DNA of 52,415 bases, from positions 1 to 52,415 of the IMG/VR virus record IMGVR_UViG_3300024348_000054; one strand, given 5' to 3'. The stretch comes from a virus. The notes under the pieces are model-generated. The model was given only the letters and a program-made list of their open reading frames with translations, was not told the DNA's origin and searched no databases. The translations under genes and the position numbers were made by a program. This document shows positions 1 to 52,415 of the stretch, piece by piece (position 1 is the stretch's first letter; each line of letters opens with the position of its first letter).

Positions 1-1
1 A

Positions 2-646
2 TCTTTGGAAGCAACTGCAGCAGAAGCTATGAGACAAAATCCAGATCAAGCAACAACCATCATGGGTAAATTCCAAGATGCATCTGAAGGAATTATTAAT
101 AAACATGAAAATCTAAATACAAAGATTTATAATAATGCACAAGCAATAAACGTACCTTTGATTAATGATGCTGCTGAATCTAGTGCTGCAAAGTTTAAAA
201 CCTTTATGGATGAAAGTAATGCTTCTGCAGAAAATTTCCAAGTTGCATCTATGGAAATGCAAGACAATCTAGTAAATGCTGTTAATGATCAAATGAGTAA
301 TGCAGATCAACAATACATGGAGAATTTAAAAAATCCACAATTCTGGTATAGTCCGCAAGCACATAACATTGAATACTATAATGAGAAAGGTCTTGACCCT
401 ACTACTGGTCAACCTACAAGTGAGAGCATGGCAGCTTATGAAGAATACAAACTTTTAGCAGAAAAAGATAAAGAGTTTGCTGATAAATATTTTGATAAAA
501 TATATAAACCTAAGAAAAATTCTGATGAAGTTAACATAACTAGGGATAACGATAAACCAGCAAAGTATGGAAAAGAAACTTCACGTGAGAAAGACTTATT
601 AAGAAGTAAGAGAGAGTTAAGAAAATGGATTCTAGGATACAAATAA
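2..646 (+). CDS. 3' end of a helical protein, possible virion cargo protein
   Basis: The reading frame is open at the left edge of the window, so the true start lies upstream and only the last 214 or so codons are seen. The visible part is hydrophilic and rich in Ala, Asn, Gln, Glu and Lys. It looks largely alpha-helical or coiled-coil, has no membrane segment, and ends in a basic tail (residues about 190-213). I recognise no domain. It lies 59 bp before the module of three giant genes on the same strand. In crAss-like phages the genes just upstream of the giant ones encode tail-barrel or capsid cargo proteins, so a virion cargo role is a reasonable inference from position only. A TTG near the window edge is not a credible start because the frame continues upstream of it. 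Confidence 0.6.
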   Translation, partial: SLEATAAEAMRQNPDQATTIMGKFQDASEGIINKHENLNTKIYNNAQAINVPLINDAAESSAAKFKTFMDESNASAENFQVASMEMQDNLVNAVNDQMSNADQQYMENLKNPQFWYSPQAHNIEYYNEKGLDPTTGQPTSESMAAYEEYKLLAEKDKEFADKYFDKIYKPKKNSDEVNITRDNDKPAKYGKETSREKDLLRSKRELRKWILGYK

Positions 647-693
647 ATATAAAAAGTTTATAAATATGAATCCTCTACATCATAAAAATTTAG

Positions 694-701
694 TAATTTT
701 G
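694..701 (+). promoter_or_regulatory. Candidate Bacteroidota -7 element just before the giant-gene module
   Basis: The octamer TAATTTTG matches the Bacteroidota housekeeping consensus TAnnTTTG and ends 4 bases before the ATG of the 1045-aa gene. If used, the transcript would begin at or next to the start codon and be almost leaderless. I find no TTG at the expected distance upstream, so in this AT-rich DNA the match could be chance. Confidence 0.25.
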
Positions 702-705
702 TAAT

Positions 706-3700
706 ATGGCAACCTACCTACCTAACGTAAATAAATATGTATCTAAGAGTAAGGCTTTTACACCTAACTTTAAATTCATTTCTGATGCATTAAGTCAGAG
801 GCAAGACAGATATGATACTAACTACAGAAAGATGAATAATCTTTATGGTAGTGTAGTACATGCAGATTTAAGCAGAGAAGACAATAGAGAAATTAGAGAT
901 AGTTACGCAAAAGAACTTGCTCCTAAATTACAACAAATATCAGGAGTAGATTTTTCTTTACAACAAAATGTAGATGCAGCTAAAGCTTTATTTACACCAT
1001 TTTTTGAAGATGATAAAATGGTAAGAGATATAGTATTTACAAAAAGGCATCAATCAGAGTTACAAAAGTTTCAAAACTTTAGACAAAGTAATGATGAAGA
1101 AACACGTAGAAAATACTGGGGTGAAGGAGTATCTATGTTAAACTACAGTATGGCTGATTTTCAAGCAGGTTCTAGAGAAGCTTCAATGAATGTCCAATTA
1201 CCAGAAGCTGTAGAAAATATTAATCTTGTACAGATGGGTATTGATGCTCTTAAAGAGTTAGGTATGTCAGATGAGCAAGTATCTATTAGTCCAGATGGTA
1301 ATTATCAAGTAACACAAAAGAATGGATCATTACTAACAAGAAGAGCCATAGGTAAGGATGAAAAAACAGGAGACATGATATATACAAATCCTGCACAAGA
1401 TTATATTAACCAAACAGTTTTAGATGATCCAAGAGTACAAAGATACTATGCTACAAAACATTATGTAAGAGCAAGAGAGTTTTATGAAGCTAATGCTGAA
1501 AAATATGGTGGAATTGATGCAGCAAAAAAAGTATTCTATAATGAAGTGTTATCTGGATATTTTCAAGATCATGAAAAGAACAAAGCAGAAAAAGAAAAAG
1601 AAGTAATAAGTTCTGTAGAAGCAAAAAATGATTGGGATTCTTATAGAAAGAAGCATGGTGATTTTGTTTTAGGGTCTGAAGAGCATAAAGATTACCTTAG
1701 AGCACGTGATGAATATTTAATGATTAAGAACGGTAGAAAGCTAGAAGACAAACATCATAATGAAATAGATGGTGAGTCACAAAGCATAGATGATTTAGAA
1801 AGAAAATCTAGAAATGCATATATGATGTTTAATATAGATGCAGACACTAAAGCTGCTGCTAAATTTTATTCTAACATTGAATCTAGTAGAACAGTTAAGG
1901 CTGATGAATATGCCCTTAAAAATCATGCACATGGATTAAGCATGATTGAGAAAGAGTATGACAATGCTCAAAAAAGAATAAACACTGCTTTTGAAAAAGG
2001 TTACATGATTGATGATAATGGTCAAATGATACCATTGCCTTGGGCAGAAGGAGGATCTGGAGGTGGTAATCAAGAAGGAGTTGATGTAGGAGTTAGATAT
2101 AATGATGCAAGTAATACTGACATTATTGCTGGTAGTGCAGAAGAAACAATGAATATTACTAATGATGGAACTGTAGATGTAGTTGCTGATAATTCAACAG
2201 CTATAAGTAACAAAATTCAAGGTATTAGGGAAACTAGATGGAATGCTATTGAAACATATTATTCAGATAAAGCTAATGACCTTGGTGATGATGACACTGC
2301 TTATACATCAGACGGTATGAAAATTGATGGTAAATTTATGAGTTGGAAAGAAGCTAAAGAATACTATTTAGATCCAGAGAATAAAGAAAAATTTAAAACA
2401 TTATTTACTAAAGTAGAAAATATTGTAGAAGGAAAAGATACTGGACCTAGTTTACAAAGAAATAATCCTGCAACATATTTAAAATTAAAAGAGCAACTAA
2501 AAAAAATAGAATCAGATGGTGTAGCAGTCTTTGTTACTAGAGACAAACAAAATGAAGTTACACAAAATGTTATTAATTTACTTTTAGCTGATGGTGATAT
2601 AACTTCTTTTCAAGCAAACATGTTAGATGCATATCCTATATTTAATAGTCAAGGTCAAATGATACCAGCAGAACAAATTGTAGACCGTATGCAAAAAGAT
2701 TTTATTGCATGGTATGATGGTATAGGTGGCAACTTACAAGGTCAAGATCTTACAGAGGTTGCACGAAAGTTTGGATTTAAAAATGAAGAAGAATTACTAG
2801 AACAACTAAATCCTAGAGATCTTGTATTTGGAGGAAATGCTAGAGTAAGAACATCACAAGAACAGAAGACCCGTGGGAAAACAACCATACAGTTTATGGC
2901 AGATAAACATTTTAAAAATATATATAATGAGTACTTTGGTAAAGATAGCGCAACAGATTTATTTAATGATATTAAAAACAAAGTAAATAAAAGAATGACT
3001 ACAGCAAATGCAATACCAGGAGTTACTTCTTTTAATGCTGCATCTATGCTTACTAACCAACAACAAGGAGGTACAGGAGGAACTATATATAATTATCATG
3101 CTTCAGAGTATATTAATGGACAATTTAATTCAGCAGCAAATGATCAACTACGTTTAATAAATCAATTATTACAAGGACCAAAACAAAACTATAGTATTAC
3201 AAAAGGAGATGCAAGTGGAGAATACACTGCCGTAACTGACCCTGAAGCACTAGCTACAGTTACAGAGTTTATTAAAAATACTAAAATGGCTCCAGGAGAT
3301 TTTCCTAAAGGTAAAGGACCTAATGCAACAATAGCATGGGCTGAAGTAATAGGAGGAGAAAATGGAAAAGGTAATCATAGTGGTTGGGTTATAACTTTTG
3401 GTGATGCCTACGCAAATGAAAAGGAAACAACAGATGGTCCTATATATGACATAACTCAAAATCAAATAACTATATTTGCTGATAAAGAATTTGGACAAAA
3501 CAACCCTAACGCTGTTAGAAACACATATGTCTCAGAAACTGAGTTCATAGTAGATTTAGATAATACCAGAGTAGTAAAAAATGATGGAGGAAAGTTTATG
3601 TTCTACAGAAATAGTGACGATCAAATGATGTTTAAATATGCACTAGCTGTATATGACAAGAATACAAAAGGAGGCAGTATTGTTTATTCAGGGTATAGTG

Positions 3701-3843
3701 ACCCACAACCAATTTCTGGTGGTTTTGCAATAGACCAAGTATATAATCATTATGATAATTTATTAGAAAAACAAATACAAATAAACACAGACGCTTCTAA
3801 CGCACATAAAAAAGAAACAAAATCTAGTAACTCAGAACAATAA
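706..3843 (+). CDS. 1045-aa virion-associated protein of the crAss-like giant-gene module
   Basis: The start motif MATYLPNVNKYV, followed by a segment of the type F-x-P-N-F-x-F-x-x-x-A-L-x-x-R-Q-x-x-Y-D, and then LSREDN and DFSLQQNVDAA (residues about 60-105), is the N-terminal signature I associate with large structural or cargo proteins next to the virion RNA polymerase in crAss-like phages. The rest is a long, charged, mostly helical protein. A Gly-rich linker lies at about 446-455 (GGSGGGN), and the C-terminal third is richer in beta-type sequence. There is no signal peptide or membrane helix. It ends 4 bp before the 4898-aa gene, so the two are surely cotranscribed. The family link is recalled from memory; the precise virion location (capsid cargo or tail barrel) is inference. 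ATG at 706 is chosen because the family motif begins exactly there. Confidence 0.75.
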   Translation: MATYLPNVNKYVSKSKAFTPNFKFISDALSQRQDRYDTNYRKMNNLYGSVVHADLSREDNREIRDSYAKELAPKLQQISGVDFSLQQNVDAAKALFTPFFEDDKMVRDIVFTKRHQSELQKFQNFRQSNDEETRRKYWGEGVSMLNYSMADFQAGSREASMNVQLPEAVENINLVQMGIDALKELGMSDEQVSISPDGNYQVTQKNGSLLTRRAIGKDEKTGDMIYTNPAQDYINQTVLDDPRVQRYYATKHYVRAREFYEANAEKYGGIDAAKKVFYNEVLSGYFQDHEKNKAEKEKEVISSVEAKNDWDSYRKKHGDFVLGSEEHKDYLRARDEYLMIKNGRKLEDKHHNEIDGESQSIDDLERKSRNAYMMFNIDADTKAAAKFYSNIESSRTVKADEYALKNHAHGLSMIEKEYDNAQKRINTAFEKGYMIDDNGQMIPLPWAEGGSGGGNQEGVDVGVRYNDASNTDIIAGSAEETMNITNDGTVDVVADNSTAISNKIQGIRETRWNAIETYYSDKANDLGDDDTAYTSDGMKIDGKFMSWKEAKEYYLDPENKEKFKTLFTKVENIVEGKDTGPSLQRNNPATYLKLKEQLKKIESDGVAVFVTRDKQNEVTQNVINLLLADGDITSFQANMLDAYPIFNSQGQMIPAEQIVDRMQKDFIAWYDGIGGNLQGQDLTEVARKFGFKNEEELLEQLNPRDLVFGGNARVRTSQEQKTRGKTTIQFMADKHFKNIYNEYFGKDSATDLFNDIKNKVNKRMTTANAIPGVTSFNAASMLTNQQQGGTGGTIYNYHASEYINGQFNSAANDQLRLINQLLQGPKQNYSITKGDASGEYTAVTDPEALATVTEFIKNTKMAPGDFPKGKGPNATIAWAEVIGGENGKGNHSGWVITFGDAYANEKETTDGPIYDITQNQITIFADKEFGQNNPNAVRNTYVSETEFIVDLDNTRVVKNDGGKFMFYRNSDDQMMFKYALAVYDKNTKGGSIVYSGYSDPQPISGGFAIDQVYNHYDNLLEKQIQINTDASNAHKKETKSSNSEQ

Positions 3844-3847
3844 AACC

Positions 3848-6800
3848 ATGGCTGAAGAAAACGTAAATCTGACTGAACTAATGTCACAAGATATTATGTC
3901 AGGCACTCCTGAATCAATTGAAGGCACATCTGACTGGAATAATATAAAAGACAGCCTACTTACAGGAAGTGAACCACCAGGTCTTAATGAGATAGAAGGA
4001 TTAGAAAATGCTACAGCATTAAATAACATGGTAGCTAAATTTCCTGTTTATAATGCACCATCTGTTGCACAAGTACCAACTCTTGAAAATGCTAGAGATG
4101 AGGTCTTAGGAGGAGGTATCCAACAAGTTTTAAACGGTATAGGTAAAAACGGTCCTAATGAAACACAACCAACACGTTTCGGTATTAAGAGTTCTAATTT
4201 TGACAGATATTATAATCATCCAAAATTCAATGAGTTAGGTTTTCACCCTTATGCAAATAATGAATTAACATATAATGAAAGATCTAGTTGGTGGGATGAA
4301 AACCGCAGAGCTAGAAGTCAATGGAGTAAAATATTTAGTACTGGTTTTTTAAGCACTTATGATGCAATAGGTGATATGTTACGTGGTGAATACCTAAGTG
4401 CTGATACTGATGGTGCACAAAACTTTGCTGACGCAATGAGAATAGGTAACTCAACTCAAGAAGGTACAGGTGCATTTTTTAACAATCTTGTTTTAAATTC
4501 TGGATATACTGTAGGTATAATAGCTAATATAGCAGTTGAAGAACTTGCAATGGCTGGAATGTCAGCTGCAACATTTGGTGCCGCAACACCTGCAGCTGCT
4601 ACTAGAACTGCATACAATACTGTAAGAGGAGCTAAGGCTATAGATAAATTGTTTGATGTAGGAGACTATGCTGGTAAAAGTAGAAGCATGTTAAATCAGA
4701 TGAATAATTTAAGTTGGACAAAAGATTTCTTTAATAAAGGAGGTAGATGGGCAACTAATGTATTAACACCTAATACTTATAAAGCATTAAAAAACATCAA
4801 CAGTGTACAGAACGGAGCTAGTCTTCTTTCTAATTCTGCTAAGATAGCTAAAACTACAGGCGGTTTGTATAGAGACTTTAGAGCTATTAATTTAGCTATG
4901 GCAGAATCTAAGTTAGAAGGTGGGATGGTTAAGAATGATTTAATAGATGAACTATATTCTGAGTTTGTACAAAAACATGGACGTGTACCAGTAGGAGATG
5001 AGATAATAGAAATAATTAACAAAGGAGATCAAGCAGCATTTACAACAACAATGCTTAATGCTCCTGTTATATTCTTTTCTAATGCTATTGTATTTGATAC
5101 TATGCTTAGAGGTTTTAGAGGTACAGGTTCTTTATTAGCTGCAGCACAAAAAGGAATAGGAAGTAGAGTACTTAAAAGTTCTCAAAAACAAATGGGTACT
5201 GCAGGAACTAAAGCGTTTTATGATGGAGGAGTATCTGGTTATAGAAGATTTATAAACAAAGGTCTTACTGGAAACTTAAAAACTTTTGCAGGAGCTTCAT
5301 TGAACTATGGTCAAGCCAACTTTGTAGAAGGTATGCAAGAAGTTATACAAGAAGGTATTGCTGTAGGTGCAAAAGATTATTATCACAATTTATATAAAGA
5401 TCCATTAGCAGCAGGCATTGATGCTATAGCAGCTTCAACATATGCAGGTGTGAAATCACAAATGTCAGGACAAGGTTTTGAAGTATTTATGTCTGGATTT
5501 TTAATGGGTGGTTTAGTACAAGGACCACAGAATTTAATTTTTACAAAAGGTTCTGAGTATTATCAAAAGAAAACTGACCCTGAAGGATATAAAGAGTATC
5601 AAGAAGCTAAAGATGCATACGTAAAAGAAACTGTAGATGTCCTTAATAAAGTATATGAAAATCCAGAAGAATATTTTCACCCAGATAAAATACAAGCATT
5701 AACACAAAAAGAAATTAATGAAAGTTTATTCTCTACAACTTTTGCAGAAGATGCTATGTCTTTTATGGATAAAAAAGATTCTAGTAAGTTTCATGCACTA
5801 TACACAATCATGCATGCTGGCAAAATGGGAGAGTTTAAAGCACAAATGCAAGATTATCTACAATTAGATGACCGTGGTTTAGCTCAAGCTTTTCCACAAG
5901 CAACACGTGAAGAAATTAAATCAGGTAAGACTAGAGAAAGAGTTCAAGACATGATTGACAAAATGGACGACATAGAAAAGTCCTATAATGAACTTAATGA
6001 TAAAATTATAAATCCTTTCAATCCTAAGCAATTTAAAAAAGGAACTAAAGAACACTTTGAAGAAACTATAAGCAAGGAGGCTTTTGATCACGCAAAAATG
6101 ATTGCAATGTTTACTAGAGATGGTTTTGAAAGAGCTTTAGAAAGATCTAATGAAATATATACAGAGCTATCTTCAAATCCATTATTATCTAAAATGGATG
6201 CTAATGACATTTCTGTGCTTGCTGACACAGCACAACTTATCCAAGAAATTAGAATATTAAAAATTGATATTAAAAATCAAACTACACCCATACCAGGAGA
6301 AGGACCTGTAAGTGTTACAGGTGAGATGAAAACAATATTAGATAAAAAGAAAAAAAGATTAGAACTTCTACAAGATTATTTTTCCGTATTGACTGATCCT
6401 GAAAACATACACAAGTATGAACAACCTGAAGGTAAACAATCTAAAGAAGGTAGTAAAGAAGATGCTGAGTTTAATAGACTATCAAATATAATTACAAGTG
6501 ATGCTATTAAAAAAACTAGAGAAAATGTATTAAGCACAAAAATAATTACTGATCAAGTTTCTGAAGACCTTGTAAAATATGAAACAGGTACATCTAATCC
6601 TTTTGGGATATTTGATATAAATAACACAGACAAGTTAGAGGGGCCTATAATGGCATTTCTAAATGACATCTCTGGTGATACTAAAGATAATTATATTAAG
6701 TATGATGAGATTAAAGGTACTATTACAAAGCTTATAGATCATAAAGCACTTAAAGGTAGAGCTGAAGATTATAATAAAATAATTAAAACTATACTACAAC

Positions 6801-9800
6801 CTGAAAATCTTAAAAATGTTTCTGCAAAAATCTCTGTAGTATTTAAAGAATTATTCTTTGAGAACAAAGCACAGGTTAAAGAAAGAATGAAAGCTCATGT
6901 AGCACAAGAAGAAAAAATTAACTTCCTTAATGCTCTTGCTGAATATGGTATATATCCTGAAGCAAATCAAGCTGAAACCTTCCTTAAAGGAGGAGAAGCA
7001 CCTTATGAATATCAAACAGAAGATGGTATATTAACACCTGATACTAATTTAGATCTTTATAATACAAAAGATGAAATATTAGGTGAATATTTAAACTTAA
7101 GTAATAATAAGGTACAGAGTGATAAAAAAGATAAAGCAAAAGAAGAAGATGTTAAAGATCAAGAGTCTGATCCTTATAACTTTGAAGAAACACACTTTGA
7201 GAAAGATGAAGAGTCTGATGAAATAACAGAAAGCTCATTAGGTAAATACACAGGTAACCGTTATGGTGATGCTTATTTAGTTAAAAAACATAAAGAGTAT
7301 TTAGTAGAAAGAGAGGGTAAAGATGGTACAGTATTAACAAAGCATGCGGACTGGCTAGCAGACTCTGTATCAAAACAAGCAAGAGTAGTTGAGCTTGCTA
7401 TAAAAAGAATCTATGATGAAATATTTGTAGAAGAAAAACTTGTGGGTAAATCAGATGAAAGTTTTTATGGTTGGTTAGGTACAATGAAAAGTGATCAAAG
7501 AGTTGGAGATATACTTAGAAGTGTTAATATAAAAATGTCTGACATTATAGAAGAAGCTGAAGAAGACACAGGAGTTAAGATTACTACTAAGACAAAAGTA
7601 AAAGAAACAATTATTACTGATAAAGATACTGGTGACAGATTTAAAACTTATGATGTTGTAGATGAAAATGGTGATAAGATAAATGAAAAACCATTTACTA
7701 ATAAAAAAGAAGCTGAGTCAGAAAAAAGATCTATTCAGAAAAAGAGAGTTAGTAAAAAAGCTGATTCAACACCGTTCCCGTTTGCTGGTAAAACATATAC
7801 AAAAGGAGATAAATTAATAGATCCAAACGGAGAAGAGTATGTTGTATTTTCTACTCCAGCTATGGTAGAAAAAAACAAAAACATATACTTAAAACATATA
7901 GATAAAATAGCTAGTAGGAAAAAAATAGACAAACTGTTTAGAGATGAAACATCTTTTAATGAGATGAATCTTACACCAGCACCAAAAGAACAGTTAGACT
8001 ATAGAAATACAAAAAGTAAAATAAAAGTTAATGAACCACTTTCTATATTTCCTGTTTATGATGAAAGCATAGCTTTAACTGCAGATAAAAAAGAAGAAGG
8101 TATTTCTAAATTACAGAAAACATTAAGAGAACTAAAGCCAGAAGATCTATCTAAAATTACTTTTAGAGTTACTACAGGTCCTAACTGGTTCCGTGCTGAA
8201 TCAGAAAAAGCTGGTGATAAAGAAAATTTTAAACCATTTGCAGATGCTATTGAAAATGATTTAATAAAAAGACATGGTCAAAAATGGCAAGTAGAAGTTC
8301 AATTTAATAATGAAACTATAGGTTTTTTCCAAGGCCCTACAACTTTACAATTAATGAATAGAAAGGGTAATGTTATAAACCCTATGGAAATAACTGAATC
8401 TCAAGTTAAAGATATATTTAGATTAAATAAACAAAAAGTTAGTGACGTTGTACAAACAGTAAAAGATAATTATGCAGAAGCATATTCTGTATATGATACT
8501 ATAGATAAAGCAATGGTTGGTTTAGATGAAAAGATTTTTACACAGAAAGAGTTAGGTGTAAGTCTAAATGTATCTGAAGGATCTGTTGCTATAGCTGAAC
8601 CTGGTGAAGGTGTAGACTTTAAAGATCTTGATTATAACTCATTGTCTTTTGTAAAAAAAGAAGATCTAGTAGATCCAAATGAAAAACCTTATTTTATATT
8701 AGACTACAATAGAAAGTATAATGAAGACGGCACTCTTCCTACTGGGAAAGTAGAATACAACGTCATAACTAACGTTGAGTCAGGCACACCATCTAGACAA
8801 AGATTAAAAGAAGAAGCTAGGAAATATGAAGATAAATTTAATCCTAAAAAAAGAGTAGGTAAATACATTGCTCTTGTAACATTACCTAATGGTAAGTCAG
8901 CATACGTAAACCTTGTACCTAAGTCTATGACTGAGAGTGCTGTTATAGATTTATTTAATGATATGCAAAATAGGTCTATTGAGACTACTGAAAATAATGT
9001 AACTGATAAAGTTGATAAAGCAGCATACAATAAAAAATATAATGCTAAACTGAACAAAGATCTTTTTATATCTAGTAATGAAGGTGTGTATATAGAAATT
9101 AAAATTTCACAAGATGGCCAGTTTAGAATGGACTATACAGATTTAGTTGTAAAAAAGAAAAAGAAGAAAGAAGAAGAAGATATACAAACTGCACAACTAA
9201 TTATACCAGCTAATAAATTTCAAGAAATGTCTGACATACAAGAAGTGTTAGATATGATAAATACAAAAGTTTTTGGTTCTACTACTCCTATAGCTGGAAA
9301 AGCTTTTGTTACTTTAGAAAGTTTTAGAAATTCTGTACCAAAAGATCCTAGCATAGAAGATATACAAAACATGTCTACTAAACTAAACAAAGAAATTAAA
9401 AAGGATATTAACTTTACAATGTCTTCTACAGACTCTATACATGTTACAAGAAGAAAAGTAGCAAAGTCAAAACCAAAAGAATTGCAAAAAACTGCTGATG
9501 AGCTAAGTCCTGCAGAAAAAATGGATGCATATGAAAATGATTTTTCTGATGTACCTGTTGATGTATTAAAAGATATAGCAATAAAATTAAATGATAATAA
9601 AGAGTTAACTGAATTAGAAGAAGCAATTGATTCATTTAGAAGAGTAGATATACAAGGCTTAAGAATACAACTTGCTACTAAGCCAGTTTCACAATCTAAT
9701 ACGGTAAGTGAAGCTAATAATCAAAATGCCGTTAGTGAAATTATAGAACTTAAAGAAAAATTAAAACTTAGAAAAAGAGCAATAAGAAATGAAAATAGAC

Positions 9801-12800
9801 AAAAGTGGGCAAAAGGTGAAAGACCCGTTACAGCACGTGAGTTAGCTGAAATAAATAAAGATGTTATTTTAAATGATCCTGAGATAAAGCTTTTAGATGC
9901 ACAACTTAGACTAGCACAAAGTAAAGCTAATAAAATAATCAAGAGTTTTGATGGACATGACATAGAAGATGTTGAAACTTTTACAAGGTGGGTACAAGAT
10001 AATCTTCCTGAAGATATTAGAGTTGATGTAGAAGGTCTTACAACTAAACTTAAATCAGGTTATATCACAGTTGGTCAATTTTACATGCAACTAAAAGATA
10101 TATCAAAAGGTATAATGGGATTAGAAGGAGTTATAACAGTTAGTGCTAATTCTCCATTTAAATACCATGAGGCTTTTCACTCTGTCTTTAGAATGCTGTT
10201 GACAGAAGCTGAGATAACTAAGTATTTAGCTATTGCAAAAAAAGAAGTAAAAGTAAAGCTTAAAAAAGAAGGCATCACTTTAGATACTGCTTTAGATAAT
10301 ATGAGAAAACAACATGTTATGTATGCAGAAATGACTAAAGATAAATTAGAAGAAAGATATTATGAAGAATATTTAGCTGATGAGTTTGATAAGTTTAAAA
10401 TGGATCCTAAATCTACTAAGACTAATACAGAAAACAAATCATTGTTCCAAAGAATAATAGACTTTATATTTGGTGTGCTATCAGAATATAAACCTAGACA
10501 GTTAAATAAACTTTTTGATGGAATAGATTCAGGAAAATATAAAAACACTTCTATACAAGAAAATAGATTTACAAAATCTTTTGATGGAGATATTGCATAT
10601 AAGTTAGAATTAATAGATCCTAATTTTATTGAAAGAACAGCTGAAGATGGTTCTAAAAAACTAAAACAAGTTAAAAATTATATACCAGCAGATCAAGTTA
10701 ATGAAATAGTTTCAGGTATATCTAATTTATATGTAAGTAGATTAGACAAAGGATCAGGACCATTAGATGGTAAACTTATATTAGACGATGCAATAGCTGA
10801 TTGGATAGAAATGTATAATCCAGACAGAGACTTTTATGTTGACCAAGGTGTATGGTATGACGAAAATGTAGATGAGTTAACTTTAGTATATGAATCATTG
10901 CTAGAACAAATTGAAGATGTTAGAGATCTAGTAACAAGAAGAGTGTCTGAGTTTAGCGGAATACAAATAGAAGATGTAGATTATACTGAACAAGACCAAA
11001 AATCTGTAGGTGATTTTGATAAATCAGCAGATGAGTTTGGTGGCTATTCTTCATTACCTAAACGTATAAGATTTTTAATATCACAAACTACAATAGAGGA
11101 AACTGATAGATACGGTAATAAATACGTGAATGAAGAAACTAAAGAACCTATTGTTATAAATGTAAACCCTGAATACATATACAACGGGTTACTAAAAGTT
11201 TTAGCTAACACACCAAATGATCTTAAAATGTTCCAAAAGGCTTGGTTGTTTTCTAGAAATAATGCACATACAAAAGCTGTAGTTACAAAATTATTTAAAG
11301 ACATAGGTATATTAAAAGGTTTTGAAAACGGAGACATGCTTAAACCAGAGGCAGAGATACCATCAACAGTTGCTGACTCTTCTTTATACTTATCATTCAT
11401 TAAAGGTTTTAGAAAATATAGAGTTGACAACATATTTGCACACACAGATACAGACACAGGTATTACACACCTTTACGCAGCCAACAAAAAAGATGATGCT
11501 CATGCAACAATTCAGCAATGGGCAGAAGATTTTAACAGGAGATACTCTAAATTAAAACTAGAAAACTCAGAAGAAAAAGAACTTGTTAAAGATGTACTTA
11601 CTGATTTAACTAATTTATTGAAACGTACTTCTATTCCTGAAACGTATAACTTATTAGAAAAAGTAGATACAATAGCTGAAACACTTAGTAGTGTTGCAGG
11701 TATGAATATACATCCAAACTATATACTATATACTGTTTACGATGGTCTTACAACTCTAACAGAAGAACAACAAATTTTATATGATGCATATTCTTTTGTT
11801 GATCCTATAGAAGTAGAAGCTTTGTCACACATTAGACAATCTTTAGAATCAGGAGAAAACCTATACTTAGATAATCAAACAGTTCTTGAGACAGAAGATG
11901 TTGATGGAGAAATTGAATATACTAAAGGTGGAGTTAAAGGTAGATTAAAGAAACTAGCATTAAACAATGCTCATTTTGATGAAGCAGTTGGTGCATCTAC
12001 TTTTATAGATGCAGAAGGTAACAGAAGATATGCACATCAAGATCCTACTTTTCATTTAGAAAAAATTGCAGAAATGGAAGGTGCAGATTATATAAGTGAT
12101 AAACTAAAAGAAGATGTATTCTTTGACAAAAACATGCTTCTTAAAGATCCTAAGTTTCAAGCAATGGTTGCAGCAGGTCAAGTAAAAGCTTTGCGTATTG
12201 TGGGTAGTAAAGAAGGAGCATTAAAATTAAATGACACTGGTCTAGCATCAGAAAGGGGTAGGCTTGTTGGTGATACTGGTGTAAGTTTTGGTAAGTCAAA
12301 GCCTAGAGAATTTGCATTAGATATGATACATGCATACTTATATAATTATAATAGGGTTTCTCCAGATAAAACTAGAATAGGAACTGACATTAACGATAAT
12401 GATTTTGCTATTTCACCAATAAACATAAGAGTTATAGAAGCAAGTAATACAGGTGATTTTGTTTCTGCACCAGTGCATAAAATGATGAACCGTAACAAAT
12501 CAGGTAATGAGATCAGTGATAAAGCTCTAGACATGTTTATAAATGAAATTAGAATAGAATTTGACAGAGCAAGGAAATTTCATTTAGATGAACAAAATAA
12601 TGTAGAGAATCTTGTTGATAATAAAAAAAGACTTGGTAAGCTTCATACTACATATACACTATTAAGTAAGCTAGAAGTTAGAAAACGTAATGTAAAAGCT
12701 GCACTACCTAAAATAGGTAAAGATCAACTAGCAGCAATATCAGATAGTAAACAGCTTTCATATATAGCAACTACAGCAGATGCAATAGCGTCTAACTTAT

Positions 12801-15800
12801 CTAGAGATGAAGAGGGTGTAATTAATATAAATGGAGAAAAATTCTTAATGACAAACAGAGGTAAGTTTAATTTTAATGAGCTTTCTGATGAAGAACAAAC
12901 AGAATTAATAAATAGATATAACCCTAGCATTACTACTATTGAGTATGAAGATAAAAAACAATACGGAGTAGATATAGAAATAGGAGATTCAGGCAAATTA
13001 AAATATTATACTTATAATCCAGCTACACGTAGTTTCTTTAAAGGGTATAAAGACATGGTTATCTTTGACTTTCAAAAAGTACAAGAAGAAGAAGTTGAAA
13101 CTAAACTTGTTGAGTCAGAAGAAAGTGGAGAAATAATAGCGGATTCTGTAAAATTAGATTTAAATGCTGTACAAAGAGTAGAACAAGTTGCAGAATTTGG
13201 TATAGAAAATGTAAAAGAAGAAGATCTTTTTGATACTATAATGGAAGAAATAGGTGGCCCTGAAATAATTAAAGAAAGATTACAGTCAGAAATAAATGAA
13301 TTTATACTAGGTCTAAAAGAATTAAAAGCATACACTAGAATATCTGGAGAGATAGGTAAAAGCTTAGGTCAGTATAAAAAAATTAAAAAAGGTACAGATA
13401 CTGCATATGATAATTCAAACTTAGATTATTTTATGGAACTGTACAACCTAAAAGACAATGATCTAGAGTTTAACCTAGCTCAAATATATCTCAACAACTA
13501 TATAAATACAAAATCATTTAATCAGCTAGTACTTGGTGATCAAGCCTTATCTCTTAAGAGTTTTATTGATGCAGTTAAGAGAGCTAAGATGCAGAATGGG
13601 GCAGGAGCTTCAGCAGCAACGGAGATCTATGATGAAGATAAAGGTGTAATGCATAAAGTTGATCATATGACTGCTGTTGTACATGAGGACTTTAAATATG
13701 ATTTGCAATTTAATGAGATATATAAAACAGATAGAGACAAAAAGAAAGAAGACGGAGATTTACAAGATGGTCAAATATACGTAACTGAAAAAACATTAAG
13801 ATACATGTTATTTGGCTTTGGTAAGTTAAACAAAGCACAGTCAGAAGTTATGGATCTTATTAGAGAAGGGAACATAACTAAAATAAGTGAAGAATTTTTT
13901 GGATCTGCAAGAAAACTAAGTCATAAAAAATTAGACATGATTGCTAACTCTTTAAAAATTGTTTATGGTGATGGTTTAACATTTTTAAAAATGTCTGCTA
14001 CTTTACTATCTAAAAACGCTTATTCAGTACAAGACGCAGAAGGCAATTGGGTAGCAAGAGAAGGTAGAGAAGAGCTTCATAACATGAGAGTTAAGTTAGA
14101 AAAACATGAAGAAGATGAGTGGGCAGCAGGTAGAGGTACGCTAGCAATGTCTGTACCTAAGTCTGCATCCAAGATGATGAATACAAATCTTGTGCCAGAA
14201 AATACAGACATGGTTAATGAGAGTCCTATTGATCCTAAATACACAATGGACTTGTCAGCAGATTACATGAGATTACAGATGATTAATCCTTCTAATAAAA
14301 TAGAGATTGTTGATGCAAGACAAATCAAAAACCTTATAACTAGTGAGCAAGACTTAGGAACTATAGTTATAATGAATGGTGTAGAGACAACTGTAGGAGA
14401 TCTTATTAAACGTTACCACCAGCTAGCAGGAGATAAATTAAAAAATGAATATTTTGCACAAAGAAATTTAACTTTTAATTGGTCTAGTGCAATATCTGCC
14501 TTAGACAAAGTTTCTGATGTAAACGGATATGTACCTACTAAGTCTAAAGTAGATGCTGACTTACGTGCTTTTGTAAAGTATGCAGTTGCAGGATTAGAAG
14601 CATCTAAAGCTAAGACACAAATGTTATCATACTTTAAAGTAGACAAGTTTGGTAACCCACAGTACAACCTAAATGGACCAATGACTCACAATAAGTTTGA
14701 AGAATTGTTTCTTGCATATTTCTCTAAAGGTATACTAGCAGGTAAACAACCAGGTGTTTCTGCAGCATTAGTTTCAGATTTTGGTATGTACTCAGTAAAA
14801 CAAGTTATAAAAGTAGATGAAAAAGGTACACCAATACAATGGAGAGTTATAAGAAGTGATGATTGGGAAAACTTAAAAAGACAAAATCCAACTAAATACA
14901 AAGCTGTAAAACAAAAAGAAAATTTAAATGATCATAAATTAGAAACAGGTGATTTTTATTTAGATAGACTTAGAAGTAATGTTGTAGAGTATGATGAGTT
15001 TGGTAATGACACAGGTCAAAAGTATACAGAGTTTATGATGCCTCCTCATTTTAAATCACAATTACAAAACTCAGTAGCTTGGAATCAGTCTTTACCAGAC
15101 GCTGTTGCTAAAATGTTTGGTATAAGAATACCATCACAAGATAAACACTCTGCAGTAAATTTAAAACTTGTAGATTACTTACCAGTATTTATGGGATCTT
15201 CTGCAATGTATGCAAGAGAACTTATAGAATTATCAGGAGCGGATTTTGATATTGATAAGTTATACATGCAAATGAAAGAATTCTATTATAATGGTTCAGA
15301 GTTTGTTGAGTATGGTAAAGCTAAAAATGAAGCATCTGGTTATAAAGAATATGTAAGATGGGTATTAGAAAATGCAACCAAGGCTTCTGCAATAAGACAA
15401 GCTTTAAATAGATGGAATGATGCTGAGAAAGTAAAGCTAGCAACAGGAATTACAGCTGATGAATATAATGCATTAACTCTTGAAGAACAAAATGAAGCAA
15501 GAAAAAAGATAACAAGCGCTAATAATAAAATCACTATAGATCTTTTAGATGCTGTAATGCACAGTGATGTTCCTTTAGATGCTGTTATGATAAACAAGAT
15601 GTTTGATAGGTCAGAAGGCTTACCTGAATCTTTAGAGTCTATTGGATTGCCAGTAACTTTTGCTGAGTACAAAGCATTTAAAGAAACTAATAATAGAGAA
15701 CCTTATACAGCAGCAATAAACAATGAGATATTAGATGTTAAATTTGGTCTCTTAGGTAATAAAGGTATTACTGAACCAAGAGAAGGAAGACATACATCAA

Positions 15801-18544
15801 TTTATTATGAGCCTGCAGTTACTACACCATTGTCAGATTCTAATGCAGCTAAAGAAGGTGCTGAGGGTGGAGTTTTAGAATGGATGCTAAATGAAATAGG
15901 TGATGTTTTAAACATAGTAGGAGAAGACCAACTAGATGTAGACAGTTTGTTAGGTCAAATTGAAGCATGGACAAACAACAAAGAAGGTGCAAGATCTATT
16001 GGTAATGTTGTATTACCTAATATGATTATGAGTCTTCTTACTGAGTATGGTATTAAAATTAGAAACGTAAAAGGAGTTACAGTACCTGAAATGAATGGTG
16101 TTAAGTATAATTCTTTTGGACACCACTATGAAATTAACCATGAAACTAAAAAGTCTGATCCTAGTCTAGCTAGAAAACAATTTATTATTTCTGCATTAAT
16201 TACAGCAATGACAGATAATGCTAAACTGAGACTTGCTTCTAAGTTAGGCCTTAAAAAATCTGCTCTTGCTAATGTAGTTACAATGTTAGGTATGGGTGTT
16301 GATCTTAAAACTAGTATTTTATTAATGCAGTTCCCTACTATTAAAGAAGCATTGTTTCATGGAGAAAACAAAGATGATATGTATGATCCTGGTCACATAT
16401 CATTATTACAAACTAGATTAATACTGATAGATGAGACTTTGTTAAATGAAGAGACACGTTTGAAGACAAAGTTTAAACCGGTTGCAGTTAATATGGATAA
16501 TATAATAGAAGGTATATCTACTATTAAATTTGACAGAGCAGAAACATTTAAAACATTTGGTTTAGGAGACGGTAAAACCGGACCTGAAATGCCCGTAGAC
16601 AGTTTATTACTAGAAAAAGCAATAATAGAACAATACTTAAACTTTAATAGAATTACTGAAACAGCAGAAAACATGAGTGCTTTAATTAATTTGCAAAATG
16701 GATTAGGTAAAGACTTAGTGCAATTTGATAAAGTACAAGAGTCAGCAGAAGCATTAGGATTAACTGTTCCAAAGAAAGAGTTTAAAGATAGTATAATACC
16801 TTTTGATGTGCGTGATATATTTTTAAAGAAAGGTAGCATGCATAATGTTTACTACGAAGTTTATAGAGAACTACATGATAAACTACTTCCTGTTGTAATG
16901 TTAAAAAGAACTCCTAGATTTATAGCGTTAAAAAATAAGACTCTTGCTAACATGAGAAGGCCTGATGACAAACTTAAAAAGAAAGTAAGTTCAGATCTTG
17001 TAAGCTATTTAACTATAAAAGCATACATGGTATCTTTAACTAAAGATAAATATGCAGGTAACTCAAGAGAATCATTATCTAACTCACTTATATATGATGG
17101 AAACATATACACTGATACAATAGATCCTGCTTCATTAAATATAGAAAAGGTAATAAACAGAATAAAAGACAAACTTGATTCAGAAAGCAAAACAAATTAT
17201 TTTGTAGATGTTTTTACAAGACTAATGCCAGCAATGCATGAAGATAATAAATCAGGTCTTATAAAACTAATGTCTAACACTTGGACAGAATTTTCTGACT
17301 CAGAATTAATTAGAGTACAAAATAGCATACTAGAACTTTTAGGTATGGATAAAGGAGATGGTACTATGTATGATGATGTTCAACATATAGTACATTACTT
17401 AGCTGTTATGGATGGTATGGCTTTTGGCTCTGGATCATTTATAAATGTAATACCTACAGAATTAACAAAAGACTTACTAAACAGTACAGATTCTGTACAA
17501 GCATTGTTTATGCAAGAGAAAGAAAGAAAAGGAGCTTACAAAAATGTGTTTAACATTGACTACAGTGAAATTACTGATGAGTTTATAAAAGGTTATTTAA
17601 CTAGTAAAGCTAATTTTTATTACACAAACCCTGTATACAAAAACGTTGATGTAATGGAAGAACCTAGCGCAATAGATAAAGCATTAGGTATAGACAATAC
17701 AGAGGAGTTAGATAAAAAGAATAAGAAGATATTTGCAGAGTCACCATTATTTATAGACGAAGCAAACAAGTTAATGACTATAGATATATTTAGAGGATTA
17801 CCTTTTGAATTTAATCAAAGAGTTAAACGTGTAAGGTTCCTAAAGAAAGAGAACTATGGTAAAAGAGATCAACATATTAATAAACTAAAGAAATCAGGAT
17901 TAAAAGTTAAATATGTTAAGGTAAAGATTGGTGATGATAAAACTATGATACCTCAGATTGTATTCCCAGCAGTGCTCAGACATCAGAAAAAACTTTACAT
18001 GCTAGAGAGCGTACTAAGAGACACTGAATATAGAACAGAAGAAGATTTAAATGCTATGATACCTAGTGACTCTAATGTTGCATTTGGTAATGAAGCTAAA
18101 TATGTTGAAGTAGAAGTTAAAGGCTCTTCTGTACAGAATGCTATAGGTTTTATGTTTGGTCCTAGACCTTCTGCTCAAGACATAATAGATTTTGGTAATG
18201 ATAAAAGAAAATCTTTTGGTGAAGAAATAGAATTAAGTGAAAAAGATGAACAATCAGGAAATGATGTATTGAGCAACTTGTTTGGAGATAATGTAGAAGA
18301 CGGTACTGCACAGAAAGATGAATTTGATGAAGAAGATGAAGGTAGATTTGTAAACACAGAAGATCCTACAGAACTTTCTGATGAAGAAAAATTAACTGAT
18401 TGGTACAATTCTTTAACTGTAGATCAAAAATCTAAATTAGCAGTAGATAAAGTTACAAGTGCTAAAGATGTTGTATCTTTGTTAAAAGAAAGTGAAAGTA
18501 CATCAGATAAAATTATAGATGTACTTAAAAAATGTTACATATAA
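3848..18544 (+). CDS. 4898-aa giant protein with virion RNA polymerase signature and embedded HExxH peptidase-like segment
   Basis: Residues 3799-3803 read DFDID inside the context LSGADFDIDKLY. This is the metal-binding DxDxD catalytic loop of the beta'-like double-psi barrel of RNA polymerases, in the form known from crAss-like phage virion polymerases. An upstream RIPSQDKHS segment (about 3760-3768) sits where cellular beta' has its conserved Arg-Pro strand. Earlier, residues 2107-2111 read HEAFH, followed by an acidic helix ending LADEF (about 2177-2180), as in gluzincin-type zinc peptidases. The N-terminal 600 residues contain several Ala/Gly-rich hydrophobic stretches (about 207-250, 402-422, 542-565) that could be membrane-active during ejection. 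A Lys/Glu run lies near 1767-1778, and the last 110 residues are very acidic. The protein is likely packaged and ejected to transcribe early phage genes. It is about twice the length of the best-known crAss-like polymerase, suggesting fusion with cargo domains. Polymerase assignment is strong by motif; peptidase activity is inferred. Confidence 0.82.
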   Translation: MAEENVNLTELMSQDIMSGTPESIEGTSDWNNIKDSLLTGSEPPGLNEIEGLENATALNNMVAKFPVYNAPSVAQVPTLENARDEVLGGGIQQVLNGIGKNGPNETQPTRFGIKSSNFDRYYNHPKFNELGFHPYANNELTYNERSSWWDENRRARSQWSKIFSTGFLSTYDAIGDMLRGEYLSADTDGAQNFADAMRIGNSTQEGTGAFFNNLVLNSGYTVGIIANIAVEELAMAGMSAATFGAATPAAATRTAYNTVRGAKAIDKLFDVGDYAGKSRSMLNQMNNLSWTKDFFNKGGRWATNVLTPNTYKALKNINSVQNGASLLSNSAKIAKTTGGLYRDFRAINLAMAESKLEGGMVKNDLIDELYSEFVQKHGRVPVGDEIIEIINKGDQAAFTTTMLNAPVIFFSNAIVFDTMLRGFRGTGSLLAAAQKGIGSRVLKSSQKQMGTAGTKAFYDGGVSGYRRFINKGLTGNLKTFAGASLNYGQANFVEGMQEVIQEGIAVGAKDYYHNLYKDPLAAGIDAIAASTYAGVKSQMSGQGFEVFMSGFLMGGLVQGPQNLIFTKGSEYYQKKTDPEGYKEYQEAKDAYVKETVDVLNKVYENPEEYFHPDKIQALTQKEINESLFSTTFAEDAMSFMDKKDSSKFHALYTIMHAGKMGEFKAQMQDYLQLDDRGLAQAFPQATREEIKSGKTRERVQDMIDKMDDIEKSYNELNDKIINPFNPKQFKKGTKEHFEETISKEAFDHAKMIAMFTRDGFERALERSNEIYTELSSNPLLSKMDANDISVLADTAQLIQEIRILKIDIKNQTTPIPGEGPVSVTGEMKTILDKKKKRLELLQDYFSVLTDPENIHKYEQPEGKQSKEGSKEDAEFNRLSNIITSDAIKKTRENVLSTKIITDQVSEDLVKYETGTSNPFGIFDINNTDKLEGPIMAFLNDISGDTKDNYIKYDEIKGTITKLIDHKALKGRAEDYNKIIKTILQPENLKNVSAKISVVFKELFFENKAQVKERMKAHVAQEEKINFLNALAEYGIYPEANQAETFLKGGEAPYEYQTEDGILTPDTNLDLYNTKDEILGEYLNLSNNKVQSDKKDKAKEEDVKDQESDPYNFEETHFEKDEESDEITESSLGKYTGNRYGDAYLVKKHKEYLVEREGKDGTVLTKHADWLADSVSKQARVVELAIKRIYDEIFVEEKLVGKSDESFYGWLGTMKSDQRVGDILRSVNIKMSDIIEEAEEDTGVKITTKTKVKETIITDKDTGDRFKTYDVVDENGDKINEKPFTNKKEAESEKRSIQKKRVSKKADSTPFPFAGKTYTKGDKLIDPNGEEYVVFSTPAMVEKNKNIYLKHIDKIASRKKIDKLFRDETSFNEMNLTPAPKEQLDYRNTKSKIKVNEPLSIFPVYDESIALTADKKEEGISKLQKTLRELKPEDLSKITFRVTTGPNWFRAESEKAGDKENFKPFADAIENDLIKRHGQKWQVEVQFNNETIGFFQGPTTLQLMNRKGNVINPMEITESQVKDIFRLNKQKVSDVVQTVKDNYAEAYSVYDTIDKAMVGLDEKIFTQKELGVSLNVSEGSVAIAEPGEGVDFKDLDYNSLSFVKKEDLVDPNEKPYFILDYNRKYNEDGTLPTGKVEYNVITNVESGTPSRQRLKEEARKYEDKFNPKKRVGKYIALVTLPNGKSAYVNLVPKSMTESAVIDLFNDMQNRSIETTENNVTDKVDKAAYNKKYNAKLNKDLFISSNEGVYIEIKISQDGQFRMDYTDLVVKKKKKKEEEDIQTAQLIIPANKFQEMSDIQEVLDMINTKVFGSTTPIAGKAFVTLESFRNSVPKDPSIEDIQNMSTKLNKEIKKDINFTMSSTDSIHVTRRKVAKSKPKELQKTADELSPAEKMDAYENDFSDVPVDVLKDIAIKLNDNKELTELEEAIDSFRRVDIQGLRIQLATKPVSQSNTVSEANNQNAVSEIIELKEKLKLRKRAIRNENRQKWAKGERPVTARELAEINKDVILNDPEIKLLDAQLRLAQSKANKIIKSFDGHDIEDVETFTRWVQDNLPEDIRVDVEGLTTKLKSGYITVGQFYMQLKDISKGIMGLEGVITVSANSPFKYHEAFHSVFRMLLTEAEITKYLAIAKKEVKVKLKKEGITLDTALDNMRKQHVMYAEMTKDKLEERYYEEYLADEFDKFKMDPKSTKTNTENKSLFQRIIDFIFGVLSEYKPRQLNKLFDGIDSGKYKNTSIQENRFTKSFDGDIAYKLELIDPNFIERTAEDGSKKLKQVKNYIPADQVNEIVSGISNLYVSRLDKGSGPLDGKLILDDAIADWIEMYNPDRDFYVDQGVWYDENVDELTLVYESLLEQIEDVRDLVTRRVSEFSGIQIEDVDYTEQDQKSVGDFDKSADEFGGYSSLPKRIRFLISQTTIEETDRYGNKYVNEETKEPIVINVNPEYIYNGLLKVLANTPNDLKMFQKAWLFSRNNAHTKAVVTKLFKDIGILKGFENGDMLKPEAEIPSTVADSSLYLSFIKGFRKYRVDNIFAHTDTDTGITHLYAANKKDDAHATIQQWAEDFNRRYSKLKLENSEEKELVKDVLTDLTNLLKRTSIPETYNLLEKVDTIAETLSSVAGMNIHPNYILYTVYDGLTTLTEEQQILYDAYSFVDPIEVEALSHIRQSLESGENLYLDNQTVLETEDVDGEIEYTKGGVKGRLKKLALNNAHFDEAVGASTFIDAEGNRRYAHQDPTFHLEKIAEMEGADYISDKLKEDVFFDKNMLLKDPKFQAMVAAGQVKALRIVGSKEGALKLNDTGLASERGRLVGDTGVSFGKSKPREFALDMIHAYLYNYNRVSPDKTRIGTDINDNDFAISPINIRVIEASNTGDFVSAPVHKMMNRNKSGNEISDKALDMFINEIRIEFDRARKFHLDEQNNVENLVDNKKRLGKLHTTYTLLSKLEVRKRNVKAALPKIGKDQLAAISDSKQLSYIATTADAIASNLSRDEEGVININGEKFLMTNRGKFNFNELSDEEQTELINRYNPSITTIEYEDKKQYGVDIEIGDSGKLKYYTYNPATRSFFKGYKDMVIFDFQKVQEEEVETKLVESEESGEIIADSVKLDLNAVQRVEQVAEFGIENVKEEDLFDTIMEEIGGPEIIKERLQSEINEFILGLKELKAYTRISGEIGKSLGQYKKIKKGTDTAYDNSNLDYFMELYNLKDNDLEFNLAQIYLNNYINTKSFNQLVLGDQALSLKSFIDAVKRAKMQNGAGASAATEIYDEDKGVMHKVDHMTAVVHEDFKYDLQFNEIYKTDRDKKKEDGDLQDGQIYVTEKTLRYMLFGFGKLNKAQSEVMDLIREGNITKISEEFFGSARKLSHKKLDMIANSLKIVYGDGLTFLKMSATLLSKNAYSVQDAEGNWVAREGREELHNMRVKLEKHEEDEWAAGRGTLAMSVPKSASKMMNTNLVPENTDMVNESPIDPKYTMDLSADYMRLQMINPSNKIEIVDARQIKNLITSEQDLGTIVIMNGVETTVGDLIKRYHQLAGDKLKNEYFAQRNLTFNWSSAISALDKVSDVNGYVPTKSKVDADLRAFVKYAVAGLEASKAKTQMLSYFKVDKFGNPQYNLNGPMTHNKFEELFLAYFSKGILAGKQPGVSAALVSDFGMYSVKQVIKVDEKGTPIQWRVIRSDDWENLKRQNPTKYKAVKQKENLNDHKLETGDFYLDRLRSNVVEYDEFGNDTGQKYTEFMMPPHFKSQLQNSVAWNQSLPDAVAKMFGIRIPSQDKHSAVNLKLVDYLPVFMGSSAMYARELIELSGADFDIDKLYMQMKEFYYNGSEFVEYGKAKNEASGYKEYVRWVLENATKASAIRQALNRWNDAEKVKLATGITADEYNALTLEEQNEARKKITSANNKITIDLLDAVMHSDVPLDAVMINKMFDRSEGLPESLESIGLPVTFAEYKAFKETNNREPYTAAINNEILDVKFGLLGNKGITEPREGRHTSIYYEPAVTTPLSDSNAAKEGAEGGVLEWMLNEIGDVLNIVGEDQLDVDSLLGQIEAWTNNKEGARSIGNVVLPNMIMSLLTEYGIKIRNVKGVTVPEMNGVKYNSFGHHYEINHETKKSDPSLARKQFIISALITAMTDNAKLRLASKLGLKKSALANVVTMLGMGVDLKTSILLMQFPTIKEALFHGENKDDMYDPGHISLLQTRLILIDETLLNEETRLKTKFKPVAVNMDNIIEGISTIKFDRAETFKTFGLGDGKTGPEMPVDSLLLEKAIIEQYLNFNRITETAENMSALINLQNGLGKDLVQFDKVQESAEALGLTVPKKEFKDSIIPFDVRDIFLKKGSMHNVYYEVYRELHDKLLPVVMLKRTPRFIALKNKTLANMRRPDDKLKKKVSSDLVSYLTIKAYMVSLTKDKYAGNSRESLSNSLIYDGNIYTDTIDPASLNIEKVINRIKDKLDSESKTNYFVDVFTRLMPAMHEDNKSGLIKLMSNTWTEFSDSELIRVQNSILELLGMDKGDGTMYDDVQHIVHYLAVMDGMAFGSGSFINVIPTELTKDLLNSTDSVQALFMQEKERKGAYKNVFNIDYSEITDEFIKGYLTSKANFYYTNPVYKNVDVMEEPSAIDKALGIDNTEELDKKNKKIFAESPLFIDEANKLMTIDIFRGLPFEFNQRVKRVRFLKKENYGKRDQHINKLKKSGLKVKYVKVKIGDDKTMIPQIVFPAVLRHQKKLYMLESVLRDTEYRTEEDLNAMIPSDSNVAFGNEAKYVEVEVKGSSVQNAIGFMFGPRPSAQDIIDFGNDKRKSFGEEIELSEKDEQSGNDVLSNLFGDNVEDGTAQKDEFDEEDEGRFVNTEDPTELSDEEKLTDWYNSLTVDQKSKLAVDKVTSAKDVVSLLKESESTSDKIIDVLKKCYI

Positions 18545-18555
18545 AAATTTGAGAA

Positions 18556-21500
18556 ATGGTAAGATGTCCTAATAGAAATACAAAAGAGTACAAAGATTTA
18601 TTAGCTGTACATAAGAACCCAATGAAGGTTGATATTCTTATCAACGATTGGCAGAACATGACAGGTAGTGAAGATATACCAACTGTAAGTTCTATTGAAG
18701 GTATGTTTAGTGATGATCAAATCATGATGTCATTAAGAAGAGATTCTTTAGAAGACTCACTGTTAAGAAATCTTGCAAATAAGAATATAATTAGCAAGTA
18801 TAAAAATAAATGGTATGTCAATGTAACAACACCAGGTCAAGAACAAGCTTCACGAACTACTATTAAAAATAATATAGGTAGATTACAAAACTATGTTAAA
18901 AATCAAAATCTAGGTAATGCTATATCATTAAGAAGAACAGCACAGACATATGAAGTTATAGTAAACAATGACATGTTTACCAAAAAAGATTTAATTACTG
19001 ACAGAACTGATCAGGATTCTACAAAAATAGCACAAGTAGTTAACCATCTAACAAATCTATTTCCACAAGTCAAAGTAAAATACATGACTCCAGGAGAAGC
19101 TAAGGCAGCTTATGCTACTATACCATCTAACGCAAAAAGAAAAGTAAAGTTTCAAGATGTTAAAAGTTTTATGTACCAGGGTAATGCTGTACTAATTAAA
19201 GGTAGAGTTACAAAAGACACAGCAGTAGAAGAAGTATTACACCCGTTTGTTAATGCTCTCTATAAAAGTAATACTACTTTGTTTAACAATTTACTTTCTG
19301 AGTCTAAGAAAACATTTCCTGAATTAGCTCAACAGATAGAAGCTATGTATTCAGGTAAGAAAGAATTTTCTCCAAAAGACAGAGCACAAGAGTTAGTGAC
19401 TCAGGCTTTGTCAAGACATTTCTCAAAAGAATATGAAACTAACCCTACACAACCGTGGTATAAATCAGTAAAGGATTTTTTAAAGTGGTTTAGTGATGTT
19501 ATTAAAGATGTTTATAAGAACCTAATGGGAGGTACGCTAAAATTAAATGTTGGCTTTATTAAATCTGACATGACTATGTCTGACATATCTAAAATGTTAA
19601 ATACATCTGAGTTTGAGTTTAGACTTGACATAAATCCATTGGGAGATAGAATGGTACAGTATTCTTTAAGTGAAGGAATGCAAAAACTTGTAGACACTGC
19701 AAAAGACAGAGCTACAACAACTACACAATCTAAAATAATTAATAGAATACTAAATCAAGTAGAAGATGCTGATGACATTTTTGATAGCTTAGGTGCAAGC
19801 AGGGTTACATTAGATACAAAAAGCAATGAGTTTGTGGATTTAGACAATGCTGATGTATATACAAATTTAGAAAGTATTATACATGAAAATAAAACTGATA
19901 ACTCATACTTAGTAGAGGCAATAATGAATCAAGACAAAACTCTTATTGATCCTAGTACTAACATAACAGCAATTGCAGCTAGAATTGATGGTATGACGGA
20001 AGATGGTAGTACAATATTACCAGGAGTTATAGTAGCAGATCCAGGATCAGGTATAGCAACTAAGATTACAGCTATAAAAATAAGTCCTGATGGAGCAATA
20101 ACTATAATAGATATTAAAAAAGATTCTGATCTTACTAAAGGTAATCAAGATACCTTCATAAACTCACAAAGACAGATATTAGAAAACTTAGGTTATAATG
20201 TAACTGATAAATCATTTACAATCATCACAACTCCAAAAGGAGAATACATAAAAACAATAACTCACCTTGATTCTTATAATAGAGAAGCAGTAGAAAAAAT
20301 AATTCCTGCTGAAATAGATACAGAAAACAAAAGTATCATAGATGAGATAATAGGTAAGGAAAGAAATGTTGAAGGTGAAAATGATAAAGAAGATTTTATT
20401 GAAGGAGAAGCAGAATTTTTAGATTCTCCTACTTATGATGCTGTTATGGGTGTTTTAAAGCCATACAGAAAAGTTTTATTAACTAGAGAAAAAGCTATAA
20501 AAACAGCAAGGAACGTTATAACTATGGACGGTGGTAGAAAAGAAATGATTGACCAAGTCCAGATGACTAGAATGATTGTAGAAGAGGTGTATGAAAATCC
20601 TGGAGAAATAAAAAGGATATACGTTGATGTCATACAAGATGCTTTAAGACAACTAGAAGAAATAAAAGAATATGCTACAGATCCAGATAATTTTGGCAAG
20701 CCTGAATTTATATCTAAGATATTAAATTGGCAAAAGTTTGTTGAAAGCTTTAGAGGTTTAACTAATCTGACTGCAACAGCAGGATTAAATAAAACAGAAT
20801 TAGATTACGTAAACAAGCTACAACAAACTCTAAATGATATTATTGGTATAAGAAAAATGGACAGCTCAGTTGTAGAAAAAGGTATATTTGATATTGCAAT
20901 TAAAGATTATGTTAGAACTTTAATTAAAGAAAAATCAAATAGAAATTTTACTGAAGCTGAACTAGAAGAACTTCTAACTACTGCTAGAGATATTAATGCT
21001 GTTGAATATCAAAGTGGTGACATGGCAACATCAAGAGATGCTATCTTAGCTATTATGGACAAGATGTTTAAAGCTGATAAATTTAAAGTGCATGATAAAA
21101 TTGAAGCAAGAGCACCTAGAATTAGATCTGCAGCATTAAAACTATCTAGACTTACAAACGGTAAAACAATAGATTATAGTTTTATGTTGATGTTTGACGA
21201 AAAGGGAGAGTTTACAGGCAGATATGTAACAAAAATAGGAAAAAATTATACAGCTAAACAAAAAGAAATTAGATCTAAGCTGTATGATGAAAATGGTCCT
21301 AGAAAATATATAACTATAGAGAATAAAGATGATGCAACACCAGAACAATTAGAGCATAACAAACAGCTTGCTAAAGATAAGGCAGCTTATGGAGAATTTA
21401 TGTCAGCTGAAGTTAAAACACAAGAAGGTGTTGAAGATGGTAAGTATCATAAATACACTGATGAATTTAAAGAAGCAAGATCTAAACATGAAGTGTATAT

Positions 21501-23961
21501 ATACAATGCCTTTAGTGAAAGGGGTAGTTGGGTTAAAAGTAATACTGTAGATAAAATAGAGTATAGAAAATATTTACAGAAATACTATGATATATTAGAT
21601 GAGTATGAATCTCCAGTTAGAAATAGAGAAGGTGAACCTACTGGTGAAACACAACTTAGAGAAGGTATACCTGTAATTAAAAAAGAATTTGTAGAAGTAA
21701 GAGAACAAAGTAGTGATGGTTTAGATTTAGTTAGTGAAAAATATAGATCTATAAACAATCCTAAAACTGAACTACAAAAAGCACAGCTTGAATATTATAA
21801 TATGTTTATTGATGTGTATCAAGATGAGCTAATGGAAAAACTTCCTGAAAATGTTAAGATGCAAGGTAAGGTTCCTGTAATATATGCTAATGTAACAAAC
21901 AAACTAAAACATAAAAAAAATCTTGTATCTAGAATGTGGACAGGTATGAAGAAATTTACTTCTGACTTAATACATCCTAGTACTAAAGTAAAAAAAGTAT
22001 TTACAGATAAGCACGGTAATATAATACATAACTCTTTACCTTTATATTTTACAGGGGGCATTGTTAAAGAAGAAGTTTATGAAGAATTACAAAAAGAACT
22101 AGAAGCATTTGAAGAAAAATACAAAAACGCTGAGACACAAGCTATAAAAGACGGCTGGAATAAAAAAATAAAAGCATTACGTGGTAAAATAAAAGCAATA
22201 GAAAGACAACCAACATCAACTACATTGAGTATGGATCTGACAGATTCATTACTTAAGTTTAGTGAAATGGCTGAGAACTATGAGACAATGGCTGCAGCAG
22301 AAGACACACATCTTGCAATGATTAAAGTACTAGAAAAAAGAACGTACACTAATTCTAGAGGAGATATTAAAGTATTTGATGATAAAGGTGAAGCTGTAGA
22401 TGCAGTAGACAATGTTGGTCAAGAAGCTAGGATGGTAGCAAGAGCAAAGAAGTGGATGAAGATGGTTTTCTATAATAACGACAGTGATGTAAAAACATTT
22501 TGGGATAAGCTTACTAAAGGTCTTATTAGTTATACATCTCTTGCTTATGTAGGAACAAACGTTTTTGGTAATATAAATAACTATGCATTTGGTAGAATAT
22601 CTAACACTCTAGAAACTGCAGGTGGAAGATTCTACAGTAGAAAAGGTATGGTTAAAGCTGTAATAGGATTTAACAAAAGAATGGTACCTGACTTAATGCT
22701 ACACTTAGGTAAAGTTGCTCAAGAAAAAGCAAACAAAAATGTACAGTATCAAGAAAAAATACCTTATAGTAAATATGCAGCAATGGTTGCTTTCTTTAGA
22801 ATGATGGATCCTAAAGCAGATCAGCGTGAGTCAGGTGATGTATCTGACATGTGGAATAAATACACAAGTTGGGCATACGCATTACAAGATGCTGGGGAAT
22901 TTAACGTACAAAGTAAGATTGGTATGGCAATACTACATTCTACTACAGCTATAAATCCTACTACTAAAGCAACAATGAGTTTGTATGATGCTATACAATT
23001 TGATAGAACTACAGGTGAAGTATCTTTGAAAAAAGGGTTTACACAAATCCAAATGCATAATAGTGATAAAGTAAGAGAATGGAATGCGGATGCTAAGTAT
23101 GAAGTAAGGAATTATATAAGAGAGACAAATAAGATCATACATGGTAACTACGCTTATGAAGACAGAATGGTAATGCAATCACATTCTCTTGGTCAATTAG
23201 CAGCACAGTTCCACAAGTGGGTAGCACCGTCTATCAAAGCAAGATTTAGATCTGAGTATTACGATGAAAACTTAGGGTGGATGGAAGGAAGATACTTGAC
23301 GTTTTGGAATTTTTTAGGTTATGCTTATAAAAATATAGGGCAGATACAACTAGATGGGAGTGACTATAAAGAGTTTCACGGAGAGAAAGGAGCTGTAAAA
23401 CTACAGAATGTATACAGGGTGTTAGGTGAGATAGGAATTATACTAGGCACCTATGCAGCAAAACAAATACTGATGTCTATGTGGGGCATGAACCCGGATG
23501 ATGATAGTGATGAAGCTAAGAGGATGAAAAGAATGAAACAAAGAAAAGAAGCTTTAAGAAAAAGACAAGGTTTAGAACCTGAAGTTTCTGACATGACAAA
23601 AAGATTAAGAAACATATTAGTGTACCAAATGGACAGACTACATGATGAAACAGTTATGTGGGTTCCTATTCCAGGAGCTGGTGGTCTACAACAAATGGGA
23701 CACTTTATTCAAAACCCTATTGCAGCATCAAGGACTCTTGGTGAAATGGGTGAAGCTATAGAGATGACTGCACGTACAGGAATAACCTGGAGCCTTAGTA
23801 GTGAGGAAGATTTTTATGCAAACAAAAATGTTGTATATCAAAGAGGTATCAATGCTGGTAATATAAAGTTAGGTAAAGAGTGGGGTGATGCTGCTCCCTT
23901 CCTATACACTGCTAACAAGTGGAGAAACTTTATTCAGATGAATGATTTCTATATAAAATAA
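18556..23961 (+). CDS. 1801-aa giant virion cargo protein with degenerate peptidase-like and nuclease-like segments
   Basis: The N-terminus MVRCPNRNTKEYKDL is typical of the large protein encoded beside the polymerase in crAss-like phages. Residues 225-229 read EEVLH followed by P: this resembles an HExxH helix whose first His is Glu, so a canonical zinc site is unlikely. At about 515-521 the strand TIIDIKK follows a Gly-turn strand (ISPDGA), the arrangement of the D-x-K strand in PD-(D/E)xK nucleases. The central part is charged and helical. The C-terminal 400 residues contain Trp/Tyr-rich helices, a segment of the type GNYAYEDRMVMQ-x-LGQLAAQFHKW (about 1532-1556) that recurs in this family, and a hydrophobic helix (about 1622-1645). 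The start is 12 bp after the 4898-aa gene, so one operon is likely. Probable role: co-packaged subunit or ejection protein working with the polymerase. Nuclease function is inference only. Confidence 0.72.
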   Translation: MVRCPNRNTKEYKDLLAVHKNPMKVDILINDWQNMTGSEDIPTVSSIEGMFSDDQIMMSLRRDSLEDSLLRNLANKNIISKYKNKWYVNVTTPGQEQASRTTIKNNIGRLQNYVKNQNLGNAISLRRTAQTYEVIVNNDMFTKKDLITDRTDQDSTKIAQVVNHLTNLFPQVKVKYMTPGEAKAAYATIPSNAKRKVKFQDVKSFMYQGNAVLIKGRVTKDTAVEEVLHPFVNALYKSNTTLFNNLLSESKKTFPELAQQIEAMYSGKKEFSPKDRAQELVTQALSRHFSKEYETNPTQPWYKSVKDFLKWFSDVIKDVYKNLMGGTLKLNVGFIKSDMTMSDISKMLNTSEFEFRLDINPLGDRMVQYSLSEGMQKLVDTAKDRATTTTQSKIINRILNQVEDADDIFDSLGASRVTLDTKSNEFVDLDNADVYTNLESIIHENKTDNSYLVEAIMNQDKTLIDPSTNITAIAARIDGMTEDGSTILPGVIVADPGSGIATKITAIKISPDGAITIIDIKKDSDLTKGNQDTFINSQRQILENLGYNVTDKSFTIITTPKGEYIKTITHLDSYNREAVEKIIPAEIDTENKSIIDEIIGKERNVEGENDKEDFIEGEAEFLDSPTYDAVMGVLKPYRKVLLTREKAIKTARNVITMDGGRKEMIDQVQMTRMIVEEVYENPGEIKRIYVDVIQDALRQLEEIKEYATDPDNFGKPEFISKILNWQKFVESFRGLTNLTATAGLNKTELDYVNKLQQTLNDIIGIRKMDSSVVEKGIFDIAIKDYVRTLIKEKSNRNFTEAELEELLTTARDINAVEYQSGDMATSRDAILAIMDKMFKADKFKVHDKIEARAPRIRSAALKLSRLTNGKTIDYSFMLMFDEKGEFTGRYVTKIGKNYTAKQKEIRSKLYDENGPRKYITIENKDDATPEQLEHNKQLAKDKAAYGEFMSAEVKTQEGVEDGKYHKYTDEFKEARSKHEVYIYNAFSERGSWVKSNTVDKIEYRKYLQKYYDILDEYESPVRNREGEPTGETQLREGIPVIKKEFVEVREQSSDGLDLVSEKYRSINNPKTELQKAQLEYYNMFIDVYQDELMEKLPENVKMQGKVPVIYANVTNKLKHKKNLVSRMWTGMKKFTSDLIHPSTKVKKVFTDKHGNIIHNSLPLYFTGGIVKEEVYEELQKELEAFEEKYKNAETQAIKDGWNKKIKALRGKIKAIERQPTSTTLSMDLTDSLLKFSEMAENYETMAAAEDTHLAMIKVLEKRTYTNSRGDIKVFDDKGEAVDAVDNVGQEARMVARAKKWMKMVFYNNDSDVKTFWDKLTKGLISYTSLAYVGTNVFGNINNYAFGRISNTLETAGGRFYSRKGMVKAVIGFNKRMVPDLMLHLGKVAQEKANKNVQYQEKIPYSKYAAMVAFFRMMDPKADQRESGDVSDMWNKYTSWAYALQDAGEFNVQSKIGMAILHSTTAINPTTKATMSLYDAIQFDRTTGEVSLKKGFTQIQMHNSDKVREWNADAKYEVRNYIRETNKIIHGNYAYEDRMVMQSHSLGQLAAQFHKWVAPSIKARFRSEYYDENLGWMEGRYLTFWNFLGYAYKNIGQIQLDGSDYKEFHGEKGAVKLQNVYRVLGEIGIILGTYAAKQILMSMWGMNPDDDSDEAKRMKRMKQRKEALRKRQGLEPEVSDMTKRLRNILVYQMDRLHDETVMWVPIPGAGGLQQMGHFIQNPIAASRTLGEMGEAIEMTARTGITWSLSSEEDFYANKNVVYQRGINAGNIKLGKEWGDAAPFLYTANKWRNFIQMNDFYIK

Positions 23962-23965
23962 TAAT

Positions 23966-24286
23966 ATGTCAACCAAAAATAAAAGTGCTTACAAACCGTT
24001 ACCAGATTATTTAGCCATAGGATCCTCAGATATACACGGGGCTGGTATTATGGCAAAAGATGATATTCCTGCTGATATTGAAATAGGAATAAGCCATGTA
24101 TATGATCCTAACTTTCAACACGAATATATAAGAACACCTTTAGGAGGTTTCATAAATCATTCAGATGAACCTAATTGTGAGCTTATAGATGATGATGACA
24201 ATGTAGATTATAAAAAGATCAAGACAATAAAGAAAATAGAGATGGGTAGAGAACTTACCCTTAAGTATTCTATGTATGATCTATAG
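23966..24286 (+). CDS. Small SET-domain protein (putative protein-lysine methyltransferase)
   Basis: This 106-aa protein carries the core SET motifs: an N-terminal S-x-I-H-G-A-G-I-M-A strand pair (about 20-30), FINHSDEPNCEL (62-73) containing the NHSxxPNC AdoMet and pseudoknot signature, and ELTLKYSMY (96-104) for the catalytic-Tyr end. SET enzymes transfer methyl from AdoMet to lysine side chains; viral stand-alone SET proteins of about this size are known. It starts 4 bp after the 1801-aa gene and so extends the giant-gene transcript. Its last 17 bases overlap the 3' end of a second SET gene on the other strand. The target protein (phage virion, host ribosome, polymerase or other) cannot be told from sequence. 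It stops at TAG. Confidence 0.8.
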   Translation: MSTKNKSAYKPLPDYLAIGSSDIHGAGIMAKDDIPADIEIGISHVYDPNFQHEYIRTPLGGFINHSDEPNCELIDDDDNVDYKKIKTIKKIEMGRELTLKYSMYDL

Positions 24287-24638
24287 GCACCATGTAATAT
24301 AAAAGTAGTTCTTCTCCTTTTTTAATATCTTTTATTGCTATAAAACTTACCACACGATCTTTATATGGCCACACTCTTGCCAAGTTTTTATCTTCTCTTC
24401 TTTCTGCAGAGTTATACATCATTGCATTTCCTGATAATATAATCCAAGATTTAATTTCTTTTTTATCTATATTTACTTCTCCTACAAATCTATAATCAGA
24501 TAAAATTTCAGAATCTGGTTTAATACTATCTTTAATTACCACACATTCTTCTACAATTGTGTTTTTCTTTATATCCTCTATAGCAAATACACCATAACCG
24601 TGCACACTACTCTTTTTTATTTCTGTTAAATTTATCAT
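24270..24638 (-). CDS. Second SET-domain protein, divergent active site
   Basis: The 122-aa product has the N-terminal SET signature SSVHGYGVFAIEDI (10-23) and the C-terminal GEELLLYYM (108-116). The usual NHSxxPN block is replaced by GNAMMYNSAERRED (70-83): Asn and Ser are kept (76-77) but the His and Pro-Asn are lost, so AdoMet binding or substrate handling may differ. Its ATG overlaps the TGA of the ribonucleotide reductase gene by 4 bases (ATGA), so it is translationally coupled to that gene and expressed from the same minus-strand message. Its tail overlaps the + strand SET gene by 17 bp. The two are too different to be a recent duplication. It may be an enzyme with altered specificity or a binding-only SET fold. 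Confidence 0.72.
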   Translation of the reverse strand: MINLTEIKKSSVHGYGVFAIEDIKKNTIVEECVVIKDSIKPDSEILSDYRFVGEVNIDKKEIKSWIILSGNAMMYNSAERREDKNLARVWPYKDRVVSFIAIKDIKKGEELLLYYMVPIDHT

Positions 24639-26494
24639 GTAATCTCACAGCTACCTCCAGCACAAGCTAACTCACCTTTAAGATCAGTATTATCATCTAG
24701 TTCTACAACTTTCAACAAGTCAACAGATGTTAAGGCTTTTAATAATTGTTCATATTTATCTTTTGTAATATCTTCAAAAGGAGCTTGAGTATATGTACCA
24801 CCATTGTATGGTAATACAGCTAAACCATTATAACAATCTCTATTTTTCCACATCCATTCACCAGCTTTATCCCATTCATCTTCTTTTAAGCTAATAGTTG
24901 CAGATACGTTATGGGTATTAGAACCTGTTCTATGCCCATTTTTTACCCAACCGTCTGAAATTAACTTGATACGTTTTAATAAATCAAATGCAGATTCAGT
25001 TCTCATTATGGAACCTTTAGGTGCTGATTGTGGTATTGAAATAACAGCAGTATCATGTGGTCTAAAGTATTCATCCTCAACTAACTCCGGGTGGTGAGCC
25101 AATAAGTACATATAAATCGGCTCATTCTTACCTACACGTAATCTTCTAATATAGAATTCATTATGCCAAGCATGAATACCAGAAGAAGTACCAAGAGTTA
25201 AGGAAGTTGTACCAGCAGGTTTAACACATGTAGTTCTAGCTGCTTTATTTACACCAATCTTTTTTGCCACTCTAGCATTTTCTCTTTTAACCAGATATGC
25301 TGCTGCACTCATGTCTAATTTTAAAACTTTACCACTAGCTATACCTGTCATAGATACACCAATAAGAGAATCTTTCTCAGTTGTCTCTTGCCATACTTGT
25401 CTTAAGTAATGAAAGTTAGTATAACCTGCTTGTAGAGTTCCAATAAATGCAGCACCTTTAACTCTCTTATCTAACTCTTCTTGAGCATCAACGTCTGATA
25501 CATTAACTTCACACAGATTACAAAACTGATAAGGTCTTAAAGCAATCTCACAACAAGGGTTAGTTCCCCAGTCTTTGTCGTTGTTAAAGTATATACCAGG
25601 CTCACCAGAACCAGATAACTCAATACGTTTCCAAACATCCATAAAAAACTCTTTAGTTATCTTATGCCTCATTAAAACAGCTGAATTATTAGCTCTACCT
25701 CTTTGTGGATTTTTCTCCCACCAATCACCTGATTTGCAAGAAATCATTTCATCATCATGAGCAGTAAAAAGACTAATTAAAGCAGCACGTCTGATACCTC
25801 CTGCTAATACAGCATCAGCAATATAACATACTATATCATGCACTTCTAAAGTACTTAATTGATCTCCATCTTCTTTACTACTTAGTATACCTTCCACTTT
25901 TAATAAACATTCTTTAAGTGGTTGAGGACCAGGAGCTTTCCCTCCAGACGTTACAAGTCTTGCCCCTTTAGGTCTAATATCTGAAAAGTCAAATATAATC
26001 TTAGAGGATCTACCATTTAAGTATGATTTCATTAACAATTTAACTGCATCTGACCAACCCTCAATAGAATCACCAATTAAATATCTTTTAGTTCTTTTTG
26101 TATAAGGTTTGTTTATAGGAGGAAGCTGAGCTACATGATGTTTTTGTACAGAGTAACCTACACCGGTTCCTCCCAATAATAAAAACATACACTCACTAAA
26201 TGAATCAACATGATCTATAGGCATATAAGCACAATTGTATATTCTATTAGGAGCAATCTCAATTGGTTTACCACCAAACTGCATTGATCTCATTGATGGT
26301 AATATCTGTTTATCATAAACCATCTGATATACTTCTTCTATTTCTTCTTTAATATGCGGGTATGACTTTACGTGCATGTCCTTGTTTCTTGTAACTAATT
26401 CTTCCCATGTTTCTCTTCTGTTTAATTCTGGAAGATATTTAGCATACTTCATATGTACAGTAATATCACTTAGAATTTTGTTGTTTAATTCCAT
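24635..26494 (-). CDS. nrdJ: Class II (adenosylcobalamin-dependent) ribonucleoside-triphosphate reductase, monomeric type
   Basis: It reduces ribonucleotides to deoxyribonucleotides using adenosylcobalamin and needs no oxygen-dependent small subunit. Key residues are visible. C88 in YNCAYM and C325 in QFCNL form the redox pair. C314 and E316 in NPCCEIAL give the thiyl-radical Cys and catalytic Glu. A C-terminal CAGGSC (C611, C616) is the C-x4-C swivelling dithiol. The 11-residue spacing from thiyl Cys to second redox Cys equals that of the Lactobacillus leichmannii enzyme (C408, C419), supporting the single-chain RTPR subtype. The motif LLLGGTGVGYSV (105-116) and the loop CVKPAGTTSLTLG are also typical. 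At 619 aa it is shorter than the roughly 740-aa reference. It is on the strand opposite to the structural genes and is followed by a coupled SET gene. It would supply dNTPs for phage replication, with B12 obtained by the host. Confidence 0.93.
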   Translation of the reverse strand: MELNNKILSDITVHMKYAKYLPELNRRETWEELVTRNKDMHVKSYPHIKEEIEEVYQMVYDKQILPSMRSMQFGGKPIEIAPNRIYNCAYMPIDHVDSFSECMFLLLGGTGVGYSVQKHHVAQLPPINKPYTKRTKRYLIGDSIEGWSDAVKLLMKSYLNGRSSKIIFDFSDIRPKGARLVTSGGKAPGPQPLKECLLKVEGILSSKEDGDQLSTLEVHDIVCYIADAVLAGGIRRAALISLFTAHDDEMISCKSGDWWEKNPQRGRANNSAVLMRHKITKEFFMDVWKRIELSGSGEPGIYFNNDKDWGTNPCCEIALRPYQFCNLCEVNVSDVDAQEELDKRVKGAAFIGTLQAGYTNFHYLRQVWQETTEKDSLIGVSMTGIASGKVLKLDMSAAAYLVKRENARVAKKIGVNKAARTTCVKPAGTTSLTLGTSSGIHAWHNEFYIRRLRVGKNEPIYMYLLAHHPELVEDEYFRPHDTAVISIPQSAPKGSIMRTESAFDLLKRIKLISDGWVKNGHRTGSNTHNVSATISLKEDEWDKAGEWMWKNRDCYNGLAVLPYNGGTYTQAPFEDITKDKYEQLLKALTSVDLLKVVELDDNTDLKGELACAGGSCEIT

Positions 26495-26544
26495 TCTTTT
26501 AATTTTTAGTAAGTTTAATAATTGTGTAAAAACAAGATACTAAA

Positions 26545-26733
26545 TTATCTTGACTTTGGTGCGTACAAATATACAAAAGTAAAAAACAAAAACCCAATTT
26601 CTAACATATATCCTTTTGGTGGTTCTTTTATTGTACTAAACAGACTTTCAGGGACATCAACTTGACTAAAATTTATTCCCAGATTAACACTAGTAAGAGA
26701 AATAAAAGCAATATCAAAATTATGTTTTTTCAT
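26545..26733 (-). CDS. Possible 62-aa small membrane protein upstream of nrdJ
   Basis: It begins MKKHN after an A-rich leader typical of genes in this genome. It has two moderately hydrophobic stretches (about 7-20 and 43-57, the latter rich in Phe, Leu and Tyr) and ends APKSR. It lies 50 bp upstream of nrdJ on the same strand, and a weak TACTTTTG element (26800-26793) precedes it. The start context and hydrophobic pattern favour a real gene. Against this, it overlaps the best nrdJ promoter and matches no family I know. No function can be assigned. Confidence 0.4.
   Translation of the reverse strand: MKKHNFDIAFISLTSVNLGINFSQVDVPESLFSTIKEPPKGYMLEIGFLFFTFVYLYAPKSR
26566..26597 (-). promoter_or_regulatory. 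Bacteroidota-type promoter for nrdJ
   Basis: Read on the minus strand, TTG (26597-26595) is followed after 21 bases by TATATTTG (26573-26566), matching the Bacteroidota sigma pattern TTG, about 17-23 bases, TAnnTTTG. Transcription would start near 26560, giving a leader of about 65 bases before the nrdJ ATG. An adjacent second octamer TACTTTTG (26581-26574) lacks a well-spaced TTG. Both lie inside the small ORF at 26545-26733, so either the ORF overlaps the promoter or it is not a gene. Confidence 0.55.
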
Positions 26734-26792
26734 CTTATATTGTTTTTTGTTATTATATTTTTTTTGTATATTATATATAGATAGAGTAAAGG

Positions 26793-26800
26793 CAAAAGTA
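26793..26800 (-). promoter_or_regulatory. Weak minus-strand TACTTTTG element
   Basis: The octamer matches TAnnTTTG on the minus strand, about 60 bp upstream of the possible 62-aa gene. The nearest TTG on that strand (26828-26826) is 25 bases away, slightly too far for a good promoter. Confidence 0.25.
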
Positions 26801-26816
26801 ATAAAAAATAATTAAT

Positions 26817-27101
26817 ATGAAAGCACAAGTATCTAAAATGACTAACATAGTCATCCCTTTTGGTCAAACAGGGGCTATAAGTAATAAAATATACAACGAA
26901 AAATTCAGAACATTTTCTGTTTACAATAACTCTGGAACATGTACAGTTAAAATTAAAGAGAACGGTAACATCATGACTATACCTGTAGGTGTAACTGTCA
27001 ATTTTGATGCAGCAACAGAGGGAAATAACATAATAAATAAATTCCCATCACAAGTCTTTGAAGTAAATGCAACAGATTGTGTAGTAGTAGGGACCATATA
27101 A
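26817..27101 (+). CDS. 94-aa probable beta-sandwich structural protein
   Basis: The protein is short, has no signal peptide or membrane helix, and alternates beta-type strands with Asn/Gly turns, for example VYNNSGTCTVKIKENGN at about 35-51. This resembles small phage decoration or fibre-base proteins, but I do not recognise the family. It sits first in the rightward cluster and 12 bp before the 1314-aa repeat protein, suggesting joint expression and perhaps direct interaction in the virion. The leader is A/T-rich without a Shine-Dalgarno sequence. Confidence 0.65.
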   Translation: MKAQVSKMTNIVIPFGQTGAISNKIYNEKFRTFSVYNNSGTCTVKIKENGNIMTIPVGVTVNFDAATEGNNIINKFPSQVFEVNATDCVVVGTI

Positions 27102-27113
27102 AATATAAAAAAC

Positions 27114-30100
27114 ATGGCTAGAAATTCAACCCACATAAATTGTAATCAAGTAGCAGGAACAGTAAACCAGGGAATCTGGTTAAACGACTGTGATCCTTGT
27201 GCAACATCACCTTATAATATTAATAACATTACAGTTTGGCACAGATTTAACTATGGAGTAAATAACCACGCTACTGCTGCTGACATTTTAGCAAACGTTG
27301 CTAACGGAGCTAATGTTACAAAGTGGGAAGATCAGATAGGAACTAATCATGGTGTTCAAACAACAGTAGCTGATCAACCAACATGGTATGCAACAGATAC
27401 ATCACATGCTGTACAAGGAGGTAATCACTTTGATCTTACATCAGGAATAACTTATGCAGCAGCAGAAGATTTTACAATTTTAGTTTCTTACGTACCTGTA
27501 GTGTCAAGTACACCAGGAGGAGAAATTATATGGGACGGAGGTAGTGGAGCACACCATGTAAAATGGTTAAGCACAACTACAATAGAAGTTAAATTAAACA
27601 ATGTTGCAACTACAGTTACTGGACCAGCTATACAATTAGCTAACTACACTAACTTTGTTGTTAGAAGATGTGCAGGTACTGTTCAAGTATTTATAGCTGG
27701 TATACCTTGGGGAGCAACACATGTAAATAATGGTTTAACTGAAATAGATAGATTAGCACCAACGGGTAATGGTTACATTGCTGCACACATGCAGTTTGAC
27801 AGATGTTTAACTGATAAAGAAATATGGTGTCTTGATTGTTACAACAGTAATCAAGATGACGAAGAAAAGCCTATATCATGTAATATTAGTGATGACAAAA
27901 TAGAATGTTTTGGTGACACTGACGGATCATTAACAGCAAACGGATTTAACATGACAGGTGCCATAACTTATTTATGGACTCCTGGTGGGCAAACAACACA
28001 AACAATAACTGGTCAAGGTGCAGGTACTTATAGTTGTACTCTTACTGACTCAGCATCTCCAGCAAATATTTGTACTGCAACAGGAGCTGTTACAGGACCA
28101 AATACAGCACTAGCTTGCACAGTAACTGGAGTAGATCCAGAATATATACTAGACTCTGCAAATCAACAAATTTTAACAACAGGTAGTGTATCAGTAAATG
28201 TAACAGGAGGATGGGGCGCAGGATGCGCACTAAGTTATGTATGGACTAGAAATGGTTCAGCAATATCAGCTGGAAACGGCGGAATGGCTAATCCAGGAAA
28301 CGTTGCTACATTTAATGTAACGATGAATGGTGTATATGCAGTAACAGTTACAGATTGTGAAGGATGTACTACAACATGTAATGTAACAATAACAATACCA
28401 AATCCACCATCTACTTTAGATATTGAGTGCTGTTATGAAGCATTAGGATGTAATGGAGGCGATTCTCTATGGGCAATCATGATAGACTCTACAGCAACTT
28501 TCCCTGTTACTATAACAGCTGTTGGTTCTGTATCAGGAACAGCATCTTGGGCACCTATTACAGTTTCTTCATTGCCATCATCAACTTCTATAGACGGTTC
28601 TATTTATGACCTGTTTCCTTGTGAATCATCAGGCCCTTGGTATTACGGTGCAGCAGGTACTGAACTAGATGCAGGAGAAACTTGGACGTTTACTGTAACA
28701 GACAGTTCATCAACACCAAGATCACAACAATGTGCTGTAACTTTACCAAATCCAACAGCAATTACATTAAACTCTAGTGTAGTCCAACCAACAACTTGTG
28801 AAAATGCAGGAGCAATTACAAATGGTAGTATTTCATTTCAAGGTTCAGGAGGCAGCAGTGGATGTAATCCATATACTTATTCAATAACTGGACCAAACAG
28901 TTTTTCAACTACTAACAACTATGTAACGAATGCACCGGCTGGTACATATACATTAACAGTAACAAATGCATGTGGATGTACAGCTACAGAAGATGTAACA
29001 ATAACATGTCCAGTAGGGAATGCTAATATGACTGTAACTACTACAGTTATAAGCTGTAATCCAATTCCAAGTGAAAGTAATCCTAATCCAACAGCACCGT
29101 GTGATGCAACAGCAACGTTTACTGCTAGTCCAACATCAGTGGCAGGATTTACTTTTACATTAAATCTATACATTAATGGTACTACTCTAGTTCAATCATA
29201 CGGACCATCTGCAACATTTAATGCACAAACATTATCTACACTATGTTTAGGTAATTATGATTGGGAATATATTTCCACAAACACTACAAGTAATGTAACG
29301 AATATAGAAGACAGTGGAAGTTTTACAATAACTGCACCACCCGTTCTTAATGCAACAGTAACTTCTACAACTAGTATAAATTGTGCCGGTGGAGCAACAG
29401 GTGCAATTGATATAACACCAAGTGGAGGTACTCCAGCTTATACTTACTTATGGACAGCAAGTAATGGAGGTGTAATTCCATCAGGACAATCTACCAACCA
29501 AGATTTAACAGCTTTAGTTGCTGGTATTTATACCTGTGTTATAACTGATTCAAATAGTTGTACGTTTACATTAGTGCAAGCTCTTGGAGAATTAACATGT
29601 CCAATAACTATTCAAGCTTATCCTAATCCTATAAATTGTACTGGTCAAACTACAAACATTGATAACCTATATATAAGTTGTGCTACAGCACCACTCACTT
29701 ACGCATGGGTTGCAAGTAATGGCGGATCTCTTGGAGGAAACGCATCTACCGTAGCAGCATTATATAATATTGGAGCAGGGACTTACACAGTTACTGTAAC
29801 AGATACTAATGGATGTACAGGAACTCAAGCATGGACAATAGCAGCAGCTAGTTCTATTACAGGTTCTATTACAGGAACAAATGTTGATTGTAAAGGAGAA
29901 AGAACAGGAGCAGCACAATTTGATCAATGGGCAGATGCTCAATTTTCTGGAGCTGCATACCAATGGTATACTGATTCAGGATACTCTACTGTTTATCCAT
30001 ACGGAACATCTACTAATGCGTATATTAGTTCTGCACCAGCAGGAACATACTATTTACAAGTAACATTAGGAAATGGATGTATTTGGCAAGGTAGTATTGT

Positions 30101-31058
30101 TATTACTGAGCCTGGAACAGGAATGACATTAGCAGCAGTTATAACAGATGAAAATGAATGTACAGAATGTTGTGGAGCTATTGACTTAACAGTAACTGGA
30201 GGAGCAGCGCCATATACTTATCAATGGAATGATCCTACAGCATCAACTACTCAAGATTTAACTTGTGTTGATGCAGGAACTTATAATGTAATAGTAACAG
30301 ATGACAACGGATGTACTGCAACTGCAAATTACACTGTTGGTTATCTTAATTATTCATTAAATATATATCTTTCAGTAGACGTAGCAAATGGACAACTACT
30401 TTCTTCAATAACAGGAGGAACTCCAGGATATTATTATCAATGGACTCTAAACGGTAATCCTTTCTCTTATGCAGCTAATCCTTTTACTGCAGGAAACGGA
30501 ATCTATTGTTTAACTGTAACTGATGATTTTGGTTGTACAGGAACTAGATGCATTGACTTTAACCAAGAAATAAGAACAGGAAGTTTTAACTGTCAAACCT
30601 ATACACCAACTGTTGGAATTACATCATACGGATGTGTATCTGTATCAGGAACAGGAGGTACTTACAGCACGCTTGCAGCTTGTCAAGCAGCATGTGGAGT
30701 TGATAGACCTACTAGATACAGATGTAAAGAAGGAAGTGGTTGTTTTCCTCATCCTGGCGGAACGTTTGCTACTTTAGCTGCTTGTAATGCAGTATGTGGA
30801 GAAACGGGGGGAGACGATATTAATTACGTTTGTGAGATTTTATGTAATGATAGCACCTCAGGAGAACACTACAAAAGAACTGATGGAACAATTGATACTG
30901 ATTCAGATGGTAAACCAATCAGACAAGCTTCTGAGACAGCCGGTGGTAGATGTAGAGAAGAAAATTCAGAGACAGATAGTTCTTTAACTAAATATACAAC
31001 AGTAGAATTATGTAGAAAATCATGTCCTTGGTGTAAAGAAGGAACATACAGATACTAA
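27114..31058 (+). CDS. 1314-aa adhesin-like protein: LamG domain, SprB/PKD-like repeats, Cys-rich tail
   Basis: Residues about 35-245 form a LamG/concanavalin-like sandwich ending in the typical FDRCLTDKEI helix. From about 250 to 1150 come repeated domains of 65-80 residues. Each begins near a Cys, has GG-T/A-PAYTYLW-like strands and ends G-T/I-Y-x-C/V-x-V-T-D-x-x-G-C-T. This is the SprB/PKD-like repeat pattern of Bacteroidota surface adhesins; good copies lie at about 250-325, 745-820, 840-905 and 1010-1075. Residues 1157-1235 hold two Cys-rich units containing TLAAC-x-A-x-CG, also common in Bacteroidota surface proteins. There is no signal peptide and no T9SS sorting domain, so it is more likely a virion surface protein (head fibre or tail adhesin) than a secreted one. 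Many disulfide-capable Cys suggest stability outside the cell. Confidence 0.8.
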   Translation: MARNSTHINCNQVAGTVNQGIWLNDCDPCATSPYNINNITVWHRFNYGVNNHATAADILANVANGANVTKWEDQIGTNHGVQTTVADQPTWYATDTSHAVQGGNHFDLTSGITYAAAEDFTILVSYVPVVSSTPGGEIIWDGGSGAHHVKWLSTTTIEVKLNNVATTVTGPAIQLANYTNFVVRRCAGTVQVFIAGIPWGATHVNNGLTEIDRLAPTGNGYIAAHMQFDRCLTDKEIWCLDCYNSNQDDEEKPISCNISDDKIECFGDTDGSLTANGFNMTGAITYLWTPGGQTTQTITGQGAGTYSCTLTDSASPANICTATGAVTGPNTALACTVTGVDPEYILDSANQQILTTGSVSVNVTGGWGAGCALSYVWTRNGSAISAGNGGMANPGNVATFNVTMNGVYAVTVTDCEGCTTTCNVTITIPNPPSTLDIECCYEALGCNGGDSLWAIMIDSTATFPVTITAVGSVSGTASWAPITVSSLPSSTSIDGSIYDLFPCESSGPWYYGAAGTELDAGETWTFTVTDSSSTPRSQQCAVTLPNPTAITLNSSVVQPTTCENAGAITNGSISFQGSGGSSGCNPYTYSITGPNSFSTTNNYVTNAPAGTYTLTVTNACGCTATEDVTITCPVGNANMTVTTTVISCNPIPSESNPNPTAPCDATATFTASPTSVAGFTFTLNLYINGTTLVQSYGPSATFNAQTLSTLCLGNYDWEYISTNTTSNVTNIEDSGSFTITAPPVLNATVTSTTSINCAGGATGAIDITPSGGTPAYTYLWTASNGGVIPSGQSTNQDLTALVAGIYTCVITDSNSCTFTLVQALGELTCPITIQAYPNPINCTGQTTNIDNLYISCATAPLTYAWVASNGGSLGGNASTVAALYNIGAGTYTVTVTDTNGCTGTQAWTIAAASSITGSITGTNVDCKGERTGAAQFDQWADAQFSGAAYQWYTDSGYSTVYPYGTSTNAYISSAPAGTYYLQVTLGNGCIWQGSIVITEPGTGMTLAAVITDENECTECCGAIDLTVTGGAAPYTYQWNDPTASTTQDLTCVDAGTYNVIVTDDNGCTATANYTVGYLNYSLNIYLSVDVANGQLLSSITGGTPGYYYQWTLNGNPFSYAANPFTAGNGIYCLTVTDDFGCTGTRCIDFNQEIRTGSFNCQTYTPTVGITSYGCVSVSGTGGTYSTLAACQAACGVDRPTRYRCKEGSGCFPHPGGTFATLAACNAVCGETGGDDINYVCEILCNDSTSGEHYKRTDGTIDTDSDGKPIRQASETAGGRCREENSETDSSLTKYTTVELCRKSCPWCKEGTYRY

Positions 31059-31075
31059 TAATTAAATAGCTTAAA

Positions 31076-31372
31076 ATGGAGCACGATATTAACCAGGAAT
31101 TCATGATGATGAAGATAAAGATTGAGACGCTAGAGGAAAAGATTGATCATGTTAACGCAAAATTAGGAGTTATAACAGAACATCTGTTAAATCCTGATCA
31201 AGGGTTTGTATCCAGAGTAAATAGAAATACTCAGTTTAGAGAAGACATAGGACCATTAGTAAAAGACATGTATGAGATAAGAAGGTGGAAGAGTCAGGTA
31301 TCTAGAGTTCTTTGGATTATAGCAACAGGTATTATACTTGGTTTAGTAGGGTTATTATTCATGTTAAAATAA
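31076..31372 (+). CDS. 98-aa coiled-coil protein with C-terminal membrane helix (lysis-associated candidate)
   Basis: Residues 5-40 are a heptad-like coiled coil (MMKIKIETLEEKIDHVNAKL). A single strong transmembrane helix occupies about 78-97 at the very C-terminus. The layout resembles XhlA-type haemolysin or lysis accessory proteins, but without family-specific residues this stays tentative. It lies 17 bp after the adhesin gene and 4 bp before the next one, and the M15 peptidase is two genes downstream. Such tail-anchored proteins can be holin partners or spanin-like. Confidence 0.65.
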   Translation: MEHDINQEFMMMKIKIETLEEKIDHVNAKLGVITEHLLNPDQGFVSRVNRNTQFREDIGPLVKDMYEIRRWKSQVSRVLWIIATGIILGLVGLLFMLK

Positions 31373-31376
31373 TAGT

Positions 31377-31907
31377 ATGGCTTGTTTAAAATTTAAAGAA
31401 ATGCAAACTTTAGCAGGCAGACTTTCCAAAACTATTCTAACAGGTGGTGATACAGAAAGAACTCTACGAGTTTATAATGTTCCAAATAACAGAATTGCAA
31501 GGATTGTAAGATCCCACAACTTAGGTTTAGATCTATGGTATACTATAGAAAGTGGTGATGGTGCACAAACGAACTTGCCTGCAAGAACTTGGCATAACGG
31601 TCAAGAATATGTAACAGATGCTAGCTTTGCAACTACTTCTGGAGCAATTGTTATGGGTACAGGAGCACCTACTGCAGGAACTCCTAATGCAATTGGTAAT
31701 TTTGATGATGCTTGGGCAGCAGATGCTGGCTATGGTTATTCAGGAAGAGGTTTAGATTTAAGTGGTACATGGTTAGAAGGAGGAGACAGTATATGGGTTC
31801 ATGATACATTTGATCATGAGGGTGCTACAGGTGTACCTGTACATCATCCAGCAGGATACCTCATCTCTATAGAAATATTTGATGTAGTAAGTATAGGTTG
31901 TTTTTAA
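31377..31907 (+). CDS. 176-aa hypothetical structural protein
   Basis: There is no signal peptide or membrane segment. The N-terminal half has beta-type strands (TLRVYNVPNNRIARIV at about 29-44). The middle is Gly/Ala/Thr-rich (about 85-105), and the C-terminal half has aromatic Gly-rich turns and a His-rich patch (DTFDHEGATGVPVHHP, about 143-158). I do not recognise a family. The composition fits a small virion protein such as a decoration or tail-tip protein, and its position between adhesin and endolysin genes fits either a structural or a lysis role. It is tightly packed with both neighbours. Confidence 0.6.
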   Translation: MACLKFKEMQTLAGRLSKTILTGGDTERTLRVYNVPNNRIARIVRSHNLGLDLWYTIESGDGAQTNLPARTWHNGQEYVTDASFATTSGAIVMGTGAPTAGTPNAIGNFDDAWAADAGYGYSGRGLDLSGTWLEGGDSIWVHDTFDHEGATGVPVHHPAGYLISIEIFDVVSIGCF

Positions 31908-31921
31908 TATAAAATAAAAAA

Positions 31922-32395
31922 ATGAAAAAAATTAGTCAACACATTAGCTACAAAGAAGCAGTAACAAGTGCTACAGGATTAAGATTAGGTTTAGACAACA
32001 CTCCTGGTCCTGAGCAATTATCATGTATGCAAGATATTGCAAAATTACTCTTTGAACCATTACGAGAATGGGTTGGAGGTCCTATAAAAATAACCAGCAT
32101 GTTTAGAGGAAAGCCTGTTAATACAGCTATAGGAGGAGCTAAACATTCTCAACATATGAAAGGTCAAGCTTTAGATCTAGATGATACTTTTGGACATAAA
32201 ACAAATGCTGAAATGTATCATTACATAAAAGATAATTTAACGTTTGATCAATTAATATGGGAATTTGGGGATGATGAAAATCCTAATTGGATACATGTAA
32301 GTTTTGTAACTCATAGACCTAATAGAAAGAAGTGTACAGTTGCATTAACAAAAAACGGAAAGACAGTATATGAACATAGACCTATAGAGAAATAA
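31922..32395 (+). CDS. M15-family peptidase, probable endolysin
   Basis: The 157-aa product has the M15A signature: ITSMFRGKPVN (57-67) before SQHMKGQALDLD (76-87), which supplies zinc ligands H78 and D85, and WIHVSF (123-128), which supplies H125. The family cleaves peptide cross-links in peptidoglycan (D-Ala-D-Ala or L-Ala-D-Glu bonds). No signal peptide is present, so release would need a holin, or the enzyme could be virion-borne. It is followed, with a TAATG overlap at 32393-32397, by a small membrane protein, consistent with a lysis cassette. Its length matches single-domain phage M15 endolysins. Confidence 0.88.
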   Translation: MKKISQHISYKEAVTSATGLRLGLDNTPGPEQLSCMQDIAKLLFEPLREWVGGPIKITSMFRGKPVNTAIGGAKHSQHMKGQALDLDDTFGHKTNAEMYHYIKDNLTFDQLIWEFGDDENPNWIHVSFVTHRPNRKKCTVALTKNGKTVYEHRPIEK

Positions 32396-32679
32396 TGGCA
32401 AAAGAACTAAATGAAGATACAGGTTTTCAGATAAGTATAAAAACTTTAATAGGAATAGGAGCTGCAATGGCAACAATTATCAGTATGTGGTTTATGCTAC
32501 AAGCAGATATAGCTGACGCAAAAGAATTACCTATACCTCCACCTCAAGATGTAACAAGAATGGAATTTGATATGAAAGATAAAAATATTAGATTGTCTAT
32601 AGAAAATACAGAAAAAGCTGTTGATGAAATGAAAGTAGACTTAAGAAGAATGGAAGATAAGATAGATAAATTAAGATAA
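32395..32679 (+). CDS. 94-aa membrane-anchored coiled-coil protein (holin/spanin-like candidate)
   Basis: One transmembrane helix (about 15-37) is followed by a Pro-rich linker (PIPPPQ, 46-51) and a charged coiled coil (about 55-94). Its start codon overlaps the stop of the M15 peptidase (TAATG), so the two are translationally coupled. An N-terminal helix with a periplasm-spanning coiled tail is the layout of inner-membrane spanin subunits, and also of some single-helix holins. No lipoprotein partner is obvious next to it. The functional call rests on topology and neighbourhood only. Confidence 0.65.
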   Translation: MAKELNEDTGFQISIKTLIGIGAAMATIISMWFMLQADIADAKELPIPPPQDVTRMEFDMKDKNIRLSIENTEKAVDEMKVDLRRMEDKIDKLR

Positions 32680-32704
32680 TTATTAACTAATAAGACTAGA
32701 AATT

Positions 32705-32779
32705 ATGGCTCAATGTGCATGTGGAAAAACAAAAGCTGAGGACGGTTCTTGTGATGGTTCTCACAAAGAAAAGTGCTAG
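32705..32779 (+). CDS. 24-residue CDGSH iron-sulfur mini-protein
   Basis: The short frame encodes MAQCACGKTKAEDGSCDGSH followed by KEKC and TAG. It contains the complete ligand set of CDGSH-type [2Fe-2S] domains: C4, C6, C16 and H20, with the C-x-C and C-x3-H spacings exact and CDGSH itself intact. The loop between the second and third Cys has 9 residues instead of the usual 8 in mitoNEET-like proteins. Almost nothing lies outside the motif, so this is essentially a bare cluster-binding loop. It is followed after 2 bases by another small gene, and the packing supports translation. Possible roles are an iron-sulfur or redox cofactor or a metal-binding peptide; activity of such a short chain is unproven. 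Confidence 0.65.
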   Translation: MAQCACGKTKAEDGSCDGSHKEKC

Positions 32780-32781
32780 AA

Positions 32782-32919
32782 ATGGCAAAGAAGAGAAAAC
32801 TTAACAGTAAGAATCCTAAGTATCACACTAAGGATAAGAATGAACAAGTGGAAAAAAAAAGAATATTAATGTGTACTGCACCTCACAATGTTAAAGTATA
32901 TGGAGTTTGGTATGAGTAA
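32782..32919 (+). CDS. 45-aa basic small protein
   Basis: The product starts MAKKRKLNSKNPKYHTKDKN, is strongly basic in its first 27 residues, and ends VKVYGVWYE. A single Cys occurs at 31. It starts 2 bases after the CDGSH mini-gene and overlaps the start of the thioredoxin-like gene by 8 bases (ATGAGTAA), so the three form a tight translational chain. I recognise no family. A basic N-terminus may bind nucleic acid or membrane phosphate. Confidence 0.55.
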   Translation: MAKKRKLNSKNPKYHTKDKNEQVEKKRILMCTAPHNVKVYGVWYE

Positions 32920-33271
32920 GATAGAACCCATTTGGAAAATATTTGTTGGATACATTCTAATATTAATATTTATGATTGTTAGCTCAGAAGCTACAGGTCA
33001 AATTGTAGTTACACATTTTAATGCTGAATGGAATGATCCAAACAAAGTTTCTTACATAGGTAAGCTAACAGATTGTGACATAGTGTATGTTGATATAGCT
33101 AAATCACCTAAGCTTCAGACTAAACATGAAATAGTAGTTGTACCCACAGTTGTGATATTTAAAGACGGAGAAGAGATGAAAAGATTTCAAGCTGATATAT
33201 CATTTAGTATGAAAGCTACAAGAAAAGAGATGCAATCAGTAATTGATGAATTAATAATGTCAGACTTTTAA
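32912..33271 (+). CDS. Exported thioredoxin-like protein lacking both catalytic cysteines
   Basis: A hydrophobic N-terminal segment (about 7-27) looks like an uncleaved anchor or a signal peptide ending near SSEATGQ. The mature part follows the thioredoxin fold: a beta strand VVTHFNAEW, the active-site position reading WNDPN where active enzymes have WCxPC, a second strand DIVYVDIAKSP, and the cis-Pro loop VVPTVVIFKDGEE. Both Cys are replaced by Asn while the Trp and Pro are kept, so disulfide exchange is not expected and a binding or chaperone role is more likely. The start at 32912 is preferred over the in-frame ATG at 32888: it overlaps the previous stop (ATGAGTAA), and the upstream codons are used by the 45-aa gene. 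It is followed by a secreted repeat protein. Confidence 0.7.
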   Translation: MSKIEPIWKIFVGYILILIFMIVSSEATGQIVVTHFNAEWNDPNKVSYIGKLTDCDIVYVDIAKSPKLQTKHEIVVVPTVVIFKDGEEMKRFQADISFSMKATRKEMQSVIDELIMSDF

Positions 33272-33288
33272 ATGTATACATATATAAA

Positions 33289-35661
33289 ATGAAAAAAATA
33301 TTAACATTCATATTAGCATTTGTAATAAGCTTTGGAATAACAGCCCAAAACTCTTGGGTTAGATTTGAAGTACAATTTGATTTCTATGCACCACAAGAGT
33401 CTAATTTCTTCATGGTTTCTGATGGAAATGGTGATACTTCTATATTTTTTCAACCAACTAATCAGTATGAATACTTAGATACTGTCTTAGCTGTTAATAG
33501 TGGAAACTATACTATAAGTTTAAGAGATAGTTTTGGTGATGGTTGGGTATCAAATCAACCAGCTTCATTCAGAATGGGTAATACATGTCAAGGAGCCATA
33601 ATAAATTGGAATCCGGTATTAGGTTCTTTTTTTCAAAGAGATACTACTGTAACAATATATCCTTGTCCACCACCCACACCACCACAATTAGTATCTGCTA
33701 AAGTTATAATTAACTTAGATCAATATCCTTCAGAAACTTCTTGGGATATATCAGACTCAAATGGTGTTATACATGCATCAGGATCAGGATACGGATCTCA
33801 ACCTATCTATTCTACTATAGAAGAAGAAGTGTGGATCCCTAAAGGTTCATTATTTTTTCAAATAAATGATGCTTATGGAGACGGATTAGAAGGATCTTTA
33901 TGGCAAGGACAAGATGGATCTTACTTTGTAAAGCAATGTAATGACACGCTAGTGTATGGTACAGATCCTGCTTTTGGTTCTGATACTATACATTCTTTTG
34001 CTTCAGATTCCTGCCCACCTATATTTGGTTGTACTGATAATGATTATATAGAATTTAATTACTGGGCCACTGTTGATGACAGCAGTTGTTCTGTTTTGAA
34101 AGTATTTGGTTGTACAGACACTTCAATGTATAATTATGATCCACTAGCTAATACAATGGACATGGTAGATACTTGTGAGTTTACTCTTATATTACATGAT
34201 CTTATGGGTAACGGTTGGGTAGGATCTAATTTAAGATTATTACTACCTGATACTTTCTATGATTTTACACATGCCGGTGGGTTCAATGACGTATACCAGG
34301 TAGGTATAAATGCACCTGAGCCAGCTTCATTTGTATTTAATATAGATCCTTTAGCACAATTTACAACAATAGAATGTGGGTTTACTTTGATTAATTCAGA
34401 TGAAGATACTCTAATCAGTATTATGCCCCCTTTTATTACACCAAATCTTATATACTCTCTAATAACAGATTGTGGTAATGAGTGTATAGAAAAAGTATAT
34501 GGATGTCCGGACACATTAGCATGTAACTATACTGAAGATGTTAATACACCAACTGCATGTCTTTATCCAGTACAGTATTATGATTGTAATAATCAATGTA
34601 TACTTGATGCAGATGGTGACGGTGTTTGTGATCAAAATGAAATTATAGGATGTCAAGATCCTTTATACTATAATTATAATCCTCTTGCAACAGACTCAGG
34701 GTTATGTACACCATTTATCTATGGCTGTACTGATCCTACAATGTATAACTATGATTCTGCAGCAAACTCTGATAACGGTTCTTGTATCCCATTTGTTTAT
34801 GGATGCACAGACTCAACTCAATTTAATTATAATCTAGCAGCCAATACAGAATATACTCCTAGTAATTGTGTTGCTTTCATCTATGGCTGTACTGATCCAA
34901 GCGCATTAAATTATGACCCCCTTGCTAATACAGATGACTTTAGCTGTATTTTACCTATCTATGGGTGTATGGACAGTACAGCCTATAACTTTAATCCTTT
35001 AGCTAATGTTGACAATAATACTTGTGTTCCTTTTATTTATGGTTGCACTGATCCTTCCGCTCTTAATTTCAATGCCGCTGCCAATACAGAAGATTTTTCT
35101 TGCATTGATTATATTTATGGCTGCACTGATAGTAGTGCTATTAATTATGATTCATTGGCTAATACTGATAATGGTTCGTGCATACCTATGGTTGTTGGAT
35201 GTACGGATGAAAGTGCGTGGAATTATAATCCTTTAGCAAACGTCCCTCTTGGACATGATTCTTTAGGTTGTTTATATGCTGCAGATTGTAGTGCAACAGA
35301 ACCAGGAGAACCTTTCTTTTTAAATGATCAATGCTATGCTTGGGTTATCTCAGTAGATGATTACTGTTGTGAGAACGAATGGGATGAGATATGTGAAGCT
35401 ACATATGAGTATTGCTGGGAAGGCTGGACAGGAGCACAACCTCCTTCTAGAATTTCTAGAGAAAAGATATTTTTATATCCAAATCCAACTAAAGGTCTGC
35501 TAAACATTAGTAAAGAAGCAAACATAGAAGTTTACAACATGGTGGGTCAAATGGTAATAAACAAAGAAAATATCACTATATTAGATATGAGCACCTTAAC
35601 TAAAGGTATTTATACTATTAAAATAAATAAATTAACAACAAAACAAATAATTAAAAATTAG
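33289..35661 (+). CDS. Secreted Cys-rich repeat protein with type IX secretion (T9SS) sorting domain
   Basis: A classic signal peptide (MKKILTFILAFVISFGITAQ) leads to two beta-rich domains (about 20-240). Eleven repeats of about 23-26 residues follow, of the form YGCTD-x-x-A-x-NY-x-P-x-AN-x-D-x-x-SC (about 246-665). A Cys-rich unit comes next (CSATEPGEPF...DDYCCENEWDEIC, to about 705). The C-terminus (about 724-790) has the T9SS type A sorting features: FLYPNPTKG, a central VYNMVGQ strand, and the final KGIYTIKIN...KQIIKN. T9SS carries such proteins across the outer membrane of Bacteroidota and anchors or releases them. All parts are typical of marine Bacteroidota surface proteins, so the gene was probably acquired from a host. 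It lies between an exported thioredoxin-like gene and phage-like genes, so its product should decorate the infected cell rather than the virion. Confidence 0.85.
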   Translation: MKKILTFILAFVISFGITAQNSWVRFEVQFDFYAPQESNFFMVSDGNGDTSIFFQPTNQYEYLDTVLAVNSGNYTISLRDSFGDGWVSNQPASFRMGNTCQGAIINWNPVLGSFFQRDTTVTIYPCPPPTPPQLVSAKVIINLDQYPSETSWDISDSNGVIHASGSGYGSQPIYSTIEEEVWIPKGSLFFQINDAYGDGLEGSLWQGQDGSYFVKQCNDTLVYGTDPAFGSDTIHSFASDSCPPIFGCTDNDYIEFNYWATVDDSSCSVLKVFGCTDTSMYNYDPLANTMDMVDTCEFTLILHDLMGNGWVGSNLRLLLPDTFYDFTHAGGFNDVYQVGINAPEPASFVFNIDPLAQFTTIECGFTLINSDEDTLISIMPPFITPNLIYSLITDCGNECIEKVYGCPDTLACNYTEDVNTPTACLYPVQYYDCNNQCILDADGDGVCDQNEIIGCQDPLYYNYNPLATDSGLCTPFIYGCTDPTMYNYDSAANSDNGSCIPFVYGCTDSTQFNYNLAANTEYTPSNCVAFIYGCTDPSALNYDPLANTDDFSCILPIYGCMDSTAYNFNPLANVDNNTCVPFIYGCTDPSALNFNAAANTEDFSCIDYIYGCTDSSAINYDSLANTDNGSCIPMVVGCTDESAWNYNPLANVPLGHDSLGCLYAADCSATEPGEPFFLNDQCYAWVISVDDYCCENEWDEICEATYEYCWEGWTGAQPPSRISREKIFLYPNPTKGLLNISKEANIEVYNMVGQMVINKENITILDMSTLTKGIYTIKINKLTTKQIIKN
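34027..35280 (+). repeat. Eleven tandem GCTD-type coding repeats
   Basis: Units of about 70-80 bp each encode a Gly-Cys-Thr-Asp start and a second Cys near the end, so each may close its own disulfide loop. The best copies (34720-35210) begin YGCTD and differ mainly at the third codon position, which indicates selection on the protein. Copies near 34497 and 34650 are diverged (GCPD, GCQD). Confidence 0.85.
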
Positions 35662-35666
35662 AAACT

Positions 35667-36374
35667 ATGGCAACCTTAAACGCAACGCTTACACTGGCTA
35701 GTTCAGATGTAACTACAGATCCATTAAGCTTTACATTAACAAAAGCTTTATCTGTAAAACCACCAAACATTGGTGTATCTAGAGCAGTAGCTCCAATCAA
35801 CACACCTACAACACTTGTACCAGCTAGTGTTGATAATAAATATGCATATGTAAAACACATGTCACTAAAGACGGATGGTACAACGGCTTCTACAAATACA
35901 ATTAACATTGCAACTATAGGAGACGGCGCACCTGTTAGAGAAGTTAGTACAATCACTTTAGATGCTGATTTAGTAGCAAGTAATACTATAACTATAACAG
36001 TAAACGGTACAGCTTTATCTGCAATTAATTATGCAACTTCACATGCAGCTACATTAACTGCAATTGCAACAGCTATTCAAGCAACAGCAGGTGTGTTAAC
36101 AGCATCAGCAAGTGGTAGAGTGATAACTGTAACAGGAGCTAATCCTGGAGATCCATTTACATTAACTTCATCAGCAATTACTGGAGGATCAAGTCAAGCT
36201 ACTGTAACTGTAGCAGAAACTACAGCAGCAAGCGGAGCAGCATTTGCTCAACTAGCACCAGGTGAATTTGTATTTGTACCAGTAAAAGCAGGAGAAGGTT
36301 TATCTGCATTAGCTTCAGGTACAGTATCAGCTGACGGTGTACTATTAGAATACGCTTACTTTACTAAAGGGTAA
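35667..36374 (+). CDS. 235-aa beta-rich phage structural protein
   Basis: The protein is Thr/Ala/Val-rich with no signal peptide. Residues 1-85 form one beta domain. An apparent inserted module (about 89-190: TITLDADLVASNTITITVNG..., helix ATLTAIATAIQATAGV, then SASGRVITVTGANPG) resembles a repeat domain found in many phage tail and sheath-associated proteins. The C-terminal strand set ends LEYAYFTKG. It probably assembles on the virion surface. It starts 5 bp after the T9SS gene and ends 4 bp before the outer-membrane-like gene, so phage-structural and envelope-directed genes alternate here. Confidence 0.65.
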   Translation: MATLNATLTLASSDVTTDPLSFTLTKALSVKPPNIGVSRAVAPINTPTTLVPASVDNKYAYVKHMSLKTDGTTASTNTINIATIGDGAPVREVSTITLDADLVASNTITITVNGTALSAINYATSHAATLTAIATAIQATAGVLTASASGRVITVTGANPGDPFTLTSSAITGGSSQATVTVAETTAASGAAFAQLAPGEFVFVPVKAGEGLSALASGTVSADGVLLEYAYFTKG

Positions 36375-36378
36375 TAAA

Positions 36379-37446
36379 ATGATTAGAAAGCTTATATTAA
36401 TATTAATTTGTTTACCGCTATTTAGTTTTGCTCAAACAGATTTTCAAAAGTTAATCAAGTTCTCTACATTTTATGGAGCTATTAACGGGGGTACCTCTAT
36501 ATCAGATGTAGAGATATATTCTGTTAATGACGGTTTACAAACTCAAGTTATCAAAACTCCTTATGATTATTCTATAACATTTGGTGTAAGGAAGATAGCT
36601 AGGTTTGGATACGAGAATAAAGCTAACACTTTTTACGATGGAACAGAATCTAATTACAGTGATGCAGCTACAGTAGGTAAGATCAGAGGTCTAGAATACA
36701 AGTTCCAATTTGATATAAAACGTCAAGAGGGGGATAAGTATTTAGATCAACACCACTTTATAAGATACGCTGCTCATGACAATTGTGGTAAGATTTTCTG
36801 TATGAAACATTTCTCTTTCAAAGGAGAATACTTAGAAGATGGATTTGCTGATATTAAATATTTTGAATTATCACAGAGATATAGGCACGAAATAACTAGA
36901 AAGCTATCAGTTAATATAGGAGCAGTACAAAGGATTGCAGAGCCGTATGGATATGATCCTTTAGATGAATGGAGATTGAGCAATGGGAACTTGCATTATA
37001 CTTACCTGGCCATACAGGAAGGATATAATGTAGATGTATATGAAGGAGAGTACTATGACCCGTCAGGTGCTGTTGTTGCGACAAGCACTGAAGTATGGGA
37101 AGCAGTAGTAATACCAGAGGTCTTAGCAAACTATACAGAAAAGAAAAGAGATGAGTTACCCGCACAATGGAATCATTCATTAGTTTTAGGTTTTGACTAT
37201 TATCATTATACTAAGAACCTATGGCTTCATAGTTGGGGAAACATTATGCCATATCATTATGACGGGGGTAGCAATTACTCCTATCATAGATACGAAGGTA
37301 GCCAGTGGATAGATTATTCTGGTGGTTTAGTATTTGGAACTAAAATAAATAAGAACCTGGGTACATTTGTAGAAGCAGTATATAACAAATATTGGAATAG
37401 AAAGTGGTATGACTTTAAATTAGGAATTAATTATATAATATTTTAA
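36379..37446 (+). CDS. Probable outer-membrane beta-barrel protein
   Basis: A signal peptide (MIRKLILILICLPLFSFAQ) is followed by a 336-residue mature protein with alternating aromatic/polar strands and no hydrophobic helix. Examples are FSTFYGAINGG, YSITFGVRKIARFGYENKAN, SLVLGFDYYHYTKNLWLH and, at the end, FVEAVYNKYWNRKWYDFKLGINYIIF. A terminal Phe after an alternating strand is the signal recognised by the BAM outer-membrane assembly machinery. I do not recognise a specific family. In a phage genome it could alter the receptor landscape, block superinfection or act as a pore. It could instead be a virion protein with a chance hydrophobic start, but both ends fit an exported barrel well. Confidence 0.68.
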   Translation: MIRKLILILICLPLFSFAQTDFQKLIKFSTFYGAINGGTSISDVEIYSVNDGLQTQVIKTPYDYSITFGVRKIARFGYENKANTFYDGTESNYSDAATVGKIRGLEYKFQFDIKRQEGDKYLDQHHFIRYAAHDNCGKIFCMKHFSFKGEYLEDGFADIKYFELSQRYRHEITRKLSVNIGAVQRIAEPYGYDPLDEWRLSNGNLHYTYLAIQEGYNVDVYEGEYYDPSGAVVATSTEVWEAVVIPEVLANYTEKKRDELPAQWNHSLVLGFDYYHYTKNLWLHSWGNIMPYHYDGGSNYSYHRYEGSQWIDYSGGLVFGTKINKNLGTFVEAVYNKYWNRKWYDFKLGINYIIF

Positions 37447-37447
37447 A

Positions 37448-37606
37448 ATGAAAATAAACTGGATAAACTCTTGGAGACAAGGAAACAAAAAAGATGATAT
37501 TTATGATGTATCTATTAGATTAGGAAGATTTACAATACTAGAACTGTATTGTAATCCTGGTGTAGATCATAGATTTATAATATTTAACTTTGGATTTAAA
37601 TTATAA
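37448..37606 (+). CDS. 52-aa hypothetical protein with aromatic strands
   Basis: This short frame encodes MKINWINSWRQGNKKDDIYD followed by a hydrophobic strand-like part ending FIIFNFGFKL. It starts one base after the barrel gene stop, and its own stop overlaps the next start (TAATG at 37604-37608). Tight coupling on both sides supports a real gene. No family is recognised and no signal peptide is present. Confidence 0.6.
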   Translation: MKINWINSWRQGNKKDDIYDVSIRLGRFTILELYCNPGVDHRFIIFNFGFKL

Positions 37607-37818
37607 TGAATATATTTAAAGACAACAATGATTGGAATGAGAAAAGTATTATAGGGGCTATTGCTTTTGTAATAATGGTTTTTGTTATGACACTAGATTT
37701 GTTGACTGGTTGGTTAGGAAGAGACCTTGCTATAAATGAATTTGTATATGACTCATTTGTTTGGGTAGTACTTGGATGTTTTGGTATAGCAGGAATAGAA
37801 AAGTTTGCTAAAAAATAA
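37606..37818 (+). CDS. 70-aa two-helix membrane protein, holin candidate
   Basis: Two transmembrane helices (about 14-33 and 48-64) are separated by a short polar loop (GRDLAINEF) and followed by a basic end (EKFAKK). Size, topology and charged C-terminus match class II-type holins, which make inner-membrane lesions that release the endolysin. The start overlaps the upstream stop. The M15 peptidase lies about 5 kb upstream, so this is not a classical adjacent holin-endolysin pair. Other small membrane proteins in the window compete for the role. Confidence 0.65.
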   Translation: MNIFKDNNDWNEKSIIGAIAFVIMVFVMTLDLLTGWLGRDLAINEFVYDSFVWVVLGCFGIAGIEKFAKK

Positions 37819-37824
37819 AATGTT

Positions 37825-38067
37825 ATGTCTGGATTAGATATTGGCAACTATGCCATATTAGGGAATGTTGGTGATAAAACATATGAACACGTTCAGTCAG
37901 CTTCATCTACAACTTGGAGTGTGACACATAACCTAAACAAAAAACCAAGCGTTACAGTTGTAGATTCAGCTGGAACAAAAGTAATAGGAGAAGTAGAATA
38001 TATTGATGATAACAATGTAACATTAAAATTTAAATCTACTTTTTCAGGAAAAGCATATTTTAATTAA
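37825..38067 (+). CDS. 80-aa small fibre/tail protein of the THNL-VTVVDSAG type
   Basis: The short beta protein contains WSVTHNLNKKPSVTVVDSAG, then V-x-G-E-V-E-Y-I-D-D-N-N-V-T-L-K-F and ends FSGKAYFN. This is a widespread beta domain found as a free small protein or as the last domain of phage tail-fibre proteins. The C-terminus of the next gene (SVEVTHSLNTLAVMVQLYD...) is a divergent version of the same fold. It opens the fibre cluster, suggesting a fibre tip or attachment adaptor. Confidence 0.7.
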   Translation: MSGLDIGNYAILGNVGDKTYEHVQSASSTTWSVTHNLNKKPSVTVVDSAGTKVIGEVEYIDDNNVTLKFKSTFSGKAYFN

Positions 38068-38086
38068 CAGATAAAAACAAAAAGAA

Positions 38087-39328
38087 ATGGCAATTAAATT
38101 TTTACACGATCTAGATGTCCAAGGGAATATAGATCTTAATGATAATCAAGCATTAAATGCAGTATTACAGCATTTATCTACAAACCCTACAGCAGAAGAA
38201 GGTAAAATATATTATAATACTACTAACAATGTAGTAATGGCTTGTCTTGGTACAGCAACAAGTGACTGGACAGAATTATCTTTTGGTGATATAACAGAAG
38301 TTATTGGTGGAACTAGAATTGATGTTACAGGTGGTACTACTGGGGCAGCTACAGTAAACTTAGATTCATCTACTGTTTCAGAAATTACTACTAACTCTGC
38401 AAAAACTGGTCTTACAGCAGCACAAATTACTAAGTTATCATATCTGACTGTAACACAAGCTGTAGACTTAGACACAATGGAGTCTAATATTAATACTAAT
38501 AATTCTAAAGTATCTAATGTAACTACAGATTTAAGTGTAGCAGCAAGTACTGGAGATATAGTAGTAGCTTCTTCTGACGGTACTGATGCAACAATACCAG
38601 TAGTTTCATCAACTAAATCTGGTGTAATTACTCCTACACAATTAGATAAATTAAATAGCTCTGCACCAGAAGATAACCCAGCCTTAACTGGTACTCCAAC
38701 AGCACCAACTGCTGCTGCAAACACTAATACAACACAAATTGCAACTACTGCTTATGTACAAACAGAAATAACTGATTTAATAGGTGGAGCACCTGGTGCA
38801 TTAGATACACTTAATGAGCTTGCAGCTGCTATAGATGATGACGCATCTTACGCAAGTACAATTACAACTGCTTTAGGTGGTAAATCTCCAACGGCAGGTA
38901 ACACATCATTAACTACTGTAGGTACTATTGGAACAGGTACTTGGAATGGTACTGCAATTTCAACTACTTATTTAAGTGGACAATCTGGAACAAATACTGG
39001 TGATGAGCCGGATGCAAATACTACTACAAAAGGTATTGCAGAAAGAGCTACCACTGATGAAGCTAAAGCTGGAAGTGATGGCACAAGGTTTGTAACTCCT
39101 GCCGGTTTAGCTGCAAGAACATACACAACTACAATAGGTGGTGCTACATCAGTTGAAGTAACTCACAGTTTAAATACTTTAGCTGTAATGGTTCAACTAT
39201 ATGATACATCATCTTTTGATACAGTACACGCAAAAGTAGTTAGAAACCATGTTAATAAAGTTACTGTAAGTTTTAGAACAGCGCCTGCTGCTGGAGATAT
39301 TACAGTAGTAGTTACTAAGATACAATAA
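38087..39328 (+). CDS. 413-aa tail-fibre protein
   Basis: The N-terminal MAIKFLHDLDVQGNIDLND is closely matched by the N-terminus of the next fibre gene, suggesting a shared virion-attachment tag. Residues about 215-275 hold the fibre module AYVQTEITDLIGGAPGALDTLNEL followed by DDASYASTITTALG, which recurs in two further frames of this cluster. A phage-type triple-helix/beta spacer with TWNGTAISTTYL (about 285-300) follows. The C-terminal 70 residues (VEVTHSLNTLAVMVQLYD to the end) form a beta domain like the preceding 80-aa protein. It is likely a trimeric receptor-binding fibre or its base. Confidence 0.82.
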   Translation: MAIKFLHDLDVQGNIDLNDNQALNAVLQHLSTNPTAEEGKIYYNTTNNVVMACLGTATSDWTELSFGDITEVIGGTRIDVTGGTTGAATVNLDSSTVSEITTNSAKTGLTAAQITKLSYLTVTQAVDLDTMESNINTNNSKVSNVTTDLSVAASTGDIVVASSDGTDATIPVVSSTKSGVITPTQLDKLNSSAPEDNPALTGTPTAPTAAANTNTTQIATTAYVQTEITDLIGGAPGALDTLNELAAAIDDDASYASTITTALGGKSPTAGNTSLTTVGTIGTGTWNGTAISTTYLSGQSGTNTGDEPDANTTTKGIAERATTDEAKAGSDGTRFVTPAGLAARTYTTTIGGATSVEVTHSLNTLAVMVQLYDTSSFDTVHAKVVRNHVNKVTVSFRTAPAAGDITVVVTKIQ

Positions 39329-39344
39329 CCAAAACCAATGTGGT

Positions 39345-42300
39345 ATGCCAATAAATTTTCTTCATGATGTAGACATAACTGGTGACTTAACAATTAGTGA
39401 TGACGTCAGTGTTGGTGGTGATTTAACTACTACTGGAACTACATATGGTATATACCATTCTTACCTAGAGGACAGTTATTATCATGATAATTATAACGGT
39501 AGTAGAAATCTAGCAATATTTTTTAAAAATGCTAGAGCAGACCTTATTAGGTATCAACCAGTAGATAATTTTGAATATTGGAATGGTAGTGCTTGGGTGG
39601 CTGACGCTTCACAAGAATCTAATGTTGAAAAGCTTTTAGACGGTAGGCAAGATACGTCTTGGTCAGTACCATCAACTTACTACAAGTTTAGATTTACAAC
39701 AAATACAACAACCGGTTGGCCAACGCAAGCTATGATATGGATGCAGACCAGTTGGTCCGGCTCTACTTATCCAGGCGCCACAATGTTGGTAGAGGAAACC
39801 GCTGATGCAACGGCAAGCCCAGTGGTGTGGGTAACAAAGGTTACAGCTGATTTTACAAGTAGTAATGGTAACACAAACTGGGGCCTGCATGCTAGGGCTG
39901 ATGGTGCAATACACACTGGTAATGGTGACGGGGCTAATGAGACTAGAATAACAATTGATTTCTATGGTTGGTCTCCTAGTAATAGTTCTTACACGACTAT
40001 ACCATTACAAAACCTAATGATCACCTCTAATTACGCAGGCACAGAGAACACTGATTACACAAACTTATTAAATTACAACAGACAACTAACAACTAGGGGT
40101 AGTATACTTCCACATAGTAATAATCTTTATGATATAGGTACTTCTAGTAAAAAGTTTAAAGATCTATATTTACAGGGTGATATAACAGTAGGAAACTCAT
40201 ATAATACTATATATAAAGATAATGGATTTACATTTACTGATAATCAAGATTATAATATAATAAGTGGTAGTACAAAGATTTTAGATTTACATTTTAACGA
40301 ACAGAAATATTATATTAGTAACACAGAAAAAATGAGACTTAATTCTACTGGATTAGGTATTGGAACAACAAGTCCAGCTTCACTTTTACATATATATGAA
40401 GATTCGTCTACCTCTGGAACTGGAGTAGGATTGACTATTGAAAACGATGGAACTGGAGATGCTATAGCTCAATTTTTACTTACGGGAAGTAAAAGATGGG
40501 TTATGGGTATAGATAATAGTGATTCTAATAAATTTAAAATTGCAGATTCTGCAGACCTTAATACTGACGCTTTATTTACTATTGATGGTGATGGTAACGT
40601 AGGTATTGGAACAACTACACCAAGTCAAAAACTGGAGGTCAATGGATATATTGCTGCAACAAGATTTATTAATCCATCATCAACTTTAAGCTATTTGCAA
40701 TTTGATTCGCAAGATATGAAGCTAAGAGGAACGGCTTTGATTTATTTAAGTCAAGCTGGTTCTGAACAATTTAGAATTCAAGATGGAAAAGTTGGAATAG
40801 GAACATCAACTCCTGGTCAGGAATTAGATGTTGATGGTAATATTAGAACCAATAGTAGTCTTTACGTATACAATTCTGACTTATCAAAACAAACATTTAA
40901 AGTTAGGGCAGAATCTTCTACCAACTCTGGATTATTAAAATTAAGTAACGGAAGTAACTGGGGACTGTTAATGAAAGGATATAGTAACGGTCCATACATA
41001 GGATCATATTATGGTGGGAACCTAAGTATAACAGGATTTGAATCATCTGATGGTGCAACTCCATCTGCTACTAAATTAGACACATTTAATTTTGGAGGAA
41101 CAGGTGGAGCTGATGGATACCTATCACTAAATGGAGATTTAAAAGTAAATAGCAATAAGAAAATACAACTTGCATACGGTAACTCACAAACAAACGGTAT
41201 TGAGTGGACAGCTACTAAAATATCAGCAGCTATAACTCCTGTAGATACAGCTAATTATTCTAGAACAGGTTTAGGATTTTTTACAGGTGATTTCTCAGAC
41301 ACTACAACAGATGCAGCTGAACGCATGAGAATTACTAGAGCTGGAAACGTTGGTATAGGAACTACAAGTCCTAGTGAACTACTACATGTTTACTCTAGTG
41401 CGGATGATGATCCATCAATAAAATTAGAAAATGCAAGAGCTGGAGGGGATGGTTCGTTATTGTTACAACATAGAGGAAGCTCTATCACAATAGACAGCAC
41501 TGATTCAGATGATATTAACTTTAAAATGGGAGGTGGAGACATAGTTCAATTTGCATCTGATGGTAATGTTGGTATTGGGACAAGTAGTCCTTTAGGTTTA
41601 CTTCAATTAGACGATTACACGGTAGCAAGTCAAGGTAATAATACTGCTAATGGTGTAGCAAGTATTTTTACTGACAGTGGAGATGACGCCTTATATTTAG
41701 GTATTAAGAATCATGCGTATCCTAACAGAGGATATGGATTTAAAACAACAACAAACGGAGTAAATGCTGACTTTACTATTTTTGAAAAGGGATTAAATGG
41801 AGATAGATTTACTATAACAACCGGAGGAAATGTAGGTATAGGGACAACAGCTCCCGCATACGCACTACACATAAATAAAGACAACCCTTACATACAAATT
41901 CAAGACTCTTCTGCTTCAACAAGGGCCACTATGTCTGCAGGAATTTTAATGAATGATTCTACAGGTGCTAGTTCATTTGGGATAACTCAATCTAATTCCG
42001 CTGATGTATTAATAAGAGCAAACGCTGGAGACTTGAGCCTTGGTACTTTTGCAGGTACAATAATAAAGTTGGACGGAGCAAACGTTGGCATCGGCACAAC
42101 ATCACCAGCATCAAAGCTGGATGTTAATGGAACTATAACATTAAACGGAGATACTGAACATCAAATATTAAGAAGTACTTCTAGTAGTTGGGGTTTAGGA
42201 GGAGCAGATACTACATTTATATATGGTAGAAACGTCATGCTTAACTCTTATGATGATATTGTATTAAGAGCAGGTACGTCTGATGAAATTAGAATGTATG

Positions 42301-43025
42301 CAGGTAATGATTCAACAGCAAGACTTACCATAGCAAATGATGGTAACATAGCCGTAAGTGGAACAGTAGACGGTAGAGATCTAGCATCAGATGGTAGTAA
42401 GCTAGATACCATAGATACAAATGCAGACGTAACACCAACATGGGTACCAACAAGTGATCCTAGTTATTTAACAGGAACAGAAACAATTGTTGCTCCAGCT
42501 AGTATAACTCTTTCAATAGTTAGTGATACAATCAACGTAACATTTGCTGCTTCAACAACATCTAATATAGATAACTATTTAGTATTTAGTTCTGTTGATG
42601 GAGGAGATTATGGTTTAATATCTATTATACCACCAGAGGATATAGCATCTTCAATGAGCATTATAGATAATAGTTTTGATGTAGCTGGTACACAAGCATA
42701 CAGAGTATATGCTGTTAAAAATGGTAACTATTCTTCTCCAAGAACGGGTAGTATAAGTTTTTCTGCAGGTACAGTAGAAGTATATAATTTAAATGTAGTA
42801 AACTTAAATAAAGCATTTTATATACAGTGGGATCCTCCATCTAATAACTCAAGATTTGTGACAGCATATAATCTTTACAAACATGAAGCTGCTGCTACTG
42901 GTGATCTTTCAGAAGCTTCAGCTACATTAATATATAGTGGTATGAATACAAATTATATGTATTCTATAAGTGGAGCAACAAACGATAACTACCATAAATT
43001 TTGGGTAACAACAACAATAGCATAA
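39345..43025 (+). CDS. 1226-aa tail-fibre protein with GIGTTSP repeats and C-terminal Fn3-like domains
   Basis: It begins MPINFLHDVDITGDLTISDD, sharing the FLHD anchor with the upstream fibre. After an aromatic N-terminal domain (about 35-245) come repeated beta-prism-type units, each closed by V/L-GIGT-S/T-x-P followed by a hydrophobic L-x-V strand; seven copies lie between about 338 and 930. The module ISGTVDGRDLASDGSKLDTI (about 1005-1025) is common in phage fibres. The last 180 residues look like two fibronectin type III-like domains (FIQWDPPSNNSRFVTAYNLYKH-type strands). There is no signal peptide. It likely forms a long trimeric host-recognition fibre. Its stop overlaps the next start (TAATG). 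Confidence 0.83.
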   Translation: MPINFLHDVDITGDLTISDDVSVGGDLTTTGTTYGIYHSYLEDSYYHDNYNGSRNLAIFFKNARADLIRYQPVDNFEYWNGSAWVADASQESNVEKLLDGRQDTSWSVPSTYYKFRFTTNTTTGWPTQAMIWMQTSWSGSTYPGATMLVEETADATASPVVWVTKVTADFTSSNGNTNWGLHARADGAIHTGNGDGANETRITIDFYGWSPSNSSYTTIPLQNLMITSNYAGTENTDYTNLLNYNRQLTTRGSILPHSNNLYDIGTSSKKFKDLYLQGDITVGNSYNTIYKDNGFTFTDNQDYNIISGSTKILDLHFNEQKYYISNTEKMRLNSTGLGIGTTSPASLLHIYEDSSTSGTGVGLTIENDGTGDAIAQFLLTGSKRWVMGIDNSDSNKFKIADSADLNTDALFTIDGDGNVGIGTTTPSQKLEVNGYIAATRFINPSSTLSYLQFDSQDMKLRGTALIYLSQAGSEQFRIQDGKVGIGTSTPGQELDVDGNIRTNSSLYVYNSDLSKQTFKVRAESSTNSGLLKLSNGSNWGLLMKGYSNGPYIGSYYGGNLSITGFESSDGATPSATKLDTFNFGGTGGADGYLSLNGDLKVNSNKKIQLAYGNSQTNGIEWTATKISAAITPVDTANYSRTGLGFFTGDFSDTTTDAAERMRITRAGNVGIGTTSPSELLHVYSSADDDPSIKLENARAGGDGSLLLQHRGSSITIDSTDSDDINFKMGGGDIVQFASDGNVGIGTSSPLGLLQLDDYTVASQGNNTANGVASIFTDSGDDALYLGIKNHAYPNRGYGFKTTTNGVNADFTIFEKGLNGDRFTITTGGNVGIGTTAPAYALHINKDNPYIQIQDSSASTRATMSAGILMNDSTGASSFGITQSNSADVLIRANAGDLSLGTFAGTIIKLDGANVGIGTTSPASKLDVNGTITLNGDTEHQILRSTSSSWGLGGADTTFIYGRNVMLNSYDDIVLRAGTSDEIRMYAGNDSTARLTIANDGNIAVSGTVDGRDLASDGSKLDTIDTNADVTPTWVPTSDPSYLTGTETIVAPASITLSIVSDTINVTFAASTTSNIDNYLVFSSVDGGDYGLISIIPPEDIASSMSIIDNSFDVAGTQAYRVYAVKNGNYSSPRTGSISFSAGTVEVYNLNVVNLNKAFYIQWDPPSNNSRFVTAYNLYKHEAAATGDLSEASATLIYSGMNTNYMYSISGATNDNYHKFWVTTTIA
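40351..42128 (+). repeat. Seven dispersed GIGT-x-P coding repeats in the fibre gene
   Basis: Copies of a strand-turn motif coding for GIGT-S/T-x-P followed by a leucine-rich strand occur near 40360, 40600, 40800, 41360, 41580, 41840 and 42090. Spacing is irregular (about 200-560 bp), so these mark stacked fibre units rather than simple tandem repeats. The conserved codons offer short homologies for recombination between units. Confidence 0.8.
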
Positions 43026-43186
43026 TGAAAGGAGATAATAAACAATATTGGACATGGGTGAAGAATCAAAGATTAAAGGATATAGAAGCAGAGACTGTTA
43101 TAGGAAATCCTGACAGAGAATTAATGCAAATATTATTAAAAGAGCTAAAAGAAGCTGAAGATAAAATAAAAGAATACAGTGAGTAA
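43025..43186 (+). CDS. 53-aa helical small protein within the fibre cluster
   Basis: It starts MKGDNKQYWTWVKNQR and continues as a charged amphipathic helix (ELMQILLKELKEAEDKIKEY). The ATG at 43025-43027 overlaps the fibre stop as TAATG, which favours this start over an in-frame ATG 24 bases upstream inside the fibre gene. It overlaps the next gene by 8 bases. Such small coiled-coil proteins beside fibres can act as assembly chaperones, but this is inferred from position only. Confidence 0.6.
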   Translation: MKGDNKQYWTWVKNQRLKDIEAETVIGNPDRELMQILLKELKEAEDKIKEYSE

Positions 43187-44996
43187 ATTTAAAGTTAGTC
43201 CATTAGATAGAAACAACATTGTCAGCATTACAGGTGCGGGTATATATGCTCCTGACTCAGTGTGTATAGGACCTGTAATAAAAGGTGGGTCTGGTAATTG
43301 TATTGTGTCAAGTGGTAGTGGGGAATATGATGGAGGCGATAGAGTAATTGGTTTTCACAATGCTTATGATATTGATGGAGACATACTTATATCAGTTGGT
43401 TGGGGAGATGGTATTGCTGTTAGAAGATTAAACAATGATGGTAGTATGACAAAACTTTATCATGACACTCAAGGTTTATGGAGAGATACAACATCAACAT
43501 ACAATCACATGCAATCAGTAGCAATGGCTAAAGGTTGCAATAAAGCAGTTGTAATGTCTTATAATGTTTATGGTTATTCTATTATAGATTACAGTGGTGC
43601 TGTTGATGGTACCTCAAATGGAGGTAATGTTATTAGAGAAGCCAGACCAACTCACACAAATCCTACAGACTTTGTTGACGCATCAACAAATAATGACAGA
43701 AGCAATGGCTACCTTAGAAGAGCTGGTTATTGGTATGCTGGAGGTTTATGTGCAGCTGGTGAATGGGTGTATGGTTCTTCTCATGATGCACACCACTACA
43801 AAAGATACCCTAGAAGAAATTTAGCTACCGGGGCAGAAGAGATGCTTGGAGTAGCAGATAAAAAATCAGGAACTGCAGATGAAGATAGAAATGGTTATAG
43901 AGCTTTCTTATCATATGATGAAGTAAATGATAGAATGTATTATTGGAACTATGAAGGTAACGGAGGTTTTACAGTTATATTTGATGCTTCAACATCAGAT
44001 CCAGAAGTAGTATGGTGTGACATGGAAGACACTGTATCAGGGTCTAACACTTCATACACTTCAAACGGTTACATGAGAGAGTCAGGTTTATTTATTCCTG
44101 ACCCAGCTAATGCTCCTAATGTTGTTATAGCACCGGGTTATGATTACATATATAAAATAGATTATACCAATTGCTTAACTGGAGGCTTTCCAGATATAGT
44201 GCAAAGAACTTATCTTAGAAGCTTTAACACTACTGATGAACCAGGCGCAAACGGTTCTGGTATTGACTTTAACGGTATAACTAGGTTTGGTACTAAATAT
44301 CAGAAAACATCTGGTACACCTATGGATAAATTACCTGACTATACAAGTACATATATACCTTTGTCAGGTGATAGAGGATATGGTACAGTAGATGGTGGTT
44401 TCTTGAATTTAGATTTATTTAAAGTATATTCTAGAAAATCATTAACTAATTATCAAGAGGATCAAGCTAGTGTATACGGTGGAAGCGCAAGAGGTAGAAG
44501 CTGGCAATCAAGTTATGGTGTTAATATGGTACTGATGGAATCTGCTAATGGTTCTAAATATTGGATACGTATGGGTTATGGTAGTGATGGTCATTCATTT
44601 AGAATATATGCAGAAGCTACTAAACCAATGGAACTATGTGGCAACTGGGAAATAGTTTTTGGTACATTTACTTTAAATAACAATGCTAGTATAGATCTAG
44701 TTCATGTATCTCAATTGGATCAATTTTATATACCAACAAACTGTAGCTTAACAACATACGTAAGTAATAATAATGGTTCTAGTTGGGAAACATATGACGG
44801 CTCTTCTGAAATAGCACATCTTTTTTCATCAACCGGTAATCAGTTAAGAGTAAAGTTATCTGCAAGTGGACATCCTGATAAAGCTCCTTTTTATCAAAGA
44901 CAACAAGGATTATCATGTAGTTATTCATCTTTACATGCTGCAGCAAGAGATTCAAGTATAAAATATAAAGTAACCAGAAATAGACTAAGATCATGA
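43179..44996 (+). CDS. 605-aa probable beta-propeller-like tail protein
   Basis: A GTG start overlapping the upstream stop (GTGAGTAA) is used; no suitable ATG lies near. The protein is all-beta in appearance, with repeated Tyr/Trp/Gly blades such as VIGFHNAYDIDGDILISVGW, SVAMAKGCNKAVVMSYNVYGYS and FLSYDEVNDRMYYWNYEG, resembling propeller or depolymerase-like tail proteins. No catalytic residues can be pointed out. Neither the FLHD anchor nor the GIGTTSP repeats are present, so it is a different type from its neighbours, perhaps a receptor-binding head attached to a fibre. The stop overlaps the next start (ATGA). Confidence 0.68.
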   Translation: MSKFKVSPLDRNNIVSITGAGIYAPDSVCIGPVIKGGSGNCIVSSGSGEYDGGDRVIGFHNAYDIDGDILISVGWGDGIAVRRLNNDGSMTKLYHDTQGLWRDTTSTYNHMQSVAMAKGCNKAVVMSYNVYGYSIIDYSGAVDGTSNGGNVIREARPTHTNPTDFVDASTNNDRSNGYLRRAGYWYAGGLCAAGEWVYGSSHDAHHYKRYPRRNLATGAEEMLGVADKKSGTADEDRNGYRAFLSYDEVNDRMYYWNYEGNGGFTVIFDASTSDPEVVWCDMEDTVSGSNTSYTSNGYMRESGLFIPDPANAPNVVIAPGYDYIYKIDYTNCLTGGFPDIVQRTYLRSFNTTDEPGANGSGIDFNGITRFGTKYQKTSGTPMDKLPDYTSTYIPLSGDRGYGTVDGGFLNLDLFKVYSRKSLTNYQEDQASVYGGSARGRSWQSSYGVNMVLMESANGSKYWIRMGYGSDGHSFRIYAEATKPMELCGNWEIVFGTFTLNNNASIDLVHVSQLDQFYIPTNCSLTTYVSNNNGSSWETYDGSSEIAHLFSSTGNQLRVKLSASGHPDKAPFYQRQQGLSCSYSSLHAAARDSSIKYKVTRNRLRS

Positions 44997-45925
44997 GTAC
45001 TACAGTAAACGAAAGTAAAAGACATCTAGAAATAGACGCAACAGAATTTGATGGTCAATTAGACGGTACTATTAAAACTAATACTACTGCTATTACACAA
45101 TCTACAGGAGACAACTCAACTAAAGTAGCAACAACAGCTTATGCTGATGCAGTGTTACCAGGATGGGTCCCTTCATCTAATCCTAACTATCTTACAGCGG
45201 TTACAGAAAGTGATGTGACAGCACATCAAGCAGCTTTGTCAATTACTGAGTCACAAATTAATGACTTACAATCATATCTGACAGCAGTTCCTTCTGGCTA
45301 TGCTACAGAATCCTACGTACAGACACAGATAACAAATCTAGTTGACTCAGCTCCATCTGCTCTAAATACACTAGATGAATTAGCTGCAGCACTTGGGGAT
45401 GACGTAAACTTTTCCACAACAGTCACTAACTCATTGGCAAATAAACTTCCTTTAACAGGAGGAGTAATAAGTAGTAGTGGCACTGTACCTCTATATGTAA
45501 GAAGTACAGGCACTGTTTCATATTTACAATTACATAATAGTTCAACCGGTACAAACGGTGCTAATGATGGATTAACTGTTGGTTTAAATGGTTCATCTGG
45601 GTATCTTTGGTTGCGAGAAGCAGCAAATTTAAATATAGGTACAAATGATACCAGCGCTATAACAATTGATTCAAGTCAAAACTCAGCTTTTGCAGGTATA
45701 GTTTCTGTTCCTTCAGGTAAATCTTTTAGATTATATAATGCAGCAGGATCTGGTTGGGGTGAATTATATTTAGATGAAACCGCCAATAAGATACAATTTA
45801 ACAGAGGTATTCAACCTTCAGGTGATAATCAATCTGATCAACTATTAGGTACTGCAAGTAAAAGATGGCACACGGTAAATGCTGGGCAATCGTTGCTACT
45901 GGTGAAGTTGAAGCAACTAGTTTAG
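44993..45925 (+). CDS. 5' part of a large fibre gene, broken by a frame change at its end
   Basis: The 310-aa frame has a normal ATG overlapping the upstream stop (ATGA). It contains the fibre module ITNLVDSAPSALNTLDELAA...DDVNFSTTVTNSLANKLPLTGG (about 112-155) and beta-prism units to LLGTASKRWHTVNAG (about 284-298). After that, the last 12 residues are unlike any fibre sequence. The expected continuation (IVATGEVEATSLDINGAADI) is found in the -1 frame of the same DNA. The intact product would therefore run on into the next frame to 51042, giving about 2016 aa. Confidence 0.78.
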   Translation: MSTTVNESKRHLEIDATEFDGQLDGTIKTNTTAITQSTGDNSTKVATTAYADAVLPGWVPSSNPNYLTAVTESDVTAHQAALSITESQINDLQSYLTAVPSGYATESYVQTQITNLVDSAPSALNTLDELAAALGDDVNFSTTVTNSLANKLPLTGGVISSSGTVPLYVRSTGTVSYLQLHNSSTGTNGANDGLTVGLNGSSGYLWLREAANLNIGTNDTSAITIDSSQNSAFAGIVSVPSGKSFRLYNAAGSGWGELYLDETANKIQFNRGIQPSGDNQSDQLLGTASKRWHTVNAGQSLLLVKLKQLV

Positions 45926-48900
45926 ACATAAACGGAGCAGCTGATATATCAGGAATTACAACTCTTGGTGACCAAATACATTTTACAGCAGGAGGATCAT
46001 TAATAAGAAAATCAAATTCAGGTTGGAGTAATGCAACAACTCACGATTTACTGTATCAAGGTTGGTTAAATAATCCTGGGGACTATGTATATTTAAAGGC
46101 ACCTGGTAATAGCACTACTGATCACGGTATAGCTCTCATTGCAGACAACGTTATTGCTCTTGGTAGGTCTGACGTTGAAAGTGGACATATAGACACTGAC
46201 TCAGCAACTGCTCCGCTTAGTGAAAACTGGTTTGTACTAAATAATTCAAGTGCAACTTTTGCAGGTAGTGTAACTACAGGCGGTGATATAGATTTACCAT
46301 CAGGCAGTATGATTGACTGGTCAAATGGTGACGCAAGAATACAAGAAGGATTAGTAAATAACTATTCATTAAGTTTTCAAACATATGATGGTTCAGCTGT
46401 TACTACAGCGTTAAGATTAGATGGTGATAACACCGCAATTTTTGAAGGTAGCGTAGGGATTGGTACAGCACCTGTCTCTGGTGTAGAGTTACATGTTAAT
46501 GGTGAGATTAGAGTAGATAATACTAATGGTGTGGCTACTAGAATGATTAGGTCTAATTATTTTTCTGCTAGCAGTGATATTGAAGTTAGGTCTGGAGCAA
46601 GTGGAGATATAATACTTGGTGATGGAACTGCTAGATTAACTTTAGCTTCTGATGATACTGCAACTTTTGCAGGAACAATAACAACTGATAGATTAAGTTT
46701 GTTTACTAGTAACACAGACAGGGCAACCATACAAGCTGGATCAAGTGGTACAACTGGTCATCTTTATTTAAACTCTTACCAAGGATCTGATTTACACCAA
46801 TTAACATGGTCAGGTGCTAACAATGGTTTTTATCCACAAGGTGCTTCTGGTACTTTTAGTTTAGGATTAAATGGTAATAGATGGTCTAACGTATATACTA
46901 CAGCTTTAACAGCTTCTGGTGAGGTTGAAGGAGGTAGCTTAGATATAAACGGTGACGCTGACATATCTGGTGAAACATCATTTAAACCAACACATTATGG
47001 TTATACTGATGATCCAAATAGCAGTGATAGAACTATATTTAGTACTCATGATACAAATGGTTCAACTTCAAATAGACCTGTAAACTGGTCTTCAATATAT
47101 ACTCTTGGTGGTAGTACCAGAAATACATTACAAATAAGCACTAATGAAGATTACTCTGAAACTGGTATGTGGATTAGACAGCGTAATGCTAACTCCTCTT
47201 CTCCACAAGGAACTGGTTATCAAAACTGGACAGAAGTATGGACAACTAATCATGCTCCATTAACAAAGATTACAAATTGGGATGCAGGATATACATATAG
47301 TGGAGTAGGTCATTTACCTTTAGCCGCTGGTTCAGGATCTCCTTTAACTGGTGATTTATATTTAACTCTTTCAGGTTCAACACAAAGAGCTCTTTCTTCT
47401 ACAGGCACTAACAGTATGCAAATTGGAGATGCTGGAACTCAAGAGTTAAAGTTCAAAAATGCAGCTGGTAATTCTTTAACAATAAACTCAAGTGGTAACG
47501 CAACTTTTGCTGGCTCTATAACAAGTAGTGGCAGTGCAACATTTGCTTCAGATACAGACGCACAATTAATAAGCGGTAGAGCTAAAATAGGGTCTTACGT
47601 TGGTGATTATGTTTACTTTAGTCACATAGATTATGGTACGTCAAGTAATTATGCGCTTAAACAAAGCCCTACCGGTAACACAGAGGTAAATGCTCCAACA
47701 AACGGTACTGTAGCACTAAGCATAAACAATAGCCCTAAACTATCAGTGACAGGTGATAACTCTACTTTTCATAACGATATAGTAATAGATAATCACAATG
47801 GATCAAACCCAACAGATGCTGGTAGTTTATATTTTAATGAGTCTGGTACAACTTGGGGAACTGATATGTATGGGTTTAGAATTAACCTAGAAGGTAGTAG
47901 TAATTTATTAAATATACAAAGTCACGACACAAGCACAGAAAGAACTATTCTTTCTATGGCAAGGGATAATATGGCGGTTACATTTGGTGGTTCATTAACT
48001 ATACCTAATTATATATATCACGCAGGAGATGCAAACTCTTATTTTGGTTTTGAATATAATGATGCTTTTAGAGTTGTAGCTGGCGGAGGAGAAAAATTAC
48101 ATATAACTACATCTAGAGCTAGATTTAATTCACACATTTACGTAGGTCTTGACTCAGCATATGATATAGGACAAACTGGAACAAGATTTAGAAATATATA
48201 TGCAGATACATTATACGGTGATGGTAGTAATATAACAAATGTATCAGCAACTGATAGTACAAAGTTACCTTTGGCTGGTGGTACAATGTCAGGTGCTATC
48301 AATATATTAACAGACACTAGCAGTGAAGGTGCTATGTTAAAAATTGAACAAGACGGTACTGGCGATGCTGTAATTGACTATGTATTAACTGATACTAATC
48401 TGTGGAGAGTTGGTATAGATAACAGCAGTTCTGACGCTTTTAAATGGGGTATTGGTTCTTTTGGTAGCTACGAAAGAATGTCTCTTTCTACAGCTGGTAC
48501 TTTGACTGTTGTTGGTGGTGTAACAGGTACTACATTAACTGGTACAAGCTTAGATATAAATGGTGATGCTGATATATCAGGAACTTTAAACGTAGGTCAA
48601 GTTGATGCTGATGGTAATATAGCTGTTGTTAAAGGCAGTGCAACAATAAGAGTAGAAGAGAGTGGTGGTGCTGACGTAAGAATGGTTGCTGGTGGGTCAA
48701 CTGGTTATATTGGTACTTATAGTAATGATACTTTACAAATACAGCAGAACAGTGCTCCAGCTATAACTATAGACACTAGTAGAAACTCAACTTTTGCAGG
48801 AAGTATAACGCTTCCTAGTTCAAACACTCTAACAGGTTCTAGTGGTAAAGTTGGTTTTAGCGGTAGAGTATCAGGTTCAACACCAACAGGTACTACTGAT

Positions 48901-51042
48901 TTTACCACTAAAGCTTATGTTGATTTACAAATTGCAAACTTAGTTGCCTCAGCACCTAGCACATTAGATACATTAAACGAATTAGCAGATGCGTTAGGTG
49001 ATGATGCAAACTTTAGTACAACGGTTACAAACAGTATAGCTACTAAACTGCCTTTAGCTGGTGGAACAATGTCTGGTGATATTGTAATGGGTAATAACGA
49101 TATTACTGGTGTGAAGTTTATACAAGCTAATGGAAACGTGGATATTAGGACTGGTAGTGGAGAATACGCTATACATGCTAATGCAAACGGACAAACTGCT
49201 CTTTACAATAATGGTTTAAAAAAGTTTGAAACCACGTCAACAGGAGCTACTATTAATTCAAGTACGGCTACTTTTTTAATTGAAGGAGATGGTGTTACAA
49301 GTTCAAATTTAAAATTTAGATCAAATTCAGTTGATAGATGGAATGTAAATGTACCTAGCGGCCAAACAAATTTAGCTTTTACCACTGGCTCTACTAATGT
49401 TTTAAGTTTAGATACTTCCAACAACGCAACTTTTGGAGGTAATATTATAGCTTCATCTAATACAGCTGTTATACAAACACCAAGAATTAGTATGGAAGCT
49501 GATGGTACTTTAGATTGGGGAGCATCAAGAGATTATGGTACTTTAACTTTTGACACTGGCAAGATTATGATTAGAGCTCTAAGTGGTAAAGCAATGGAGC
49601 TTCAAACTAATGGAGCTACAACAGCTTTAACTTTAGATACTTCTCAAAACGCAACTTTTGCAGGAGATATAAATTTAGGTGCTAATCATATTGGTAGAGA
49701 TGGTGATAATTACGTTGGTTTTGAAACTGACAATCTAATTAAGTTTAGAGTTAATGGTGCTACACAAGTAAAACTTTCTGATGGTGTTCTTTCACCTCAA
49801 ACAGACAGTGATGTTGATTTAGGTACTAACTCAGTGAAATTTAAGAACGCTTATTTAGATAGCATACAGACTCCATTAATAACAACAGCTACTGATACTA
49901 GTTTGAAATTAAGACCAGACGGTACGGGACATCTATATCTTGGAGATGCTGGTGAAGGGTTTAATATTTATCACTATAACTCTGGTGAAGACGGTACGTA
50001 TGCTACATATAATTTTAATGGAGGTTGGTACACGTTACAAACAAATCAAACATCAGGTATTAAAATAAATGATCCTTTAGATGTACAAGGTAACATAACA
50101 GTAAGTGGTAATATAATATTAGGTGGTACAGGCCGTATTCAAGGTATTGATACAGTAAGTGCAAGTACAGATGCTGCAAGTAAATCTTATGTTGATACTA
50201 CTGTATCTGACAATTCTAGAGATATAGAAATTGATTCTTCTGGTAATGGCTCTGTTGATAGCACTTTAGCTGCTAGTGAATCATTAAGATTTAAAAAAGG
50301 TGATAACATAAGCATAGAAGAATCAGGCGGTGTTATTACAATTAACTCTGATGATACAAATTACTCTGTTGGAGATAATGGATTAACACAAAAGAATTTT
50401 ACAACAACTTTAAAAAATAAATTAGATGGTGTTGCAACAAACGCAACAGCAAATTCTTCTGATGCAACATTAAAAGCTAGAGGGAACCATACTGGAACTC
50501 AGGCAGCAAATACAATATCAGACTTTGATACTGAAGTTAGTAATAATACTACAGTAACTTCAAAAGCTAATATAGCTTCACCAACATTCACAGGAGTAGT
50601 AACTTCCCCAGCCGTAAAGGTAGGAGATGTTCAACTAACCACATCAATTGCATCAACTCATAACTATAATGGTTTTACTATTAATGGAGATGATTTTGGT
50701 AATGCAGATGGAACAGACGTATATCAAGGAGACCTTGTTTGTTTAAAAAGTACTGGTCGTTGGGAAACTTCAGATGCTAATGATAGTTCTATTTCTGTTG
50801 GTATGCTTGCAATTCAAACTGGTGAAGATATGAGTAGTCTACTTACTCATGGAACATACCATCTAAGTTATGACCCAGGAGGAAACCAAGGAGACCCTTT
50901 GTATATTAGTGAAAGTACAGGAAGAATCACTGCAACTAAACCAACTACCTCAGGTGCAATAGTAAGAGTAGTTGGATATTTATTAAGTTCTGCTGATGAA
51001 AAGATTTATTTTAACCCAGATGGAACTTGGATAGAGGTATAA
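45865..51042 (+). CDS. 3' part of the same large tail-fibre gene (about 1720 aa)
   Basis: The frame's first ATG (45865) is probably not a true start: its first seven codons only re-read the end of the upstream fibre. Coding sense begins at IVATGEVEATSLDINGAADI. The protein is a long array of beta-prism fibre units marked by SATFAGS-I/T closures and by SLDINGDADISG blocks. Another copy of the LVASAPSTLDTLNELADALGDDANFSTTVTNSI module lies near 1027-1065. KAYVD and SKSYVDTTVSD joints are typical of phage fibres. The end (GVVTSPAVKVGDVQLTTSI, then a small beta domain to YFNPDGTWIEV) resembles a trimer-forming tip. It likely determines host range. Confidence 0.8.
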   Translation: MAHGKCWAIVATGEVEATSLDINGAADISGITTLGDQIHFTAGGSLIRKSNSGWSNATTHDLLYQGWLNNPGDYVYLKAPGNSTTDHGIALIADNVIALGRSDVESGHIDTDSATAPLSENWFVLNNSSATFAGSVTTGGDIDLPSGSMIDWSNGDARIQEGLVNNYSLSFQTYDGSAVTTALRLDGDNTAIFEGSVGIGTAPVSGVELHVNGEIRVDNTNGVATRMIRSNYFSASSDIEVRSGASGDIILGDGTARLTLASDDTATFAGTITTDRLSLFTSNTDRATIQAGSSGTTGHLYLNSYQGSDLHQLTWSGANNGFYPQGASGTFSLGLNGNRWSNVYTTALTASGEVEGGSLDINGDADISGETSFKPTHYGYTDDPNSSDRTIFSTHDTNGSTSNRPVNWSSIYTLGGSTRNTLQISTNEDYSETGMWIRQRNANSSSPQGTGYQNWTEVWTTNHAPLTKITNWDAGYTYSGVGHLPLAAGSGSPLTGDLYLTLSGSTQRALSSTGTNSMQIGDAGTQELKFKNAAGNSLTINSSGNATFAGSITSSGSATFASDTDAQLISGRAKIGSYVGDYVYFSHIDYGTSSNYALKQSPTGNTEVNAPTNGTVALSINNSPKLSVTGDNSTFHNDIVIDNHNGSNPTDAGSLYFNESGTTWGTDMYGFRINLEGSSNLLNIQSHDTSTERTILSMARDNMAVTFGGSLTIPNYIYHAGDANSYFGFEYNDAFRVVAGGGEKLHITTSRARFNSHIYVGLDSAYDIGQTGTRFRNIYADTLYGDGSNITNVSATDSTKLPLAGGTMSGAINILTDTSSEGAMLKIEQDGTGDAVIDYVLTDTNLWRVGIDNSSSDAFKWGIGSFGSYERMSLSTAGTLTVVGGVTGTTLTGTSLDINGDADISGTLNVGQVDADGNIAVVKGSATIRVEESGGADVRMVAGGSTGYIGTYSNDTLQIQQNSAPAITIDTSRNSTFAGSITLPSSNTLTGSSGKVGFSGRVSGSTPTGTTDFTTKAYVDLQIANLVASAPSTLDTLNELADALGDDANFSTTVTNSIATKLPLAGGTMSGDIVMGNNDITGVKFIQANGNVDIRTGSGEYAIHANANGQTALYNNGLKKFETTSTGATINSSTATFLIEGDGVTSSNLKFRSNSVDRWNVNVPSGQTNLAFTTGSTNVLSLDTSNNATFGGNIIASSNTAVIQTPRISMEADGTLDWGASRDYGTLTFDTGKIMIRALSGKAMELQTNGATTALTLDTSQNATFAGDINLGANHIGRDGDNYVGFETDNLIKFRVNGATQVKLSDGVLSPQTDSDVDLGTNSVKFKNAYLDSIQTPLITTATDTSLKLRPDGTGHLYLGDAGEGFNIYHYNSGEDGTYATYNFNGGWYTLQTNQTSGIKINDPLDVQGNITVSGNIILGGTGRIQGIDTVSASTDAASKSYVDTTVSDNSRDIEIDSSGNGSVDSTLAASESLRFKKGDNISIEESGGVITINSDDTNYSVGDNGLTQKNFTTTLKNKLDGVATNATANSSDATLKARGNHTGTQAANTISDFDTEVSNNTTVTSKANIASPTFTGVVTSPAVKVGDVQLTTSIASTHNYNGFTINGDDFGNADGTDVYQGDLVCLKSTGRWETSDANDSSISVGMLAIQTGEDMSSLLTHGTYHLSYDPGGNQGDPLYISESTGRITATKPTTSGAIVRVVGYLLSSADEKIYFNPDGTWIEV
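45881..45890 (+). other. Frame change joining the two fibre frames
   Basis: The DNA reads GCT GGG CAA in the upstream frame; re-reading the third G (-1) gives GCT GGG GCA ATC GTT GCT ACT GGT and a continuous fibre. The restored segment aligns without gaps to an internal repeat of the downstream frame near 46881-46975 (RWSNVYTTALTASGEVE versus RWHTVNAGAIVATGEVE). There is no canonical X-XXY-YYZ slippery heptamer, so a sequencing or assembly loss of one base in the G run, or a real mutation, is more likely than programmed frameshifting. Confidence 0.75.
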
Positions 51043-51043
51043 A

Positions 51044-51976
51044 ATGGGAATAGTTAAAGTTAATAACATACCTTGGGCTAATATTTCTAAAGTAAATGGA
51101 ATACTAACAGCAGACTTTGCAAATATAATGGGAGAATCTGTTCCAGAAGCATCATTTGCAGATGATTATTCTGTAGCAAAATCTATTACTACTGGAACGG
51201 GACAAGCAGTAAGGATAGCAGATAGTGATGGTCATTTTAATTTTTTACATAACCAAGCCTATACAATATCATTTTGGATTAAGCCAGGTTGGTCAGCAAA
51301 CTTAAATACCAATATACATTTGTTTTCATCAACTACTGTTGGTTCAACTTCTTCAACTGCTAATATGATTAGAATATATTATCACGAAAGCCATAACAGG
51401 TTATACTTTCAATATAAATCAGGCTCAACTAATAAAACCAATTTTTATTTATTTCATTCTAACTCTGGAAATCATGCAGCAGCATATGCAGCAGCTGGAT
51501 TAGGTGCTTCATATTGGAGTGCAGCAAATAGAGGTAATGTTGGTGACAATGACTTTACAATGATTACTGTTGCAAAATCAACAACAAATTCTGCGGGAGC
51601 TAGTTATGCAAAAGTTTATTGGAATGGTACTTGGTTAGGTAATGGACATTATGGAGCAAATGGAACAGGAACAGGAACTCCTATTTTGACTAGTGATGAT
51701 AGACAAATAGCTTTAGGAAGTAATACTTGGACTTATACAAAATCTGGTGATAGTACAGAAACACAGTTTAATGATTTAACTATTTGGAATAAACAATTAT
51801 CAGCAACTGAAATATCAGAACTTTATAACAGTGGTACAAGACTTGATGCCACAGGACATAGTGCAGCATCAAATTTACAATTATATTATAAGTTTGAAAA
51901 CGATGGCACAGATAGTAGTGGTAATTCAGGTCCTGCATTTACATTAAGTGGTAACTCTAATTTTGAATCATTGTAA
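51044..51976 (+). CDS. 310-aa LamG/concanavalin-like domain protein
   Basis: Residues about 45-270 form a laminin-G-like jelly roll: AYTISFWIKPGW, a strand with LYFQYKSG, KVYWNGTWLGNGHYG, RQIALGSNTW, and the hallmark QFNDLTIWNKQLSATEISELYNSG. The C-terminal NLQLYYKFENDGTDSSGNSG is the usual closing strand. The family binds sugars or other surface ligands. With no signal peptide, and lying 1 bp after the large fibre gene, it is probably a fibre tip or adaptor that recognises host polysaccharide. It is the second LamG-type protein of the window, the first being the N-terminal domain of the 1314-aa protein. Confidence 0.82.
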   Translation: MGIVKVNNIPWANISKVNGILTADFANIMGESVPEASFADDYSVAKSITTGTGQAVRIADSDGHFNFLHNQAYTISFWIKPGWSANLNTNIHLFSSTTVGSTSSTANMIRIYYHESHNRLYFQYKSGSTNKTNFYLFHSNSGNHAAAYAAAGLGASYWSAANRGNVGDNDFTMITVAKSTTNSAGASYAKVYWNGTWLGNGHYGANGTGTGTPILTSDDRQIALGSNTWTYTKSGDSTETQFNDLTIWNKQLSATEISELYNSGTRLDATGHSAASNLQLYYKFENDGTDSSGNSGPAFTLSGNSNFESL

Positions 51977-52230
51977 TGAAATACTATATTACAACAACCG
52001 AAGTTTTTGAAACGTTAAACAAAGACAACATACAGTATGCAGTATATAGCATAGACAAAAGTAAATACATAGTCATAACAAGCGACACACTAGATGACGT
52101 CTTATTTGCTTTTAACGATGCATCAAGTCTTTCAATTTATACATTTGATAATGCTGTTGATTGGGTTGGAGACAATACAGGAATAGAAGAAAGTGAGTTT
52201 GATGAAATAGAATATATAGAAGGCTTATAG
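51976..52230 (+). CDS. 84-aa hypothetical protein
   Basis: The start overlaps the LamG gene stop (TAATG). The product is small, acidic and mixed alpha/beta (MKYYITTTEVFETLNKDNI, then strands YAVYSIDKSKYIVITSD and an acidic C-terminus ESEFDEIEYIEGL). There is no membrane or signal segment. I recognise no family. Its position after the fibre genes suggests a fibre-assembly chaperone or cap, but nothing in the sequence proves it. It stops at TAG. Confidence 0.6.
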   Translation: MKYYITTTEVFETLNKDNIQYAVYSIDKSKYIVITSDTLDDVLFAFNDASSLSIYTFDNAVDWVGDNTGIEESEFDEIEYIEGL

Positions 52231-52277
52231 ATAACGAATAGATAGATGATAGTGATTAATAATTTAAAAACAAAACG

Positions 52278-52415
52278 ATGAGTATATTAAGTACAATTTT
52301 TAGCAGTGGAGCTAAAGGATTAGTAGAAGGAGTTGGGGGTGTTATAGATAACCTACATACTTCTAAAGAAGAAAAATTAGCTGCCGAACAAAAGATCAAA
52401 GAGTTGATAGCTACG
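52278..52415 (+). CDS. N-terminal part of a probable three-helix holin
   Basis: The gene runs off the right edge; 46 residues are visible. The opening MSILSTIFSSGAKGLVEGVG, followed by VIDNLHTSKEEKLAAEQKIKEL, matches the start of the small holins with three transmembrane helices found in Bacteroidota phages and gene transfer agents (GTA-holin-like). There the N-terminal amphipathic stretch and a charged K/E helix precede the membrane helices. The membrane part is outside the window. A 47-bp AT-rich gap precedes it with no clear promoter. Confidence 0.65.
   Translation, partial: MSILSTIFSSGAKGLVEGVGGVIDNLHTSKEEKLAAEQKIKELIAT

Follow-up and report, generated by a model that had tools for sequence, protein, structure and literature searches.

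A phage-encoded candidate cargo of the type IX secretion system with exchangeable C-terminal tags

Why would a phage carry a gene whose product appears addressed to the surface of a Bacteroidota cell? The question is posed by the gene at 33289–35661 (plus strand) of the window, the 52,415-nucleotide stretch analysed here, an IMG/VR virus record that represents a partial genome (IMGVR_UViG_3300024348_000054). Its sequence makes it quite probable that the product is a phage-encoded cargo of the type IX secretion system (T9SS), exported by the Sec pathway and the T9SS of the host to the surface of the infected cell or beyond. Most relatives of this cargo carry a different, unannotated C-terminal tag, which is invisible from the window sequence alone.

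The gene is an intact open reading frame with an ATG start and encodes 790 residues. Inspection and a heuristic place a Sec signal peptide at residues 1–19 (33289–33345, plus strand; MKKILTFILAFVISFGITA). The predicted cleavage is followed by Gln20, in agreement with the Bacteroidota rule, described in PMC5837995, that signal peptidase exposes a glutamine. Three β-rich modules follow (33346–34488, plus strand), with DxxG[DN]G[WL] motifs (GDGW-like) at residues 80, 194, and 304, while the main array of cysteine-rich GC-D...NY.PLAN..D..SC repeats occupies residues 454–661 (34648–35271, plus strand). In total, the protein contains 39 cysteines and 11 GC-D repeats, compared to 3–14 repeats in relatives. 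The structure model reaches a pLDDT of about 80–90 across most of residues 21–200 and 296–390 and is poor outside the N-terminal modules. Given the overall pTM of 0.27 and only weak, scattered matches in a PDB fold search, none of them confident, a fold assignment for the cargo body was dropped.

The C-terminus is formed by a T9SS type A sorting domain at residues 729–790 (35473–35658, plus strand), recognized above cut-off by PF18962 (residues 729–787, E 2.9e-11, 43.9 bits, cut-off 27) as well as TIGR04183 (residues 729–790, profile positions 1–72 of 72, 35.9 bits, cut-off 23). The motif FLYPNPTKG comprises residues 728–736 (35470–35496). Signal peptide and domain together confirm the original prediction, which had described this product as combining a signal peptide with a sorting domain entered through FLYPNPTKG. 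A DNA-level search located the domain at 35473–35658 as a single copy in the whole record. With a sorting domain at the extreme C-terminus and, by inspection and heuristic, an N-terminal Sec signal peptide, the protein has the composition of a type A cargo; Pfam and NCBIfam searches of the window protein found no enzyme domain and no T9SS type B C-terminal domain (TIGR04131/PF13585).

The window phage is, by sequence, related to crAss-like phages, without family placement. The product of 18556–23961 and the C-terminal part of that of 3848–18544 match crAss-like phage RNA-polymerase proteins at 22–30% identity (best E 3e-19 and 2e-11), and the latter reading frame contains the motif GADFDIDKLY; the window thus encodes the crAss-type RNA-polymerase proteins by which Crassvirales are recognized. 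Two short SET-domain genes at 23966–24286 and 24270–24638 lie on opposite strands with overlapping ends. Adjacent to them, a B12-dependent ribonucleotide reductase is encoded on the minus strand (24635–26494) among plus-strand genes and is kept in 21 related loci. The 1314-residue product of 27114–31058 combines SprB repeats, known as gliding-adhesin repeats, with Hoc-like head decoration matches and has neither a signal peptide nor a sorting domain; it is probably a virion adhesin made from a host-type repeat.

Gaps of only 17 and 5 bases lie between the cargo gene and its same-strand neighbours. Nearby genes encode tail-fibre-like proteins, a phage-type ribonucleotide reductase, and an M15 endolysin. 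Upstream on the plus strand lie the M15 peptidase/endolysin gene (31922–32395; PF08291, E 3.6e-14; phrog_894 endolysin, E 3.3e-23), a gene for a small protein with one transmembrane helix and a coiled coil by inspection (32395–32679), and a gene for a thioredoxin-fold-like protein that starts with a signal or anchor (32888–33271; weak thioredoxin matches). In this last protein WNDPN replaces CxxC, which is present in 0 of the 25 relatives listed. Downstream, also on the plus strand, a Thr/Ala-rich and possibly structural protein of no assigned family (35667–36374; relatives in 10 loci) precedes a predicted outer-membrane β-barrel with a signal peptide and a C-terminal Phe (36379–37446). The barrel model consists mostly of long strands (pLDDT 74). 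The PDB structures most similar to it, at low TM, are porins and autotransporter barrels; no Pfam or NCBIfam family and no specific fold matched. As there is no family match and only a generic barrel fold, identification as a PorV or PorP/SprF shuttle was rejected.

A scan of the viral collection identified relatives of the cargo in 59 other contigs, with best segments 41–88% identical; among annotated phage records, no full cargo relative was found. Each of its three partners, the predicted barrel, the small membrane protein, and the thioredoxin-like protein, is encoded next to the cargo in 46 of the 59 contigs. The locus is thus a conserved cassette and no assembly accident, and the original prediction, which had looked to related phages for a comparable gene, is answered by dozens of phage contigs. 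A heuristic signal-peptide pattern is present in 85 of the 86 family members that possess an N-terminus. The N-terminal part varies among relatives and includes a MAM domain in some; no enzyme domain was found among the relatives scanned. The same cassette occurs on a 43,296-base contig (C32 of G070, loci L263–L264) binned with the Flavobacteriales genome NAT55, where phage-type DNA polymerase, helicase, and exonuclease genes lie beside it. The NAT55 bin, a MAG, has genes for SprA and for numerous type A proteins. Binning is weak host evidence for a phage, and this contig suggests either a host lead or binning contamination.

Do the relatives share the sorting domain of the window cargo? Among the 57 members with a complete C-terminus that were found in the first relative scan, window included, 12 have the type A domain at their end, whereas the other 45 have a short tag of about 38 residues. 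A later scan keyed on the short tag added further loci, which, being short-tag-enriched, are excluded from the 12:45 ratio. Every intact family member carries a tag; in locus L195, the gene is split by an apparent frameshift and the tag lies just downstream. A mixed alignment of phage and host copies gives a short-tag consensus of about KxLLKITDLLGRETKxxKNxLLFYIYDDGTVEKKIIIE. The 38-residue tag matched no NCBIfam or Pfam model even at E 10, including the type B models TIGR04131/PF13585; six full short-tag proteins matched no sorting-domain family, and the short tag was not found in annotated phage records. One other intact short-tag protein, outside the cargo family, was present in the fetched viral contigs (L199, 1907–2992). 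Since it resembles a bacterial secreted protein, its contig may be host DNA.

The two tags have changed places repeatedly. In a tree built from the tag-trimmed cargo bodies (89 rows, 650 columns; quick search with SH-aLRT support only), at least 10 tag changes are required, 8 of which are forced by well-supported branches, and the tag labels cluster no more than shuffled labels. The tree of the barrel gene, likewise from a quick search with SH-aLRT support only, requires at least 10 changes, 6 of them on well-supported branches. These counts are minima on the trees at hand, and recombination within the body may have raised them; recombination that exchanges tags is itself the point of the count. 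The window cargo is the clearest example. Its closest bodies (L007, L002, and L003) are all short-tagged, whereas the window cargo itself ends in a type A domain; the barrel gene nearest to its own belongs to L036, another type A locus. This combination has the look of a natural mosaic in which the exchange took place close to the tag.

What, then, is the short tag? Matching no model and lacking YPNP, it falls outside the type A family. We compared widened and trimmed profiles of the two tags and used 60 column-shuffled controls. The short-tag profile aligns to positions 25–77 of the 78 type A positions (probability 70, P 4e-5), compared to a probability of at most 10 for the shuffled controls (n = 60). 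The short tag is thus similar to the second half of the type A domain, where motifs D and E lie, as these are named in a review (PMC10202324), and lacks motif B (YPNP) and the full domain of about 70–80 residues. According to the same review, the last 22 residues of HBP35, comprising motifs D and E, are enough to secrete GFP, and these two motifs regulate the contacts to PorM and PorV. Collinearity with motifs D and E together with the minimal signal of HBP35 makes the short tag, in function, most likely a reduced T9SS sorting signal.

The short tag is also found in bacteria, among them the probable hosts of these phages. Searching GTDB genomes with a profile built from four sequences gave 78 loci, many of them from seawater; their labels are nearly all Flavobacteriales, Cryomorphaceae, or relatives. 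The strong matches stop 0–3 residues before the protein end and mostly belong to signal-peptide proteins. The 23 bacterial genomes concerned hold 1 to 51 short-tag copies each; type A proteins are encoded in all 23 and SprA, the T9SS translocon, in 19, while the four genomes without SprA may be incomplete. Within 1.2 Mb from two genomes, there are 43 proteins with the short tag and 42 with the type A domain, without overlap. A signal-peptide-like N-terminus, assigned heuristically, is present in 40 of the 43 short-tag proteins, 35 of the 42 type A proteins, and 247 of 793 background proteins (short-tag versus other proteins, p 1.7e-16). Moreover, in each of two orthologue pairs, 96% identical over 288 residues and 83% identical over 430 residues, one genome's copy has the short tag and the other's the type A domain. 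Of 198 evenly sampled Bacteroidota genomes, only 2 contain the short tag, one of them being the centre genome itself, which marks the tag as lineage-restricted. Two records depart from this distribution by their labels: CAMBDW01 (L078 and others; about 1.5 Mb, labelled Chryseobacterium gleum) with 22 short-tag matches and JAACCT01 (L102; labelled Dehalococcoidales) with a short-tag protein. Both are probably mislabelled or contaminated.

Taken together, it is likely that the short tag is an unrecognised, natural T9SS signal of some marine Flavobacteriales, a form of the type A domain consisting of motifs D and E only, and that one lineage of crAss-like phages uses the two tags interchangeably to bring a conserved adhesin out of infected cells. 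A literature search on motif strings of the short tag found nothing, which is weak evidence for the tag being undescribed.

For the phage, we infer the following course of events. In an infected marine Bacteroidota cell, the cargo would be made alongside the products of structural-type and lysis genes, late expression being suggested by its position beside them. The Sec signal peptide would direct it to the periplasm, where the host T9SS would read the C-terminal tag and move the protein across the outer membrane, to be anchored or released. There, the modular, cysteine-rich, adhesin-like body would probably coat or link the surface of the infected cell. Candidate uses are a block against competing, superinfecting phages, the hiding of receptors, altered adhesion, aggregation, and cell–cell or particle attachment. 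In the relatives, the same body with either a type A domain or the 38-residue tag would do the same job, and the conserved predicted outer-membrane barrel with its signal peptide may take part.

Export by Sec and T9SS is favoured by tags that persist in all intact members despite at least eight swaps and by signal-peptide patterns in 85 of 86. The same observations bear on the improbable alternative of a virion adhesin, a fibre or decoration protein in which signal peptide and tag would be vestigial or needed only to reach an assembly step in the periplasm or at the surface. While the cargo gene does lie among structural and tail-fibre genes, and GC-D repeats like those of the cargo are present in a cyanophage S-CAM3 protein annotated as virion structural, remnants would be expected to decay rather than stay near-universal through repeated swaps, and the S-CAM3 protein has neither a signal-peptide-like N-terminus nor a sorting domain. 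Somewhat less doubtful, though still unlikely, is a borrowed host auxiliary gene that helps the infected cell in nutrition or attachment instead of acting in phage competition. Glycoside hydrolases among the cargo of other phages (PMC7468147) and the MAM-type adhesion domains of some relatives would fit such a gene; against it stand the lack of any enzyme domain in the window protein or the relatives scanned and the conserved position beside barrel and lysis-type genes instead of metabolic ones. Most T9SS sorting domains being bacterial, an assembly chimera or host contamination of the viral contig also has to be considered. However, tight spacing on both sides and phage-gene synteny in 46 of 59 contigs make a chimera at the cargo gene very unlikely, and the cassette recurs on the separately assembled contig of the bacterial bin. 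The assignment of the cargo gene to the phage in the original prediction therefore holds, with no sign of a chimera.

Even with the cargo assigned to the phage and its export taken as the preferred reading, the short tag could serve another outer-membrane export or anchoring route in the same proteins rather than the T9SS. We give this a small share of the probability. It would account for the absence of YPNP and of any T9SS model match at E 10, and for the missing SprA match in 4 of the 23 short-tag genomes, although incomplete genomes could explain the latter. Conversely, the short tag replaces the type A domain in 96%-identical orthologues, and does so repeatedly in phages as well; the tag runs collinear with D and E, the very motifs that, in the reviewed HBP35 experiment (PMC10202324), secrete GFP within the last 22 residues.

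If a reduced T9SS signal is the correct reading of the short tag, the number of T9SS substrates that can be recognised in some marine Flavobacteriales would about double (43 short-tag next to 42 type A proteins in 1.2 Mb), and short-tag proteins, dozens per genome, would be invisible to current annotation. The two tags would further provide a natural test of which motifs of the C-terminal domain the T9SS needs, an open question in the field. For the phages, use of host surface secretion would be a regular part of the genome in a widespread marine group and not an occasional acquisition.

Among known systems, the type A domain (TIGR04183/PF18962) is the closest reference for the window tag, which is a full member covering 72 of 72 TIGR04183 positions and differs in being phage-borne; the 38-residue tag of most relatives, in contrast, lacks the N-terminal half, YPNP included. 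The short tag itself resembles the minimal signal of HBP35, which, in the account of PMC10202324, is likewise a short C-terminal piece without motifs A–C and supports secretion in the laboratory. Unlike that piece, the short tag occurs naturally, as a family of many copies with a consensus of its own. The product of 36379–37446 parallels the PorV and PorP-SprF shuttles (PMC12618676) as an outer-membrane barrel, here a predicted one, that adjoins T9SS cargo; having no family or specific fold match, it differs from them, and a shuttle role is speculation.

Type A domains also occur in other phage records. A 634-kb huge phage record (LR745206.1, L265) encodes a 199-residue signal-peptide protein with a type A domain (5605–6204) and has a second T9SS domain above cut-off elsewhere. 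A tblastn search of the phage collection with a single T9SS domain gave three matches, which, with one insensitive query and a collection that lacks the Cryophage record, are no census. The idea of phage-encoded T9SS cargo is not new, as it was preceded by a crAss-BACON reading frame with a T9SS sorting domain in 2019 (PMC6949934) and, in 2020, by three T9SS-tagged cargo genes of Cryophage, for which superinfection exclusion was suggested (PMC7468147). Of the original prediction, the phage gene built for Sec and T9SS export is consequently upheld by its architecture and cassette, while the novelty it had seen in the strategy belongs to these earlier reports. Like the window, Cryophage and crAss-BACON have T9SS sorting domains on proteins of Bacteroidota phages. 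Their cargo comprises endoglucanase, GH39, PA14, or BACON, in contrast to a family without a recognised enzyme domain here. New in the present case are the conserved cassette, built around one cargo family in 46 of 59 contigs, the swapping of its tags, and the unannotated tag itself.
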